A program made the translations under genes and the position numbers. Below, piece by piece: positions 1 through 64,000 of a stretch of 64,000 nucleotides of DNA; position 1 is the stretch's first letter; each line of letters starts with the position of its first letter. This stretch comes from Desulfoscipio sp. XC116 (GTDB taxonomy: Bacteria; Bacillota; Desulfotomaculia; Desulfotomaculales; Desulfallaceae), in assembly GCF_039851975.1 (NCBI RefSeq), contig NZ_CP156660.1, positions 4,097,035 to 4,161,034 on the forward strand, in the 5' to 3' direction. The notes under the pieces were generated by a model. That model had not been told where the DNA came from and searched no databases. It worked only from the letters and a program-made list of their open reading frames with translations.

Positions 1-328
1 AGGTAACAGAGGCGGCAATCTGTTCGGCAACGGCAAAAACATATGACAGATTGGCAGAGCCATCCGCCTTTTCCGGCGTCCCTACAGCAATAAATATAGC
101 ATCCGTGTTCGAATAGGCAACGGCATAGTCAGTAGTGAAGGTAAGGCGACTGAGGTTTTCCGCCATCAACTCGGGTAGAGCCGGCTCGTGGATGGGGCAA
201 GGGCCTTTTTTCAATTGTTCAATCTTGGCCTCGTCCACGTCCACACAGACAACTTGGTGACCAACATGAGCCAGCACAACGGCGGAAGCAAGACCAACAT
301 AACCGGCCCCGGCGATTGCAATATTCAT
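1..328 (-). CDS. ugd: UDP-glucose 6-dehydrogenase, N-terminal part (runs off the left edge)
   Basis: The translated 109 residues begin MNIAIAGAGYVGLASAVVLA, the Rossmann GxGYVG NAD-binding start of the UDP-glucose/GDP-mannose dehydrogenase family, and continue with the family's VCVDVD acidic patch and the IAVGTP segment. The enzyme oxidises UDP-glucose to UDP-glucuronate in the cytoplasm, a precursor for acidic exopolysaccharide. The ATG at 326-328 follows a good AAGGAG about 9 nt upstream. Only the NAD-binding part is present here; the central and UDP-binding domains lie beyond position 1, so I cannot tell UDP-glucose from another NDP-sugar substrate with certainty. It is the last visible gene of the minus-strand glycan cluster. 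Confidence 0.85.
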   Translation of the reverse strand, partial: MNIAIAGAGYVGLASAVVLAHVGHQVVCVDVDEAKIEQLKKGPCPIHEPALPELMAENLSRLTFTTDYAVAYSNTDAIFIAVGTPEKADGSANLSYVFAVAEQIAASVT

Positions 329-376
329 ATATAATTATCTCCTTATTAAAATATCCTTACTTCAGCCGCTATTTTC

Positions 377-568
377 TTATCTGCTGTGGGTGGTACTTGA
401 ATCAACATCACTCTTAAATACTACAAGTTTACTCAAGATGTAGTTCAATATGATAACCAGCGCATTTGAAATGTTTTTCATTACCAGACAACTCTATTTT
501 GGCTAATCAACGCTGATAATCATGATAGTCAAATCAAGCAACCCGGTTATAAGTACTTTGATAACCAT
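377..568 (-). pseudogene. Decayed GtrA-like membrane protein remnant
   Basis: One reading frame on the minus strand gives a hydrophobic piece (VIKVLITGLLDLTIMII), then two in-frame stop codons, then a second piece (NALVIILNYILSKLVVFK) and a stop at 377-379. The last piece resembles the C-terminal membrane helix of GtrA/DPMS-type flippase-like proteins, which end in an ILNY..SK..VFK-like pattern. The spacing of the helices fits the C-terminal half of such a protein. The family assignment rests on short patterns only. The gene is clearly broken and sits in the 534-bp gap between ugd and the multidomain glycosyltransferase. Confidence 0.45.
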
Positions 569-744
569 CCCTTGAATTTATTTGCACCTTCTGGTGCATA
601 AACTTAATTTAACAGAAGGGTCTTGCGTGGGGTTCAATTTTACCCAGCATATTGACCAAACCCACAACTTCTCCAACGCAAATCCACATGGATATTGAAT
701 TCTTATATTTAAAATTCATAATATATGCCTATTTACTGTCGAAC

Positions 745-827
745 ATGAGCTTATAGAGTGACTATATGTGCCAAAACCACAGTATTTACAAGCCCACATA
801 TCTAGTCAATGCGACTGCAATTTTCAT
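745..827 (-). pseudogene. Second ugd 5' end, truncated and frameshifted
   Basis: An ATG at 825-827 with a strong AGGAGA Shine-Dalgarno (833-840) opens MKIAVALTRYVGL followed by a stop. A one-base shift continues as LVNTVVLAHI, matching the MKIAVAGTGYVGL..VVLAH start of UDP-glucose dehydrogenases. It is a short relic of a second ugd-like gene, about 500 bp upstream of the intact one. The remainder of the gap (569-744) shows nothing I recognise. Confidence 0.5.
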
Positions 828-862
828 TCAATTATCTCCTAAAATCCAATTTTATTTAAAAT

Positions 863-3800
863 TTATTCTACCTCTGCAATTAATAAAACTTCTCTGGATA
901 TGGTATAATCAATCGGCTTATGTATTCTAAACCTATATCCAAGATTCCACTTTTCTATCTCAGGTTTGATTTCGAAAAAGTCTACCGGATTGTGATAAAT
1001 GCTAAGCAGCAATGTTGGACGTTGTTTTTTTATCGTCCGTTCAGCTCCTTTGAGAAATTCGCGCTCATAACCTTCAATGTCGACCTTTATAAGCCCTACT
1101 TCAATCATATTTTCTTCGACGAAATCATCCAAAATCATCATCCTAACGGTTTCTTTATACTGTAAAGTTCCAGTCGGAACGTTAATGGAGCTTGATGAGC
1201 TGGCAACGTTAATCTCCACAGTTCCATTTGAGGCACCAAGTGCTACATGTATTGGTTCAACGTTTTCCAGTTGGTTGATTCGCAAAGTCTGTTTCATCAT
1301 CTCAAAATATTCTGTTGTTGCCTCAAAAGCATACACCTTACCGCTGGTCATAGGTGCAAGTATTAATGCAGAATCACCTATAAAAGCTCCTGCATCAATA
1401 ATGCATTTAGTATTGAACCATTCAGGGTGCCTTAGTGTGTCAATAAAGTATTTATCAATAAATACACTTATCTCAAAATGTTTTATTGGCAAAAGGTAAT
1501 TATTATAACTATATAGGTTATCCGAAACTTTTAATATATCTTGCATATTTTGATTTATATATCTAATCCTCTCAGCCTCCGCGTCGGTCATTATGTCTAT
1601 CGGCAAGTCTTTTACATATGTTATTCTTTTTTGTCTTGCAAGAACCTTTGAGACAGTTGCACGGCTATCCGGGCCTAACCCATTTATCAACGATAAAAAT
1701 TTGTCTTCAAAATCTGCTCTGCCCATGTATTCAATAAAACCTCTAATTACTCTCCGCTCACTCTCATTGTTATATAAATGTCTTTTAGGCACAGAGGAGT
1801 ATATGCTTCCTATATTATAGTGGATCCGGCCAGTGGAGTCATGTATCAGCTTTGTTTGAGCTTTTACCTCCATCATAGTATTATTAATGTTGCCTAATCC
1901 TTCCTGAGTAGTTTTCTGCTTTTGATCCATTTCGGCCAGTTGACTATTCAAGTTATTAAATACCTGTTTCGTATCTTCTATATTACTTTCTACCAGATCG
2001 CTCAAAAGCTTCGTTTTATCTTTGAAAAGCCGTTTGTTTTCACTTCTCAATATTCCAATTTCCAGTTTAACCGCTTCGCTGAGTGCAATAATCCGCTCTA
2101 TCTCCCGGTTGAATGCCATGATGGGAGGCGGCAAGATAAGTTTAAGTAAATTTTTAAAGCGTTTCCATAACCCGAACTTTCTGGTAGCCTTTCTCTCGTT
2201 GCAGGTAAGATGCACTTTAATGCGCAGAAGAGTGTATTTGGCGCCGTGCTCTTGATAACAACGAATAAAGCCGCGGAATTTTCGGCATACCCAGGGTCCG
2301 GTAAACTCCACTCGGTTCCTCGGCACATAGGGGGTGGAAATCTCTGCGGATTTTGTATTTACTGTAGTCACTTGCTTCGGTGTGTTATCCAATCTCGGCT
2401 GATCCATTCTAATGTACAAATTTCCGACCTTACAGCCAATCAGGCTTAAATACTCCCTGATATCATGTATTGTATTATCAGCAACACTAACCGAATTGGA
2501 AGGCGGAAAGCTTTTATCTTCCCGTAAATATGGTCGGACCACATCGGTAGAATGCCAACGGTTGAAATAGTGAAGGGATCGCCGGGAATGATCCTCAAGC
2601 TCCTCAGCGGCCAGACTGGTAAGCTTGTTTATGAATCCTTCTTTCGTTCTCCAAGCCATACAGCCCTCATAAATGAAATCAACACTGTTAATTCGCCGGA
2701 TATCATCATGCACAAATACCGGGATGCCGCATGATAGCATTCCAAGTGTCAGCTTGTATGATACCGTAGGGAACGGTTCAAGAAAAATGTCAACATGGTT
2801 ATTAAGTGCCGTAACCGATGGATTGTCCGCCCATGGGATGTGAATGAAGGCATCATCTGGAATATCATGCTCACGCATATAGCTTCTTACGTATTCCAGC
2901 TTCTCGTTGGGGATTGGCCCCATGTGAATATGCCTGCCATGGGTATGTTCCAGCAATTCCAGGACCATATCTAAATAGACATGGGAGCCTTTTCCGTCGA
3001 CCTTGTAGAATCTAGCCGCCGCGCAGGCAGTAATTAATTTGTCATGCCCCTTAAACGGCTGATAATGTGGATCCCCAGGGATTTCTACAAGCTCGTTCCA
3101 GGTTGGGATGTAAATAACCTTTTCCCCGAATTTCCTGCGCAACATATCGAAATCAGACGGCCTTTTAGCAATAATGCAATCGATGTTAGGATTAGAAATA
3201 CCCAACAAATACCCGTGATCAAAAGAAAACAAAACATCATTCCGGCAGGGGCCGGACTGCATCAGGGTCATTAAAAACGGATCATGGTGGGACGTATAAT
3301 AATATGCCTTAGAAGGTAGGACTTCCATATACACTTTAGACAGATATCCAAGTCTGTCCGGGCACTCCTCTGGAGCAATGATTAAACGCAAATTAGGATA
3401 TTTACTCAGCAATTCTCTCGCCAATTCGTCATGTTCGCCACTTGTAGCAGAGATTAATGTAACCTGTTTATCCGGGTACATATTGATAATCTCATTGAGT
3501 TCCCTGAATATCCCGCCTCCTTGGGGATTTAATAAACCAATGAAAATGCATAGGCTATTAGGTTCAGCATTGTTCTGAACATATTCCTGATGATACACTC
3601 TGTAGACATAACCCAAGGTTGCACACAAACTATCAGCATACTCCGAAAAATAAACGCCATTAAATATATAGTCTCGCTCGTCAATACGATACGCAATTCT
3701 TCCTGCATATTGCTGCACCTGTATGAGTGCAGCTTCTATGCTAATGCCTGAAAACTTGCAATAATTGTCAGTGGCTGTTTTGATTTTATCTTCCCAAATA

Positions 3801-4570
3801 TCTACCAGCATGTTGTAATAGCGTTTTTCAGTCTCTGTAGCAGAGATGTCTCGCATATTGTTCCATAAATTAATCTGACGCCGCACCTGTTGCTTCTCAT
3901 TTATGCCAGACCATATTCCCAGTTGCGTGAAAACATAAGCCGAGCCTACAAAATTCAAAACCTTAATTTTCTTATTGGAATATATAAGTTGAAATGCCGT
4001 TCTGACAGTATCACCCCGGAATACGTCGCTTTTAAAAAGTTCTGGCACATTTCCACGGAAAATGTTCCTATACATAAATACCGTTGTATGATAATAACCG
4101 GTATTACGAGTAAAAAAGTCCACATAATTGTATTCAGTCTCTGTATTCTGTTCGGGTACATTAACCATCCCATCTCCAAGATCAATGATGAAATAATGTG
4201 CTACACCCGCATATTCAGATTTAACATCCGCATCAAGAAAATCCACCTGTTTCTGCAGCTTATCTTGGACAGTGTAATAATCATCACCGTCAAGTACGCA
4301 GTAATAATCGCCTTGCGCCTTAGAAAGACCGTCATAAAAGGCCATAGCATTGCCCATATTCGTCTCATGACGGATGACTTTAACAAATTCATATCTATCC
4401 GCGTATCGCTTAAAAATTTCAGGACCGTTATCGTTTGAGCAGTCATCAATGATGATAATCTCATATCGGAAATTGACAGCCTGATAAATAACGGATTCAA
4501 TCGCACGTTCAATTGTTTCTCCAACATTGAAACACGGCATAATAATTGACAGCTTCACATGGTTGCTCAT
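863..4570 (-). CDS. Multidomain glycan protein: GT2 + GT4-like + coiled coil + FkbM methyltransferase
   Basis: A 1235-residue fusion. Residues 1-250 are a GT2 (GT-A fold) glycosyltransferase with the metal-binding DGDD at 94-97. About 340-690 resembles a GT-B/GT4 transferase (LCIFIGLLNPQGGG near its start and an EPFPTVSYKLTLGMLSCGIPV acceptor/donor region). About 850-960 is charged and heptad-like, probably a coiled coil. Residues 1053-1235 are an FkbM-type SAM-dependent methyltransferase: DAGAFIGDS at 1059-1067, then an acidic YAFEA, and VDIEGYE at 1163-1169. It likely adds two sugars and O-methylates the glycan, as in capping of S-layer or capsule chains; the exact acceptor is unknown. The upstream TagF-like gene ends 2 bp before its start, implying translational coupling. 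No signal peptide: cytoplasmic or membrane-peripheral. Confidence 0.85.
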   Translation of the reverse strand: MSNHVKLSIIMPCFNVGETIERAIESVIYQAVNFRYEIIIIDDCSNDNGPEIFKRYADRYEFVKVIRHETNMGNAMAFYDGLSKAQGDYYCVLDGDDYYTVQDKLQKQVDFLDADVKSEYAGVAHYFIIDLGDGMVNVPEQNTETEYNYVDFFTRNTGYYHTTVFMYRNIFRGNVPELFKSDVFRGDTVRTAFQLIYSNKKIKVLNFVGSAYVFTQLGIWSGINEKQQVRRQINLWNNMRDISATETEKRYYNMLVDIWEDKIKTATDNYCKFSGISIEAALIQVQQYAGRIAYRIDERDYIFNGVYFSEYADSLCATLGYVYRVYHQEYVQNNAEPNSLCIFIGLLNPQGGGIFRELNEIINMYPDKQVTLISATSGEHDELARELLSKYPNLRLIIAPEECPDRLGYLSKVYMEVLPSKAYYYTSHHDPFLMTLMQSGPCRNDVLFSFDHGYLLGISNPNIDCIIAKRPSDFDMLRRKFGEKVIYIPTWNELVEIPGDPHYQPFKGHDKLITACAAARFYKVDGKGSHVYLDMVLELLEHTHGRHIHMGPIPNEKLEYVRSYMREHDIPDDAFIHIPWADNPSVTALNNHVDIFLEPFPTVSYKLTLGMLSCGIPVFVHDDIRRINSVDFIYEGCMAWRTKEGFINKLTSLAAEELEDHSRRSLHYFNRWHSTDVVRPYLREDKSFPPSNSVSVADNTIHDIREYLSLIGCKVGNLYIRMDQPRLDNTPKQVTTVNTKSAEISTPYVPRNRVEFTGPWVCRKFRGFIRCYQEHGAKYTLLRIKVHLTCNERKATRKFGLWKRFKNLLKLILPPPIMAFNREIERIIALSEAVKLEIGILRSENKRLFKDKTKLLSDLVESNIEDTKQVFNNLNSQLAEMDQKQKTTQEGLGNINNTMMEVKAQTKLIHDSTGRIHYNIGSIYSSVPKRHLYNNESERRVIRGFIEYMGRADFEDKFLSLINGLGPDSRATVSKVLARQKRITYVKDLPIDIMTDAEAERIRYINQNMQDILKVSDNLYSYNNYLLPIKHFEISVFIDKYFIDTLRHPEWFNTKCIIDAGAFIGDSALILAPMTSGKVYAFEATTEYFEMMKQTLRINQLENVEPIHVALGASNGTVEINVASSSSSINVPTGTLQYKETVRMMILDDFVEENMIEVGLIKVDIEGYEREFLKGAERTIKKQRPTLLLSIYHNPVDFFEIKPEIEKWNLGYRFRIHKPIDYTISREVLLIAEVE

Positions 4571-4572
4571 TA

Positions 4573-6039
4573 CTATTTACAGTCCTTCCCTTTAGCTATC
4601 CGAAATGCGCTTGATATCTCCTCCACCAAATCGGAATAGATCTTATCGCGAATATACTCGCCTACTGTTCCAGTTTTCGGAATAAAGTATTGTTTCTTGC
4701 GGAATTGCTGTCTTTTCTGTTTATATTTATCTTGGCCTTTGCGCACCATATCTATAAATTCAAATATTTCTTCAGTTTTTGCCGCAATAGGAATGCAATC
4801 CTGAAGTTCACGCCACAGCCAAAGAATAGTCGGAGTATTGGTCGTGACTATCATAGGTCTTTCCGTGTAAATATACTCACTAAAGAAAGCGGTTCCATCA
4901 GTGATGGCAGCATCTGACACCCAGAATGCCGGGCGGTAATCTTCATCTATATCCAATATAATATTATCATGGGAACTTACTTCTTTTTTGAAATCACCCA
5001 GTTCATCTTCTGTCATATAGCCATTATTAACAAGAACGCCAAAAAGTAACAAATGGGGCCTCCAGAGTAAAACAACATCATCATGTTTTTTAAAATAATT
5101 TAGAACGGCTTCCCCATGCTGACTCCATGTGCTCATGCCCCCGTCCAAAATCGTATGATGTGTATTCCATATAAAGGTTTTACGGCCGTTAATCTTTTTT
5201 ATCCAGCCTTTAGGGATTTCATGCTGATAAAGTTCAGTGCGAGCAATTCCGTCAGCTTTCGGATGCCCCCAAACCACGACATTGTATCCGCCTCTGTATC
5301 CATATCTGGCAGCGCATTTCTTAGCAACGGGTCCATAAACAATATGTCTCCATGCATGATACATCATAGGAAGCTGAAAGTTATATTCAAGAAAATTTCT
5401 GGTCGTTTCCATGCTATACGGAATGTAGATAATTCGCGCTCCAGCCAACATGACACTATTGTGACTATATTTTTTATTTATGCCATTAAATCTCCCATTA
5501 TAAGGTTTAACATAGAACACCACATCCGGGTTATCAATAGCCATGTCATACTCATTCTCATGTATAACGATAACCCCATATCTATCTCGGTATATATTTA
5601 AAACTCCGTTATCGTTTTTTCCCTTTGTATTCTCATGTTGTTCCGCAACATATACAATCTTAACTATATACCGAGCATCATTAAGCATTGCACGATATAC
5701 GCTATCTACAGAAGACCATACCCTTGGTTCATGTGTAATAAAAACCACTCTGAGATTACTGTCAGTCAGCGTTGCAGCTTCGACACCTAGGCGTTCTATA
5801 TCAGTATCAATCTCATAATCATTCAAAAGTAATATGTAAAGTTTTCTTAATAATTCAAGATATGTCTCATCTCCGGAAGGTTGTCCCCAAGCACCTTTTT
5901 CGCGCTCTTCTATGCGTCTTATTTTTAACTCAATAATATTACATAATTCATCTCTGCTATTTTTTGTTTCTATCTCCAGTGCCCGGTTACATAATTCTTG
6001 CAGTTCACGCCCGGATGTAAAATTCATATTTACAAGCAT
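4573..6039 (-). CDS. CDP-glycerol glycerophosphotransferase family protein (TagB/TagF-like)
   Basis: The 488-aa protein has the hallmarks of the CDP-glycerol:polyol glycerophosphotransferase family (PF04464): WGHPKAD near 257-263, NTHHTI at 292-297, WRPH at 326-329 and a DAAITDGTAFFSEY nucleotide-site segment near 380. Histidines in the first and third motifs match the family's catalytic positions. The family transfers a glycerol-phosphate-type group from CDP-activated donors in wall teichoic acid synthesis; in a glycan cluster it more likely adds a polyol-phosphate decoration. The first 95 residues are helical and family-atypical. It is 22 bp downstream of the GT2 gene and 2 bp upstream of the GT2-GT4-FkbM gene, so one operon. 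Donor specificity cannot be read from sequence. Confidence 0.8.
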   Translation of the reverse strand: MLVNMNFTSGRELQELCNRALEIETKNSRDELCNIIELKIRRIEEREKGAWGQPSGDETYLELLRKLYILLLNDYEIDTDIERLGVEAATLTDSNLRVVFITHEPRVWSSVDSVYRAMLNDARYIVKIVYVAEQHENTKGKNDNGVLNIYRDRYGVIVIHENEYDMAIDNPDVVFYVKPYNGRFNGINKKYSHNSVMLAGARIIYIPYSMETTRNFLEYNFQLPMMYHAWRHIVYGPVAKKCAARYGYRGGYNVVVWGHPKADGIARTELYQHEIPKGWIKKINGRKTFIWNTHHTILDGGMSTWSQHGEAVLNYFKKHDDVVLLWRPHLLLFGVLVNNGYMTEDELGDFKKEVSSHDNIILDIDEDYRPAFWVSDAAITDGTAFFSEYIYTERPMIVTTNTPTILWLWRELQDCIPIAAKTEEIFEFIDMVRKGQDKYKQKRQQFRKKQYFIPKTGTVGEYIRDKIYSDLVEEISSAFRIAKGKDCK

Positions 6040-6061
6040 ACTTAAAAACCCTCGCTTAACT

Positions 6062-7279
6062 TTAAAACTGTCTAGATTTAATCTTCATTATCAGGTTCGT
6101 GATAACCATTCCCACACTTGTTAAAAACGCGCAACAGCCTAATACCATAAACAATAAGCGAAAAACATATGATAGAGCATCATCAGGTATGCTCATAATA
6201 CTGGCTGTTATAAACGACATTAAAGTACCTGCAAAAAACAGGGCAATGTGGTTTTTCCTTGAAAATTTATATGCTGCATTATGCAGAATACGATTATAAT
6301 TTCTGATTTTAACTTTCTTTTTTGCTTCGTTTTGTTCAGACTGCCATCTCCGAACTTTTGCTCTTTTAACTATTTCCTTTCTTTTCGCTTGCTCTTCTTT
6401 CTTTTGCAGCTTATCAAACTCCTTATTATAGCATTTTATCCGATAATCATAAAAATCAAGAATTTTCTCTGCCTTTTCTTGGGATAGTTGCTCAAGATAA
6501 GGAAGTATCTCCTTATCGTAAATGAATTTAAAATCGCTAAGGTATGCATAAAATACCTTATTGGAATTTGCAGTATTTCCATGGCTTACGCCACCGTCCC
6601 TGTGCTTCATAGAAACGATGTCAAGCCAGTGAATCTTAATTCCCATCCTGCAAGCACGAAGATGCGTTGACCAGTCCTCAACAATTCTATATGTCGAGGA
6701 AAGTTCACCGATCCTCTCAAAAAATGATTTACGGCAGAAGCATAAAGCTGGTATAAAGCACCTTAACGCCAGTTCTTCAAAAAGTTCCTTAGGTGACAGC
6801 TTTTTTATAAGTTCAATATCATCAGCGGAAACAAAGTCTTTATGTTTTTTCTGCAGTTTCAAATCCCACATTTCTGCCTGAGCAGTTATTATCTGAGCAG
6901 AATCCCCAAGGCGTTCCATTTCATTTACGAAATTCGTAATAACACTTGAGTCGAAAAATACATCGTCGCCTGCAATGGCTACGACATATTCACCCGTGCA
7001 TTTTTTACGAACGTACTCAAGATGCCCGACGGTACCCATATTCTTTTCATTTACATTAATTAAAACATTTTCCGCCTTGGGAACTCTAGCATTATTCATG
7101 AAGTGAATAAGCTCATCAACAGGAAAATAATCAGAGGAATCGTCACTAATAACTATTTGTATCCTTGGATAGTCCTGTGCAATAACAGACCATAACGTTT
7201 CTTTCAAATATTGATAATTGTTATAGCAAAGGATAATTACGCTCACAAGAGGTTTCTGAAGCACTACCTTCTCCTCCAC
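6062..7279 (-). CDS. GT2 glycosyltransferase with C-terminal coiled coil and membrane hairpin
   Basis: Residues 10-260 form a GT2 domain: VSVIILCYNN near the start, SDDSSD at 45-50 and the metal-binding GDD at 104-106, typical of inverting transferases using NDP-sugars. About 275-335 is highly charged, Lys/Glu-rich and probably a coiled coil. Two hydrophobic segments follow (about 342-360 and 370-393), which would anchor the enzyme to the inner face of the membrane. The related 317-aa GT2 at 11632-12585 shares the N-terminal fold but lacks these membrane segments. The acceptor sugar is unknown. The gene is in the minus-strand cluster, 110 bp downstream of the acetyltransferase. Confidence 0.8.
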   Translation of the reverse strand: MEEKVVLQKPLVSVIILCYNNYQYLKETLWSVIAQDYPRIQIVISDDSSDYFPVDELIHFMNNARVPKAENVLINVNEKNMGTVGHLEYVRKKCTGEYVVAIAGDDVFFDSSVITNFVNEMERLGDSAQIITAQAEMWDLKLQKKHKDFVSADDIELIKKLSPKELFEELALRCFIPALCFCRKSFFERIGELSSTYRIVEDWSTHLRACRMGIKIHWLDIVSMKHRDGGVSHGNTANSNKVFYAYLSDFKFIYDKEILPYLEQLSQEKAEKILDFYDYRIKCYNKEFDKLQKKEEQAKRKEIVKRAKVRRWQSEQNEAKKKVKIRNYNRILHNAAYKFSRKNHIALFFAGTLMSFITASIMSIPDDALSYVFRLLFMVLGCCAFLTSVGMVITNLIMKIKSRQF

Positions 7280-7389
7280 AGCTTAAATTTTGCTATGTTC
7301 CTGAGATTAAAAACATGTAACTCCACTTTAGGTGACTGTTTAAGCTAATTAATTACATAGCGTATAATTGAAAACTCGATAAAACAACC

Positions 7390-8172
7390 TTATTTGTCTT
7401 TTGCAACCCATTTATCGTATCCGATACCATGCCACGGCATTCCTCTGTCAAAAGTATACCGCCATGGGTACACCGCCTCACCCGTCGTCCGGTTCTTTAT
7501 CTTTGTTATGTCGCACATTTCTTTTGCCGGATTTCCTCCATATACTTTCATGCCGGGTACATCTTTTGTTACGATAGCTCCTGCAGCGATAAGACTGTCT
7601 TTCCCGATATCAACTCCAGGTAATATGATTGAGCCCGTTGCAATAACGGCATATTCATTTACCGTTACACCAAGCAACTGCTCCGAAGGCGGATTGGGAT
7701 CATTAGTTAGAACAACATATGGAAATATCCATGCATATTTTTTTATAACGCTTTTCATTCCTATATGAACATTGCTGTGTAAGTTAACATAGTCTTCTAT
7801 TATACAGTGCCCCTGTATATCACTCAGAGTGCCGATTCTTACATTGTTGCCTATTATCGCCTTTTCTCTTATTGTGACTCTGTGACCAGTTTGAAAATGA
7901 TCTCCTATTACGCTATCTCCATATAGAATGGTTTCACTCCTTATTATTGAATCTTCTCCAACAATAAGCGGGTGATATTTATTTTTACTATCCCTATAAA
8001 AATCAGCAAGATATTCTCCCAAAATACACCGTGCACCAATGTAAGTATTCCTTTTAATATGGACATTATCACGGATTATTACATTATAATCAATATATAC
8101 ACCGTCTTCTATTATTACATTATCACCTATGATAACATTATCAGCAATATATGCCTGTTCGCTAATACTCAT
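7390..8172 (-). CDS. Left-handed beta-helix sugar N-acetyltransferase (QdtC/FdtC-like)
   Basis: The 260-aa protein consists of hexapeptide repeats from residue 3 to about 215 ([22 protein letters not shown] and similar), the trimeric left-handed beta-helix fold, interrupted near 55-70 by a loop. The acetyl-CoA-binding end contains [17 protein letters not shown]. Length and order fit QdtC-type 3-N-acetyltransferases that convert dTDP-3-amino-3,6-dideoxyhexose to the 3-acetamido sugar. Its start overlaps the stop of the aminotransferase gene by 4 bp, so amination and acetylation are translationally coupled. The pathway assignment rests on its neighbours; an O-acetyltransferase would look similar. 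Confidence 0.8.
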
Positions 8173-9275
8173 GTCTGCACCACCCTAAACTTATTAAGCG
8201 CATTAATGATGTAGTTGATCTCTTCATCCGTCATTCCCCAATAGATAGGAAGACTTAGCTCCGTATCAGCCAGTTCTTCGGCAATAGGATAAGTTCCACG
8301 TGGTAACTCATAATGAGAAAATGCTTTTTGGAAATGCATTGGAACGGGATAATGTATGTTAGTTTCAATTCCTTTATCTTTCAGGTATTTCTTAAGATTG
8401 TCACGTTTATTGCATCGTACAGCGAAAATGTGCCACACATGATCTCCTGTCTTTACTACGGGCAGCTTGATCTCCGGATGTTTAATTTCATTGAGATAAC
8501 AGCCCGCTATCCTCTTGCGGTCTTTGTTCCATTTTTCCAGATGAGGAAGCTTAGCTGAAAGGAACGCGGCCTGCACCTCATCCAGACGTGAGTTGACACC
8601 CATATATTTGTGTATATATTTGATCTTTGAACCGTAATTACCAATAGCGCGAATTTTACCTGCCAGCCTTGCATCGTTGGTGGTAATACCGCCCGCGTCG
8701 CCAAGCGCTCCAAGGTTTTTCCCGGGATAAAAACTGAATGCCGCCGCGTCACCGAGCGACCCGATACGTTTTCCTTTATAAACAGCGCCATGAGCCTGGG
8801 CGGCATCCTCTATGACTTTCAAGCCATAGCGCCGTGCAATTTCACATATCCCATCCATGGAAGCAGGTTGCCCGTACAGGTGAACGGGAAGTATGGCCTT
8901 AGTACGCTCGGTGATTGCTTCTTCAATGCGGGAAGGCTCTAAAAGGGCCGTATCCGGGTCAATTTCAACAAAAACTGGTTTCGCTCCGGCGTATTCCACG
9001 GCCAGAGCAGTTGCAATAAATGTGAAGGAAGGTATGATTACTTCGTCACCCGTTCCAATTCCCATAGCTTTTAAAATAATTGTTATGGCATCAAGGCCAT
9101 TTCCGCAACCAATGCAATAGTCTGTTTCACAATACTTCGCATAGGCATCCTCAAATTCCTTGACGGAGCTTCCCTGAATGAACCAATCACCATTAAATAC
9201 TCTTTTAAAAGAACCTATCAATTCGTCATGCAATTCTTCATGCATAAAATGAACGGTAGACCATGGTATTTTCAT
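8169..9275 (-). CDS. DegT/DnrJ/EryC1/StrS aminotransferase, probably dTDP-3-keto-6-deoxyhexose 3-aminotransferase
   Basis: A full-length 368-aa fold-type I PLP enzyme. The GNGLDA phosphate-binding site is at 58-63, EDAAQAHGA at 156-164 holds the PLP-ring aspartate, and [13 protein letters not shown] carries the PLP lysine K186. The family transaminates keto-sugar nucleotides with glutamate as amino donor. Its position between rmlB and the hexapeptide acetyltransferase, with an FdtA-like isomerase in the same operon, points to FdtB/QdtB activity on dTDP-3-keto-6-deoxyhexose. Gluco versus galacto product cannot be decided here. Confidence 0.88.
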
Positions 9276-9331
9276 ATTCTTTATCTCCGGTTTAATAGTT
9301 ATCTGTTAATATACATGTGTTCATAATATTT

Positions 9332-10312
9332 TTAGCATTCACCGCTGATGATACGCTCCCACCATGCTTTATTATCAAGATACCAACGGATGGCCATCCG
9401 GATTCCTTCGTTAAAGGCTGTGGACGGCAACCATCCCAGTTCTCGGTATATTTTCGATGGGTCTATGGCGTACCTCAGATCGTGTCCTGCGCGGTCTTTA
9501 ACAAACTCGATCCGGCCCCGGCCCAGTTCGTGAATGATCGTTTGAACAACCTCCAGATTGGTCCGTTCATTATGTCCCCCGATATTATAGATTTCACCTT
9601 CTTTTCCGCACCGGATAATCAAATCAATCGCAGAACAATGGTCCTTAACATATAGCCAGTCCCGTACATTTTCGCCGGTCCCGTACACAGGAAGCGGTTT
9701 ATCATTCAAAGCATTTGCTATCATCAGCGGAATAAGCTTCTCGGGGAATTGATACGGTCCGTAGTTGTTTGAACACCGGGAAATACTGACCGGCACCTTG
9801 AATGTGCGAAAATATGCCAGAGTAAGCAGATCCGCGGATGCCTTTGAAGCCGAATAAGGCGATGAAGCATGTATCGGGGTTTCTTCTGTAAAGAACAGGT
9901 CAGGACGGTCGAGCGGAAGGTCCCCGTATACCTCGTCGGTTGAAACTTGATGAAACCTGCCTATGCCAAAAACGCGGCAGGCATCCAGAAGCACCTGTGT
10001 TCCCATAACGTTAGTAGTAAGGAACAAAGCCGGATTTTCAATCGAACGATCAACATGGCTTTCCGCTGCGAAATTGACCACTATATCAGGTTTCTCTGAC
10101 TCAAATATATCGTATATAGCTTGTCGATCCGCTATATCGGCTTTTATAAAGTTAAACGCCGGGTTGGACATTACGCTTTCCAAAGTTTCAAGGTTACCGG
10201 CATATGTAAGCAAATCTATACATACTATGCTGTCTTCTGGGTGCTTTTCCAGCTCATAAAGAACAAAGTTACCGCCGATAAATCCGGCACCCCCGGTCAC
10301 CAATATTTTCAT
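9332..10312 (-). CDS. rmlB: dTDP-glucose 4,6-dehydratase
   Basis: An extended SDR enzyme of 326 residues. The NAD-binding GGAGFIGG starts at residue 7, the catalytic triad segment VSTDEVYG places T125-D126-E127, and YSASK gives Y153/K157. It converts dTDP-glucose to dTDP-4-keto-6-deoxyglucose, the branch point for 6-deoxy and amino sugars. Its start overlaps the rmlA stop by 4 bp (ATGA). No rmlC or rmlD is nearby, so the product is probably channelled to the 3-amino sugar and not to L-rhamnose within this operon. Confidence 0.95.
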
Positions 10313-11184
10313 ATTATTTTTCCTTCCGCTACTTTTTTCAGGTGGACGCCATAAGGGGATTTTCCATAGGATTCCGCATGCTTTATAAGGGCTTCTTTTG
10401 TGATCCAGCCGTTTCTGTATGCCACTTCCTCCAGAGCCGAAATGGTAGTTCCCGTCCGGTTTTGTATCACCTTAACGAATTCGGTTGCATCTGCCAGACT
10501 GTCCATTGTGCCCGTATCAAACCAGGCATAGCCGCGCCCAAGAGTTATAACATTCAAGCTTCCTTCATTTAAATACATACGGTTTAGATCGGTTATTTCA
10601 AGCTCGCCTCTTGCCGAGGGTTTGACATTTTTAGCCCATTCTGTTACCCGCTCGTCATAAAAGTATAAGCCGGTCACACAATAATTGCTTTTCGGGTTCG
10701 ACGGCTTTTCTTCTATAGATAAAGCTTTTCCGTTACTATCTATCTCCACTACACCAAAACGTTCCGGGTCATCGACATAGTATCCGAACACTGTGGCGCC
10801 ATGCTCCGTTGATGCCGCCTTCCGCAGACAATTAACCAGTCCTGCTCCGTAAAAAATATTATCTCCCAAGATCATGGCGCAACGGTCGCCGGCAATAAAC
10901 TTTTCGCCTATAATAAATGCCTGGGCAAGACCGTCGGGAGACGGTTGCTCGGCATAGCTGAGCGATAAACCATAACCGCTCCCATTGCCCAACAAACGTT
11001 CAAAATTCGGCAAATCGTGGGGAGTTGATATAATAAGCATTTCCCGTATTCCCGCCATCATCAACACGGAAATCGGATAAAAAATCATTGGTTTATCATA
11101 CACCGGCAAAAGCTGCTTAGATGTAACTTTAGTCAACGGGTAAAGACGGGTGCCGCTACCTCCAGCCAAAACAATTCCTTTCAT
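10309..11184 (-). CDS. rmlA: Glucose-1-phosphate thymidylyltransferase
   Basis: The 291-aa protein begins [18 protein letters not shown] and has [11 protein letters not shown], the nucleotide- and phosphate-binding signature of RmlA, plus GDNIFYG and GDIVEKP-like ([17 protein letters not shown]) segments. It makes dTDP-glucose from glucose-1-phosphate and dTTP, the first step of the dTDP-sugar pathway. Length and motifs are typical of the short homotetrameric form with feedback inhibition. It lies 10 bp downstream of the FdtA-like gene. Confidence 0.95.
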
Positions 11185-11194
11185 ACTACTGCTC

Positions 11195-11599
11195 CTAAAT
11201 TATATTTTTCAATGAACTTAGGAATTCACCGTAATCACGTATATAATCACATTCGTTATAATAATCAGAGGCCAACACCATCAGAACTGTCCCTTGCGAA
11301 AAATCAAATATTTCACGCCATATATTACTGTTCACCAGCAGCCCTTTGTCTGGAGAATCCAACAAAACCTCCGCTTTCTCTGTGCCATCGTCCAACATTA
11401 TCTTGCATGATCCGTGGGGACAGAACATCACCTGCCGCAGCTTTTTATGTGCGTGAAATCCACGCCGCGTTCCTTCGGTCACATCAAAAATATAATAGAT
11501 TCGTTTAATTTCAAACGGGATATCTTTTAATTGTTCTACTGCGATCAAGCCACCCCGAATGTCTGAATGCAGCCGGAATTTGATTATCTGAATGTCCAT
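11195..11599 (-). CDS. dTDP-4-keto-6-deoxyglucose 3,4-ketoisomerase (FdtA/QdtA-like, WxcM cupin)
   Basis: A small single-domain cupin of 134 residues. The RGFHAHKKL segment puts two histidines at 49 and 51, the paired catalytic histidines of the FdtA/WxcM family. The enzyme moves the keto group of dTDP-4-keto-6-deoxyglucose from C4 to C3, providing the substrate for the aminotransferase downstream. FdtA gives the galacto (Fuc3NAc) and QdtA the gluco (Qui3NAc) isomer; the sequence alone does not let me choose. Both sugars are known in S-layer glycans of Gram-positive bacteria, which fits the surface-protein genes in this window. Confidence 0.88.
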
Positions 11600-11631
11600 T
11601 TTTCACTATCCTTTATTTATACATCTGTTTT

Positions 11632-12585
11632 TTAAGGGCATAACTTCTTATGAATTATCCCCGGTTCCCGGAGAAAACTCCTAAGTGTAGTAACCGGATA
11701 CTTTGAGTAAAACCAAATACCGAGCAGCAAGAGCTTAATTTTTTTATTTTGATATTTCTTGCAATAATACTCATATTTCCTGGCCCTCTTATGCCGCGCG
11801 ATATATTTGAAGTATCTCTTTTTATCTCTTCGTAGGTTATTCGAAGTAGATTTTATAACTAACTCAAAGATATTGTTAAGATCGTTTTCATACGCTATAT
11901 TAATATTTTCCGGCGCGCTGACACCTCCGGTACGATGCCTAACGGCCACCCGGTCCCAAAATCCGATAGTCCCGTTCCGGCTCCATATCGTCAAAATCAT
12001 GGGAGCGTCCTCTATCAGCCTGAACCTTTCGTCATGCAGGCCGAATTTTTCTATGAACCTTTTCGTCCTAGCTATACAACAGCCGGGCACAAAGAATTCC
12101 TGAATATATAACTCAAACAACTCGCGGGCGGATCTTGTTTTGAGAAGCTCAGCCTGCTTCAAATAAGGCCTTGTTTCGATATACTGTGTCATCGTGCTAT
12201 CATAGTCTTCACAAAAAGCTGTCATTATTTCTGAGGAGCTTTCTTTGAAGGCCTTCGTCCATCCCGATAATACCGAGCTATCTGCAAAGCGATCATCGCC
12301 GGCCAGAGTAAAAATAATTTCTCCCTCCGCCCTTGAAATAGCATTGTTCAGCGAACGCACAGTCCCCTGGTTTACATCATTATGAATTACGATGCATTCC
12401 CTGATGTTTGAAGCACTCTTTCCAGATATATAGACATCTATCGTTTCTGCAGTAAGACCAGGAGTCCCATCATCATAGACAATCAGTTGAACATTATCGT
12501 AATCCTGTTCTAAAACCGAGTCCAACGCTTCATACAGGGTAGTACTTTTATACGATAGTAAGATCACACTGACAAGTGGTTTCAT
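11632..12585 (-). CDS. GT2 glycosyltransferase
   Basis: The 317-aa protein opens with VSVILLSYKSTTLYEALDSV, has YDDGTPG near 37-43 and the metal-binding GDD at 96-98, all typical of GT2 enzymes. A basic C-terminal tail (RHKRARKYEYYCKKYQ) and a final hydrophobic segment may hold it at the membrane. It is related in layout to the GT2 at 6062-7279, suggesting similar donors or acceptors. The start overlaps the GT4 stop by 4 bp. The sugar transferred is unknown. Confidence 0.82.
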   Translation of the reverse strand: MKPLVSVILLSYKSTTLYEALDSVLEQDYDNVQLIVYDDGTPGLTAETIDVYISGKSASNIRECIVIHNDVNQGTVRSLNNAISRAEGEIIFTLAGDDRFADSSVLSGWTKAFKESSSEIMTAFCEDYDSTMTQYIETRPYLKQAELLKTRSARELFELYIQEFFVPGCCIARTKRFIEKFGLHDERFRLIEDAPMILTIWSRNGTIGFWDRVAVRHRTGGVSAPENINIAYENDLNNIFELVIKSTSNNLRRDKKRYFKYIARHKRARKYEYYCKKYQNKKIKLLLLGIWFYSKYPVTTLRSFLREPGIIHKKLCP

Positions 12586-13682
12586 AGCGGCTCCCCCATT
12601 ATAAATAACGAACGTATTGTTTTAGCAACGGATACAATATCATATCCCGACCGCTTAAGAATCTCTGCGGTTTCCATTCTTGCTGTGCCCCGGCTTGCCA
12701 AGATGTGCTCCGCCCAAATCTCCGCTCCTGCATCAAGAGAAAGAAATTTAGCCAACTCCGTGGGCCCAGCTTCACGAGGCATTCCGGTCGAACACAGCAC
12801 AGGCAGGCCTGCAGCCTGCGCTTCTATCGCTACAATTCCAAAGCCTTCAACGAAAGATGGAATAACAAGCACATCCATAGCCCAAAGCAAATGTGGCACA
12901 TTCTCACTTAGTCCATAAAAAAGTACCTTATCAGACAGGCTTAATTTTTTCGCTTTTTCTTTAAGGCAGAATCTCTCCTCACCTTCACCAACCAACATTA
13001 AAACCGCCTCCGGACATTTTTCATGTAAACACATTAATATATCCAGAAGAAAGCTTTGGTTTTTTTCGGAACTCAAACGTCCAATATTTCCTATAACATA
13101 GCAGTTTTCGAGTCCCAACTTCAGTCGTATTTTCTCACGTATTACCAAGTTAAAAATAAACCGATCGGTATTGATTCCATTAGGAATAAATCGATAATTT
13201 ATTCCTTTGGGAAACACAAAACTAGCAGCTTTACCGGAACAGGCCCAAAATTCCGTAATGTACTTGCTTAGCATATTTTTTGATACCCTATGTAAAAATA
13301 ATTTTAGTTGGCGTGTAATACTGGGCCGCAGACCTGAACCGTGGGCATGTGCAATACGGACCGGTACGCCAGCCCGTTTCGCATATCGAGCATATAACAA
13401 CGAAAGTGCCTGGTAAATATTCAGATGAACGACATCATATTTGCGTTCTTGCAAAAGAACCTGGAATGCCGCAAGGTTTTTACGCAACTTCCTCGTACTA
13501 CCGGAAAGGACTTTAAAGCCCAAACCCATGGCTCCTACCCTGGGCATATATAAATCTGAGGTCTTTTTTTCCGCAACTATATCAATCTCCAAGCCGGATC
13601 TATCCATATGCTCCAACATATTCAGCAAAAATGATTCGATCCCGCCCGTACCCCAAATTTCACAAAAACAGCAAATCTTCAA
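12582..13682 (-). CDS. GT4-family glycosyltransferase
   Basis: A 366-aa retaining GT-B transferase. The N-terminal glycine-rich loop is GTGGIESFLLNM, HAHGS occurs near 115-119, VIGNIGRLSSEKNQ marks the start of the donor domain, and EGFGIVAIEAQAAGLPVL carries the E-x7-E motif that binds the NDP-sugar. Such enzymes build lipid-linked repeats after the priming sugar has been added. No membrane segment is seen. It is the third gene of the cluster after the priming transferase, 23 bp downstream of a second GT4. Confidence 0.85.
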   Translation of the reverse strand: MKICCFCEIWGTGGIESFLLNMLEHMDRSGLEIDIVAEKKTSDLYMPRVGAMGLGFKVLSGSTRKLRKNLAAFQVLLQERKYDVVHLNIYQALSLLYARYAKRAGVPVRIAHAHGSGLRPSITRQLKLFLHRVSKNMLSKYITEFWACSGKAASFVFPKGINYRFIPNGINTDRFIFNLVIREKIRLKLGLENCYVIGNIGRLSSEKNQSFLLDILMCLHEKCPEAVLMLVGEGEERFCLKEKAKKLSLSDKVLFYGLSENVPHLLWAMDVLVIPSFVEGFGIVAIEAQAAGLPVLCSTGMPREAGPTELAKFLSLDAGAEIWAEHILASRGTARMETAEILKRSGYDIVSVAKTIRSLFIMGEPL

Positions 13683-13705
13683 GATTCAGCATCCTCTGTC
13701 ATATA

Positions 13706-14851
13706 CTAAAATCCCCCATACCTATTTATCACCGCTGACCTCACTAGCTCCAACCCATATTTACGGACCCTCATCCTGTTCTCATCGCCTAGCACATATC
13801 TCAATGCCTCATCACGGCAAAGTGTCAACAACATTTCCGTCAGCGCCCTCTCTTCCTCTAAATTGTATAAGAAACGTTCCTGTAGCCCACCCAGCAAATC
13901 AGTATGCCCCTTTATCCGGGACGCCACTACCGGCAAACCGCAGGCCATGGCTTCCATCACGTTAAAGGGCAACCCCTCGCTGCGGCTTGTAGAGACCGCC
14001 AAATCGCAAATGCGATATAAGGATGCCATATCTGAAACATGTCCCAAAAAGCAAACGCGGTCGTTCAGACCGTATCGTTGGGCCATTTTCTCACACCGGG
14101 CTTTCAATGCTCCGTCCCCCGCCAGCAAAAGCTTCAGTGAAGGTTCCGCAGCTGCCGCCAGAGCAAAGGCACGGATCAATTCTCCCTGGTTTTTGCGTTT
14201 GCTCATTTCCGCGGCATAGACGATCAGAAAATCATTTTCTTTGTAGCCGGCAGCAATTTTTAGTTTCTTTTTTTCTTTATCACTTACACCGGAGAATTTT
14301 GAAAGATCCAGTCCCATCCCGGGAATAAAGGTAATTTTTTTTCCCAGCTTATATCGCTTCGCCAGCCTGTGATCCACGCTGTTCATCACCATCAGCACAT
14401 CGGTTACCGGTGCCAGCAGTCGCTCCACCCAAAGGTAGGGAAGTTCGGAAAGCCGCCTTTTCTCGTTAAAGAAATATCCGTGGGAAGTGTACACGATATT
14501 TCCGCAGCGTCGCTTTCCCGCCAGCATCACGGCGAGACGGACTACAGCGCCGGCCAGGGTGGTATGAGCGCTGATAATGTCATACCGATTTTCAATTATA
14601 AGCCGCTTAACGGCAAATATGGCACGTAAATTTTCGATGGCCAACAGGTTTTTCTTAATTGGCAGCTCCAGTACATTATCCGCATAGGGAATTTCCGCCG
14701 CACCGTGGTCGGCGCCAGCACCAGCGCCAGCCACGGCTACATCCACCCGCCAGCCCTGTTCTTTAAAAAACTGCAGGTAGGGCAGGTGGAAGTTAAGGAT
14801 ATGCGATGAAGTTGAAGCGCAATAGAAAATCCCTTTGTCCATCATTATCAT
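13706..14851 (-). CDS. GT4-family glycosyltransferase (EpsD-like)
   Basis: A 381-aa GT-B enzyme. VDVAVAGAG and a HTTLAG.VRLA segment belong to the acceptor half. The donor half has VYAAEMSKRKNQGELI, FLGHVSDMASLY and SEGLPFNVMEAMACGLPVVA with the E-x7-E motif. This is the arrangement of EpsD/WcaL-type transferases that extend undecaprenyl-linked glycans. It is separated from the priming transferase gene by 245 bp that contain a REP-like repeat, so the repeat lies inside the operon. Confidence 0.85.
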   Translation of the reverse strand: MIMMDKGIFYCASTSSHILNFHLPYLQFFKEQGWRVDVAVAGAGAGADHGAAEIPYADNVLELPIKKNLLAIENLRAIFAVKRLIIENRYDIISAHTTLAGAVVRLAVMLAGKRRCGNIVYTSHGYFFNEKRRLSELPYLWVERLLAPVTDVLMVMNSVDHRLAKRYKLGKKITFIPGMGLDLSKFSGVSDKEKKKLKIAAGYKENDFLIVYAAEMSKRKNQGELIRAFALAAAAEPSLKLLLAGDGALKARCEKMAQRYGLNDRVCFLGHVSDMASLYRICDLAVSTSRSEGLPFNVMEAMACGLPVVASRIKGHTDLLGGLQERFLYNLEEERALTEMLLTLCRDEALRYVLGDENRMRVRKYGLELVRSAVINRYGGF

Positions 14852-14933
14852 CTTTCATTCGAAATTTATCCTTCCGACCTATCTATCCTACTAAGTAGTT
14901 CAGATTGCTTTTCTTCCGGTATGCTTTTCCAAC

Positions 14934-15040
14934 TGTCATTGCGAGCGCAAGCAAAGCAATCCCAAACTGCAAGGCCGGTTCCCAAAGAATGCGGGCTACA
15001 AAGCGGAGATTGCTTCGTCGCTTCGCTCCTCGCAATGACA
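14934..15040. repeat. REP-like dispersed palindromic repeat, long form
   Basis: TGTCATTGCGAGCG..AAAGCAATC at the left is the inverted complement of GATTGCTTCGTCGC..CGCAATGACA at the right, with about 45 bp between them. The same arms recur elsewhere in the window (19486, 27235, 40393, 41323, 46453, 46660, 53970). The short reading frames here are chance products of the repeat. Confidence 0.85.
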
Positions 15041-15096
15041 GACGTCCAAACCACATTGCAAGTTTATTCATTGCAATGAGGGACTGCACTATATTC

Positions 15097-16677
15097 TCAA
15101 TACGCCCCCTTACGGGCAATAACAACGCTGATGGTACGTATAAGCAAAGTTATATCCAGCCATAATGACCAATTGCGTATGTACCAGGTATCAATTTGCA
15201 CCCTGGTCTTGTAGTCCACGTCATTTCTTCCGTTAACCTGCCATAAACCGGTAATGCCGGGCAGCACTTGATAATAATTATCAATACTGGTGCCGTACTT
15301 GATTATTTCATCACGGACTATCGGCCTGGGTCCGACCAGGCTCATCTCTCCCTTTAGAACATTTATGATCTGGGGCAATTCGTCCAAGCTTGTTTTACGC
15401 AGAAAGCCGCCGATACGGGTAACCCGGGGGTCATCCTTCAACTTAAAATCCCTGTTCCATTCTTCATAGGCATCCTGATTACTTTCCAATAGCTCACCCA
15501 AAACCTGCTGCGCATTACTGACCATGGTCCTGAATTTTAAACAATTGAATTCAACGCCACCTTTCCCCAAACGGCGGTGAGTAAATATAACCGGTCCTTT
15601 GGATTCAATTTTAATCAGGGCGGCAATCAAAATCATAAACGGCAATAGACATGTAAAAATAACTAAACCGGCGGACAAATCAAATACTTTTTTAATAAAA
15701 ATGTTAAATTTATCGTTCAGATTATTTTTGATGTCCAACAGCAACGTGCGTTCGTTAAACAGGTACTGTACGCCGACCCCTTCCATAGCCATACCGAAAA
15801 GATCGGGCACCACCATTAAGTTGCGCGCCTTACGCTGCAACCGATTAACCAATTGGACGAGTTTCTTGGACGGCATGCCGGGTACGGCTACTATAACATC
15901 ACGGACGCCGCTGCGTTCCATAATGATTTCGGCATCGCCCAAGTTACCCAGCACGGGAACTTCTTGCCCCGAAGCCAGTCTGGGCGGGTGCAAATGCTTA
16001 ATTTTATCATCATCCAAAAAGCCCACCGGTTTGTAGCCCAGGGTAGGTTCATTGTCAAGGGCGTTAAGGATTAGCCTGCCTGTTTCCCCGGCGCCAACGA
16101 TAAGAACCGGTTTTTCCCAGATATGCAGCTTTGCCAGCAGTAACTTGCCAAGATAGCGAAAGGTTGGCACAATAAATATACTAACCACCCAGGAAAGCAT
16201 TACTGTGGTCCGCGAAGTGCTATCGCCTTGCTTGGCCAAAAATACTATACACATAGTCAGCAGAAAAACCAGGGTGGCGGTTTTAACTATTTGGCCGGCT
16301 TCCTGCCAGTAAGGAAGACGCTTGGTATACGTCTTTTCAAAGATAAAAAACAAGCAGCCCAGAAAAGGTACCCACCAGATACTACGAAAAATGAACGTTA
16401 AAGATGGCAATTCCGGAAAAACTTTCACTACAGCAGGCAGCAAAAGCAACCTCACCGAATAGGCAATTAAAATACTTAAATAAAAGGCCAATATATCATT
16501 AAAAATCAGCAGGGGCACGGCCAATAACCGTAGCTTGGCATTGCGCGCCACCGTCATATGCAGAAGAAAATCATATCCGGCAGCAGGGCAAGTACCGTCT
16601 GCTGCACGGGCGGCATTACTTTCCATAGTTTTTAACCTCTGGTCATAACTCATATAACCATAAAGCCCCTTAAACAA
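15097..16677 (-). CDS. Undecaprenyl-phosphate hexose-1-phosphate transferase (WbaP-like polyprenyl glycosylphosphotransferase)
   Basis: A 526-aa integral membrane enzyme. Four or five hydrophobic segments lie within residues 45-175, a Rossmann-like CoA-binding-type domain follows ([14 protein letters not shown] near 190), and the C-terminal 200 residues form the catalytic domain: [34 protein letters not shown] and [12 protein letters not shown]. It transfers hexose-1-phosphate from UDP-hexose to undecaprenyl phosphate and starts the glycan repeat at the inner membrane. Full length for the family. Glucose versus galactose cannot be told apart. The polymerase gene lies 55 bp upstream. Confidence 0.92.
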
Positions 16678-16732
16678 GGTTTTCTTAAGCTATTCCGACC
16701 AACCCTATAATCATATCATAACATTTAAAACC

Positions 16733-19165
16733 TTACAGAACCGGAATTTCCTTAAAAGCTTCGTATTGTTGAGCATATTCCGGGATAAGTTTGTCTGCTT
16801 CATCCAGAAATTTTTTCGACTGTTCGGCACGGCCATCTTTCTCATACAGCAACGCCAACCATACCAAGGCCCGGCCTTTGACATCCTGCATTTTCGAGTT
16901 TGATGCCCGGGACAGATATTCCCGTGCTTCGGAAAAGCTGCCCTGAAAATAGGCTGCCTGGCCCAAAGCGAGACGAATCTTGTCAGTCAATGTCAATGCC
17001 GGTCCCTGCCACATTTCAAGATCCCGGTCACTTAAAGACGCCACCTGCCGGTCAATCATCCCAGCAACACCGGCTGCCCGGCCGAGGTGCTCCCGGGCAG
17101 CATCACTTTTGCCGGTGGTCAATTCTCTTACGCCCAGGTTTACGTAATCTTGGGCATATTCTTCATAAGTTTCTATGTTATTAGGCGCCAACGATACGGT
17201 ATTTTCAATTTCCGCCACCGCCAAATCATGATCGCCGCCGGCCGCGGCTATTTTAGCCAGGTTGGTGCGAGCCGCAAAACCGTATGGACTCAAGTCTACC
17301 GCTTTCCGGGCCTCAACCAGCGCTGCATTGTTTTTACCCAGCCCATTGTAAACCTGAGAAAGGATAATCCGGTACTTGGCGCTAAAGGGGTTGTAAGCAA
17401 CAGCCTTTTCCAGGCTTTCAAGCCCCCCGTTGACATTATTTGTCCCTAAACGGTACATTCCCTGATCATATTTATTGGCTGCGTCCAAAAGACATGCGCT
17501 CATCAGAAATATGACCAGCGATACTGCCGTGACCGCAACAAGGGGCACAAATTTTACGCCGGGACCGGTTTGTTTTTTGCGGCGTTCTTTCTCAACCCCG
17601 CCCAGCCGCGGCAAAGCCGAGACAATGCCAAATACACTCCACAGAACAAGAGTTATAGCCGAAAGAGAAAGATCGAAATCAATCAGGGCATGTCCGGAGA
17701 TCATCAAAAAAATCATTACCAGCAGCCATACCAACCGCCGTGTGTCTCGGTCCACGCTCTTACGCAGCAGCAAATAAGACGAATACATAAACGCCAGCCA
17801 GATGCCCAACACGATACCCACACCCGGAATTCCCGTTTCCACGCCCACCTGGAAGTAGTAGCTGTGCACCTCCCGAGTGGTGTAACGGTATGTCAGGTAA
17901 GCTTCGTAGGCTTCCTTCCAGCCTCCGCCGCCCCAACCCAACAGGGGATGCTCGCTTATCATTTCCCGCGCGCAATCCATATAGTAAAAGCGCTGGTAAG
18001 CGTTGTGCAAATATTCGGCGTTGGTCACTTTGGCAACGACTTGTGGTTTCCCGGCGATAAAAATCCCGCCGGCCACGATAACAATGGCTGCCAAGGAGGC
18101 AAAAGCCAGAATAAACTTTTTACCGTCGTCCATCCAGCGGCTGAATACATAACGGTCAATCAGGGTGAAAACCAGCTGCCCGGTCAGGGCCAGAACCACA
18201 CCGCCACCGACCCAAAGCCAGGCGGTACCGTATTGCTTATCCTGAACCAGGGGAATAAACCTGCTCATTACGACATAAGCGGTTATTCCCAGATAACCCG
18301 ATATCAGTGATGCGCTCAGGCGCCTTTCATTCCCCGCAGCTATCAGATACAATACAAGGACTACGCCAAATACCAGAATCCCGGCCCGGGACTTACTGCC
18401 TAAAAGCAGGGCCAGCAACAAGAAATTGCCGGACACATAAAAGAAACCGGAGTTTTTTGCCCAGAACAGTTCCAGCTGGCTAATTCCCTTGGCATTGGCC
18501 GTTTTCGACAAAACCGGCCGGCGGCGATCATTGGATAAATGCCACAAGTAAAGCCCCGCAAAGAACACCGCACCCAGATAAACGGCCAGTGCGTTATGAT
18601 ACTGAAAGGTAGACGAAATAAAACCACCAATATCCGAAACATTAAAACCATCGTTAATATGTATAATCCCCGCAGCCGTTGCCAGCCCGGCCAGGGCCAC
18701 GCCGATGGCGCTGATGTAGATAACGTGCAGCAATTTATGTATGTCTTCTTTATTGCGCACCAATCGTGAGACGGACCAGTAGGTGAGAAAGTAGAGTATG
18801 TTCTTGACCACTTCATCTATGGCCAGTCCTTTGTTCACTGCCGTAAATGCGGATATTATGTAAATCACCGGCAGGGCCAAAGCAAAGTAGTCCAGTGGTC
18901 CGCGCAGGAATTTACGGTCATTTTGCAGCCAGCGCCACAGGAATGTAAGCCAGAATACCAGAATGACGAAAATAATCGCTTTTTGCTGCCCCGGAGCAAA
19001 GAAAAGTCCCTGAAAATAAGGCGGGAAAAAGAGCAGCAGGGCCAGACCCCAGAAGGCTATCTGATGCAGCCAGTCAAATGCTTGCTTATCCTTTACAACC
19101 GCTTGGCCGGCGGTTTCCTTTTTTATTCTTTTCTTTTTTGCAGTCATGGCATTGCTCTCCAACAT
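16733..19165 (-). CDS. O-antigen ligase/polymerase-like membrane protein with C-terminal TPR repeats
   Basis: An 810-aa protein. About 35-530 holds roughly a dozen hydrophobic helices. A large loop with GWGGGGWKEAYEAY, followed by VHSYYFQVGVETG, matches the Wzy_C signature of O-antigen ligases and polymerases. Residues about 560-800 are TPR-like (AVAYNPFSAKYRIILSQVY, AVDLSPYGFAARTNLAKIA). Such proteins polymerise glycan repeats or ligate glycan to protein, including S-layer and pilin O-glycosylation. Being first in the cluster, it may be the enzyme that hands the finished glycan to a surface protein. No Wzx-type flippase is visible, so export must be encoded elsewhere or beyond the left edge. 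Confidence 0.82.
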   Translation of the reverse strand: MLESNAMTAKKKRIKKETAGQAVVKDKQAFDWLHQIAFWGLALLLFFPPYFQGLFFAPGQQKAIIFVILVFWLTFLWRWLQNDRKFLRGPLDYFALALPVIYIISAFTAVNKGLAIDEVVKNILYFLTYWSVSRLVRNKEDIHKLLHVIYISAIGVALAGLATAAGIIHINDGFNVSDIGGFISSTFQYHNALAVYLGAVFFAGLYLWHLSNDRRRPVLSKTANAKGISQLELFWAKNSGFFYVSGNFLLLALLLGSKSRAGILVFGVVLVLYLIAAGNERRLSASLISGYLGITAYVVMSRFIPLVQDKQYGTAWLWVGGGVVLALTGQLVFTLIDRYVFSRWMDDGKKFILAFASLAAIVIVAGGIFIAGKPQVVAKVTNAEYLHNAYQRFYYMDCAREMISEHPLLGWGGGGWKEAYEAYLTYRYTTREVHSYYFQVGVETGIPGVGIVLGIWLAFMYSSYLLLRKSVDRDTRRLVWLLVMIFLMISGHALIDFDLSLSAITLVLWSVFGIVSALPRLGGVEKERRKKQTGPGVKFVPLVAVTAVSLVIFLMSACLLDAANKYDQGMYRLGTNNVNGGLESLEKAVAYNPFSAKYRIILSQVYNGLGKNNAALVEARKAVDLSPYGFAARTNLAKIAAAGGDHDLAVAEIENTVSLAPNNIETYEEYAQDYVNLGVRELTTGKSDAAREHLGRAAGVAGMIDRQVASLSDRDLEMWQGPALTLTDKIRLALGQAAYFQGSFSEAREYLSRASNSKMQDVKGRALVWLALLYEKDGRAEQSKKFLDEADKLIPEYAQQYEAFKEIPVL

Positions 19166-19595
19166 TATTAAAATACATGTTAAATTACACCGGAAATATA
19201 ATTTTCACGACGTATATTTAGAATAAGGAATGTTGTCCGGTTCTCCCACAATATCCAAATACGGTACAAAAACCGCTGTATAATATTAGACCCCGGCAGG
19301 AAGACAGCACGATGAGGCTTAGAACATACTACTACTTCTACAGATTATTACACGTTCCTGCAACATATTAGCTTAAAATTATCGCTATTTCTATATAAAA
19401 TTAAATAATTAGAAATAAATTTCCGATTAAACATCTATACCGCTAAGCACGGCACCATAAAAGATGAAAGCATGGTTTAGTACGTCATAGCGAACGAAGC
19501 GAAGCAATCCCATACTCCGAGATTGCTTCGCTTCGTTCGCTATGATAGTTGCAACAGCACCGCTTATTTGTTATCTACGGGTAAATCAGGCATCC
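19166..19595. other. Intergenic region upstream of the glycan operon
   Basis: The 430 bp between the glycan operon and the DHA2 transporter are AT-rich and contain no gene that I can support. They must carry the glycan-operon promoter on the minus strand, but I found no convincing pair of boxes. The left part holds a repeat sequence beginning at 19430 (CATCTATACCGCTAA) that recurs at 53927, and a perfect hairpin repeat at 19486-19544. Confidence 0.5.
19486..19544. repeat. REP-like perfect palindrome
   Basis: A perfect 24-bp inverted repeat (CATAGCGAACGAAG.. / ..CTTCGTTCGCTATG) with an 11-bp loop. It is a short form of the dispersed GATTGCTTCG family. In transcripts it would make a very stable hairpin and may act as a bidirectional terminator between the glycan and efflux genes. 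Confidence 0.85.
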
Positions 19596-21275
19596 CTAAG
19601 GGGCGTATCGCTTCATTTCAATCTCACGCTGAGCCTCCACCCGCTTTTTGCCAAGCAAAAATATCAGCGGCACCGCAAATAAAATAATTATTGTGCCAAT
19701 TACAAAAGTGTCACCGATACCAAGTGCCATGGATTGCTGCTGCACCGTTAACGCAAGCAGTGCCACCGGGCCGTCCTGCCCGGCCGAAATACCGGAGGCG
19801 GCCAATTGAGCGCCTAACAGCTGTATGCTATCCAGAGCCACCGGGTTGGAAAGGCTGGCACTGTCGGTCAGCATTTGCGCGTGGAAAACCTGTCTTTTCA
19901 GCATCACCCAGGTTAAAAAAGCTATGCCCATGGATGCTGAAATTTGCCGTACCAGGTTGTTGAACGCCGAAGCCCGGCCGGATAAAAAGGGCGGCAATGT
20001 GTTCATACCCGCGGTGGTGACGGGCATCATCATCAGACCCATGCCGGCCGCCCGGATCGTAAGCATCACCTGCAGCCAGTGATAACTGGTATCCATATTG
20101 ATAACGCGTAATTCGTAAGTGGTGATGATTAGTATAACCATGCCGACAATGCATAAGGGCAGGGCGCCTATTTTATCGTACAGCCGGCCGCTGATAGGCA
20201 TCATTATGCCACTCATCAGCGCCATGGGCATAAGCAGCAGTCCGGTTTGCATGGGAGTGAGCCCCATTAAGTTCTGCGCGTAAATAGGTATGAGAAAGAT
20301 AGCTGCAAACAGACCCATGGTTAATATGGCGGTAGTGGCCTGGCTGGCGGCAAACACGGGGTTGCGCAGCAAACGGATATCCAGCATAGGCTGGGGCGTA
20401 TGCAATTCCCACAGCACGAACAGCAGCAGCATGGAAAAGGCGCTTAACAGCAATGTTACTATGTATTGCGAAGTCCACCCCTTGTCCTGCCCCTCGCTCA
20501 AGGCCAGCAACAGGGCAAAACAGCCCAGACCGCTAAGCAAAAAACCTGGCACATCAAATTTTAAATCGTGACGAACGTCAGTTTCCCGGAGAATCAGCCC
20601 CGCAAGGAAGACTACCACAAAGCCGATGGGTATGTTAATGGTAAATATAGTATGCCAGGAAAAGTTATCTACCAGATAACCGCCGGCAGTTGGACCGATA
20701 GCCGGGGCCAGCATGGCGGTAATGCCCCATACGCCCAGGGCCATGCCTATTTTTTGAGGCGGCACAATGCGAAAAAGCATAGCCATGCTGACCGGGATCA
20801 TCATACCCCCGCCAATTGCTTGCAGCACCCGAAAGGCCACCAACGAATTGTTGCTCCAGGCAATGGCGCACAGGGCCGACCCCACGGTGAATGCCGCCAG
20901 CGTATAAATATACAGCCGTTTATAGCCGAAGCGGTCGCCCAGGTAGCCGGTTACAGGAATAACCACCCCGGAAACCAGCAGATAAGCGGTCATCACCCAC
21001 TGTATTTTTTCCGCGCCCACTCCAAAAATGGCCATCAGCTTGGGCAGGGCTACATTGACGATACTGCTGTCCAAAATAGCCATAAAACCGCCCGCAACGA
21101 GGATAAACAGTTGTGCCCAGGGGATGCGGCCATCGGGCGGCCCCCCGCCAGGTGGCCCAAAGCCCGGCCGGTCCGGCCCACCCGGACCTGGCGGGCCGGA
21201 TGCACTGCGATTAAGAGTGTCAGGCGTGCCGGAGATTGCCGGTGAAGCCGTGTCGCCGGAAGATTTAGCGCACAT
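19596..21275 (-). CDS. DHA2-family (EmrB/QacA-type) multidrug MFS transporter, 14 TM
   Basis: A 559-aa major facilitator. LDSSIVNVALPKL in the first helix and GYLGDRFGYKRLY (motif A) after helix 2 are classic, followed by GGGMMIPVSMAMLF and GPTAGGYLVDNFSW (motif C region), matching EmrB. It would export drugs by proton antiport in the cell membrane. The first 45 residues are an unusual cytoplasmic Pro/Gly-rich tail (GPPGPGGPDRPGFGPPGG). Its start overlaps the HlyD partner's stop by 11 bp, so the two are translationally coupled. Confidence 0.9.
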   Translation of the reverse strand: MCAKSSGDTASPAISGTPDTLNRSASGPPGPGGPDRPGFGPPGGGPPDGRIPWAQLFILVAGGFMAILDSSIVNVALPKLMAIFGVGAEKIQWVMTAYLLVSGVVIPVTGYLGDRFGYKRLYIYTLAAFTVGSALCAIAWSNNSLVAFRVLQAIGGGMMIPVSMAMLFRIVPPQKIGMALGVWGITAMLAPAIGPTAGGYLVDNFSWHTIFTINIPIGFVVVFLAGLILRETDVRHDLKFDVPGFLLSGLGCFALLLALSEGQDKGWTSQYIVTLLLSAFSMLLLFVLWELHTPQPMLDIRLLRNPVFAASQATTAILTMGLFAAIFLIPIYAQNLMGLTPMQTGLLLMPMALMSGIMMPISGRLYDKIGALPLCIVGMVILIITTYELRVINMDTSYHWLQVMLTIRAAGMGLMMMPVTTAGMNTLPPFLSGRASAFNNLVRQISASMGIAFLTWVMLKRQVFHAQMLTDSASLSNPVALDSIQLLGAQLAASGISAGQDGPVALLALTVQQQSMALGIGDTFVIGTIIILFAVPLIFLLGKKRVEAQREIEMKRYAP

Positions 21276-21894
21276 GGATTTTCACCACTGCATTAGTGCC
21301 GTAAAGCAGTTGTGATCTATCAATATCCTCAAGTTCGATACGCACCGGGATACGCTGCACCACCTTGGTAAAGCTGCCCCCGGAGTTCGCCTGGCTAAGC
21401 AGCGAAAAAGTGGACAAAGTAGCCTCGCCAATAAAGTCCACCCGACCGGCGTATACTTGACCCGGCACACTGTCCAATCTGATATCCACCGCCTGGCCCG
21501 GTTTTACTTTGTGCAGGTCCGTTTCCTCTATGTTGGCTGTAATATACAATGCATCCGGCCTGACTACCATGGCGACGGCCTGGCCCGCCGCTCCTATTTC
21601 ACCGGCGTGGGCAGTTTTCTTTATCACCAGCCCGCTTATCGGAGAGCGCACCATGGTTAAATCAATGTTGCCGCCTGTCGGCAGGGCAGTATCATCAAGC
21701 CTGGCAATAACCTGGCCGGCCTGTACGAGATCACCCTCCGCCACCTTAACTTCCAGAATCTCCCCGGAGATTCGCGGACTCGCATTGTAAATATCCCCGT
21801 CCACTTTAGCATCCTCGGTAGATACATAATGGATATTGTTATACCAGTAATACCAGGTCACCCCGGCCAAGGCGGCAATCAATAGCATTAGCAC
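21265..21894 (-). CDS. Short HlyD/EmrA-family membrane fusion protein
   Basis: The visible 209 residues start with a membrane helix (MLLIAALAGVTWYYW), then YVSTEDAKVDGDIYNASPRISGEI and a biotinyl-lipoyl half motif (VKVAEGDLVQAGQVIARLDD), VRSPISGLVIKK and a beta-barrel. It lacks the long coiled-coil hairpin of E. coli EmrA, as in the short Gram-positive forms. The first canonical start (ATG 21894) cuts into the helix. In frame upstream, ATT AAA AAT AAA at 21921-21910 would give a normal basic N-terminus, but no ATG, GTG or TTG precedes it before a stop. Either ATT is the start or the gene's 5' end is damaged. Confidence 0.82.
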   Translation of the reverse strand: MLMLLIAALAGVTWYYWYNNIHYVSTEDAKVDGDIYNASPRISGEILEVKVAEGDLVQAGQVIARLDDTALPTGGNIDLTMVRSPISGLVIKKTAHAGEIGAAGQAVAMVVRPDALYITANIEETDLHKVKPGQAVDIRLDSVPGQVYAGRVDFIGEATLSTFSLLSQANSGGSFTKVVQRIPVRIELEDIDRSQLLYGTNAVVKIHVR

Positions 21895-21966
21895 CGCTAT
21901 TATAGTTATTTTATTTTTAATAGGCCATCGCCCCCGTCTTAGACTTTTAAAAAATCTAAATTATAG

Positions 21967-22004
21967 AAAAGGGGATCAGGCATTTTAAAAACCTATCCCC
22001 TTTT
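21967..22004 (-). terminator. Rho-independent terminator after acrB-like gene
   Basis: Perfect 10-bp inverted repeat AAAAGGGGAT / ATCCCCTTTT, extended by AGG/CCT with one bulge, followed on the minus strand by TTTTCTATAATTT. It lies 267 bp downstream of the RND pump gene and just upstream of the HlyD gene, and would separate the two efflux operons. Confidence 0.65.
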
Positions 22005-22051
22005 CCTCTACCAAGTAATTTAGGAAGCCTCAAAGGCTGTCATTACCATGG

Positions 22052-22120
22052 ATACAACCCCTGCGACGATTGAAGTCCGTCATCACAAGGAGCAAAGCGA
22101 CGCGGCAATCTGCGTTTTAC
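22052..22120. repeat. Degenerate REP-like repeat
   Basis: GTCCGTCATCACAAGGAGCAAAGCGACGCGGCAATCTGCG is a degraded copy of the GTCATTGCGAGGAGCGAAGCGACG..GCAATC family. A similar degraded copy, also beginning GTCCGTCAT and ending in CGCTTTAC-type sequence, occurs at about 35258-35300 downstream of tolC. The reading frame across it is not a gene. Confidence 0.6.
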
Positions 22121-22270
22121 AAGCCCGCATTTCTTCAGAGGCCTTGCTTTGGAGTCCGGAATTGCCTCACTGGGCCCGCAATAATATTGCTTTTTTAAAT
22201 AGCATCTAATAGCAACGTCTTTGACAAATATCACCACCATTAATTGCAATATCGTCGATTGGGTCAATTT

Positions 22271-25200
22271 CTATAATGCTTCGTTGGCACTCTTATTTCT
22301 TTTGAAAACCTTGGCTCGAAACTTATTGCTAAGGTCGTCCATTAATGTATATACCACCGGTACCAAAACAAGGGTAATCAGTGTGGAGAACAACAGTCCG
22401 CCCACCACCACCGTAGCCAGCGGCGCCTGTGATTCCGCACCTTCACCGATACCCAAGGCCATGGGGAACATAGCCATGACAGTACATAAAGCCGTCATTA
22501 AAATCGGCCGCAGACGTGTGGGACCGGCTTTTAAAATAGCTTCGTTTCTCTCCAGCCCGCGATGCCGGAGAATATTGACATAGTCGATCAGCACAATGGC
22601 ATTTTTGACCACGATGCCCACCAGCATAATCACGCCGATAAAGGCCGTTACACTGAAAGTCCGGCCGGAGATCAACAAGGAAAGTATAACCCCGGTCAGG
22701 GTAACCGGCACGGAAAACATAATCACAAAGGGGTGCATTAAGGATTCGAACTGGGCCACCATAACCAGATAAACCAGAATAATGGCCAGAACTAAAACCA
22801 ATCCCAGAGTGCCAAAGGTTTCAGCCATTTGCTCCTGCTCCCCGCCGAATTCCACAAGATAGCCGGAAGGCATATTTATATCCTCTATATCCCGCTCAAT
22901 ATCCTGTGTTACACTGCGCAGATCGCGTCCGGACAGCTGAGAAGTTATCGTAACAATACGAGCCTGGTCTTCACGATTAATCGTATTGGGACCCTGATCC
23001 TGCTTAAGTTCCGCCACCTGGCTCAGGGGAATCAGCGTACCCGCGGGCGTCGCTATATTTAAGCCGGACAGTTCACTTTGGGTAAATTCGTAATCGGTTC
23101 CGTGTATCTGCACCCGAATATCCACTTCTTCACCGCCCACCCGGTAGCGGGTGGCCACAGTACCATCAATGGCAGTGCGCACTGCGGAAGATACCTCGGC
23201 CAGGCTTAATCCGTACATGGAGGCCCGGTCCCTATTTATTATCACGTGCAGTTCGGGGCGTCCTTCTTCCAAGCTGCTGGATACCTCGCGAGTGCCGGGC
23301 ACCTGCTCCGCTACAGCGACTACCTCGTCACCCAGCTGAGCCAGAACATCCAGGTCGTCACCTCTGATTTTAATTACTATCGGCGCTTCGCCGGTACCCA
23401 TGCCGGATTCCATGGCCGAAACCTTAATGTCAGCACCCGGAATATCTTTTAGTTCGGCACTTAATTGGTTGGCCAGATCATCGGCAGTTATCTCTCTTTC
23501 ATTTTGATTTACCAGCTTTAAGATTACTTGCCCCTTGTCCGAACTGTCTCCCCCGACCATTGATCCGCCGCTGCCAACAAGGCAAGTGATACTATCAATG
23601 GCCGGCCTGTTTTCCACCACACGCTCAATATCTGTAAGTACCCGGTTGGTTTCATCCAGCGAGGTTCCCTTGGGCATTTCAACATTAATAGTAACATAGC
23701 CCTGATCCGTACCGGGCATAAACTCCATCCCCACCACGGGTATGGCAAAAAGAGACAGGACAAATATTACCAGCACTATCAATATGGTCAATTTACGCCT
23801 TTTTAAAGCAACTTGCAACAGGCGGCGATAATAATCGTCCAGTTGATTAAACCACCGCTCGGATGCACTGTACAGACGCCCCATGCCCCGGAGTTTTTCC
23901 CGGTTGCCGGCCGACTGCTCCTCCCGGCCGGTTTTAGCCGTTTTTAACCAACGGGAAGCCAGCAGAGGCACTATAGTGATGGCTACCGCCAGCGAAGCCA
24001 GTATGCAAAAACTGATGCTCAACGCCATCGGCGTAAAAAGCTGGGCGGCCAGACCTTTCGCAAAGATAAAGGGTACAAAAACCGCCACCACTGTCAAGGA
24101 CGAGGCAATAACCGCCGACCCCACCTCATCCGTGGCCTGCCGGGACGCGATAACCCGGTCCATCCCCGCCTCGCTGTGCCGGACGATATTTTCCAGTACC
24201 ACAATGGCATCATCAACAATTAAGCCTACACCCAGGGCCAAACCGCCCAGAGTGATCATATTGATAGTCATGTCGCCAAAATATAACAGCACAAAGGCTC
24301 CAATGATGGAGATAGGTATAGATGTTGATATAATCAAGGTGCTGCGGAAATTGCGCAAAAATATCAAGACCATTAATATAGCCAGTATACCGCCTATTAC
24401 CGCGTGGTCTGTAAGGTTATTAATAGATGTCTCAATAAATTCCGACTGATCCATAATAATTTGAAAGTCAACGGAAGGCAGTTCCTGCCCCAGTTTTTCC
24501 AGTTCCGCCTTGACTTCCTGGGCCGCCGCCACCGTATTGCCGCCGCTTTGCTTGCTGATCATCAGCATCATACCCGGTTGGCCATTAACCCGGCCGATCT
24601 GGGTAACTTCTTTCTGCCCGTCCACCACTTCGGCAACGTCACTCAAGTATACCGGGGATCCCCCGAAGTTGCCCACTACCACACTGCGAATCTGATCCAG
24701 GTTTTCAAATTCACCGGTCACCCGCAATAATAAATCACTGCGGCCCTCCCGAAGAGCACCGGCGGAAACATTCCTGTTATCACTGCCCAGGGCAGCGGTA
24801 AGAGTATTTAAACTCAGGCCGTAACCATTCAATTTGACGGGATCCACCCGCACCTGAATTTCTCTTTCCCAAGCGCCCATAGAATAAACACTGGCCACAC
24901 CATTTACCCGTTCCAAACGGGGCTGAATAATGTCGTCCACCGTCTGCTTAAGCTGCATAGGATCTGCACTGTTCACCGCCAAATAAATTATGGGCATCAT
25001 GGAAAGGTCCGCTTTAATAACAATCGGCGCATCAGCGCCCTCAGGCAGGGCGTCGCGAACCAAATCAATTTGCTCCCGAATTTCCAGTGAAGCGGCATCC
25101 ATATCCGCTCCCCAATCCAACATAATGGTTACCGTGGAACTGCCCGTCATACTTGTCGAACTAATAGTATCCAAATCGCTTACCGAACTGAGTACCGATT

Positions 25201-25402
25201 CTATAGGTTTAGTGATCTGTTCTTCAATTTCTTCCGGGCCCACCCCCGCGTAATTGGTCATTACCAGTGCCACGGGTAATTCCATCTCGGGGTACAAGTC
25301 AATACTCAACTGGGAAAAAGACACCGCCCCCAGCAAGAGCACTACGGTTACACACACCAAAATCAGCATCGGCCGCTTTATAGAAACATCAGTAATCTTC
25401 AT
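22271..25402 (-). CDS. RND-family multidrug efflux pump, HAE1 type (AcrB-like)
   Basis: The 1043-aa protein is full length for AcrB/MexB homologues. It starts MKITDVSIKRPMLILVCVTVV (TM1), has two large periplasmic-type loops, and GLALGVGLIVDDAIVVLENI in the TM4 region with the paired aspartates of the proton relay. GVIMLVGIVVKNAIVLIDYVN is the matching repeat in the second half. It pumps amphiphilic compounds by proton antiport as a trimer. It is 4 bp downstream of the AcrA-like gene and is followed by a terminator. The partner outer protein is plausibly the TolC at 35305, encoded separately. Confidence 0.95.
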   Translation of the reverse strand: MKITDVSIKRPMLILVCVTVVLLLGAVSFSQLSIDLYPEMELPVALVMTNYAGVGPEEIEEQITKPIESVLSSVSDLDTISSTSMTGSSTVTIMLDWGADMDAASLEIREQIDLVRDALPEGADAPIVIKADLSMMPIIYLAVNSADPMQLKQTVDDIIQPRLERVNGVASVYSMGAWEREIQVRVDPVKLNGYGLSLNTLTAALGSDNRNVSAGALREGRSDLLLRVTGEFENLDQIRSVVVGNFGGSPVYLSDVAEVVDGQKEVTQIGRVNGQPGMMLMISKQSGGNTVAAAQEVKAELEKLGQELPSVDFQIIMDQSEFIETSINNLTDHAVIGGILAILMVLIFLRNFRSTLIISTSIPISIIGAFVLLYFGDMTINMITLGGLALGVGLIVDDAIVVLENIVRHSEAGMDRVIASRQATDEVGSAVIASSLTVVAVFVPFIFAKGLAAQLFTPMALSISFCILASLAVAITIVPLLASRWLKTAKTGREEQSAGNREKLRGMGRLYSASERWFNQLDDYYRRLLQVALKRRKLTILIVLVIFVLSLFAIPVVGMEFMPGTDQGYVTINVEMPKGTSLDETNRVLTDIERVVENRPAIDSITCLVGSGGSMVGGDSSDKGQVILKLVNQNEREITADDLANQLSAELKDIPGADIKVSAMESGMGTGEAPIVIKIRGDDLDVLAQLGDEVVAVAEQVPGTREVSSSLEEGRPELHVIINRDRASMYGLSLAEVSSAVRTAIDGTVATRYRVGGEEVDIRVQIHGTDYEFTQSELSGLNIATPAGTLIPLSQVAELKQDQGPNTINREDQARIVTITSQLSGRDLRSVTQDIERDIEDINMPSGYLVEFGGEQEQMAETFGTLGLVLVLAIILVYLVMVAQFESLMHPFVIMFSVPVTLTGVILSLLISGRTFSVTAFIGVIMLVGIVVKNAIVLIDYVNILRHRGLERNEAILKAGPTRLRPILMTALCTVMAMFPMALGIGEGAESQAPLATVVVGGLLFSTLITLVLVPVVYTLMDDLSNKFRAKVFKRNKSANEAL

Positions 25403-25406
25403 ATAA

Positions 25407-26579
25407 TCACTTCACTTGGGCCTTTATTTTCACTTTAGTATCTTCTTTGAGCATGTTTTGACCGGAAGTAACCACTTGTTCTCCCTCTTTAAGTCCCTTA
25501 AGGATTTGAATCTTCTTACCGTCACTGACACCGACGGTAACCTCGCAGGATTTAACCCGGTCTTTGTTAATAACCCAAACGATATCGGCATCGCCTTTTT
25601 TAACAACGGTATCTCTGGGCACCAACAGCGTTTCAGGCAAAGCATTCTTAATTTGCACTTCGGCAAACATGCCGGGTTTAAGAGTGTGCCGGGCATTATC
25701 TATTTGCACCTTGATGGGGTAGGCCTTACTGGTGGCATCGGCTGCCAAAGCTACTTTGGCAATCACCCCGGTAAACGGTTTATCCGAAACCGCGCTCACG
25801 GTCACCGGCACCTTCTGGCCACGCTCGATTTTATTAATCAAGCTCTCGGTTACAGTGGCTTCAACCTCCACCTTGGACAGGTTTACCACAGTCACTACGG
25901 GTGTTTGAGCGGCGGAACTGGCCAATTCGCCCGGGTTGACATTAACAGCAGTTATCACACCGCTCATCGGAGATTTAATTACCGAGTTATTATCTTGCTC
26001 CTGGCATCTTTCCCTGGCCAGAACCACGGCGGCCTGAGCAGAAGCCAGCGCAGCGGGAGCCGTCTCCTCATAATTCACTTTGGCTTGCTTATAGGGTATT
26101 TCATAAGCAGTTTCAAAACCCGACTGACCGGCCTCGGATATGGCCCCCGAGTCGTATAGCTGTTTACCCCGCTCATAATTGGCGGCAGCCTGTTCATAAT
26201 TAATCCGGGCTACTTCCAAGCCTGACTTGGCCTGGGCCACACCTTCCTCGGCCTGGCGTACCGCCGCTGCCAGGGAAGCCCTGGAAGTATTCTCCAGGGT
26301 AATTAATGTTTGCCCCGCACTGACCTGGCTGCCCACTTCAACATTAACCGCCGCTACCTTGCCGCCCTGCCCGCTGGGTACGACATCCGAAGTCGCCAGG
26401 GCCTTCAGTTTACCGGTGACCACGGTGATATCATTAAGCGCGCCTTTTTCCACCCCGGTTGCTTCAACGGGAATGACGGTCTCTTCCTCTCCGGTTTGCT
26501 GCTTCTTTTCACCGCAACCGGCAAGAGTTAATATAATGACCAAGCAACCAACTAAAATTAATAACGCCTGTCGTTTTAT
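25407..26579 (-). CDS. RND efflux periplasmic adaptor lipoprotein (AcrA-like), probable ATA start
   Basis: The adaptor has a lipobox (TLAGCGEKKQQ), a first lipoyl half (VEVGSQVSAGQTLITLEN), a coiled-coil hairpin around 90-190, a second lipoyl half (SPMSGVITAVNVNPGELASS), a beta-barrel and a C-terminal membrane-proximal domain. It links the RND pump to its exit duct. Start choice: a strong AAAGGAGGT is followed after 8 nt by ATA AAA CGA CAG (26579), which yields a normal lipoprotein signal (KRQALLILVGCLVIILTLAGC). The first canonical codon, TTG 26543, lacks a Shine-Dalgarno and leaves only MVIILTLAGC. I therefore extend to ATA. It could instead be a point mutation from ATG. The pump gene follows at 4 bp. 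Confidence 0.85.
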   Translation of the reverse strand: MKRQALLILVGCLVIILTLAGCGEKKQQTGEEETVIPVEATGVEKGALNDITVVTGKLKALATSDVVPSGQGGKVAAVNVEVGSQVSAGQTLITLENTSRASLAAAVRQAEEGVAQAKSGLEVARINYEQAAANYERGKQLYDSGAISEAGQSGFETAYEIPYKQAKVNYEETAPAALASAQAAVVLARERCQEQDNNSVIKSPMSGVITAVNVNPGELASSAAQTPVVTVVNLSKVEVEATVTESLINKIERGQKVPVTVSAVSDKPFTGVIAKVALAADATSKAYPIKVQIDNARHTLKPGMFAEVQIKNALPETLLVPRDTVVKKGDADIVWVINKDRVKSCEVTVGVSDGKKIQILKGLKEGEQVVTSGQNMLKEDTKVKIKAQVK

Positions 26580-26661
26580 TGTCGACTACCTCCTTTATGG
26601 TGCTTGCTACCAACATATAATCAACAACCCAATACTACGCTTCTGTCCATCATCCACATGC

Positions 26662-26726
26662 CATGGTTATTCGTGATGGTTATTTATGATGGTTATTCGT
26701 GGTTCTTATTCATGATTCTTATTTGA
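26662..26726. repeat. Five 13-bp tandem repeats at the 3' end of marR
   Basis: Units read approximately CATGGTTATTCGT, GATGGTTATTTAT, GATGGTTATTCGT, GGTTCTTATTCAT and GATTCTTATTTGA. They cover the last codons of the MarR gene and the gap before the adaptor gene. Slippage here would alter only the MarR tail (RIMNKNHE) and the intercistronic distance. Confidence 0.8.
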
Positions 26727-27187
26727 CAGCCCCCCCCTTTTTCCTCCAATTTCATAAAATGCAGTATTTTTTCATAAATCTCTATCATATGAAGTAGTTC
26801 TTCCTCCTCCAACCGCCCCAAATAGCGTTGAATCACCCGCTGCCTTCCCGCCTGACAATCCTTGACAACGGCGCGTCCCTCATTCGTCAGTTGAAGCCAC
26901 ACCACCCGACGGTCCTTTTCCGACCGACGGCGTTCCACCATCCCCATGCGGCATAGCCTATCCACCTGCGCAGTGACAGCGCTCAAAGACACGCATAACT
27001 CATCGGCAACTTCCGATACGGTTCTGCGGCCCTGATCGTAAATCATCTTTAAAACTATAAATTGATTCCCCGTAACGCCTTTATCCATGGTTTGCGCCAA
27101 TTCCTGATGCATTCTGCGCAGAAAGTGACGGCCCATTTCATCCAAGCGGTCAATGTAGCGAGAAAGAACCTCCCGGCTCAAAATCAT
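26693..27187 (-). CDS. MarR-family transcriptional regulator of the RND operon
   Basis: A 164-aa winged-helix protein. Residues about 45-110 give the HTH (TVSEVADELCVSLSAVTAQVDRL) and wing (MVERRRSEKDRRVVWLQLT), both diagnostic of MarR. The flanking helices form the dimer. It is the first gene of marR-acrA-acrB, an arrangement in which MarR proteins usually repress their own operon and are released by pump substrates. A sigma-A promoter with an inverted repeat across it lies 125-160 bp upstream. The last eight residues lie in the 13-bp tandem repeat. Confidence 0.9.
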   Translation of the reverse strand: MILSREVLSRYIDRLDEMGRHFLRRMHQELAQTMDKGVTGNQFIVLKMIYDQGRRTVSEVADELCVSLSAVTAQVDRLCRMGMVERRRSEKDRRVVWLQLTNEGRAVVKDCQAGRQRVIQRYLGRLEEEELLHMIEIYEKILHFMKLEEKGGGCQIRIMNKNHE

Positions 27188-27318
27188 CCTCCTCCCTTCG
27201 CTGAGTTAAGTAAATTCCGGAAATCCCGACTGATTGTCATTGCTAGCGTTAGCAAAGCAATTCCAGTTATTACAAACATGTTGATAATAATTTAAAAAGT
27301 GAATTATTTACTGGATTA

Positions 27319-27347
27319 AGTTTATTCCTTCAGTTAATCCTTGTCAA
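27319..27347 (-). promoter_or_regulatory. Sigma-A promoter and candidate MarR operator
   Basis: TTGACA (27342-27347), a 17-bp spacer and TAAACT (27319-27324) face the marR-acrA-acrB operon. GGATTAA (27313-27319) and TTAATCC (27334-27340) form an inverted repeat that overlaps the -10 box and spacer, a fitting place for repressor binding. A decayed REP-like repeat lies in the leader at 27235-27268. Confidence 0.65.
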
Positions 27348-27494
27348 TTGTTAATAGCATTTTTTTACCGGTACCCGAAGCCCGGCTAATTAAGCCGGAA
27401 TGCCGCCCTAAAATAAAAAAGGTGTGTCGCGGAACTACTTTCTTAAGTAGCGTGCGAACACTCCCTTTCATTTAGAAAGCAAAAGTGTATAACT

Positions 27495-27531
27495 AAACAA
27501 AAGCCAACCTGTGAAAGGTTGGCTTTTGTTT
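27495..27531. terminator. Bidirectional terminator after the SLH protein gene
   Basis: A perfect 15-bp stem (AAACAAAAGCCAACC / GGTTGGCTTTTGTTT) with a 7-nt loop, 17 bp downstream of the SLH gene stop. T-rich ends on both strands. The rest of the 360-bp gap towards marR holds the marR promoter, the REP-like remnant and, at 27424-27444, a 21-bp sequence shared with 55747-55767. Confidence 0.85.
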
Positions 27532-27547
27532 AATGCCTTTATTGTGT

Positions 27548-29983
27548 TTATAATTTAATTTCAATTTCGTAAATCATATTCCATATCGTATATATGGAAA
27601 CCCTATAGCCACTCTTCAGATTGCTCATAGCTAAAGATTTTCCGCTGCTGTTATGGATATATGCATTACTATTCAGACTGTATCTTTCCCAACTGCTTCC
27701 TTTCACCAGGTAGACGCTTTCATCATCGCTTTCGACACTAAAGGCCAGCTTGCTGGACACTTCCTCCATAACCCTGAACATATATCCGCCGTCTTTATTT
27801 TCTATAACCTCCACCCGGTCGCCAACGGCCAGAGCACCTAGCGAGGAGTATGTTTTACCGTCGTTATTTATCGCGCTGCCGTTACTAAAGGAAAGCGTAG
27901 TGGTTTTGCCATTGAATAATTCCAGGCTCACCTTGCCGCCGTTCATATCAAGGAAAGTAACCCGCCCGTACAGCGGGCTAAGCACCTCCACTGATTTCAA
28001 ATCGTCGCCGCTGAAAACAGCCCGCAGAAGATCGCCTTCATTAATATCATCCACATCGGGATAAGTTACTCCCGGCATAATCAGATCCACTCCGGCTTTT
28101 ATATAGAGCCGGTCGCTGTCTTCATCGTCATCAACCACATCCACCCGGTCTACGGAGTCCCTAACTGTATCAACCCTGTAAATAACCGTACTGCGCAGGT
28201 CAATTTCCATCACTTTATCGCCCGATAACACCAGGTAGGCATATTCGCCTCTTCTAATCTCGTCCACATCATCCCGATTATCTTTACTATTCACGTCGGC
28301 ACTCTTAGCTATAAAGTAAGTTTTTCTTTCGCCGTTATCCCTTTGGAGTTCCAGGATCAAACTGTCGGCGTCAATGCTGGTAATTATGCCGCCCACCTTA
28401 TTATCGGTTTCCAGGTATATAATATCTCCGTCCAGCAGACGAATTTTTACATCCATATCCTGCTGTAAATCCTTTAAGTCCGCATCGTCGTCATCATCTA
28501 CAATAATGCGCGCGTTGCTTAAAACATCATATACAATTAGCGTCCCGTTGCGGTCTTTTAAGGTAATCCGGTCATTAAGCGTGTCCACAGCCATTACCGT
28601 CGCGGTAAGATCATCATCAACCCGGCGGCCGGTAACAGACAAGGATGTCACTTCACCATTATTGATGACCGCCGATACCGTATCCCCCTCCCGCACATCG
28701 GAAATATATGCACTGGTCATACCGGAAATGCTCACCCGCACATTGGCGGGCAAACTATATACATACAGCTTGCCGTTTACTTCAAGGTTAATAAAGTTAT
28801 TAGCGGTATTAAGAGTAATTACTTTACCTGTTACGGATAAGTTTGAGGCAATCTCCAAAATCTCTATGCCGATAACTTCGTCGTCTTCAATGGTAACCTT
28901 AACCTGGTCGCCTTTAATAATGTCTTCCAAGGTAGGCAATCTGACCCCTTGAGCCGTCACATTGACGTAATTGCTCAACCGGTAAGGCTGCAGCCGATTA
29001 TCGCCTAATTGAAGGGTTAGGAACCTGTTTTCCAGGTCCAGGTCGTATACAACGCCTTCTGTTCCCAAGCTGCCGCTCCGTGATTTGACGTTAATGCTCA
29101 TAACATAGCCCTGAGCATCCAAGCCAACATTTACTTCATCTCCCGGCTGCAGAGCATTTAAGCCCTGGCTGCTGGAACCCGCGACAGAAACGGAAGCATT
29201 ATTCGGCAGGTATAAGGTTTTTAGATTGCCCCCCGCCTCTTCCACAACAAATGCGCTGATTTCCGGGTATACCTTCACTATCAGACCGTTGACCGTACCG
29301 GAAACTTGCTGCACGGAGCCGCCGGCGTTTACGCCGGTGTTTGTATTAGTGCCTGCGTCAGGCAATTCGCCGGATGCGCGGCTTAAGAATGAAACCATTT
29401 CCGCCCGGGTGACTTTACGATCGGGCTGAAATGAATTATCAGGATAGCCCGCTATAAGATCATTGTCCTGGGCCACCCTTACGTAGTAAATCGCCCAATC
29501 CGGTATTTTGTGAATATCGGTAAACACGGGCATTAATAATTCTTCCTCGGCCTGGGCTTCTTTACCGATCATCCGCACCAGCAGCCTGGCCACCCAGGCT
29601 CTGTCGGCGTCGCCATAAGCACTGAACTGGTCCGTGTTTTTTATTAAACCATGCTGCAAAGCAAGCCTAATATCGTTTTCCGCATATTCGGGCACCGGGA
29701 AGTTAACCTGAGGCAGTGATCCGGTTGAAGAGGCCTGCAGATTCATTGCCCTAACAGCCATACATACTGCTTCGACCTGGCTAACAGATTTGTTGGGCTT
29801 GAAGGTTCCATCGGTATAACCGCCTATAACCCCCCTGTCCGACATGGTGCTAATTATATTCGCAGCCCAATGGTCGGCCTTTACATCGGAAAAACCGGCC
29901 AATGCCACGCCGCCGCCGGCAATAGACAGCAGCAAGGCCAACGATAAAATCCATAATCCCCTTCGCGGGCTTCGCTTCCTCAT
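27548..29983 (-). CDS. SLH-domain surface protein with repeated beta domains
   Basis: About 811 residues. A signal peptide (MRKRSPRRGLWILSLALLLS..ALA) is followed by three SLH modules: FSDVKADHWAANIIS..GGYTDGTFKPNKSVSQVE, a weaker second, and IPDWAIYYVRVAQDNDLIAGYPDNSFQPDRKVTRAE. These bind pyruvylated wall polymer. The rest is a chain of about eight degenerate 60-70-residue beta modules with repeated GDxV, DLENRFLTLQL and VxVD patterns. It is a wall-attached structural protein, possibly an S-layer component. Start: the upstream GTG overlaps the GGGGGAG ribosome site, so ATG 29983 is preferred. Function beyond wall binding is unknown. Confidence 0.85.
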   Translation of the reverse strand: MRKRSPRRGLWILSLALLLSIAGGGVALAGFSDVKADHWAANIISTMSDRGVIGGYTDGTFKPNKSVSQVEAVCMAVRAMNLQASSTGSLPQVNFPVPEYAENDIRLALQHGLIKNTDQFSAYGDADRAWVARLLVRMIGKEAQAEEELLMPVFTDIHKIPDWAIYYVRVAQDNDLIAGYPDNSFQPDRKVTRAEMVSFLSRASGELPDAGTNTNTGVNAGGSVQQVSGTVNGLIVKVYPEISAFVVEEAGGNLKTLYLPNNASVSVAGSSSQGLNALQPGDEVNVGLDAQGYVMSINVKSRSGSLGTEGVVYDLDLENRFLTLQLGDNRLQPYRLSNYVNVTAQGVRLPTLEDIIKGDQVKVTIEDDEVIGIEILEIASNLSVTGKVITLNTANNFINLEVNGKLYVYSLPANVRVSISGMTSAYISDVREGDTVSAVINNGEVTSLSVTGRRVDDDLTATVMAVDTLNDRITLKDRNGTLIVYDVLSNARIIVDDDDDADLKDLQQDMDVKIRLLDGDIIYLETDNKVGGIITSIDADSLILELQRDNGERKTYFIAKSADVNSKDNRDDVDEIRRGEYAYLVLSGDKVMEIDLRSTVIYRVDTVRDSVDRVDVVDDDEDSDRLYIKAGVDLIMPGVTYPDVDDINEGDLLRAVFSGDDLKSVEVLSPLYGRVTFLDMNGGKVSLELFNGKTTTLSFSNGSAINNDGKTYSSLGALAVGDRVEVIENKDGGYMFRVMEEVSSKLAFSVESDDESVYLVKGSSWERYSLNSNAYIHNSSGKSLAMSNLKSGYRVSIYTIWNMIYEIEIKL

Positions 29984-30208
29984 AATAAAATTCACTCCCC
30001 CGGCATTTTTCTCCTTAATTACTTAATTGAACTTTAATTGCCTGTTTTAACTTCGACACGCATAGCGCCAAGTCCTGTCAAACAAGGAGAAAAAACTAAA
30101 ATCAATTGCAGTGGGGTCAGGCCCTTTGAATGAGAACAGCATAGCTAAACTATGGCGCAAAGGCCGGGCAAATTACATAACCATTTTAAAGCCACTTCAA
30201 GTATTCTT

Positions 30209-30466
30209 TTAGTAGTGGCCTTTGCAACTGGCTATGTAAATATTGTCTTTATCAATGCTATAAATAAGCCGGTGAACGTCAGTGATACGGCGACTCCAAT
30301 ATCCGGACAGCTCATTTTTCAACGGCTCGGGCTTACCCAATCCTTCATTGCCGTTTCTCTCAATGTCTCTTATTAACTCATTGACTTTCTTTAATATTTT
30401 TTTATTCTCCGATTGCCCATACAAGTAATGCCGCCATGCTATATCCGAAAAAACTTTATTCATCAA
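30209..30466 (-). CDS. yoeB: YoeB-family mRNA interferase toxin
   Basis: The 85-aa protein matches Txe/YoeB in length and in its signature segments: FSDIAWRHYLYGQ near the start, GKPEPLKNELSGYWSRRITDVHRLIY in the middle and SCKGHY at the end. The catalytic glutamate, arginine and terminal histidine of YoeB all have counterparts, so the toxin looks intact. It cleaves mRNA at the ribosomal A site when free of its antitoxin. The gene overlaps yefM by 11 bp. Confidence 0.92.
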   Translation of the reverse strand: MMNKVFSDIAWRHYLYGQSENKKILKKVNELIRDIERNGNEGLGKPEPLKNELSGYWSRRITDVHRLIYSIDKDNIYIASCKGHY

Positions 30467-30710
30467 GCAATTCTCTTTTCTTGCCCTTGCCCTTTTTTAG
30501 CTGTTCTATGGATTGCAAAAGTTCATTATAATATTTCGGATTACTTCTCACATAGAGATTTTCCAAAAGGTTATTATACTCCGCTTCGGATAGCATAACT
30601 ACATTATCGCCACGCTCACGAGTAATAATAATCGTCTCAAAATCGTTTGCGGCCTTATCACAATATCTTTTAAAATTTTGCCTTACGGACGAATAGCTTG
30701 TAGCTATCAT
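30456..30710 (-). CDS. yefM: YefM/Phd-family antitoxin
   Basis: An 84-aa antitoxin beginning MIATSYSSVRQNFKRYCDKA, with TIIITRERGDNVVMLSEAEYNNLLENLY typical of the Phd/YefM DNA-binding N-terminal domain. The charged C-terminal part would wrap the YoeB toxin. It neutralises the toxin and represses the operon together with it. A well-formed promoter with two TGTACA boxes is directly upstream. The ribosome site GAGGTGA lies 5 nt before the ATG. Confidence 0.92.
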   Translation of the reverse strand: MIATSYSSVRQNFKRYCDKAANDFETIIITRERGDNVVMLSEAEYNNLLENLYVRSNPKYYNELLQSIEQLKKGKGKKRELLDE

Positions 30711-30729
30711 AAAATCACCTCACGTCAAT

Positions 30730-30758
30730 ATTGTACAGAACAATGTACAATTATGCAA
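30730..30758 (-). promoter_or_regulatory. yefM-yoeB promoter with paired TGTACA operator boxes
   Basis: TTGCAT (30753-30758), a 17-bp spacer and TACAAT (30730-30735) form a sigma-A promoter. TGTACA occurs at 30732-30737 and 30744-30749, 12 bp apart centre to centre, inside the inverted repeat ATTGTAC..GTACAAT. TGTACA is the core of the E. coli YefM operator, so autoregulation is strongly suggested. Confidence 0.75.
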
Positions 30759-30862
30759 GAGAAAACACTAAACAAGGCCGACAACCACCTGAACGGAAGC
30801 AAACCGGAAGAACGGTTGAAAAGCTCTACCAGATTCTCGCATCCGAAAACGGGATAAGCCTA

Positions 30863-31144
30863 TCAACAAGGAGCTCTTTTCTCTTTCTGAACGGGTAAGA
30901 ACCCGTCCCCCTGGTTCCCGGGTTCCCAGTTATTCCAATTTTGTACATATACAGATTGCTTGAGTAATTTTCGCGCTTCTTCGGCCATATCCAACATCAG
31001 TCTACCCGGGTAAAAATGCTGACCGCATGCAGTACATTTTTTAATATTTTCATTCCTGCGAATTATTTTAATACCACTTATTGTTCTTAGTACATCTTGC
31101 CTTATTACTATAACTTCTCCAGCACAAAAGAGGCAAGGTTCCAT
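30863..31144 (-). CDS. YgiT-type zinc-finger protein
   Basis: A 93-aa protein with CLFC near the start and CTAC at about 37-40, the paired CxxC zinc sites of the YgiT/MqsA N-terminal domain, then a short helical segment (LDMAEEARKLLKQ). Such proteins are usually antitoxins or regulators beside a small toxin, commonly MqsR-like or a DUF4258 protein. No such partner is adjacent on the minus strand upstream. The last ~20 residues are encoded by the dispersed GAACCCGTCCCCCTGGTTC repeat, so the original C-terminus has probably been replaced. Confidence 0.6.
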   Translation of the reverse strand: MEPCLFCAGEVIVIRQDVLRTISGIKIIRRNENIKKCTACGQHFYPGRLMLDMAEEARKLLKQSVYVQNWNNWEPGNQGDGFLPVQKEKRAPC

Positions 31145-31325
31145 TTTTGACGTCTCCTATGTAAAGTTATATGTTTATTTTCGTTTAAAACCCAAATTGC
31201 TCATATCCTCCCATACTTCATCAAGCACTAGACAAACTGTGATAACTATAGTTGGTTCACTTACTGTTGTTACAGGGAGTGCATAGCACTACTCCCTGCG
31301 CACTATTGGGGATGGTTGGCTCGGG

Positions 31326-32297
31326 TTAAATCACCTTTCCCACGGCGTCCAATATAATACTCTGTGCTTCTTCAACCGAACCGGCGGCAAATAATTCCGT
31401 TAAGATGCGATCAAGCAAATCCCTATCAGTTAAATGCCGCACCTTTGCCCGAATGCCGCCCGGTTCCACCTTAAACCTGGTTACCATATATATGCAGATA
31501 GCGTCTTGCTTTGCTTTTACTTCTCCAATATTTTCACCTTCCATCCTGCCTTCTTTTATACCTTCCATCCTGCCCTTTTCGTGCCAGTTGGTGGTAATTT
31601 GCATAATCGTAACGGCCTCCTTTCTATCTATTTTATCCAACTCCCGGTTAAACAGCTCTTCTTCTTCACGGTTTAGCTTCAGGTAGGTTTCAAAAAACCC
31701 GCCTAATAGCTCCATGCGCGCCGAGTCTAACTTCATCCGAGCCAGCATGCGCATAAATTCCACCTTGACGCGAACCTTTTCCTCCGCCTTAAATCCCATC
31801 TTGCTCAATAGCGCCGCAGCTACCGGATTGTTGCTGTGGATGTAATTTCGCCAGTTAAGCTTCTTTAATTCCAGCTTGTAAAACTGAAAACGCAGAACGT
31901 CCAGAAAGGAAAATCTCTGTTCAAAAGTGTCCGGCTCATCCCGGTCCTGATCATAGCTAAATACGGCTACGGGAAGTATCTTGCGCCGGTACTTCTCGTA
32001 AAGACGACTAAAATAAACAAACATCCGCGCGTGAAAGTCCCTTTGCACATATGCCTGGGGTTCGACGTGGATTAATATCAGTCCCGGTTCGTTTTTGAGA
32101 CGGGTTTCCACCAGGATATCTACTTCATGCCTGTCTCCGACCGTAACGTCGGTGAAAACCTCCTGCTGCAAGAATTTAATCTCTTTTAAGTCTATGGCTT
32201 GGGCGGCGGCGGGGAAAAAAAGCTGCATGAATTCGGCAAAAAAGGTTTCTAAAAGCTCTTTAAACAGGCGATCATGGTCGATATGGTTTGCACTCAT
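31326..32297 (-). CDS. Rpn/PDDEXK-family putative transposase-nuclease, copy A
   Basis: A 323-aa member of the Rpn family (PD-(D/E)XK nuclease family transposase, PF12784 type). The N-terminal half is FKELLETFFAEFMQLFFP, then HEVDILVET with D60 and VEPQ with E79-x-Q81 as the nuclease core, and FHARMFVYFSRLYEKY. The C-terminal half is helical with a Gly/Glu-rich stretch (GRMEGIKEGRMEGENIGE). Family members promote recA-independent recombination by DNA cleavage. Protein is identical to the copy at 33560-34531. Pyrimidine-rich ribosome site GGAGCCGCG precedes the ATG. Confidence 0.85.
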   Translation of the reverse strand: MSANHIDHDRLFKELLETFFAEFMQLFFPAAAQAIDLKEIKFLQQEVFTDVTVGDRHEVDILVETRLKNEPGLILIHVEPQAYVQRDFHARMFVYFSRLYEKYRRKILPVAVFSYDQDRDEPDTFEQRFSFLDVLRFQFYKLELKKLNWRNYIHSNNPVAAALLSKMGFKAEEKVRVKVEFMRMLARMKLDSARMELLGGFFETYLKLNREEEELFNRELDKIDRKEAVTIMQITTNWHEKGRMEGIKEGRMEGENIGEVKAKQDAICIYMVTRFKVEPGGIRAKVRHLTDRDLLDRILTELFAAGSVEEAQSIILDAVGKVI

Positions 32298-32322
32298 CGC
32301 GGCTCCTTTCTCCTGGTTTGCC

Positions 32323-32514
32323 TTAATTATACCATAATAGACCGAACGAAACGTCTTCCCTTGCTTTTACTTTTATGGACAGTATACAATGGGAATAGAT
32401 GCTATACCCAATACGGAATTTTAGAAGAGGATGCTGGTTTTTTATTGGTGGAAGGTTTTCTTTAAGCTGCTTTTCGGCATGCTTGGTAAAATAAATTTTC
32501 AGGACGATAACCAC
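32323..32514 (-). CDS. Short reading frame upstream of Rpn copy A
   Basis: 63 codons encoding IYFTKHAEKQLKE near the start, which resembles the beginning of DUF4258-type small toxins, but the remainder does not continue like that family. It may be a frameshifted relic carried along with the Rpn gene. No clear ribosome site. Existence as a gene is uncertain. Confidence 0.25.
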   Translation of the reverse strand: MVIVLKIYFTKHAEKQLKENLPPIKNQHPLLKFRIGYSIYSHCILSIKVKAREDVSFGLLWYN

Positions 32515-32748
32515 CTGGTGAATTTTAAAATTTTAATTCATTATACTTGAAAATATTGGATGAAGCAATAAAGAAAAAGTTTATTGTTCAGAAACGAAAA
32601 GCAGCTTTTAACAGAAAAAACCTCCGCTGTGAGGAGAGAGCCGGTGGTTGGCAACTATGACTACGGAACAAAAGGGAAATCTCTTAACATACATACCTTA
32701 AGAAAAAGCATATAATTACTTTTTGAAAAGGAAAGGAGAAGTTTATCA

Positions 32749-33024
32749 TTGGGTACTTTAGAAATTTCAATGGATGAGTTTAAGGAATATAAAAAACTAA
32801 AATTAATATCAGAAATGGCGCCTATCAAGGAAAGAATAAAACTTTTTGAAAATAAATATGACGCCAATTTCAAAAACTTTGAAAAGAAAATAAAACAGCA
32901 CCCTGAAGATTTTGAACTATGGGACGATTACATTGAATGGAAAGCTTACCAAAATAAATTCGAGGATATAAAAGATAAAATTGGTGGTATAAAAAGTGGT
33001 AAAGATACTACAATTACTAAATAA
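32749..33024 (+). CDS. Probable antitoxin partner of the TumE-like protein
   Basis: A 91-aa acidic, mostly helical protein (MGTLEISMDEFKEYKKLKLI.. FEKKIKQHPEDFELWDDYIEWKAY) with no recognised DNA-binding motif. The TTG at 32749 follows AAAGGAGAAG at 10 nt; an ATG at 32770 is an alternative. The downstream TumE-like gene begins before this one ends (29-bp overlap), an arrangement usual for antitoxin-toxin pairs. Assignment rests on that context. It is one of few plus-strand genes, embedded between two direct repeats. Confidence 0.6.
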   Translation: MGTLEISMDEFKEYKKLKLISEMAPIKERIKLFENKYDANFKNFEKKIKQHPEDFELWDDYIEWKAYQNKFEDIKDKIGGIKSGKDTTITK

Positions 33025-33340
33025 AACCGAAATAATAAAATCTTATGAAATCCAAGACTTTAAACATGGGGAAGATTTTTACTATATTAAAGTGCAAGCC
33101 AAATTAGTGAACGAAACAACTCTTTTTATTCGAGAATATGCATCCGAAGAAGATTATAACTATTCCTATCACTGGCAGGAAGATAATTCACAATTAATAA
33201 TTAGGTGGGACAATGCCCCTCATCACAAGCAGATAAAGACATTTCCCCACCACAAACATATAGGGGAAAAGGTTTTACCATCATATGAAATTGGAATACA
33301 TGAAGTATTAACTTATATTGATATCATTCTTAAAAACTAA
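32996..33340 (+). CDS. TumE-family (DUF6516-like) toxin
   Basis: A 114-aa protein with the pattern of TumE/DUF6516 proteins: EIQDFKHGEDFYYIKVQAKLVNETTLFIREY, YSYHWQEDNSQLIIRWDNAPHHKQIKTFPHHKHIG and a final YEIGIHEVLTYIDIIL. The His-rich PHHK motifs are characteristic. The family is classed as a toxin acting with a small antitoxin gene just upstream. I recall the family by pattern only and give moderate confidence. A 75-bp copy of its 3' end survives at 36629-36703. Confidence 0.65.
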   Translation: MVKILQLLNKTEIIKSYEIQDFKHGEDFYYIKVQAKLVNETTLFIREYASEEDYNYSYHWQEDNSQLIIRWDNAPHHKQIKTFPHHKHIGEKVLPSYEIGIHEVLTYIDIILKN

Positions 33341-33354
33341 TTAAGTTTGGCGCC

Positions 33355-33455
33355 CGGCACGGTCTGCGCCCAAGGCTTGAAAGAGCGAGTTGTCATCCAT
33401 ACCGGGCGTAGTCATGTACGCTTGTTCCGTATCTATCCATGTTTTGTTCATCATG
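33355..33455 (-). pseudogene. Fragment of a tolC gene fused after tumE
   Basis: These 101 bp match 36096-36196 inside the tolC gene with about 8 mismatches, in the same orientation. The fragment starts at the shared CGGCACGG directly after the tumE tail. After it, 33456-33468 (AATCTTTGCTCAT) matches 36597-36609, so the intervening ~400 bp of tolC 5' region are missing. It is a relic of a rearrangement. Confidence 0.85.
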
Positions 33456-33559
33456 AATCTTTGCTCATCTTGAAGCCATGTGGAACAATATTAAACTCAT
33501 CGACAACAGGGAGTGCATAGCACTACTCCCTGCGCACTATTGGGGATGGTTGGCTCGGG

Positions 33560-34531
33560 TTAAATCACCTTTCCCACGGCGTCCAATATAATACTCTGTG
33601 CTTCTTCAACCGAACCGGCGGCAAATAATTCCGTTAAGATGCGATCAAGCAAATCCCTATCAGTTAAATGCCGCACCTTTGCCCGAATGCCGCCCGGTTC
33701 CACCTTAAACCTGGTTACCATATATATGCAGATAGCGTCTTGCTTTGCTTTTACTTCTCCAATATTTTCACCTTCCATCCTGCCTTCTTTTATACCTTCC
33801 ATCCTGCCCTTTTCGTGCCAGTTGGTGGTAATTTGCATAATCGTAACGGCCTCCTTTCTATCTATTTTATCCAACTCCCGGTTAAACAGCTCTTCTTCTT
33901 CACGGTTTAGCTTCAGGTAGGTTTCAAAAAACCCGCCTAATAGCTCCATGCGCGCCGAGTCTAACTTCATCCGAGCCAGCATGCGCATAAATTCCACCTT
34001 GACGCGAACCTTTTCCTCCGCCTTAAATCCCATCTTGCTCAATAGCGCCGCAGCTACCGGATTGTTGCTGTGGATGTAATTTCGCCAGTTAAGCTTCTTT
34101 AATTCCAGCTTGTAAAACTGAAAACGCAGAACGTCCAGAAAGGAAAATCTCTGTTCAAAAGTGTCCGGCTCATCCCGGTCCTGATCATAGCTAAATACGG
34201 CTACGGGAAGTATCTTGCGCCGGTACTTCTCGTAAAGACGACTAAAATAAACAAACATCCGCGCGTGAAAGTCCCTTTGCACATATGCCTGGGGTTCGAC
34301 GTGGATTAATATCAGTCCCGGTTCGTTTTTGAGACGGGTTTCCACCAGGATATCTACTTCATGCCTGTCTCCGACCGTAACGTCGGTGAAAACCTCCTGC
34401 TGCAAGAATTTAATCTCTTTTAAGTCTATGGCTTGGGCGGCGGCGGGGAAAAAAAGCTGCATGAATTCGGCAAAAAAGGTTTCTAAAAGCTCTTTAAACA
34501 GGCGATCATGGTCGATATGGTTTGCACTCAT
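33560..34531 (-). CDS. Rpn/PDDEXK-family putative transposase-nuclease, copy B
   Basis: Same 323-aa protein as at 31326-32297, with the D60 and E79-x-Q81 nuclease core intact. Two identical, apparently functional copies in direct orientation around a toxin-antitoxin pair could recombine and excise the middle. Whether the Rpn nuclease itself mobilises this unit or was passively duplicated cannot be told from the sequence. I saw no terminal inverted repeats or target-site duplication. Confidence 0.85.
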   Translation of the reverse strand: MSANHIDHDRLFKELLETFFAEFMQLFFPAAAQAIDLKEIKFLQQEVFTDVTVGDRHEVDILVETRLKNEPGLILIHVEPQAYVQRDFHARMFVYFSRLYEKYRRKILPVAVFSYDQDRDEPDTFEQRFSFLDVLRFQFYKLELKKLNWRNYIHSNNPVAAALLSKMGFKAEEKVRVKVEFMRMLARMKLDSARMELLGGFFETYLKLNREEEELFNRELDKIDRKEAVTIMQITTNWHEKGRMEGIKEGRMEGENIGEVKAKQDAICIYMVTRFKVEPGGIRAKVRHLTDRDLLDRILTELFAAGSVEEAQSIILDAVGKVI

Positions 34532-34556
34532 CGCGGCTCCTTTCTCCTGGTTTGCC

Positions 34557-34748
34557 TTAATTATACCATAATAGACCGAACGAAACGTCTTCCCTTGCTT
34601 TTACTTTTATGGACAGTATACAATGGGAATAGATGCTATACCCAATACGGAATTTTAGAAGAGGATGCTGGTTTTTTATTGGTGGAAGGTTTTCTTTAAG
34701 CTGCTTTTCGGCATGCTTGGTAAAATAAATTTTCAGGACGATAACCAC
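34557..34748 (-). CDS. Short reading frame upstream of Rpn copy B
   Basis: Exact duplicate of the frame at 32323-32514. Same doubts apply: a DUF4258-like beginning (FTKHAEKQLKE), no supporting continuation and no clear ribosome site. Confidence 0.25.
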   Translation of the reverse strand: MVIVLKIYFTKHAEKQLKENLPPIKNQHPLLKFRIGYSIYSHCILSIKVKAREDVSFGLLWYN

Positions 34749-34864
34749 CTGGTGAATTTTAAAATTTTAATTCATTATACTTGAAAATATTGGATGAAGC
34801 AATAAAGAAAAAGTTTATTGTTCAGAAACGAAAAGCAGCTTTTAACAGAAAAAACCTCCGCTGT

Positions 34865-35060
34865 TGCGGTGGCTTTATATATCGCTAAGCCAGACCCAAG
34901 ACCTTGCCGAGCATCCGTATGGAAGCAAACCTGCAGAACCGTCCCCCTGGTTCCTTCCAAGGCCGGCATTGGTTGGTTGACTTTCCCGGAGGGGATGTAT
35001 CTGGAGCGCAATCATACCCTTTCAAAAAACCGCGTCAATGGATATAATATGAACAAGAAG
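34865..35060. other. 196-bp segment present after Rpn copy B, absent after copy A
   Basis: Copy A continues from CCGCTGT directly into GAGGAGAGAGCCGG, while after copy B these are separated by this segment. It contains one GAACCGTCCCCCTGGTTCC repeat (34938-34956). No gene is supported; the plus-strand frame across it starts inside the repeat and resembles nothing I know. Confidence 0.6.
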
Positions 35061-35167
35061 TGAGGAGAGAGCCGGTGGTTGGCAACTATGACTGCGGAAC
35101 AAAAGGGAAATCTCTTTTTCGGTGTATAATACAATAAGCAGCATCTCAACAGCAAAGACCAAATACA

Positions 35168-35204
35168 GAAAAAAGAGACCCGGGGGTTAACTGCCCTGAT
35201 CTCT
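35168..35204 (-). terminator. Terminator downstream of tolC
   Basis: On the minus strand AGAGATCAGGG pairs with CCCGGGTCTCT (one wobble, one mismatch), followed at once by TTTTTT. It is about 100 bp past the tolC stop. The degraded REP-like sequence at 35258-35300 lies between them. Confidence 0.6.
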
Positions 35205-35304
35205 TCCATATCCTCAAGCCTTGTCATGGCTATGAATACAATCTGAGACGCTTAAAGTCCGTCATTTATGAGGAATAAAACGAAGCAATCTCCGCTTTAC
35301 AGCC

Positions 35305-36429
35305 TTAACTTACAAAGGCTAACCATGGCTTTTCAAAGTTTATCTTACTTAAACCATAGTTAATTTTAATATCCAGCAGGGCACTCTCAGCTTGGGCAAC
35401 GGCCAATTGGCTGTTAACAACATCGTCTTTGGTTATCATACCGTTGTCATATAAAGCTTGGGCGTTTTTTTGATTCAGCTCGGCTGCGGTTAGTGCTTCC
35501 TGAGCCGATACATATGAAGCTTCAAGGGTTTTCAAGGTTTCGTTCAATTCATTCATTTTGTTGCGCGTCTCAACCCGGGCTTCATCGTAAGTTAAACTGG
35601 CCTTATCGATATCGATTTTACCGGCTTCCTCAGGCTGAGTGGATGTCCAGGTGTATTTCTGCAGCTCATAGCCTTCCTTTTTGCTCCATAAATATGGGTT
35701 CTGAGTAGGGTTCATGGCTTTTATTATCGCTGCATCGAGCGATGGTATCTCCATTTTTTCAAACTCTATCGATGTTGCCAATTGAGGTCTGAAATTATTA
35801 TCTTTGCCCATCATTTTATTCAATGTCCGGTAAGCGTTTTCCAAGTTGGATTGGGCGGATTCCAGCGTACTTTTAGCGCCTTCAAGTTCCGCATTTTTAG
35901 CTTGTATCGTTGTTTCAGTGGCCATGCCGACTTGCTTTTGCATCTTAGCTACTTTATAACCACGCTCGGCTACTTCCAATGCTAACTTAGCCGTTTCTAT
36001 ATCGTTTATCTTTTTCAGAATATCGTAATAACCTTGTGTAACCTGCATACGTATGGCATCCTGAGTTATTTCAAAAGATTTCTTTTGAATATGCGCGGCA
36101 CGGTCTGCGCTTAAGGCTTGAAAGAGCGAGTTGTCATCCATACCGGGTGCGGTCATGTACGCTTGTTGCGTATCTACCCATGTTTTGCTCATCATGTAAC
36201 CGTGGTTATCCCAAGCATTGTCACGGACCTCTTCAGCACGATCGACATCAAGTTCCGCCTGCTGAATGTTATAACTGTTCTTAAGCGCGTTATTTATCGC
36301 TTCTTCCAAGGAAAGCTCCACATAATCCTGGCCTGGCAGGTTCTGTTCTTCTTCCGAGGCAAATGATACAAAGGCAAAACCAAAAGTCATGGCTAATGTT
36401 ATCAGTAGGGTAACTACAACCCGCCGCAA
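35305..36429 (-). CDS. TolC-family outer-channel-like protein
   Basis: A secreted, coiled-coil-rich protein of about 374 residues. Signal peptide RRVVVTLLITLAMTFGFAFVSFA, then LSLEEAINNALKNSYNIQQAELDVDRAEE, the typical TolC/OEP opening, repeated near 300-360 (ALTAAELNQKNAQALYDNGMI). In Gram-negatives TolC is the exit duct for RND pumps; here it may pair with the AcrAB-like proteins at 22271-26579. Its length is short against E. coli TolC. Start: AAAGGAG is 9 nt from TTG 36429 and too close to ATG 36435, so TTG is chosen. A strong sigma-A promoter is just upstream. Part of it (36096-36196) has a diverged copy at 33355. Confidence 0.85.
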   Translation of the reverse strand: MRRVVVTLLITLAMTFGFAFVSFASEEEQNLPGQDYVELSLEEAINNALKNSYNIQQAELDVDRAEEVRDNAWDNHGYMMSKTWVDTQQAYMTAPGMDDNSLFQALSADRAAHIQKKSFEITQDAIRMQVTQGYYDILKKINDIETAKLALEVAERGYKVAKMQKQVGMATETTIQAKNAELEGAKSTLESAQSNLENAYRTLNKMMGKDNNFRPQLATSIEFEKMEIPSLDAAIIKAMNPTQNPYLWSKKEGYELQKYTWTSTQPEEAGKIDIDKASLTYDEARVETRNKMNELNETLKTLEASYVSAQEALTAAELNQKNAQALYDNGMITKDDVVNSQLAVAQAESALLDIKINYGLSKINFEKPWLAFVS

Positions 36430-36470
36430 TGTCATCAACTCCTTTAATCAATAAATTATTTACCTATTTA

Positions 36471-36499
36471 AGTATAATGGTACATACCTGGTTAGTCAA
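36471..36499 (-). promoter_or_regulatory. Sigma-A promoter of tolC
   Basis: TTGACT (36494-36499), exactly 17 bp, TATACT (36471-36476). The spacer contains the palindrome GGTATGTACC, a possible operator. The transcription start would be about 30 nt upstream of the chosen TTG start codon. Confidence 0.8.
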
Positions 36500-36628
36500 G
36501 CCAACGTTATTGCAAACACCGCTGATTCACTGCCGGCCCGCCCCAAGAACCAGCTGTTAATGATTTAAGGGCCCTCAACCGCAGCACCCATAAAAAAATC
36601 TTTGCTCATGGGTAAGACTTTTACACCG

Positions 36629-36703
36629 TATGAAATTGGAGTACATGAAGTATTAACTCATATTGATACCATTCTTAAAAGCTAATTAAGTTTGGCGCCC
36701 GGC
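36629..36703 (+). pseudogene. Remnant of a tumE 3' end
   Basis: 75 bp match the end of the tumE gene and its downstream flank (33284-33358) with 4 mismatches, including the stop codon and the GGCGCCCGGC after it. The rest of the gene is gone. It lies between the tolC promoter and the S-layer gene terminator and complements the tolC fragment found after the intact tumE. Confidence 0.85.
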
Positions 36704-36712
36704 GCCAAAAAG

Positions 36713-36741
36713 AGAAGCCCGGATATGCAATCCGGGCTTCT
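36713..36741 (-). terminator. Terminator of the 733-aa surface-protein gene
   Basis: AGAAGCCCGGA / TCCGGGCTTCT, an 11-bp perfect stem with a 7-nt loop, 18 bp beyond the stop codon, followed on the minus strand by TCTCTTTTT. A strong terminator, as expected for a highly expressed gene. Confidence 0.88.
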
Positions 36742-36759
36742 TAATACTTGCCTTGCTAT

Positions 36760-38961
36760 TTACTTATTGAAATTAAATGTTGCAGTCTTGGTGGCGTCAT
36801 CCCATTCGAGTTCGCCGCCAAAGGCCATTTGAATGCCGCGCAGGGAAGCGTAGGTGTAATTGTCAATGATCTTGCCGCCCTGGTCTACAGCAATCTTGGT
36901 GCCATTGATGTAGACAGCATTTTCGCCCATCGGGAATGCAACAACTTTGCCGTTCTGTACGAAGTATGCAGTCTTGGTAGCTTCGTCCCAGCTCTTTTGC
37001 AGGCCGAGCACGTCGCACAGAGTGTTTACTTGTACCAGAGTGCGGCCGTTGATCACTGCCACGCCTTCGTCACCAACCTTGAAGGTGGCGGTTACCAGAT
37101 CGTCGCTACCGCAAGTAGCGTTGGCTACAGTGGCGATAACGCCGGTGTCGTCATAATCATCAATCTTGTCGGAAATGCTAGTAGGAACTTTATAAGTATT
37201 ATCATCACTTTCGTTAATAAGAACATCCGGGTCAATAATGTAAGCTTTTACTTCTACATCGCCGTTCAAAGCAAGTCTTCCGGTATCATAGTTGATGTTG
37301 GTAATCTTGAATTCGCTGGGATCGGAGCTTTCATCGGTTACTTCCAGCGCAATCATGCTGTCGTCGATAACGGTGATGTCGCCGTCAAAGTTGCCGCTTA
37401 CTACATCCAGCTTGGGCTTGCCGTTCAGCTCAATACCGGAAGGAATCTCGAACACAAGCACGCTGCCCTCTTGCAGAGCGCCGTCAGCAGCCTCGTTGAC
37501 AGTGATGTCGCCGGCCGCCTGGTTAAGGGCTTCGGTCATAATCGGATTTTTATCGGCTTTCAAGGTGAAGGGGGCAGCTGCCACGCCGATGGTAGCTTCA
37601 TCAAGGTCGCCGTAGTCACCACTGATAGTTAAAGTGATGTCGCCGGGTTCAGTATCGTTATCCAACTGAATATAGAAATTATCCACGGTGAAGTCGCTGC
37701 CAGCTTTGTCATTAAAACTTACATAGAAAGCTTTTTCACTGTCATATAACTCAATTTCGCAATTATTATTGTCAATATTGAGTTCATCCGTCTTAACAAA
37801 CTTACCTTTGTTAAGTTCAAAGGTCATCATATCGCCGTCTTTGAAGTCGTTGCCATCTTCGGTTTCAATCTTCATTGAAACATCTAATTCAGTTATCTGG
37901 CCACTGTAGGCAACAGTGTCATTGTCTTCCAGCTTGTCAATTTTCGCTTTGGCATCGCCAACGGTCGCCACCGTCACAGTAGTCTTACTGATGGTGTTAG
38001 TGCTATGCCCATCTTTGTCTTCGCTGCTTACGCGAATTTTCACGTCGCCGGTTACCTTAGGATCTACTTTAAAATACGGAGTAAATACAATATCCCCGGG
38101 GAAGATACTGGATTTTTCGTTAACCTTTAACGTGACTTGCTCGTGGTCATCGTCGTAATCAAGGTCATTCACGCCACTTTTGAAACTTACAGCTTGAATA
38201 CTATCTTTATCTTTAATTGTGCTTTCATCAAAAGTCACGCCACTGGTTAAGATATCATAGACTACATACTCTTGTTCCTTATTATTTAGTGATCCGGGCT
38301 TAGTTTCATAAACCTTGATTTCTGCGCCTTTCTTACCACTGCCTTTGCTGACGATTTTAGGAGACTTGGCAGATACCATAACATCTTCGGAACCTGCTAC
38401 TTTAGCAATGGTTACGTCATCGGATTCGGTCCAAGCAATCGAGTCACCTTTAAGACCCCAAACCTCAATGGTTGCATCTACATTACCGGTAAAGTCAGAA
38501 TCAATGTCTAGGGGCATAAGTTGATCTTCAAAATTGAAATTAACGCTAAAATTCTTCCAAGCAGTGTCACTTATATATTCTCCTTTTAAAGTTATACTTG
38601 AAGAATTAGCCTTAACAAAGTAATTACCGCTACCCAATGGCTTTAATCCACTTGTATTTACTTCTGCAAATTTATTTGCAGCAACATTCTCTGCCTTAGG
38701 CGTCTTACTGAATTCAACGCCATCGGGCAATGTTAATTTGGCCTGTATATAGGTAACACCAGCCACAGAAAAGTCGCCATCATATTCTACGGTGGCTGTA
38801 CCTGCATCTACGTCGTCATCAGCGGTAACATAAGTGTAAGTACTTCTGTACTTCGTATAATCATTATCCGCCGCGAAGGCTCCCATCGGGGCAATTACCG
38901 TGAATAAAAATACCAGAGCAATTGCCAATGAAACTGTTCTCTTTGTTTTAGGTTTCAACAA
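36760..38961 (-). CDS. S-layer-like surface protein with C-terminal copper-amine-oxidase-type (stalk) domain
   Basis: A 733-aa secreted protein. Signal peptide LKPKTKRTVSLAIALVFLFTVIAPMGAFA, then about 580 acidic residues of beta-sandwich-like modules (VTLKVNEKSSIFPGDIVFTP, FTLKADKNPIMTEALN). The last ~110 residues form a copper-amine-oxidase N-terminal-like domain (INGRTLVQVNTLCDVLGLQKSW, VYINGTKIAVDQ), common at the ends of Desulfotomaculum surface proteins. No SLH domain. TTG start (a second TTG follows) with GGAGGG at 9 nt. It has its own terminator, a ~350-nt leader and an ECF-type promoter shared head-to-head with the sigma operon, so it is likely abundant and stress-regulated. A major S-layer role is inference. 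Confidence 0.8.
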   Translation of the reverse strand: MLKPKTKRTVSLAIALVFLFTVIAPMGAFAADNDYTKYRSTYTYVTADDDVDAGTATVEYDGDFSVAGVTYIQAKLTLPDGVEFSKTPKAENVAANKFAEVNTSGLKPLGSGNYFVKANSSSITLKGEYISDTAWKNFSVNFNFEDQLMPLDIDSDFTGNVDATIEVWGLKGDSIAWTESDDVTIAKVAGSEDVMVSAKSPKIVSKGSGKKGAEIKVYETKPGSLNNKEQEYVVYDILTSGVTFDESTIKDKDSIQAVSFKSGVNDLDYDDDHEQVTLKVNEKSSIFPGDIVFTPYFKVDPKVTGDVKIRVSSEDKDGHSTNTISKTTVTVATVGDAKAKIDKLEDNDTVAYSGQITELDVSMKIETEDGNDFKDGDMMTFELNKGKFVKTDELNIDNNNCEIELYDSEKAFYVSFNDKAGSDFTVDNFYIQLDNDTEPGDITLTISGDYGDLDEATIGVAAAPFTLKADKNPIMTEALNQAAGDITVNEAADGALQEGSVLVFEIPSGIELNGKPKLDVVSGNFDGDITVIDDSMIALEVTDESSDPSEFKITNINYDTGRLALNGDVEVKAYIIDPDVLINESDDNTYKVPTSISDKIDDYDDTGVIATVANATCGSDDLVTATFKVGDEGVAVINGRTLVQVNTLCDVLGLQKSWDEATKTAYFVQNGKVVAFPMGENAVYINGTKIAVDQGGKIIDNYTYASLRGIQMAFGGELEWDDATKTATFNFNK

Positions 38962-39313
38962 AACCGTTTCCCTCCTTGAATTGTGTTTCTTTTTTTGGGC
39001 ACGTGCCAGTTAATAGTTTAATCAACCGGCTACTCAATATGATGTTGCACATCCCTCCCTTGGTTGGTTCAAAGATTTGCCATGGGTGCCGTTCGCGCTG
39101 ATTGCGGCGGCACTTTTCTTACCCTGTTATCTGGCGGGGAGCCGGAGCCCGTTAACTTTCGGACTTCTCCCCATTTGCGGGTAAGACCGACAGGGAATGC
39201 ATATTCTACATTCTCCGCCAGTTTTCCTGCTTGCTGAGCAAAATTATGCAGTTGTGCATCGGCAAGGTTATGCAGTTTATGTTTTACTAATTTGGCTGCC
39301 CTGTCCTTGCCAT
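38962..39313 (-). promoter_or_regulatory. Long structured 5' leader of the surface-protein mRNA
   Basis: The predicted start site near 39313 leaves about 350 nt before the TTG. On the minus strand it can fold: CTGGCGG/CCGCCAG, CCCTGT/ACAGGG, GGGGAG/CTCCCC enclosing GTCCG/CGGGC, and GTGCCG/CGGCAC. The first two pairs interleave and would form a pseudoknot. I do not recognise a known riboswitch. One frame stays open for about 81 codons but has no ATG, GTG or TTG before its first 50 codons. Long leaders stabilise mRNAs of other S-layer genes. Confidence 0.45.
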
Positions 39314-39321
39314 CTGATTAG

Positions 39322-39350
39322 TTAGACACGGTGCTTTCGAAAAAAGTTCC
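39322..39350 (-). promoter_or_regulatory. ECF-type promoter towards the surface-protein gene
   Basis: GGAACTTT (39343-39350), a 15-bp spacer, GTCTAA (39322-39327). GGAAC / GTC boxes are typical of ECF sigma factors. Boxes and spacing are identical to the plus-strand site at 39471-39499 that precedes the sigma-factor gene. Confidence 0.75.
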
Positions 39351-39470
39351 GCAAATCCATATTTTTTTTAGAGGCTAATTTTTAACCATTTGAAACATGG
39401 GGCGTTTTAAAGTAGAATTGATGAAGAAAAAGATTCCCCCGAATATTTTTAGAAAATTTCACTCCCAACC

Positions 39471-39499
39471 GGAACTTTACGGCAATTTTTGTTGTCTAA
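39471..39499 (+). promoter_or_regulatory. ECF-type autoregulatory promoter of the sigma/anti-sigma operon
   Basis: GGAACTTT (39471-39478), a 15-bp spacer, GTCTAA (39494-39499), about 40 bp before the sigma-factor start codon. It matches the divergent site at 39322-39350 in both boxes and spacing, while the spacers differ in sequence. Confidence 0.78.
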
Positions 39500-39538
39500 A
39501 AGGTAACCGGAGCGGAGAGTCGGAAGGAATGTCTCCCC

Positions 39539-40141
39539 TTGGACGAAGCCGTTAAACTACTGGTTGACAAATCAAAACAGGGCCACAACGAGGCGTTCGA
39601 ACAGCTTATTAAAATATACCAGAACAAGGTTTACGCACTTTGTTATCAACTGACCAACAATCAATCCGACGCCCAGGATCTTGCTCAGGAGGCTTTTGTA
39701 AAAGCATACAGATCACTATCCGGTTTTCGCAGCGAAGCAGATTTCGGAACCTGGATACACCGGATAACCGTTAATCTCTGGATAAATACCAAACGGCGCC
39801 AAAGGCCGGAAGTTTCTCTGGATGCCACTTTAACCACCGACAAGGGCGAAATGACTTTTGATGTTCCGTCAGATGAGGAAACACCTGAAGAAACTCTGGA
39901 ACGCAAAGAGTTTAATTCGCTGGTAAAAATGGCTCTCAATGATTTATCCGAGGAACACAGGACTGTTTTATTATTGAGGGAAATGCAGGGTTACAATTAC
40001 GATGAAATTGCGCAAATAACGAACTGCTCGCTAGGCACGGTTAAATCCAGGATAAACAGGGCGCGTTTAAATCTTAAGCAAAAAATTCTACAGCAAGCCC
40101 GGGCCCGTGATATAAAGTTGCCTTATGGAAACAAGCATTGA
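39539..40141 (+). CDS. ECF-family RNA polymerase sigma factor (SigW-like)
   Basis: A 200-aa ECF sigma factor. Region 2 spans about 10-80 (YALCYQLTNNQSDAQDLAQEAFVKAYRSL, then FGTWIHRITVNLW), and region 4 about 128-185 (LNDLSEEHRTVLLLREMQGYNYDEIA, GTVKSRINRAR). It directs RNA polymerase to GGAAC/GTC-type promoters. Start is TTG 39539 with GGAAGGAA about 10 nt before; the nearby ATG at 39529 is out of frame. The zinc-finger anti-sigma gene follows 20 bp downstream, so release by envelope stress is the expected control. The same promoter type upstream predicts autoregulation. Confidence 0.93.
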   Translation: MDEAVKLLVDKSKQGHNEAFEQLIKIYQNKVYALCYQLTNNQSDAQDLAQEAFVKAYRSLSGFRSEADFGTWIHRITVNLWINTKRRQRPEVSLDATLTTDKGEMTFDVPSDEETPEETLERKEFNSLVKMALNDLSEEHRTVLLLREMQGYNYDEIAQITNCSLGTVKSRINRARLNLKQKILQQARARDIKLPYGNKH

Positions 40142-40161
40142 CCTTATGGCGGTGATATATT

Positions 40162-41316
40162 ATGAAATGCAACAATTACATGCATGACTTAATTTCTGCC
40201 TGGCTGGACGGCGAGTTGGATCGCGGCGAGGCCGAGAAGGTGGAGAAGCATCTGGGCGAGTGCGCCGCCTGCCGGGAGCATCTGGCGATTTTGCGGGAAA
40301 TCCAAACCGAACTGCGCGCTTGCGCGATGGAAATGTCCGCGCCCGAAGGGCTGTCTGCCGCGGTTATGGCACGTATTGCCGAACCGGAAGCGGGATTGCC
40401 GCGCTCCGCTCGCAATGACAATAATGAGGGATCGACGCGCTTCGCTGCCGGCAATGACGGTAAGGGCGGCTTGTGGCGATGGAGAAGTGTTGCGGCCAGC
40501 TGGAAACGCGGTATTGCCGCGGCGGCTGCCACTATTCTGGTTGCCGGTGCAAGCTATGCCATGGTCACACAAGCAAATCTGGTTACCAGGGTACAGATGG
40601 CTGATAATAACAAAGTTCAGCTGGAGGAAATTAATTCAGATAATAATGGTACTAAAATAGCGGCAAATAATCACGGAGACAACCTCGGACAAATACCGGA
40701 GACCAATAATGGCGCTACCGGCGGCACGGATAATAATAAGGGCAACTCCGATACCCCAAACAATCAGGGCGAAAATGATGTTAAAAATACTCCGTCTGAA
40801 ACAACCGTGAATAACACTCCACAAACACCCAAACCACCGGCTGATATCCGGCAAACCCCGGAGATGGTCGCTTTGCTTAGCGTTGATAAGGAACGGATTA
40901 TCAGAAGCACCCTGATCAAGGCCAGGGTTGAGGAGCCCGATACAGCGCGGGAACGGGTAAACTCACTGGCAGAGAAGTATAAAGCAAGCATCAGGCAAAC
41001 GGGGTCGCAGAATACCGCCGAGGGATCTCTCACAGGATATGAAATGACGATTGACCGGGATAAAGCCGGCAATTTGGTAAATGATCTTAAGACTGTCGGC
41101 ACTGTGATTAATAAGGATGAAAGCAGCAAGAATATCGGCGATCAATATAACAAGCAGGTGGAACAATATCAATCTCTGGCCGCTCAGCTAAAGAGCAGTG
41201 ACGATGCCGCAAAACAGGAAGAATTGACCTCAAAAATGAATGCCATTGAGCAGCAGCTGAAAACCTGGGAAAGTGACACCGGCAAGCAGACCATTGTTAT
41301 TTGGCTGGAGAATTAA
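40162..41316 (+). CDS. Membrane-anchored zinc-finger anti-sigma factor with extracellular DUF4349-like domain
   Basis: A 384-aa protein. Residues 1-70 are a ZAS anti-sigma domain (H30-x3-C34-x2-C37 with the preceding LISAWLDGEL). Residues 117-136 form one membrane helix (GIAAAAATILVAGASYAMV). About 140-235 is Asn/Thr/Pro-rich and disordered. The final 150 residues are DUF4349-like (VEEPDTARERVNSLAEKYKAS, IGDQYNKQVEQYQSLAAQLK). It would hold the upstream ECF sigma factor at the membrane and sense envelope state outside. Odd feature: residues about 78-101, between the zinc domain and the helix, are encoded by two halves of the REP-like repeat (GLPRSARNDNN, RFAAGNDG). Confidence 0.9.
   Translation: MKCNNYMHDLISAWLDGELDRGEAEKVEKHLGECAACREHLAILREIQTELRACAMEMSAPEGLSAAVMARIAEPEAGLPRSARNDNNEGSTRFAAGNDGKGGLWRWRSVAASWKRGIAAAAATILVAGASYAMVTQANLVTRVQMADNNKVQLEEINSDNNGTKIAANNHGDNLGQIPETNNGATGGTDNNKGNSDTPNNQGENDVKNTPSETTVNNTPQTPKPPADIRQTPEMVALLSVDKERIIRSTLIKARVEEPDTARERVNSLAEKYKASIRQTGSQNTAEGSLTGYEMTIDRDKAGNLVNDLKTVGTVINKDESSKNIGDQYNKQVEQYQSLAAQLKSSDDAAKQEELTSKMNAIEQQLKTWESDTGKQTIVIWLEN
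40393..40460. repeat. REP-like repeat inserted in frame in the anti-sigma gene
   Basis: GGATTGCCGCGCTCCGCTCG and CAATGACAATAATGAGGGATCG followed by CGCGCTTCGCTGCCGGCAATGACGG are two arms of the dispersed family. The reading frame passes through both without a stop and adds about 25 residues to the cytoplasmic linker. Confidence 0.75.
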
Positions 41317-41322
41317 GTGGAT

Positions 41323-41358
41323 GAGATTGCCGCGTCGCTTCGCTCCTCGCAATGACGC
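41323..41358. repeat. REP-like repeat after the anti-sigma gene
   Basis: GAGATTGCCGCGTCGCTTCG followed by CTCCTCGCAATGACGC, one complete arm of the family, begins 7 bp after the anti-sigma stop codon. Confidence 0.8.
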
Positions 41359-41425
41359 ACTCTAGGCATCCGCAGGTTTTATTCATAGTAATGACAAGGG
41401 GCGACGCGAGTGTAATAAGAAATAA

Positions 41426-41450
41426 GGAGGGAGCAAAGTTTGCTCCCTCC
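41426..41450 (+). terminator. Hairpin terminator of the sigma/anti-sigma operon
   Basis: GGAGGGAGCA / TGCTCCCTCC, a perfect 10-bp stem with 5-nt loop, about 110 bp past the anti-sigma stop. Only a weak T-run (ATTTTGT) follows. A second hairpin of 10 bp (GGCAGACAGC / GCTGTCTGCC, 41487-41513) follows and could terminate transcription from either side. Confidence 0.6.
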
Positions 41451-41486
41451 CATAGGGATATTTTGTGAACCATGGTAATTTGGCGA

Positions 41487-41513
41487 GGCAGACAGCAGAT
41501 TAAGCTGTCTGCC
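41487..41513. terminator. Second hairpin between the convergent genes
   Basis: Perfect 10-bp stem GGCAGACAGC / GCTGTCTGCC with a 7-nt loop. It lies between the plus-strand anti-sigma gene and the minus-strand frameshifted gene, 16 bp from the latter's stop. Confidence 0.55.
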
Positions 41514-41528
41514 TTTGCCGTTGTTCAG

Positions 41529-41710
41529 CTAGGTTCTCGGTTCCTTCGGCGAAAGCACCGATAAGCCTTTATTCTTTGGTCCATCGGCAATACCTATTAA
41601 TTCGTCTAAAGCCCTTGTTTTCTTAGGTTCTAATCCTAAACGTTTAAATAGTTCTTTTTTTGTTTAAAAGGTAAACGCTTTATTTCTTCATACAGCTTGT
41701 CGATAGCCAT
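41529..41710 (-). CDS. 60-aa gene in two frames joined by an A AAA AAG slippery heptamer (or frameshift pseudogene)
   Basis: ATG 41710 has a good GAGGTGAT site 7 nt upstream. The zero frame reads MAIDKLYEEIKRLPFKQKK and stops after 24 codons at 41636. At 41654-41660, in the zero frame, lies A AAA AAG, the dnaX-type slippery heptamer. A -1 shift there continues ELFKRLGLEPKKTRALDELI to a stop at 41529-41531, giving about 60 residues. A weak hairpin (TTTAGG / CCTAAG) follows about 13 nt later. The product resembles small basic antitoxin-like proteins, but I cannot name a family. Either programmed frameshifting or transcript slippage restores it, or it is a recent pseudogene. Confidence 0.55.
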
Positions 41711-41786
41711 TTATATCACCTCATTATTTAAATTGCGGACGACAATCGGTAATAAATGATAATGTCATCTTTACTTTTACAGATAA

Positions 41787-42221
41787 TCACTTTGCTTTAC
41801 GCCTATTAGCTTTAGTTTTGTCCAGTATAGAAATCTGTATATCATGGCTTTCGATTTTATCTTCAATGCGGTTAAGTTGCTCGGTATGACGGTCAAGTAT
41901 TTCGGTATTTTGCCTATGGCCAGCTATGAGGGCGCCGAGCTGGGTACCATGATCTTGCTCAATACGGATAACAGTGGACTTTACTTTCTGTACATCGGTT
42001 TTGATGGCTATGACTTCTGTTGCCAGTATTTCCTGGGATTTTTCAAGCTTGTCCATGCGGGTTACCAGGTGGGTCTGACCTTCTTCCAGCTTGTCCATGC
42101 GGGTTACCAGGCGGGTCTGGCCTTCTTTTAGGGATTGCAGTTCACCTGTAATGGTTTCAAAGCGCTTGTCCATGGCTTGGAATTGCTGGAGTACCAGCTC
42201 TTGAAATTTATCGTTGTCCAT
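41787..42221 (-). CDS. Coiled-coil protein of unknown function
   Basis: A 144-aa soluble protein that is almost entirely heptad-like. Residues about 32-62 contain two copies of a 14-residue repeat (EGQTRLVTRMDKLE / EGQTHLVTRMDKLE) encoded by a 42-bp DNA repeat, so length can vary by repeat slippage. Similar small coiled-coil proteins are common in Peptococcaceae, without known function. It has GGAGAATCAAT before its start. The frameshifted 60-aa gene lies 76 bp downstream on the same strand. Confidence 0.75.
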   Translation of the reverse strand: MDNDKFQELVLQQFQAMDKRFETITGELQSLKEGQTRLVTRMDKLEEGQTHLVTRMDKLEKSQEILATEVIAIKTDVQKVKSTVIRIEQDHGTQLGALIAGHRQNTEILDRHTEQLNRIEDKIESHDIQISILDKTKANRRKAK

Positions 42222-42294
42222 ATTGATTCTCCTTTCGATATGGAATAGGAGGTACTTTCTTAGCTTAAATTATATCACATCTATTGCCATAGCG

Positions 42295-45200
42295 TCACTC
42301 CCGCAATTGCCTGCTTACCCGGTACAGCAGCCGGTTTAACACCGCCGCTGTTTCCGCGCGGGTAATGTTCGCCTGCGGTGCAAACTTGCCGTCCGTCCTG
42401 CCACCCAGCAGGCCTGCCTGCCCGGCAGCATTTACGCTGGTGCGCGCCCAATCGGGTATGCTTTGCGCATCGCCATATTCGGGGGGCGGCTCCTTTTCAT
42501 CCGATGCGACATTCAGAACTTGAGCCAACCGAACAAACATAACCGCCGCTTCCGCCCTGTTAAGCAGTGCCCGGGGGCGGAACGTGTTGTCCTCGTAGCC
42601 CGTAACCAGGCCCCGGCCATTGGCCACCCGTACGGAGCTTATTGCCCATTCCGGTATCTCAGCGTTATCTTCATAGCCAAGCTGCGGCATGTCGTTATTG
42701 TGCCCCCCCAGCAGCCGGCTCAGCATAACGGTAAACTCAGCTCTTGATATGGGCCGATCGGGCCGGAAGCTGTTATCGCCATAGCCCTCAAGCATGTTCC
42801 TGGAAGCCAGACCCAATATATCTATCTCGGCCCAATGCCCGGTTACGTCGTTAAAAAACATGCCCTGGTGGTCCGGCAGCTTAACCCGCACCCCGGTGAC
42901 AGCACCGGTTTTTTCGTCAACCGCCACCAGCTGCACCCCGCCCCCGTTGGGGTAATAGACAGGGTAATAAAACTCGCCGTTTGTTAACGTTACCGCTTCC
43001 GATCCGCCGTCCGCGCGCCAGGCTATCAGCCTGGAGGCCGATGTTTTCCCTTTGACAATGCAAAATTCTTCAAACGGAATGGTTGATTCAACCAGCAGGC
43101 TCAAATCAGCGGCTTCCGGAGGACTGTGGGCTTCTATTAAAGCAAGCGTCCGGGGATTATCATCCCGCCCGTGCAAGGCAACCAGGTCAACCTCTTCCCC
43201 CGGCAGCAAGTCCACGGCTTGCACCGGATAACCATTTTTGCTTATTGACGTTTTGGCAGTAATGATATAGCGATGACCGGATTTTGTAATAAGCAGATTG
43301 TCCTTCCGGTTATAAGACCCGACAACCTCCCGGCCCTGGAACTCGGTTTCCGCAATGTCAACCCTTAGAAGAATACCGTTTTGGGGATTGATTATCAGCC
43401 GGGCCCACTGGCCCGGCGCCAGCAGCGCGGTATCCGAAGCCAGGCCCCAGCGGTAAACCAGGGTATCCCGGGTAAACTTGTATTCCCGGTTCAGCAGATT
43501 GTTGTCGGTAATATATAATGTATTTTGGCCCGCAAAATATACGCGCCCGTATATACAAGTTGAGTAGGCCGAAAGTGTAAGCGCATTGTTGCCGCCCGGA
43601 ACAATTACCCCCATAACCAAATCACCCGGCTGCAGCGCCGAAAGCGGGACTTCCTGATTATCCCGCACAAGTTTTATCCCCGGTAATACCCGATATTCTC
43701 CACCGGTTGTTAAAGAAAATTTCCCGTCCTTATCGTTAACAGCACTGATATTGCCTAAGATAACCCGGCGTTCAACCTCCATATGATAAACCAAACCGTC
43801 CTGGCCCAATATCAGGCGGACAGGCATGCCCGGCACAATGTTAGTCTTGTCTCCAGGTACGGGAGCACCGAAAGGAGCTGATTCGGGATCGCCACCGGCG
43901 ATTTGATCGTTAAAGATTACGTTCAGTTCGGAAGCAACAGTAAACTGTTCTTTATAATTCAGTAATTCCAGTTGCCGGTTATCCCAATCCAGACTTTTTA
44001 CAACTCCTTCCACTTCCTGGCTCGATGCCCGCACCTGCCACAACTTTTGAGTGGTGGGGTTTATCGATGATTCAATACTTGCGCCCGGCGGTATGCCAAC
44101 GCCGCTGGACAGTTTAATTCCGTTGAGCTTGATAGTGTTTTGAGCATGTTCATCGATATAATACCCCCCCTCCCTATAATCGCTGTTGATTCTAACCATT
44201 ATTGTGCCCACATCGGAGGAAAGCGCCTTAATCCCGGACGCCTGCCAGCTCCGGCCAACCGCAAGAGCAGTCTCCGGTGTCTCGGACAAGCCGCTCAGGT
44301 AAATATCGGAACCGGGAAGAATGTCCCCGGACACAATTTTACCGTTTAAGGCGGTCTTTATATTTTCCGGCTTATCTATTGTTTTGCCGGAGGTCAATTT
44401 TAATTTGTCTTTTTCATCTTGGGCGACAACGTCTTGCAAAGGCGGCTGCCCGTACGCCAGAGCAAAATCCTGTTTATCCATGTTTAAAACTGTTGAAGCC
44501 TTGGCATCAACCGATGTTCCATGCACTTCTATTTTATATTTTCCGGGTGCGGGTTTATTGATAATTACTTGTTCAACGTTGTTCTTATCATCCTGGTCCC
44601 CGCGCCCGCTGCTGTCATTGCCCAAATATTTTTTGCCGTCCGGGCCGGTTACGACCAGATCCAAATTATTAACCAGTGTTTTTTTGGCGCCCGGCATCGC
44701 CGGGGGGTCTGTCCAGGCCAGGGTTGCCTTAAACGGAGTTGCAGAGGATTCAATATTAAATTCACTGGTTTTCGTATCCCCTTCAGCAATCCCGCTTCGG
44801 TCGTCCTCCAACTCGAAAAGTCCTTGCTGCAGCGCCAGCACGGTTCCCGCCATATCCAACAGACCAAAGCCGACTCTCTGCACATCACCTTCCAGAGATC
44901 GGGCGCCATTGATTAACACTGCCTTGAACAAAGCCGCCGATGGCTCATCAAAGTCCGTGTAACGCTGAAAATATTCGGCCAACAATATTGCATTGCCCCC
45001 TGCCACAGCCGTGGCCATACTGGTTCCCTGCATCCTGGTGTATTCTTCCCGATTGGGCAGGTTGCTTTCCACCAGGCTGGAGCAGGCGGAAATAATGGAA
45101 GTTCCCGGGGCCAGCAGCTCGGGCTTGATTCTGCCGTCAGCAGTTGGACCGCCGCTGGAAAACTCGGCCGCCTGGAATGTACTGCCGGTGTCATTATCAA

Positions 45201-46422
45201 AAACCGGCCTGGGACTGCGGGAGGCGCCGATCACCAGCGCATTTTTACTGTTGGCTTCGGCTGTCAGAGTGCCGGCGCTCGGTCCGAAATTGCCCGACCC
45301 GAAAATCGGCAGAAAATCAGCATGCCGGCGCACAAATTCGTCCACCTGGCTGGAGGAGCTGATATATTGATTGTTTTTGCTCCCCCAGCCGTTGACATGG
45401 ATACGCACCCCTGCATCATAGGCAGGCATAAAAAGCCTATTCAGGTCATGAGGGGGGATTATAGCGCCGTTGGCGTCCACTATACCCTGGAAGTATATGC
45501 TTGCATCCGGAGCTATACCGGCGTATTTGCCGCCGGAAGCCGCTCCGCTGCCTGCAATGGTGCCCGCCATATGTGTACCGTGCCCAATTTTGTCCACGGG
45601 TTGCTCGACACCCGCCAGAGAGTTAATCATCAGCACCCGCGGTCTTTTACCGTTATCGTTGCGCAGGTCGGGGTGCAGGGTACCTAATTTACCGGTATCA
45701 AGACCACTGTCGGCCAATCCGACAATTGTATTTTTCCCTGTAAGCCCGCCCGGTGTAAAAAAATTAGGTATTGACAGCGGAGCAGCCCCGGTGACATCCC
45801 TAGCCCGATCATTTAAAAACTCCGGCTGACTATATTGCTCTATATATAGTACCTGTGAAGAAGCCGCCGCCTGCTCAAGGTTAGTGAATGGAAGCCGCAC
45901 TCTAAGGTAGCAATCAGCTGTATCTTTACCGTTTGTGGTCACACCGCCAAGCTGCTCGACCAGTTCAACGACATATGGTTTATCTTCCGCTTTAACCAGG
46001 GTAAGTGTTAATTCAATTTGTTTTTCGTTCGGTGACTGTACACTGTCGGTTGGATTTTTTTCGGCACTGTCTTTTAATTCCCCGGTCATCTTTTCTTCCG
46101 GCTGATATGTATTGATTTTCTGGATATATGGCAGTTCTTTGAGTTTATCTAAATTTTTCGCACCGGTGCGCACCAGTATGGAATCGCCGTCAAGCCGCCC
46201 CATCCAGTCGACTTTCCGGGCCAATTCATCACTTTCGCTGCTGCTGAGCGGGCGTTCCAGCTGTATGTTATACAATTCCAATGTTTCATCGACAACTGCA
46301 CCGTTCTTTTCTTCCACATCATCGGAGTTCGGATTAACATCAGACGACCAGTTGATTAATAAAAAAGCTATCACGGCCAGCGCCACAAGCACTAGCGCCT
46401 TTTTGGGATTTATCGTAAACAC
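42295..46422 (-). CDS. S8 subtilisin-like serine protease with C-terminal SLH domains
   Basis: About 1375 residues. A single N-terminal membrane segment (ALVLVALAVIAFLLI), a prodomain-like region, then the subtilase fold with D238 (GLADSGLD), H284 (GHGTHMAG), the oxyanion asparagine 378 (FGSGNFG) and S468 (GTSMATAVAGG). About 700-1190 are beta domains; the last ~190 residues are three SLH modules (DVTGHWAEIDILGLA.. GYGDNSFRPDRPISRAE). It is a wall-bound protease, perhaps processing surface proteins or nutrients. Start: the longer frame begins inside a REP-like repeat, so GTG 46422 after AAGGGGGG is preferred; an ATA 9 bp further in is also possible. Confidence 0.9.
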   Translation of the reverse strand: MFTINPKKALVLVALAVIAFLLINWSSDVNPNSDDVEEKNGAVVDETLELYNIQLERPLSSSESDELARKVDWMGRLDGDSILVRTGAKNLDKLKELPYIQKINTYQPEEKMTGELKDSAEKNPTDSVQSPNEKQIELTLTLVKAEDKPYVVELVEQLGGVTTNGKDTADCYLRVRLPFTNLEQAAASSQVLYIEQYSQPEFLNDRARDVTGAAPLSIPNFFTPGGLTGKNTIVGLADSGLDTGKLGTLHPDLRNDNGKRPRVLMINSLAGVEQPVDKIGHGTHMAGTIAGSGAASGGKYAGIAPDASIYFQGIVDANGAIIPPHDLNRLFMPAYDAGVRIHVNGWGSKNNQYISSSSQVDEFVRRHADFLPIFGSGNFGPSAGTLTAEANSKNALVIGASRSPRPVFDNDTGSTFQAAEFSSGGPTADGRIKPELLAPGTSIISACSSLVESNLPNREEYTRMQGTSMATAVAGGNAILLAEYFQRYTDFDEPSAALFKAVLINGARSLEGDVQRVGFGLLDMAGTVLALQQGLFELEDDRSGIAEGDTKTSEFNIESSATPFKATLAWTDPPAMPGAKKTLVNNLDLVVTGPDGKKYLGNDSSGRGDQDDKNNVEQVIINKPAPGKYKIEVHGTSVDAKASTVLNMDKQDFALAYGQPPLQDVVAQDEKDKLKLTSGKTIDKPENIKTALNGKIVSGDILPGSDIYLSGLSETPETALAVGRSWQASGIKALSSDVGTIMVRINSDYREGGYYIDEHAQNTIKLNGIKLSSGVGIPPGASIESSINPTTQKLWQVRASSQEVEGVVKSLDWDNRQLELLNYKEQFTVASELNVIFNDQIAGGDPESAPFGAPVPGDKTNIVPGMPVRLILGQDGLVYHMEVERRVILGNISAVNDKDGKFSLTTGGEYRVLPGIKLVRDNQEVPLSALQPGDLVMGVIVPGGNNALTLSAYSTCIYGRVYFAGQNTLYITDNNLLNREYKFTRDTLVYRWGLASDTALLAPGQWARLIINPQNGILLRVDIAETEFQGREVVGSYNRKDNLLITKSGHRYIITAKTSISKNGYPVQAVDLLPGEEVDLVALHGRDDNPRTLALIEAHSPPEAADLSLLVESTIPFEEFCIVKGKTSASRLIAWRADGGSEAVTLTNGEFYYPVYYPNGGGVQLVAVDEKTGAVTGVRVKLPDHQGMFFNDVTGHWAEIDILGLASRNMLEGYGDNSFRPDRPISRAEFTVMLSRLLGGHNNDMPQLGYEDNAEIPEWAISSVRVANGRGLVTGYEDNTFRPRALLNRAEAAVMFVRLAQVLNVASDEKEPPPEYGDAQSIPDWARTSVNAAGQAGLLGGRTDGKFAPQANITRAETAAVLNRLLYRVSRQLRE

Positions 46423-46452
46423 CCCCCCCTTACCAAGCACAAAAGAAAAACT

Positions 46453-46490
46453 TGAGATTGCCACGTCGTTTCGCTCCTCGTAGCGACGGA
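46453..46490. repeat. REP-like repeat upstream of the protease gene
   Basis: GAGATTGCCACGTCGTTTCG followed by CTCCTCGTAGCGACGG, one degenerate arm. A further pair of arms lies at 46620-46690 (CTGTCATTGCAAAAAGCC.. and CATTGCGAGGAGCTTGCG). The 334-bp gap between the stalk/PKD gene and the protease holds nothing else that I recognise. Confidence 0.75.
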
Positions 46491-46756
46491 AAACGTGGTT
46501 GTATTAGCGCTAAGCTCCATCTTCTACGGAAAATTGAGCAAACCCTTTGTCCAAAATAGCGAATATTTAACAGCCAAACCTTAACTTTACTATTGTCATG
46601 CAAAAGGCTTACATCATCAGCCCTGTCATTGCAAAAAGCCTGTGCCATCCTCCCCTGCCATTGCGAGGAGCTTGCGACGAAGCAATCCCTCTCTTTGAGT
46701 AGTATATAAACGGCCAAGTCAGCGCCGGAAGCAGCCGGACGTATTAGCTAATTCGT

Positions 46757-48469
46757 TTAAAATGGAATGCATAATATATTTACAGGCAGATACGATCCGC
46801 CCGGCGGAATGAACTGCAGCACTTTCTGCTGCCCCGGTTCGATAATGCCGATGAGAGCGGCTTCTTCTTTTGTTTTCATTACCCCGTCATCGGGTATATA
46901 AAATGGCTTGCCATCCCAACTGCCCGCCCCGGCAAAGGCGCCGCCCCTGGGGTTCAGCAATAGACCAACCCTGTGATCGGACTCTATGACAAAATTGTAG
47001 ACCACTCCATAGTTACCGACATTTCTTGTGTAAACTACACTTCGGCCGCTGGTTATATCCTTGCCGTAAAGGAATGTATCATCTTTTCCGTCCGCAATGA
47101 CCAGCCTGGAGGGCTTGTCGTCAATTATCCGCACCGTCATATTGCGGCTGGGCAATTCAAAGGTGCCCCTGGTATGGGTTTCCTCGCGCGGAAGCATAAT
47201 TAATTGATCAAAGTCATTTATAGGGTCTTGTTTTCCTACGGCAATGATCGCAAAAGTTAAGCAGCTGTCCGAACTGACATCAAAAATGCCGTGCACGGTC
47301 TGATTGGGCTTGATTGGACTATTGTTATCCTTGTTAATGATAATTTTTTCACCCGGCTGCACGTCCAGGGAATATGGTTTGGATTGATCATAGGCCAAGA
47401 AATTATAGGCAGCCAATCGGCCCACTCGCATAGGATCGGACGGTCCCGCCATACCCTGCCTTTTCACCGTTAACGTGGCGGGCTCGGAACCATTATTGAT
47501 CGCCAATAAATAAACCTTTTTAGGTTGGCTTGTGCCGTTGGCGTGGTGGTACAGAATACGGTTGTCGCCAATAACTTCATCCTGGTACAAGATCCCGTCT
47601 CTTTTAAAGGTTTCCGGGCAATCGCTGATGATAACACTTTCTTTGCGCTGAGTGACAATTCCATCTAATGTATCCAGGCTTAGTACGGGTATCTTCGTAA
47701 CATCCAAAGATTTGCCCAAGACGGGGTTATTGAAATGGTAGGTCAATTCATCCATGGCCACTTCTTCGGTTACCTCTATTACTTGGGAAAAGGGTTCACT
47801 CCACGCACCGCGTTTATCCTTGACCGTAAGGGATATTTCATATTCACCCGGCTGGAAAAACGCGTTTTCCCCGCCTTCCCATTTTCTTTCCATAATTTCA
47901 TCGCCATCGGGGTCATAGCTTTCATCTTCATATACTATCATTTCGCCCTGGGCAAAGGTTTCCTTTGCCAGCTTGAACGAGGCAACAGGGGGCTGATTGG
48001 GAGGCGGTAATTTTTCAATCCGGATTTCCTTTGTGCTTGTGTTATAGTTAACCTGATAATTCATATTTTGCGCTAAAAACCGCAGCGGAACCAAAGCACT
48101 GCCGTCCTGTATCAATGTCGGAGCGTCAATAGCGGTTGAAGTATTATCAATAAAAGCTTTACTGATACGGGTATCAATTTGTATTGTCTGACCGTCGTCC
48201 AATTTCAGTCTGATAATACCTGTATAACTTTCCCAGGATATATCCGCTCCAAAAATTTCAGAAATTACGCGCAGAGGGACCATAGTCACACCCTCATGGA
48301 CAGATGGCGCCACTTGCATACTACAGGCCGCTTCATCGACGTAATAGTTTTTTTGTCCCAATGTCATAACCACACTGGTTGCTTCCGAATCGGCAAAAGC
48401 AACACCGGGGAAGCTAATGGCCAAAACCCAAATTAATGCCCAATTTGACCACCTTTTAAAAATATTCAC
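46757..48469 (-). CDS. Secreted copper-amine-oxidase-type stalk domain protein with PKD-like domain
   Basis: A 570-aa exported protein. Signal peptide (KRWSNWALIWVLAISFPGVAFA), then two halves of a copper-amine-oxidase N-terminal-like stalk domain (about 30-150: GVTMVPLRVISEIFGADISW, SALVPLRFLAQNMNYQVNYN), a PKD-like module (about 160-235: SFKLAKETF.. DESYDPDGDEIMERKWE), and a ~330-residue C-terminal part that I do not recognise. GTG start with GGAGGT at 7 nt. A candidate ECF promoter lies 50-85 bp upstream. Extracellular wall-associated function is likely; substrate unknown. Confidence 0.78.
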   Translation of the reverse strand: MNIFKRWSNWALIWVLAISFPGVAFADSEATSVVMTLGQKNYYVDEAACSMQVAPSVHEGVTMVPLRVISEIFGADISWESYTGIIRLKLDDGQTIQIDTRISKAFIDNTSTAIDAPTLIQDGSALVPLRFLAQNMNYQVNYNTSTKEIRIEKLPPPNQPPVASFKLAKETFAQGEMIVYEDESYDPDGDEIMERKWEGGENAFFQPGEYEISLTVKDKRGAWSEPFSQVIEVTEEVAMDELTYHFNNPVLGKSLDVTKIPVLSLDTLDGIVTQRKESVIISDCPETFKRDGILYQDEVIGDNRILYHHANGTSQPKKVYLLAINNGSEPATLTVKRQGMAGPSDPMRVGRLAAYNFLAYDQSKPYSLDVQPGEKIIINKDNNSPIKPNQTVHGIFDVSSDSCLTFAIIAVGKQDPINDFDQLIMLPREETHTRGTFELPSRNMTVRIIDDKPSRLVIADGKDDTFLYGKDITSGRSVVYTRNVGNYGVVYNFVIESDHRVGLLLNPRGGAFAGAGSWDGKPFYIPDDGVMKTKEEAALIGIIEPGQQKVLQFIPPGGSYLPVNILCIPF

Positions 48470-48523
48470 AGCTTTACCTCCAAAAAATTTAATATTAATT
48501 TCTCACTTCACATGGAACGACAT

Positions 48524-48554
48524 ATTATAGACGTACTAAATTATTTTTTGTTCC
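48524..48554 (-). promoter_or_regulatory. Candidate ECF-type promoter of the stalk/PKD gene
   Basis: GGAAC (48550-48554) and GTCTATAAT (48524-48532) with 17 bp between GGAAC and GTC, against 18 in the two sites near the sigma gene. Context GCGGAAC is shared with the surface-protein promoter. The predicted leader is about 50 nt. The remaining sequence between here and mbl is AT-rich, without genes. Confidence 0.5.
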
Positions 48555-48842
48555 GCTAATTTTTATTCGATAATCTTGACTTAACTGCATAAATCCATGT
48601 TTTAGCAAAGTATCTACAATATACAGTCATCATACAGTCATCCTATGCGGGAGAATAGACCCATATATAGTGGGGCGCCGTCAAAATCGAATTTTTTCTA
48701 CAATATATAGATAAACAAATTTTATTAAACATAAATATTGATCAATGTAATGACTTTGACGATACCGTGCTATATATAGTCCGCAATTGCTTAATAGTAG
48801 ACTTTTTGAGTGAAATCAGTCTTTTATTGTATAAAATTCAAA

Positions 48843-48858
48843 ACCGTCCTAACGGACG
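48843..48858 (-). terminator. Terminator of mbl
   Basis: CCGTCC-TAAC-GGACGG, 30 bp past the mbl stop codon, followed on the minus strand by TTTTGAATTTTATAC. Compact and convincing. Confidence 0.78.
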
Positions 48859-48887
48859 GCCGGTAAAAATTCATTTCCGTATTTCAA

Positions 48888-49943
48888 TTAGTATAACTGT
48901 TTAGCATTCGACTTTATGGCTTTGAGCACCACTTTTCTATTCTGCTGTGATTTAAGCACATTCAACATAGTCAAGGCTCGCCCGGTGCCCACGGCCACAC
49001 AGGAGAGAGGATCCTCGGCTATTATAATATTGAGCCCGGTTTCACGCGCGATTAACTTATCAATGTCCTGAAGCAACGCCCCGCCGCCCGTGAGCACGAT
49101 ACCCTTGTCCATTATATCCGCGGCTAACTCCGGTGGAGTTAACTCCAGCACTTCTTTTACGGTATTTACCACCAGCGACAGGTTTTCACTTATAGCATCG
49201 CGTATCTGACAACTGGTTACGGTTATTGCCTTAGGAAGGCCATCCAGCAAATCCCTTCCCCTTACTTGCATATCTACCATTGATGTTTCATCCGGGCAAG
49301 CGTTGGCAATTTCCATTTTAATTTCTTCCCCGGTGCGCTCGCCAATAGCCAGGTTAAATTCCTTGCGTATGTATTTAACAATGGCTTCATCAAACTTATC
49401 ACCGCCCAGCCTGAGCGAGCGGCTGATCACAATGCCCCCCAGGGAAAGCACGGCTACGTCGGTTGTGCCGCCGCCGATATCTACCACCATGGTACCGCCC
49501 GGCTGCGCTATGTCCAGGCCGGCCCCCAATGCGGCGGCCAGTGGTTCCTCAATTAGATAAGACCGTCTTGCACCCGCTTGGATAGTGGCCTGCTTAACGG
49601 CCCGCTCCTCCACCCCGGTGACACCGGAGGGTATGCATACCATAACACGAGGCTTAAATACTAATCTATGGCCGTTAGCTTTGCCAATAAAGTAGCGGAG
49701 CATCTTTTCGGTTACGTCGTAATCGGCGATGACACCATCGCGAAGCGGCCGGATGGCTACTATATTACCCGGGGTTCGGCCCAGCATACGCCTTGCTTTT
49801 GCCCCCACGGCTATCACTTTACCCGTGGAATTGTCTATAGCCACCACCGATGGTTCTTTTAAAACAATACCTCTGCCTTTAACATACACGATTATATTAG
49901 CCGTGCCCAAGTCAATACCAATATCGGCACCCATGTGGAGCAT
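48888..49943 (-). CDS. mbl: Rod-shape determining actin-like protein Mbl
   Basis: A 351-aa MreB-family protein. The actin-type phosphate loops are GADIGIDLGTANIIVYVKGRG near the start and VVDIGGGTTDVAVLSLGGIV at about 158-177. The adenosine motif is GIVLTGGGALLQDID, and EEPLAAALGAG is also present. It forms membrane-bound filaments that guide lateral wall synthesis. Its place directly after spoIIID is the conserved Bacillota arrangement for mbl, and so distinguishes it from mreB, which lies with mreCD. ATG 49943 is preceded by AAAGGGGA at 10 nt. Confidence 0.93.
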   Translation of the reverse strand: MLHMGADIGIDLGTANIIVYVKGRGIVLKEPSVVAIDNSTGKVIAVGAKARRMLGRTPGNIVAIRPLRDGVIADYDVTEKMLRYFIGKANGHRLVFKPRVMVCIPSGVTGVEERAVKQATIQAGARRSYLIEEPLAAALGAGLDIAQPGGTMVVDIGGGTTDVAVLSLGGIVISRSLRLGGDKFDEAIVKYIRKEFNLAIGERTGEEIKMEIANACPDETSMVDMQVRGRDLLDGLPKAITVTSCQIRDAISENLSLVVNTVKEVLELTPPELAADIMDKGIVLTGGGALLQDIDKLIARETGLNIIIAEDPLSCVAVGTGRALTMLNVLKSQQNRKVVLKAIKSNAKQLY

Positions 49944-49977
49944 CTAAACTTGTCCCCTTTCCGATTGCCAAACGACA

Positions 49978-50007
49978 GCTGTTCGCAGTAATTTCACTGC
50001 GAACAGC
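49978..50007. terminator. Stem-loop between spoIIID and mbl
   Basis: Perfect 12-bp stem GCTGTTCGCAGT / ACTGCGAACAGC with a 6-nt loop. No strong T-run follows on the minus strand, so it may be a weak terminator or a stabilising 3' structure of the spoIIID transcript. Confidence 0.55.
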
Positions 50008-50095
50008 ATTATTTACAGTAAAATACGGACACCCACTCGTTAGGTATAATTCTACTTATCGGGACAAAATCCTCCAGGTTATGCCGATTTTGTTT

Positions 50096-50344
50096 TTACT
50101 GCTGCCGATATTTTTTTCGTGTGGCTTCTCCGCCACGCAGATGTCTTTCCGACTTATTGTAATCTAAAACTTTTTTTATCTGCTTAGCAAGTTCTTTGTT
50201 TAATGAAGGAAGCCTTTCTGTCATATCTTTATGTACGGTGCTTTTGCTAACACCGAAGATTTGGGCCGCCTGGCGCACGGTGGCTTGTGTTTCCAATATA
50301 TAGGTGCAAATTTCAAGAACCCGCTTTTGGATGTATTCCTGCAT
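50096..50344 (-). CDS. spoIIID: Sporulation transcriptional regulator SpoIIID
   Basis: An 82-aa DNA-binding protein. TVRQAAQIFGVSKSTVHKDMTERLP at about 22-46 is the helix-turn-helix, and the basic tail (RHLRGGEATRKKYRQQ) makes the minor-groove contacts known for SpoIIID. It acts in the mother cell after sigma E. Length and both regions are normal. Its 5' part and upstream region (50232 to about 50519) are duplicated at 52270-52546, beyond an inserted ATPase gene. Confidence 0.95.
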   Translation of the reverse strand: MQEYIQKRVLEICTYILETQATVRQAAQIFGVSKSTVHKDMTERLPSLNKELAKQIKKVLDYNKSERHLRGGEATRKKYRQQ

Positions 50345-50519
50345 TGCTTTACCTCCCCGGGCATTTAGTACATTATATGCAGCGACGGGGCAGAAATGCT
50401 CTCGCAGGGTGAATACACTTAAAATACATTTATATACCAGAAATATACCAAAAAAAGCCGCGGGAACGATTCCGTTGAACGATTCTGTTGTCTTCCACGC
50501 GCCCCTCCGTTGCGTTTAG
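50232..50519. repeat. Duplicated spoIIID 5' region, intact copy
   Basis: Matches 52270 to about 52546 (offset 2038) with few mismatches and one 13-bp length difference near 50475. It covers the first 38 codons of spoIIID and about 175 bp upstream. The rest of the 304-bp gap up to 50648 holds no gene. Confidence 0.85.
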
Positions 50520-50648
50520 AGTGTAGAACGCCAATCTATTTTTACCCGGTACAGCGAAAAAACCGCAAAATATTTTTCCACATGCACCCGTTCCCGCGGT
50601 CACGCCTTGCCGTAGAAACCGGCGCATTATCACCGGCCACAATTTTGC

Positions 50649-51998
50649 TTAATATTTTAATTGCTCCAAAGCCATCCCAATCAACCTATCCGCATGATCC
50701 GCCATAAACAACGGAATATTCAGCAGGTCATCATCAATGCGCAGGTTATTTAATGAAAATCGAACACGAAGCTTTACCTTATCTTCGTATTTTTCTTTGT
50801 ATTTTTTAAGGCTTCTGCTTTTCACATTGCTCTCCGATTTTACTTCCACCGGCAAAATGTCGTTTTCTCTTTGAATCAGAAAGTCTACTTCATATCTGGG
50901 GTTTTCAACAATCCAATACCGGGGCATGGCTTCAAACCCGTTCCGCAGGGCTTGCAGGACATAATTCTCACTTAAAGCACCCTTAAACTCTACAAACAAC
51001 CTGTTCCCCTCGCCAAAAGCAGAGGGAGCCAAAAGAGACAAGCGGCGCAGCAGTCCCACATCTGCCATATATAGCTTAAAGGCAGATAAATCATCGTAGG
51101 CTGAAATAGGCAGTCCCGGGGCGGTACTGCGGTATATTTTATAAGTCAAGTTTGCATCGCATAGCCATTGCAGGGCATCTTCATATTCCCTCGCTCTGGC
51201 TCCTTCCTTAACAACCTTATAGATAAACTTCTTATTCTCCCTCGCAAGCTGGGACGGAATGGATTTCCAGATCAGCGATATTTTCGGAAAATCCTTGGGG
51301 TCGGGGTGCTTGGCAAAATCACGTTCGTAGGCTCCCAAAATATTAGACAGAACCTGCTGCATCAGCTCCACATCCCGGTCTTGCGCCCAGGAGCGAACGG
51401 ATTCCGGCATGCCCCCTGTTACAAAGTACATCTTTAATTTCTCATACAGTGGGTTGAAAAACGCTTCCGGGATTGGCTGAATCCTATCTACGCTTTTCAT
51501 GTAATTTGCAAAATTCCCATCACCGTTAGCCATTAAAAATTCCGTAAAGGTCATCGGCATGATTTCCAAAAAATCCACCTTGCCAACGGGAAACGATGCA
51601 GGTTTGGGAAAAGTAATGCCTAATAACGATCCTGCACAGGCCACATGATAATGGGGCGTGTTCTCGCAGAAATATTTTAATGTATTCAGTGCGTTCGGGC
51701 ATTCCTGAATTTCATCGAACACAATGAGCGTGTCCTCCGGGTGATCCCGTTTAATAACCTCGCCGCTGGCCATCATCAGGTTTTGCAGGATACGCTCCAC
51801 ATCCTTGGTGCTTTCAAAAAACTGCTTGTATTCCGGGTGTTCGTCAAAGTTGAAATAAGCCATGTTTCCATAGTGGCGTTTTGCGAATTCCTTGAGAAGC
51901 CAGGTCTTTCCCACCTGACGCACCCCCTTTAAAATGAGGGGCTTTCGATATTTGGAGTTTTTCCAGTCCAGCAGTTTTTGCATAGCCAGTCTTTCCAT
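50649..51998 (-). CDS. AAA ATPase with DUF4143 domain
   Basis: 449 residues counted from ATG 51998, which has GGAGGTGACGCT before it. The Walker A motif is GVRQVGKTWL (about 23-32), LIVFDEIQECPNAL gives Walker B, and GSLLGITF is the sensor-1 region. The C-terminal half has the DUF4143 pattern (ALSENYVLQAL.., YEVDFLIQRENDILPVEVKS), a degenerate PD-(D/E)XK nuclease fold. These genes are common, patchily distributed, and of unknown role, perhaps DNA-related or defence-related. It splits the usual spoIID-spoIIID neighbourhood and is flanked by duplicated spoIIID DNA, so it was probably acquired. Confidence 0.88.
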   Translation of the reverse strand: MERLAMQKLLDWKNSKYRKPLILKGVRQVGKTWLLKEFAKRHYGNMAYFNFDEHPEYKQFFESTKDVERILQNLMMASGEVIKRDHPEDTLIVFDEIQECPNALNTLKYFCENTPHYHVACAGSLLGITFPKPASFPVGKVDFLEIMPMTFTEFLMANGDGNFANYMKSVDRIQPIPEAFFNPLYEKLKMYFVTGGMPESVRSWAQDRDVELMQQVLSNILGAYERDFAKHPDPKDFPKISLIWKSIPSQLARENKKFIYKVVKEGARAREYEDALQWLCDANLTYKIYRSTAPGLPISAYDDLSAFKLYMADVGLLRRLSLLAPSAFGEGNRLFVEFKGALSENYVLQALRNGFEAMPRYWIVENPRYEVDFLIQRENDILPVEVKSESNVKSRSLKKYKEKYEDKVKLRVRFSLNNLRIDDDLLNIPLFMADHADRLIGMALEQLKY

Positions 51999-52173
51999 AG
52001 CGTCACCTCCAAGATAACACATAATTATACATATCTTGAGTTCCATAATCACATTATTATTTATAATATAACCAAATCTCAAATATCAATCAAGGCAAAT
52101 CACATTTTTATTACAAAATGAACATTAAAAATCACACAATCGTGTAACACTGATTTTACGATTTTGGCATAAC

Positions 52174-52204
52174 AAAACCTGCCTCGATAAACAAGGCAGG
52201 TTTT
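52174..52204. terminator. Bidirectional terminator upstream of the ATPase gene
   Basis: AAAACCTGCCT / AGGCAGGTTTT, an 11-bp perfect stem with a 9-nt loop and T/A-rich ends on both strands. It lies between the ATPase gene and the spoIIID relic and would block read-through from the relic's promoter. Confidence 0.75.
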
Positions 52205-52269
52205 CAATGTTTTCATTATTTCATATAACAGTTTAGCCATTGCAACCGACACCGATTATTAATACTGTC

Positions 52270-52382
52270 TGTACGGTGCTTTTGCTAACGCCGAAGATTT
52301 GGGCCGCCTGGCGCACGGTGGCTTGTGTTTCCAATATATAGGCGCAAATTTCAAGAACCCGCTTTTGGATTTATTCCTGCAT
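52270..52382 (-). pseudogene. Truncated spoIIID copy with a stop at codon 4
   Basis: The ATG at 52380-52382 and the next ~37 codons match spoIIID, but codon 4 is TAA (TAC in the intact gene) and the 3' half is missing after 52270. The upstream region to about 52546 is also duplicated, so the native promoter region may now drive only this relic. The remainder of the 827-bp gap between the ATPase and spoIID (52547-52909) shows no gene. Confidence 0.9.
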
Positions 52383-52909
52383 TGCTTTACCTCCCCGGGC
52401 ATTTAGTACATTATATGCAGCGACGGGACAGAAATGCTCTCGCAGGGGGAATACACTTAAAATACATTTATATACCAGAAATATACCAGAAAAAGCCGCG
52501 GGAACGATTCCATTGTCTTCCATACGCCCCTTTGCTGCGTTTGGAGGACAATTGAAGCATTCCCACGGCTCCGCTGACCTGACCTGCAAATTTTTGCCGT
52601 ATAGCAGTCAAATCTGAATAACGTCGGATTTTAAGCTTGAAGCACTTTTAAGATTGCCGAAAACTACAAAACGAGGGCTTGTTAATAATCCCCATTAACC
52701 AGCGCCTCAACCATTGTCTATGCTTCTCCGGTGCGTTTTGGCCGCGCAGTCCTTTGCCCAAAGGCCACATAAATTCTTCCCCCTTAATTTTATGCTTATC
52801 GGGAACTCCATTGTACTGTCACTTACCAATGAATTTATTGTGACCCATCTTTAGTTTTTCATACATACGATAGACTGCGATGGACGGCGCAACTTAATTT
52901 TGATCGATT

Positions 52910-53869
52910 TTAATTATCGTTGATATTGTTAATCTGAACACCTGTATAATAATGATTAATTATTTGTTTATAATCATGACCATGTTCCGCCAAGCCACGA
53001 GCGCCGTACTGACACATACCCACACCATGTCCGTAGCCAACTGTTTCAAAAATAACTTGGTCGTCCTTAAACTGCCAGGAAAAATCAGTAGAACGCAAAC
53101 CTAACTTTTGTCGCACTTCCGAGGCGGATATGCGCCGGTCATTGATCAATAAGACTTTAGGTCTGCCGGTGGCCGTGCTTTCAACCACCTTGATAATTTG
53201 ATCCCGGCCGGCGGCAACCGAAACGGACTGCAGGTCTATACCCAATGCTTTTTCCACCTGATTCTTCGCTATGCTCATCTGGCGAACCGGTTCGGGATCG
53301 GTTTCATAAGGACAGTCTACGCCGCGCAAGTAAGGCACATCAAACTTCCATACATCCTCGGCATTTTCGGTATGCCCGCCACAGGAAGCATGAAACACAG
53401 GGTCAATCGGCCGCCCCTGATAGGTAATAATTTCACCTTCCGTATCATCCACGGCCATTCGTATTTTATAATAATATTGATAGTATTTTAGCGCACCCCA
53501 ACGTTCTTTCATCGCCTCCCTTGTTAAAAACCCCTGGGCATGACTGGGGTCATCGCAGGTATCCGCGCCCTCATGGCAGCTATTCACCAGCCCGCCCGCC
53601 ACCATACGCTTGACAATATAAGTCCGGGCCGCCACCGCTTGCGCTTTTAATGCTTCAGAGGGAAATACCGCGGGCATTTCGGCAGCCACCACACCCGTAA
53701 CATAATCCTCCAGTGATATTAGTTCAACGCTATCCGTTTCATGCCTGTACAGCCGCACAATAGTACCTTCTTCACGTACCCTTGGCTCCATCATTCGCTG
53801 CGCCACCCAGGGCAGCCCCAATGCCAGCAGCAATGCCAGCATCAACGTAATTATAAATATTCTACGCAT
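52910..53869 (-). CDS. spoIID: Stage II sporulation protein D (lytic transglycosylase)
   Basis: A 319-aa exported protein. One N-terminal membrane helix (IFIITLMLALLLALGLPWVA), then the SpoIID domain: LEDYVTGVVAAEMPAVFPSEALKAQAVAARTY with the catalytic glutamate in AAEMP, FHASCGGHTENAEDVW, and GYGHGVGMCQYGARGLAEHG. It cleaves peptidoglycan at the septum during engulfment, with SpoIIP and SpoIIM. Downstream of murA as in many Clostridia. Complete and typical in length. Confidence 0.95.
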   Translation of the reverse strand: MRRIFIITLMLALLLALGLPWVAQRMMEPRVREEGTIVRLYRHETDSVELISLEDYVTGVVAAEMPAVFPSEALKAQAVAARTYIVKRMVAGGLVNSCHEGADTCDDPSHAQGFLTREAMKERWGALKYYQYYYKIRMAVDDTEGEIITYQGRPIDPVFHASCGGHTENAEDVWKFDVPYLRGVDCPYETDPEPVRQMSIAKNQVEKALGIDLQSVSVAAGRDQIIKVVESTATGRPKVLLINDRRISASEVRQKLGLRSTDFSWQFKDDQVIFETVGYGHGVGMCQYGARGLAEHGHDYKQIINHYYTGVQINNINDN

Positions 53870-53925
53870 GCGCTTCTCACCCTTCCAGGGTTCTTCCAGG
53901 GGGACGGTTCGCCTGGCTTAAGCAG

Positions 53926-54030
53926 ACATCCATACCGCTAAACACGACACCGTGAAAAAAATGAAAATATAAGTCCGTTGCCCATTGCGAATAGCAAATA
54001 GTGAAGGGTCGTGGCAATCTCTCACCCACA
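53926..54030. repeat. Composite dispersed repeat (lead sequence plus degraded REP arms)
   Basis: ACATCCATACCGCTAAACAC resembles the lead sequence at 19429 (ACATCTATACCGCTAAGCAC), and CCATTGCGAATAGCAAATAG.. GGTCGTGGCAATCTC is a degraded pair of REP arms. A GGGGGACGGTTC repeat precedes it at 53899. The 439-bp gap between spoIID and murA holds these repeats and no gene. Confidence 0.65.
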
Positions 54031-54308
54031 GTCATTATAATGACTGCTAAAGCAGTATATGAGTCCTTATAGGTAATTATTACCTAAATAGCAGGGGCTT
54101 AAACGAAGCGGGCTTGGTTATGCTTCTTAAGTCCGGCAAAATAACTTTCAATTGTCATAAAAGACCACCATGCCGTCAACACGGCACCATCAGGGGATAA
54201 AATTACCTAACGCTATTTTTCAGGATAGAATGAAATCGCTCCGCTCCCGGCTATGGGGATTCAATAGGAGTTCAATGGGAATTCAATTTTCTTCCGCCGG
54301 CTGCTTCT

Positions 54309-55562
54309 TTAAGCCTGCCATATTTCAGCACCCAGGCTTTGGAGTTTTTCCAGCAGATTTTCATACCCTCGTTCGATATGGTGAACGTTGCTTATTTCTG
54401 TGATACCTTGCGCACATAGTCCGGCCAATACCAAAGCCGCTCCGGCACGCAAGTCGGTAGCTTTTACAGGCGCCCCGCTCAGTGCGGCCGGCCCCTGAAT
54501 GACCGCATTGCGGCCCGCCGTTTTAATACGCGCGCCCATGCGTTTCAGTTCACTGACATGCATAAACCGGTTTTCAAATACTGTTTCCGTAATGATGCCG
54601 GTACCTTTGGCACAAGTCATAAGCGCCATGATCTGAGGCTGCATGTCGGTGGGAAAACCGGGGTAGGGCATGGTTTTGACATCTGTCGCACAATATTCTT
54701 TTCTGCCAATAACCCGCAATCCATCGCGTTCTTCATAAACGGCTATGCCCATCTCCATCAACTTGGCCAGAACCGGCTTAACATGATCGGCAATAACATT
54801 TTCTACCAGAACATTACCGCCGGTAATTGCCGCGGCCACCAGGTAGGTGCCTGCTTCAATACGATCGGGTATTACGGTATGAGTAGCACCTTGCAGATCC
54901 CGCACGCCTGTTATTTTTATTATTTTGGTACCGGCGCCCTTGATTTTCGCTCCCATAGCACATAAAAAATTTGCTAAATCAACTACTTCCGGTTCTTCAG
55001 CGGCATTTTCTATTATAGTTTGCCCTTCGGCAAGTACGGCGCCCATAATAATGTTTTCCGTAGCACCCACGCTGGGAAAATCCAGGTAGACACGGTTGCC
55101 CCGCAATCCACCTCTTGCGGCCTCGGCACGAATACTGCCATAGCCATGTTCAATACGAGCTCCCAACATCTGCAGACCCTTTAAATGAAGGTCAACAGGC
55201 CTGCTGCCTATGGCACAGCCGCCGGGCAATGATATGGCCGCCAGGCCGGCACGGGCCAGCAGCGGTCCCATCACCAGAAACGATGCCCGCATTTGGCGGA
55301 CAAACTCGTATGGCGCCTCTGTATTGGGCTTCTCCGGCGGATAAATTGTTAGTGCCGCGCCGCTGCGTTCTATGCGAGCACCCAGATGCCGCAGCACAAG
55401 GCAAATTGTATGAACGTCGGCCAGATCGGGTATATCTTCCAGAATACACGGGGATGTGGACAGCAAGCAGGCCGCAATAATGGGCAGTACCGCATTTTTG
55501 GATCCGCTGACCCGTACTGTGCCGGACAGAGGCTTGCCGCCCCGGATAAACAGTTTTTCCAC
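54309..55562 (-). CDS. murA: UDP-N-acetylglucosamine 1-carboxyvinyltransferase
   Basis: 417 residues, full length for Mur[10 protein letters not shown] has the substrate lysine K22, [18 protein letters not shown] has the phosphoenolpyruvate/fosfomycin cysteine C116, and [15 protein letters not shown] follows. It catalyses the first committed step of peptidoglycan synthesis in the cytoplasm. The upstream ATG lies only 3 nt from GGAGG, so the GTG at 55562 (6 nt spacing, giving [10 protein letters not shown]) is preferred. The position after atp genes and before spoIID is conserved in Clostridia. Confidence 0.95.
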
Positions 55563-55746
55563 CATATTCCTCCATCGCTAGGCTTACTGCTACCTATTGT
55601 TGCCAATTTATCTATGGTACATACGATTTTTAAAAACCCATTATGCAAGAGAAGCCTATCAGACCTTGAAGGAGCGATGAATAATGAGTAGTAAGAACCT
55701 TCATTACGACCTCAGGTTACCCTACCGAATACGGAAAGGAAAGGGA

Positions 55747-55855
55747 GTGTCGCAAAACTACTTTCTTGGAGTAGTAGGCGAATCTTTCAACATCTCAATC
55801 TTTCAACATCTGGTGTCGGGCCAGGCACCGCTTCGCGGTGCCTGGCACCGACACC
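55747..55855. repeat. Repeat-rich stretch: 21-bp shared motif and long palindrome
   Basis: 55747-55767 (GTGTCGCAAAACTACTTTCTT) matches 27424-27444 with two mismatches. At 55811-55855 GGTGTCGG, GCCAGGCACCGC and TTC are followed by GCGGTGCCTGGC and ACCGACACC, a near-perfect palindrome of the kind left by dispersed small elements. No gene is seen in the 434-bp gap 55563-55996. Confidence 0.65.
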
Positions 55856-55867
55856 AAAGCAGACAAA

Positions 55868-55912
55868 GAAACGCTTGGGAAATCGGCGGCTGCCGATTCC
55901 CAAGCGTTTTTT
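55868..55912. terminator. Terminator at the end of the atp operon
   Basis: AAACGCTTGGGAAATCGGC pairs with GCCGATTCCCAAGCGTTT (18 bp, one bulged A). It lies about 85 bp beyond the atpC stop. TTTTTT follows on the plus strand and TTTCTTTG on the minus strand. Confidence 0.75.
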
Positions 55913-55996
55913 ATAAGATAATCTTAAACATTTTAAATTAAGCGTGATGATATATTAATCGTTATATACCATCACAAGCAGTTAGTTTAAGAAAGT

Positions 55997-56407
55997 TTAA
56001 GCCTGACCCCCTGCTTTGAGGCGGTTGAGCGCTCTTTTCAGGGCGGCCTCGGCCCGGGCTGTGTCTACGTCCGAGCCTGGGGCGGACAGGCGCTGTTCGG
56101 CACGTTCTTTGGCGGCTTGGGCGCGCTGAACATTGATTTGGTCTTCCCGCTCGGCGGCGTTGGCCAAAACGGTTACTTTACTGTTGCGCACCTCGGCAAA
56201 GCCGCCGCTGACGGCTATCTTTAATACTTTTCCTTCGTGCTGCACACGAACCAGGCCGATTTTAAGCGCACTGACCAGCGGGGCATGCTCGGGCAAAATA
56301 CCCAGTTCGCCTTCTGTGCCGGGCAGTACTACAAACCGAATATCCTGACTGTATGTCTTTTTTTGGGGTGTGACAACTTCCAACCGCTGCAGTTTTTCTT
56401 CCGCCAT
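55997..56407 (-). CDS. atpC: ATP synthase epsilon subunit
   Basis: A 136-aa F1 epsilon subunit: N-terminal beta sandwich (LEVVTPQKKTYSQDIRFVVLPGTEGELGILPEHAPLVSAL) and C-terminal helical hairpin (AERAEQRLSAPGSDVDTARAEAALKRALNRLK). It binds gamma in the central stalk and can inhibit ATP hydrolysis. Last gene of the operon, 2 bp after atpD. Confidence 0.95.
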   Translation of the reverse strand: MAEEKLQRLEVVTPQKKTYSQDIRFVVLPGTEGELGILPEHAPLVSALKIGLVRVQHEGKVLKIAVSGGFAEVRNSKVTVLANAAEREDQINVQRAQAAKERAEQRLSAPGSDVDTARAEAALKRALNRLKAGGQA

Positions 56408-56409
56408 GC

Positions 56410-57837
<1,428 letters not shown>

Positions 57838-57971
57838 CTATTCCGTACCTCCTTTGCCTTCAATTGTCGGGGATATACTTCGGTTAGGGACATTCATCCT
57901 TATTAGGGTATGTCGCCTTTCTTTAGATCCCCTTTTCTGATACCGGCTAACCGTACGGAACCCCCGCCCGC

Positions 57972-58820
57972 TTACTCAAGAGCGGCAGCGCCGCCGACAA
58001 TTTCGGATATTTCTGTGGTAATGGCGGCCTGACGGGCACGGTTCATAGAAAGCGTCAGCCTGTCGATCATATCCGCCGCGTTCTTTGTGGCATTATCCAT
58101 AGCCGTCATCTGAGCGCTGTAGAAGCCGGCATTAGTTTCCAGCAGGGCCTGGAACAGCGCGTTTTGCACATACATGGGCAACAAGCTGCCCATAATACTT
58201 TCCGCATCGGGCTCGAAAATGTAATCCACTTTCTTTTCGTCGGTCTCCCCTTCCGGGGGCTGGACAGGCAGAATCTTCTGCACCACGGGTTTTTGTACCA
58301 GCACGTTCACAAACTGGCTGTAAATCAGATAAACCTCATCATATTCCTCGGCCGCGTATTTATCTATAACAAACTGGGCAACCTCATTGGCCGTACCCAG
58401 ATTGGCGTCGCCGATACCGACAAATTGCTGAGCAATACTGTAGTTGCGGCGGCGATAGAAATCCCTGCCTTTACGGCCGATAGCTATAACATCAACGTTC
58501 GGGTGATTCTTCAACTCCTGAACGCCCGCTTTGATAACATTGGCGTTAAAGCCTCCGCACAGGCCGCGGTCCGCGGTCACTATGATATAAGCCACCTTTT
58601 GCGGCTCGCGTACGGCAAGTAATGGGTGCTTCATACCTACGGAAGCAGAGCCAACCCTGCCCAGTACATCCCGCACCCGCCGTGCGAAGGGCCTGGCAGC
58701 CAGCACATTCTCCTGAGCGCGCCGCATTTTAGCTGCGGCCACCGCTTTCATAGCCTTGGTAATCTTCTGAGTACTGCTGATACTTTTAATACGACGCCGC
58801 AGGTCGCGCAAACTAGCCAT
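57972..58820 (-). CDS. atpG: ATP synthase gamma subunit
   Basis: 282 aa. MASLRDLRRRIKSISSTQKITKAMKAVAAAKMRRAQ is the N-terminal rotor helix, ITADRGLCGGFNANVIK the conserved central segment and NAADMIDRLTLSMNRARQAAITTEISEIVGGAAAL the C-terminal rotor helix. It transmits rotation from the c ring to the beta subunits. Forty bp after atpA. Confidence 0.96.
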   Translation of the reverse strand: MASLRDLRRRIKSISSTQKITKAMKAVAAAKMRRAQENVLAARPFARRVRDVLGRVGSASVGMKHPLLAVREPQKVAYIIVTADRGLCGGFNANVIKAGVQELKNHPNVDVIAIGRKGRDFYRRRNYSIAQQFVGIGDANLGTANEVAQFVIDKYAAEEYDEVYLIYSQFVNVLVQKPVVQKILPVQPPEGETDEKKVDYIFEPDAESIMGSLLPMYVQNALFQALLETNAGFYSAQMTAMDNATKNAADMIDRLTLSMNRARQAAITTEISEIVGGAAALE

Positions 58821-58860
58821 TTACTGTTTCACCACCTCGCTATATCTTTCGCCGGGTGCA

Positions 58861-60369
<1,509 letters not shown>

Positions 60370-60393
60370 CTACTGTTTCACCCCTATCCACTT

Positions 60394-60936
60394 TTAACTT
60401 ATTTGTCTGAGGTGCTCGCGCAGGGTTTGCAAACGGGTGCGCACGCTTCCGTCGATAACCTTGTCACCAATGCGCACGACCACTCCGCCCAGCAGCCCTT
60501 GATCAACGCTATAGGCAAGCTTGACTTTTTTACCGGTGCATTTGGCCATGGCGGCGGCCATGTCTTTCTTCTCTTCTTTGGTGAGCTCTACCGCCGAAGT
60601 TACCTGAACATCGCTGATATTACGGGCTTTATTGGCCAACCCGGTAAAATATTCGGTAATATCCGCCAAAAATGCTTCACGCTGGCGGTCTATCACAAAG
60701 CCAAGAAAATTCATGGTGATTTCAGAAATGCGGTCTTTAAATAAGGCGGCCAGCACTTCCTTTTTCTCAGTGGCGGCAATACGGGGATGGACAATTACCT
60801 TTTTCAGCGGCTCGGATTCATTAAGCACGTTATTGACGGCCTTTAATTCCGACTCCAGCTGATCTACCAGCTTTTCCCGCACCGCAATTTCATAAAGCGC
60901 TTCGGCATAACGCCCGGCTACAGCCCCTCTTAGCAT
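60394..60936 (-). CDS. atpH: ATP synthase delta subunit
   Basis: 180 aa. AGRYAEALYEIAVREKLVDQLESEL at the start and VKLAYSVDQGLLGGVVVRIGDKVIDGSVRTRLQTLREHL at the end are the OSCP/delta signatures. It joins F1 to the peripheral stalk. Start overlaps the atpF stop by 7 bp. Confidence 0.95.
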   Translation of the reverse strand: MLRGAVAGRYAEALYEIAVREKLVDQLESELKAVNNVLNESEPLKKVIVHPRIAATEKKEVLAALFKDRISEITMNFLGFVIDRQREAFLADITEYFTGLANKARNISDVQVTSAVELTKEEKKDMAAAMAKCTGKKVKLAYSVDQGLLGGVVVRIGDKVIDGSVRTRLQTLREHLRQIS

Positions 60937-61436
60937 GGCAGATCCCCTGCCTCTTTAATAAAATCATCAATCATACCGCGCTGTACGTCGGCAGTTATTT
61001 TTTCACTGACAACTTTACCGGCCACCAGTATGGACAATGCAGCCACCTGGTCGCGCAATTCTGCAACAGCCTTCTCCTTCTCCCTGTTTATATCCTGCAA
61101 GGCAGATTCTTTAATGCGGTTGGATTCCGCCTTGGCCGCCTCAATTATCTCATGAGCTTGTTCCTCGGCGGCTTTTACAGATTTCTGGACAATGCTTTGG
61201 GCCTCGTTTTTGGCCTTTTGCAATTCATCCAGATACTCCCGGCGCAGTGCCTCCGCTTGTTTTCTTTCCTCTTCGGCAGCGGCCACATTATTAGCGATAA
61301 AATTCTGCCGTTCTTCCAGCATTCTGACGATATGCGGATATACAACAACGCGAAGGAAGATGAGTAACATTATAAAGTTAAAAACTTGCGCCACCAATGT
61401 ATTATTGAGGTTTAAAACCTGAACAATGGCATCCAA
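60930..61436 (-). CDS. atpF: ATP synthase b subunit
   Basis: One N-terminal membrane helix (QVFNFIMLLIFLRVVVYPHIV) followed by a long charged coiled coil (VAAAEEERKQAEALRREYLDEL.., AELRDQVAALSILVAGKVVSE), the peripheral stalk. Start: AAGGAGG is 8 nt before TTG 61436 (MDAIVQVLNLNNTLVAQ), whereas the longer frame from 61469 reads through that ribosome site; 168 residues result. Separated from atpE by an intercistronic hairpin. Confidence 0.94.
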   Translation of the reverse strand: MDAIVQVLNLNNTLVAQVFNFIMLLIFLRVVVYPHIVRMLEERQNFIANNVAAAEEERKQAEALRREYLDELQKAKNEAQSIVQKSVKAAEEQAHEIIEAAKAESNRIKESALQDINREKEKAVAELRDQVAALSILVAGKVVSEKITADVQRGMIDDFIKEAGDLPC

Positions 61437-61473
61437 AAAATTACCCTCCTTCCTCTGGTCCGTGGACAAAAGG

Positions 61474-61526
61474 AAGGCGATAGCAGGTTTGGCACCCGAA
61501 AGGACCCGGACCTGCTATACCGCCTT
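61474..61526 (-). promoter_or_regulatory. Intercistronic hairpin between atpE and atpF
   Basis: AAGGCGATAGCAGGT pairs with ACCTGCTAT-AC-CGCCTT, a 14-bp stem with a small bulge and a ~21-nt loop. It follows the c-subunit stop by about 35 nt. Such a structure could protect or partly separate the atpE message and so help set the high c-subunit copy number. Confidence 0.6.
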
Positions 61527-61559
61527 TCGCCACAGCATTCCTTAAAGCCTTGACAGGAA

Positions 61560-61850
<291 letters not shown>

Positions 61851-61893
61851 CTATTTTTATGTTGAGATATCAGCTAGTTAAAAAACATTAGAG

Positions 61894-62646
61894 TTAGTGA
61901 TGCTCAGCAGTTACCTGGGATACATACGCAATGGTCAGCATGGTAAAAATGAATGCTTGAATAAAACCAACAAAAATACTGAATGACAGCCATACCACCG
62001 ATGCCAGGAACCCGCCGAAAATGGTGGCGGTCAAGGGGACCAACCCCAGCAATACCGCAATAAGTACTTCACCGGCGTAGATATTGCCGTAAAGACGGAA
62101 GGCCAGCGTTAAGGGCTTGGACAATTCTTCAACAAGAACGATGGGCAGGAAAAATACAAACGGTTCAAAAAAGTGTTTGAAGTAACCGAGCTTGCGGTAA
62201 TAGAGTCCCAGCACCTGCACCAATATGAACACAAAAAGCGCCATACCAAGTGTGGTGTTGACATCCGCCGTGGGCGACATCATGGTCGGTATAAGGCCCC
62301 AAAGGTTGCTGAACAAAAGAAAAATAAACAGGCTGAACAAAAGGCACATCAAGCTGGCACCTTTTTTGGGGTCAAGGTTTTCATAAGCCAGACCCCTTAA
62401 AAACTGAAACATTTCCTCCACCATTAATTGAATCTTGCCTGGTCTTTTCAACTGCATGTTACGGGTGGCGGCAACAGTGAAAAGAATAATTAACCCCATA
62501 ACTATCCAGGTCATGACCAGCGTTTTCAGGTTCATGGCTCCGAACCCGAAATTCACCGCGTCATGGGGAAACCCCCATACGTTTAGATTATCGTGTACTA
62601 TGGCCAGGATGTCTTTACTTGCTTCGTGACCTGCGGCTGCAGACAA
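61894..62646 (-). CDS. atpB: ATP synthase a subunit
   Basis: 250 aa, five to six membrane helices. The conserved SKPLTLAFRLYGNIYAGEVL segment carries the essential arginine (R in AFRLYGN) that faces the c ring, and the C-terminal helix is FVGFIQAFIFTMLTIAYVS. Forms the proton half-channels. 39 bp downstream of the AtpI-like gene and 100 bp upstream of atpE. Confidence 0.96.
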   Translation of the reverse strand: MSAAAGHEASKDILAIVHDNLNVWGFPHDAVNFGFGAMNLKTLVMTWIVMGLIILFTVAATRNMQLKRPGKIQLMVEEMFQFLRGLAYENLDPKKGASLMCLLFSLFIFLLFSNLWGLIPTMMSPTADVNTTLGMALFVFILVQVLGLYYRKLGYFKHFFEPFVFFLPIVLVEELSKPLTLAFRLYGNIYAGEVLIAVLLGLVPLTATIFGGFLASVVWLSFSIFVGFIQAFIFTMLTIAYVSQVTAEHH

Positions 62647-62684
62647 CTCTTTCTCACCCCTTTCCCTAAGTAAATTTTATTTCC

Positions 62685-63125
62685 TTATATTTTATCAACG
62701 GCATCTCGCGCCGTATAATAACGGTATAGCGCCAAATTGGCGTCCAGCACCGTAATTACGGTGGGCACCAGCAGCCCGGCCCCCACCCCGTAAATACTCA
62801 AAAAATCAACCCGGCCGGCCAAAGCAATAATACCTACAATGAGCGCCATGCGGGGGTAAAACCCGGCTCGCATGAAGGCCTTGGCCTTTTTTTGACCAAT
62901 ATCTGTTTCCTTCATTAACTGAACGAGCATATTCATTCTTTTTACCAGAAAGATACAGTTAATAATGCCAAAAATACCGCCCACAATAAACCCCAGAATT
63001 AACGCATCCCCGGGGCTTATAATCAATCCCGGCAGGGTCAGCAATATAATAAAACCCATAATTCTGGTCGTGCGCGTCAGTTGTTGATCAATATTGCGTA
63101 TGGGCGCCGGTCTTTGCAACCTCAT
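62685..63125 (-). CDS. atpI: ATP synthase subunit I-like membrane protein
   Basis: 146 aa with four hydrophobic helices (IMGFIILLTLPGLII, LILGFIVGGIFGIINCIFLV, ALIVGIIALAGRVDFLSIYG, LVPTVITVLDANLALY). Size, topology and position upstream of atpB fit the AtpI family, which assists c-ring assembly. Sequence in this family is poorly conserved, so identification leans on context. Confidence 0.8.
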   Translation of the reverse strand: MRLQRPAPIRNIDQQLTRTTRIMGFIILLTLPGLIISPGDALILGFIVGGIFGIINCIFLVKRMNMLVQLMKETDIGQKKAKAFMRAGFYPRMALIVGIIALAGRVDFLSIYGVGAGLLVPTVITVLDANLALYRYYTARDAVDKI

Positions 63126-63141
63126 CGCTCCTTACACGTTA

Positions 63142-63375
63142 TTATTTAAAAAATCGCTGCGTGGTTTGAATAATACCAAGAATGCCCGCGGCTACGCCAA
63201 CTAAAACACCCGCCACCAGAAACCATGGCTCCGTACCCAGCTTGCCATCTAAAAATCTCCCGCCATAAAACCCCAACAGGGTCGTAATGGCCAGCTCGGT
63301 GCCAATGGCAGTGGTGACGGCTATGGCTGTCAACGCCCCGCTTCTCTTGCTTTTGGGTTTTTCCACAATAACCAC
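63142..63375 (-). CDS. AtpZ/AtpI-type F1Fo ATPase accessory protein
   Basis: 77 aa with two membrane helices (AIAVTTAIGTELAITTLLGFYGG and WFLVAGVLVGVAAGILGIIQTT) and the GRFLDGKLGTEPW turn typical of the AtpZ family at the head of atp operons. Members have been linked to Mg2+/Ca2+ transport and c-ring assembly; either is possible. First gene of the operon. Confidence 0.82.
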   Translation of the reverse strand: MVIVEKPKSKRSGALTAIAVTTAIGTELAITTLLGFYGGRFLDGKLGTEPWFLVAGVLVGVAAGILGIIQTTQRFFK

Positions 63376-63812
63376 GCCTTAAATTATCAAAAAATGTCGC
63401 ATAAAATACATTTTGTTGTCGCGTATTTTACATTTTCGCTTACAGAATACATTTCTACAAAAAAGATAGTATTCCTCCAGGAGGATCCGTACTTTTTGTA
63501 ATTTTATTTTACTCATCACCGGTAAATTTCATTTACTTGCGACAGCACGTACCCGGCCAGGCAAATATTAGCTCTCTATCCAAAAATGTATGACTAAGGT
63601 GATGACAATATGTTAAATGGCTTGGCAAAAAAAATAAGGAGCTATTGAAAAAAGATTCTCCGCTTAAGATTCTTTTCCTTCAGCGCATATCTATTATACG
63701 GACTTTTTTGTCACGCAATTTCTGGCAGGGAGGAACAAAACATAATCAGGATTTGATCACGTCCCATCCAGGCATTTATATATTTTCACCGAACGCATAT
63801 ATTCCCGCCTAA
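63376..63812 (-). promoter_or_regulatory. Intergenic region upstream of the atp operon
   Basis: No gene is seen in these 437 bp. A TATAAT (63693-63698) on the minus strand is preceded only by poor -35 matches at normal spacing, so it is a weak candidate for the atp promoter with a ~310-nt leader. AAGATTCT occurs twice as a direct repeat near 63650-63673. I found no convincing terminator for the IclR gene here. Confidence 0.3.
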
Positions 63813-64000
63813 TTAGCCGGTATTATTCATCCCCCTTATCATCTCGGACGAAGCGCCCAGCCGGGCGGATATGGATGCCGCGCATTCATTTAAAATATCC
63901 AGATAGCCCATCAGAGCTTCTTTATTCAGCCGGCTGCTGGGACCAAATATATTTAAAGACGCCACTACTTTGCCGTGGCGGTTCCAAATGGGCACCGACA
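63813..64000 (-). CDS. IclR-family transcriptional regulator, C-terminal end (runs off the right edge)
   Basis: The last 62 residues read SVPIWNRHGKVVASLNIFGPSSRLNKEAL and end AASISARLGAS..GMNNTG. The pattern P-I-x-x-x-x-G-x-V-V-A-x-L-x-I-x-G-P followed by an alpha helix with AASISARLG is the end of the IclR effector-binding domain. The DNA-binding part and start lie beyond position 64000. Its regulated genes are not visible. Confidence 0.82.
   Translation of the reverse strand, partial: SVPIWNRHGKVVASLNIFGPSSRLNKEALMGYLDILNECAASISARLGASSEMIRGMNNTG

Follow-up and report, generated by a model that had tools for sequence, protein, structure and literature searches.

In the window (the whole analysed stretch of 64,000 nucleotides from Desulfoscipio sp. 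XC116), a dedicated and autoregulated ECF sigma factor very probably drives its own operon together with the gene of an S-layer-type protein, under a linked anti-sigma factor that probably senses the coat or wall. Two RpoE-type promoters, almost identical to each other, would allow the sigma factor encoded at 39539 to transcribe its own operon and the gene of a 733-aa surface protein, with hardly any further targets. The features concerned are the following:

39471..39499, plus strand: predicted ECF-type promoter facing the sigma/anti-sigma operon (exact match to GGAACTTT-N15-GTCTAA)
39322..39350, minus strand: predicted ECF-type promoter directed towards the gene of the 733-aa surface protein (exact match to the same motif)
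39539..40141, plus strand: ECF sigma factor, 200 aa, with sigma2 and sigma4 domains (Pfam, NCBIfam, PDB relatives SigW and RpoE)
40162..41316, plus strand: membrane anti-sigma factor, 384 aa, with zf-HC2, a transmembrane helix, a disordered linker and an extracellular DUF4349-type domain (Pfam, structure model, RsiW profile)
36760..38961, minus strand: secreted S-layer-type surface protein, 733 aa, with C-terminal PF07833 (Pfam, fold searches, and a structure model in which beta domains follow a signal helix)

The original prediction described one GGAACTTT-N15-GTCTAA on each strand of a 577-bp intergenic region, with identical boxes and N15 spacing but differing spacers. Both copies proved to be exact, the region spans 38962-39538, and the pattern of shared boxes and unlike spacers is seen as described; the plus copy faces the sigma operon and the minus copy the surface gene, also as proposed. 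The two divergent sites lie 120 bp apart. The motif was absent from 100 dinucleotide shuffles of the window, and a scan of the whole genome (4,261,206 bases, spacer 13-17), as the original prediction had suggested, returned two exact sites, both at this locus, with one match for the reversed control pattern (spacer 13-17). At up to two mismatches there were 22 sites in this genome against 46 for the reversed control, i.e., no excess, and therefore no broad regulon is visible. One site with a single mismatch (G000:C1:3704787; L063, 1501-1529) lies ~130 nt before the gene of a 424-aa PF07833 protein and is, on its sequence, a suggestive candidate for a third regulon member. The sigma start codon (39539) is 40 nt past the end of the plus motif. 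We take GTCTAA to be the -10 box of RpoE. The -35 box here is the same as that of E. coli RpoE, GGAACTT, as given in the published description (PMC8103513). A sigma-70-like site (10 of 12 positions, 39390-39418, plus strand; one such site is expected by chance) also faces the sigma gene and could, judged from its sequence, serve as its basal promoter.

The sigma factor possesses PF04542 (residues 23-89) and PF08281 (residues 129-179) as its only Pfam domains, the arrangement of ECF (group IV) sigma factors. Another property of this group, an adjacent gene for the cognate anti-sigma factor, is found as well: that of a zf-HC2 membrane protein starts 20 nt downstream. A conserved AAC-type site, a predicted promoter, lies upstream of the sigma gene and may serve autoregulation. 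Like the B. subtilis SigW/RsiW and the E. coli RpoE/RseA systems, the locus has a two-domain ECF sigma factor adjoining a membrane anti-sigma factor, apparent autoregulation and an RpoE-type -35 box. The closest solved structures to the sigma factor include SigW and RpoE, with SigW the nearest, and the anti-sigma factor is nearest to RsiW. Unlike those systems, however, the sigma factor scores below the NCBIfam equivalog cut-offs that would mark it as an RpoE or SigW ortholog (RpoE, 151.8 of 236.15 bits; SigW, 159 of 209 and 144 of 243.1); its anti-sigma factor carries an extracellular DUF4349-type domain, and the regulon is tiny and aimed at a coat protein. A second, paralogous ECF sigma factor (44% identity) is encoded elsewhere in the same genome.

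The anti-sigma factor matches the RsiW profile (E 2.8e-14). Among its relatives, zf-HC2 was found in 31 of 35 and DUF4349 in 26 of 35 (Pfam), a single hydrophobic segment is present in 35 of 37, and the Cys-His zinc motif (C3, H30, C34, C37) is invariant in 35 sequences, as in ZAS proteins. Its structure model is confident from ~240 to 384, contains a long helix at 106-144 and is of low confidence at 74-237. A structure search with this model gave no match at E 0.001, the best being RsiW against its N-terminal domain (E 0.014), and our literature search returned no paper pairing DUF4349 with "sigma factor". We infer that the anti-sigma factor holds the sigma factor, which it would restrain through its zinc anti-sigma domain. 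The extracellular domain probably reports the state of the coat or wall and would adjust sigma release accordingly, so that a homeostasis circuit is plausible.

The 733-aa protein is of the secreted, cell-surface type expected of S-layer proteins, having an N-terminal helix, adhesin-like beta domains and PF07833 (residues 636-727, Pfam). In the model (mean pLDDT 79.5), beta domains follow the N-terminal helix throughout; the helix at 5-26 appears to have signal-peptide character, and the aligned ranges of the fold search place approximately four adhesin-type sandwich domains before PF07833. Fold searches revealed resemblance to Ig-like and adhesin domains with middling scores, and no S-layer structure was among the matches listed. 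The SLH anchoring domain is common but not universal in S-layer proteins; the Pfam scan of the 733-aa protein found PF07833 only. Codon bias was considered as a sign of high expression, with a negative outcome, the value for the gene (0.720) being within the background (0.705, sd 0.027, 33 ORFs). The protein is best described as an S-layer-type coat protein, which may form a lattice. For Desulfotomaculum reducens, PF07833 proteins, S-layer proteins and the TolC-family protein Dred_3141 have been reported in one study (PMC4137172), which does not imply orthology to the genes of the window.

The window encodes another SLH protein (27548-29995, minus strand) and another PF07833 protein (46757-48469, minus strand), as well as a large subtilase with SLH domains (42295-46464, minus strand) and MreB (48888-49943, minus strand); the latter two genes hold their position downstream of the anti-sigma gene in many relatives. 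Near the surface gene there are genes for an RND transporter, a HlyD-type adaptor, a MarR regulator and a TolC-type outer-membrane efflux protein (22271-27187 and 35305-36438, minus strand). The lineage is usually called Gram-positive, and a TolC-type protein is thus odd there; a TolC-like gene adjoins the surface gene in relatives too. Two 323-aa frames with identical first residues (31326-32297 and 33560-34531, minus strand) are also present, the former matching the YhgA-like putative transposase family.

The comparison of related species proposed at the outset covered 60 genomes including that of strain XC116 (spacer 15-17; sites classed by script according to the next downstream gene within 520 nt), and the motif was found upstream of both sigma genes and PF07833-type surface genes. 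It occurs 119 times in 46 of the 60 genomes (reversed pattern, 23 times). Fifty-one sites precede a gene for a PF07833-type surface protein, in 39 genomes, this label being assigned with a profile built from the targets themselves. The sigma gene is the target of 35 sites, the script placing a site before the sigma ortholog in 35 genomes, and both kinds of site are present in 31. The remaining sites precede anti-sigma genes (2), genes for other secreted-looking proteins (12) or other genes (8), or have no gene within 520 nt (11). Inspection revealed that two of these 11 are sigma promoters with a mis-called start (G010, G047), that four of the 12 secreted-looking targets are cut surface genes (G009, G015) and that the eight other targets include one SLH-domain protein (G008). 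Of the 119 sites, about a quarter lack a clear sigma or coat target. In three related genomes (L119, L120, L121) the motif lies inside a predicted frame, far from the next downstream gene and in similar surroundings. The genome of strain XC116 has 26 PF07833 matches, from which we estimate by arithmetic that ~0.15% of random sites would be correctly oriented and no more than 520 nt upstream of such a match, against 51 of 119 found; the motif is thus far commoner before envelope genes than at random, on which the original prediction depended. A Pfam scan of 58 targets (51 from the 60 genomes and 7 from named loci) identified PF07833 in 46 and SLH in one; eight of 66 target rows were left out of it, namely anti-sigma hits (L088, L125, L142), L105 and L109, and L167, L171 and L177 (duplicate, similar or cut).

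The presence of the motif follows the sigma ortholog. A sigma match at E 1e-30 was obtained in 57 of the 60 genomes, paralogs possibly included; the motif is present in 36 of the 38 genomes with a best match of at least 51% identity and in 10 of the 22 below, a cut-off chosen after seeing the data, with 50, 52 and 55 in agreement. Sigma relatives without an exact site do exist (e.g., G018 and G020, the latter with a one-mismatch site). In most members of one family (f1), the surface and sigma genes diverge from each other and the TolC-like gene adjoins the former. Elsewhere the motif stands before surface genes that are separated from the sigma gene by kilobases or lie on different contigs. 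That it persists despite such separation speaks for a common regulator of the sigma and surface genes. That this regulator is the linked sigma factor, reading both promoters, is what we infer from the sequences. Another sigma factor could do so in its place, e.g., the paralogous ECF sigma factor, leaving the linked one with other targets, and a second ECF sigma factor (about 37-49% identity) is indeed encoded in these genomes; this is improbable, since the sites stand upstream of the linked sigma gene itself across families and accompany its ortholog. Even less credible, to the point of being very improbable, is that the repeated boxes bind a conventional regulator and are no promoters at all. 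Identical boxes with free spacers would suit any bound factor, but the orientation to the start codons is fixed, the 15-base spacer is near-constant, single copies precede unlinked genes, and the -35 box is of the RpoE type.

The distribution of the motif exceeds these genomes. A scan of genome contigs for further loci gave at least 80. Among 29 named loci (at most one mismatch), the sigma-side site is present in 28, and in 18 it is accompanied by a surface-gene site in the same stretch; such pairs can be found in Desulfotruncus arcticus, Desulfoscipio and Pelotomaculum MAGs, Desulfotomaculum copahuensis, Heliorestis, Heliobacterium mobile, two Moorella and Syntrophomonas wolfei subsp. methylbutyratica. 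Across 149 genomes drawn evenly from the phylum, 35 contain the exact motif, with 59 sites against 4 for the control. One genome of this draw, G154, carries six sites; three of these are identical down to the spacer and may belong to a repeat or mobile element.

The genome G067, which we take to be that of S. wolfei Goettingen, links the system to a protein of measured abundance. The motif precedes here an 812-aa frame with a C-terminal PF07833 domain, which is transcribed divergently from the sigma gene. If translation is counted from one internal TTG start of this frame, a protein of 741 aa and 78,098 Da results, exactly the published mass of Swol_0133; the pI is 4.7 as published and 4.96 as computed. 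According to the proteomic study, Swol_0133 (78,098 Da) lacks a valid signal prediction, has a copper-amine-oxidase N-domain at its C terminus, and is the most abundant protein of the membrane fraction and a predicted S-layer protein (PMC3582634). The missing signal prediction is in keeping with a true start upstream of the annotated one. A further study gives NSAF values of 0.026-0.042 under three growth conditions and a predicted cytoplasmic location (PMC4324140); Swol_0133 is also described as the highest-expressed S. wolfei gene in co-cultures. The window protein is like Swol_0133 in its size, acidic pI, secretion, C-terminal PF07833, motif and divergent sigma/anti-sigma operon; it differs in its low identity (~24% for the related L179 protein), and abundance was measured in S. 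wolfei only. Together with the genomes carrying both sites and the unlinked targets, the S. wolfei match supports the earlier view of the sites as ECF promoters that couple the sigma operon to the surface protein.

The same data bear on the conditions under which the sigma factor may act. SigW, RpoE and RsiW belong to known stress systems, and with such relatives the locus might be regarded as an envelope-stress module, in which the sigma factor is normally off and freed by wall damage, the surface protein being made for protection and not as a constitutive coat. This is rather unlikely, as Swol_0133 is reported to be abundant in all three conditions and so highly expressed in co-cultures, and as the regulon seen here is tiny and without the usual repair genes. 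The abundance data from S. wolfei suggest that the sigma factor works during normal growth and is not a stress responder.

The start of the surface gene (38961) is 361 nt past the end of the minus motif, which therefore implies a long leader. Its features are:

38962..39321, minus strand: long 5' leader of the surface gene (folding compared with shuffles; long leaders in relatives)
39050..39061, minus strand: upstream Shine-Dalgarno-like element AAGGGAGGGATG, located in the leader sequence
38970..38977, minus strand: ribosome binding site AAGGAGGG of the surface gene (from the sequence; same position in aligned relatives)

The start codon is TTG (38961-38959, minus strand). The leader (38955-39315) folds better than 100 shuffles (z -3.81); a consensus fold of 15 aligned f1 leaders retains only a four-pair GGCC-type hairpin. 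After removal of 20 of 73 leaders (duplicates, near-duplicates, cut genes, non-coat targets and mis-called starts), AAGGRGG was found inside 33 of 53, in most cases 77-138 nt upstream of the start, against a mean of 5.93 and a maximum of 12 in shuffles. These 33 do not include the window or its two closest relatives, which have GGGAGGGATG instead. Two tandem promoters, 73-146 bp apart, are present in 17 of the 73 leaders, duplicates included. Rfam gave no family at the gathering score in the window and, for the intergenic region, one chance-level lncRNA match (E 0.7) and no known riboswitch. A leader peptide after the upstream element was considered and rejected, as the downstream frames look unconserved by eye in aligned relatives. 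An open frame of ~80 codons without a usual start codon (39057-39317, minus strand) is partly retained, by eye, in two close relatives.

In STAB-SD leaders, reportedly described by Agaisse and Lereclus in 1996, a Shine-Dalgarno sequence stands in the 5' leader at a long distance from the start. The surface gene of the window likewise has a Shine-Dalgarno-like element far upstream of its start; unlike STAB-SD leaders, those of this surface-gene family have a small hairpin after the element. The leader thus resembles STAB-SD, with a putative mRNA-stabilising role, and by this analogy the upstream element probably helps mRNA stability or ribosome loading.

A surface coat can make up 10% or more of the protein of a bacterial cell, and how its synthesis is kept in step with growth is an open question. 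In titles and abstract openings, mostly outside the subscription literature, we recognised no report of an ECF sigma factor controlling an S-layer gene in this group. That a private, growth-active ECF sigma factor serves the most abundant coat protein across a broad range of anaerobic Firmicutes, in a loop closed by the anti-sigma factor and with a leader-stabilised mRNA, is a tentative generalisation that we regard as possible but somewhat doubtful in its full extent. One sigma/anti-sigma pair, which recurs from Desulfotruncus through to Moorella and Syntrophomonas, speaks for a single point of control, and the promoter provides a sequence tag for the likely coat gene where coat proteins have diverged beyond recognition by similarity. 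The system suggests an ECF sigma factor in the service of ordinary growth rather than stress, and that in some bacteria a private transcription switch may govern one of the most abundant proteins.
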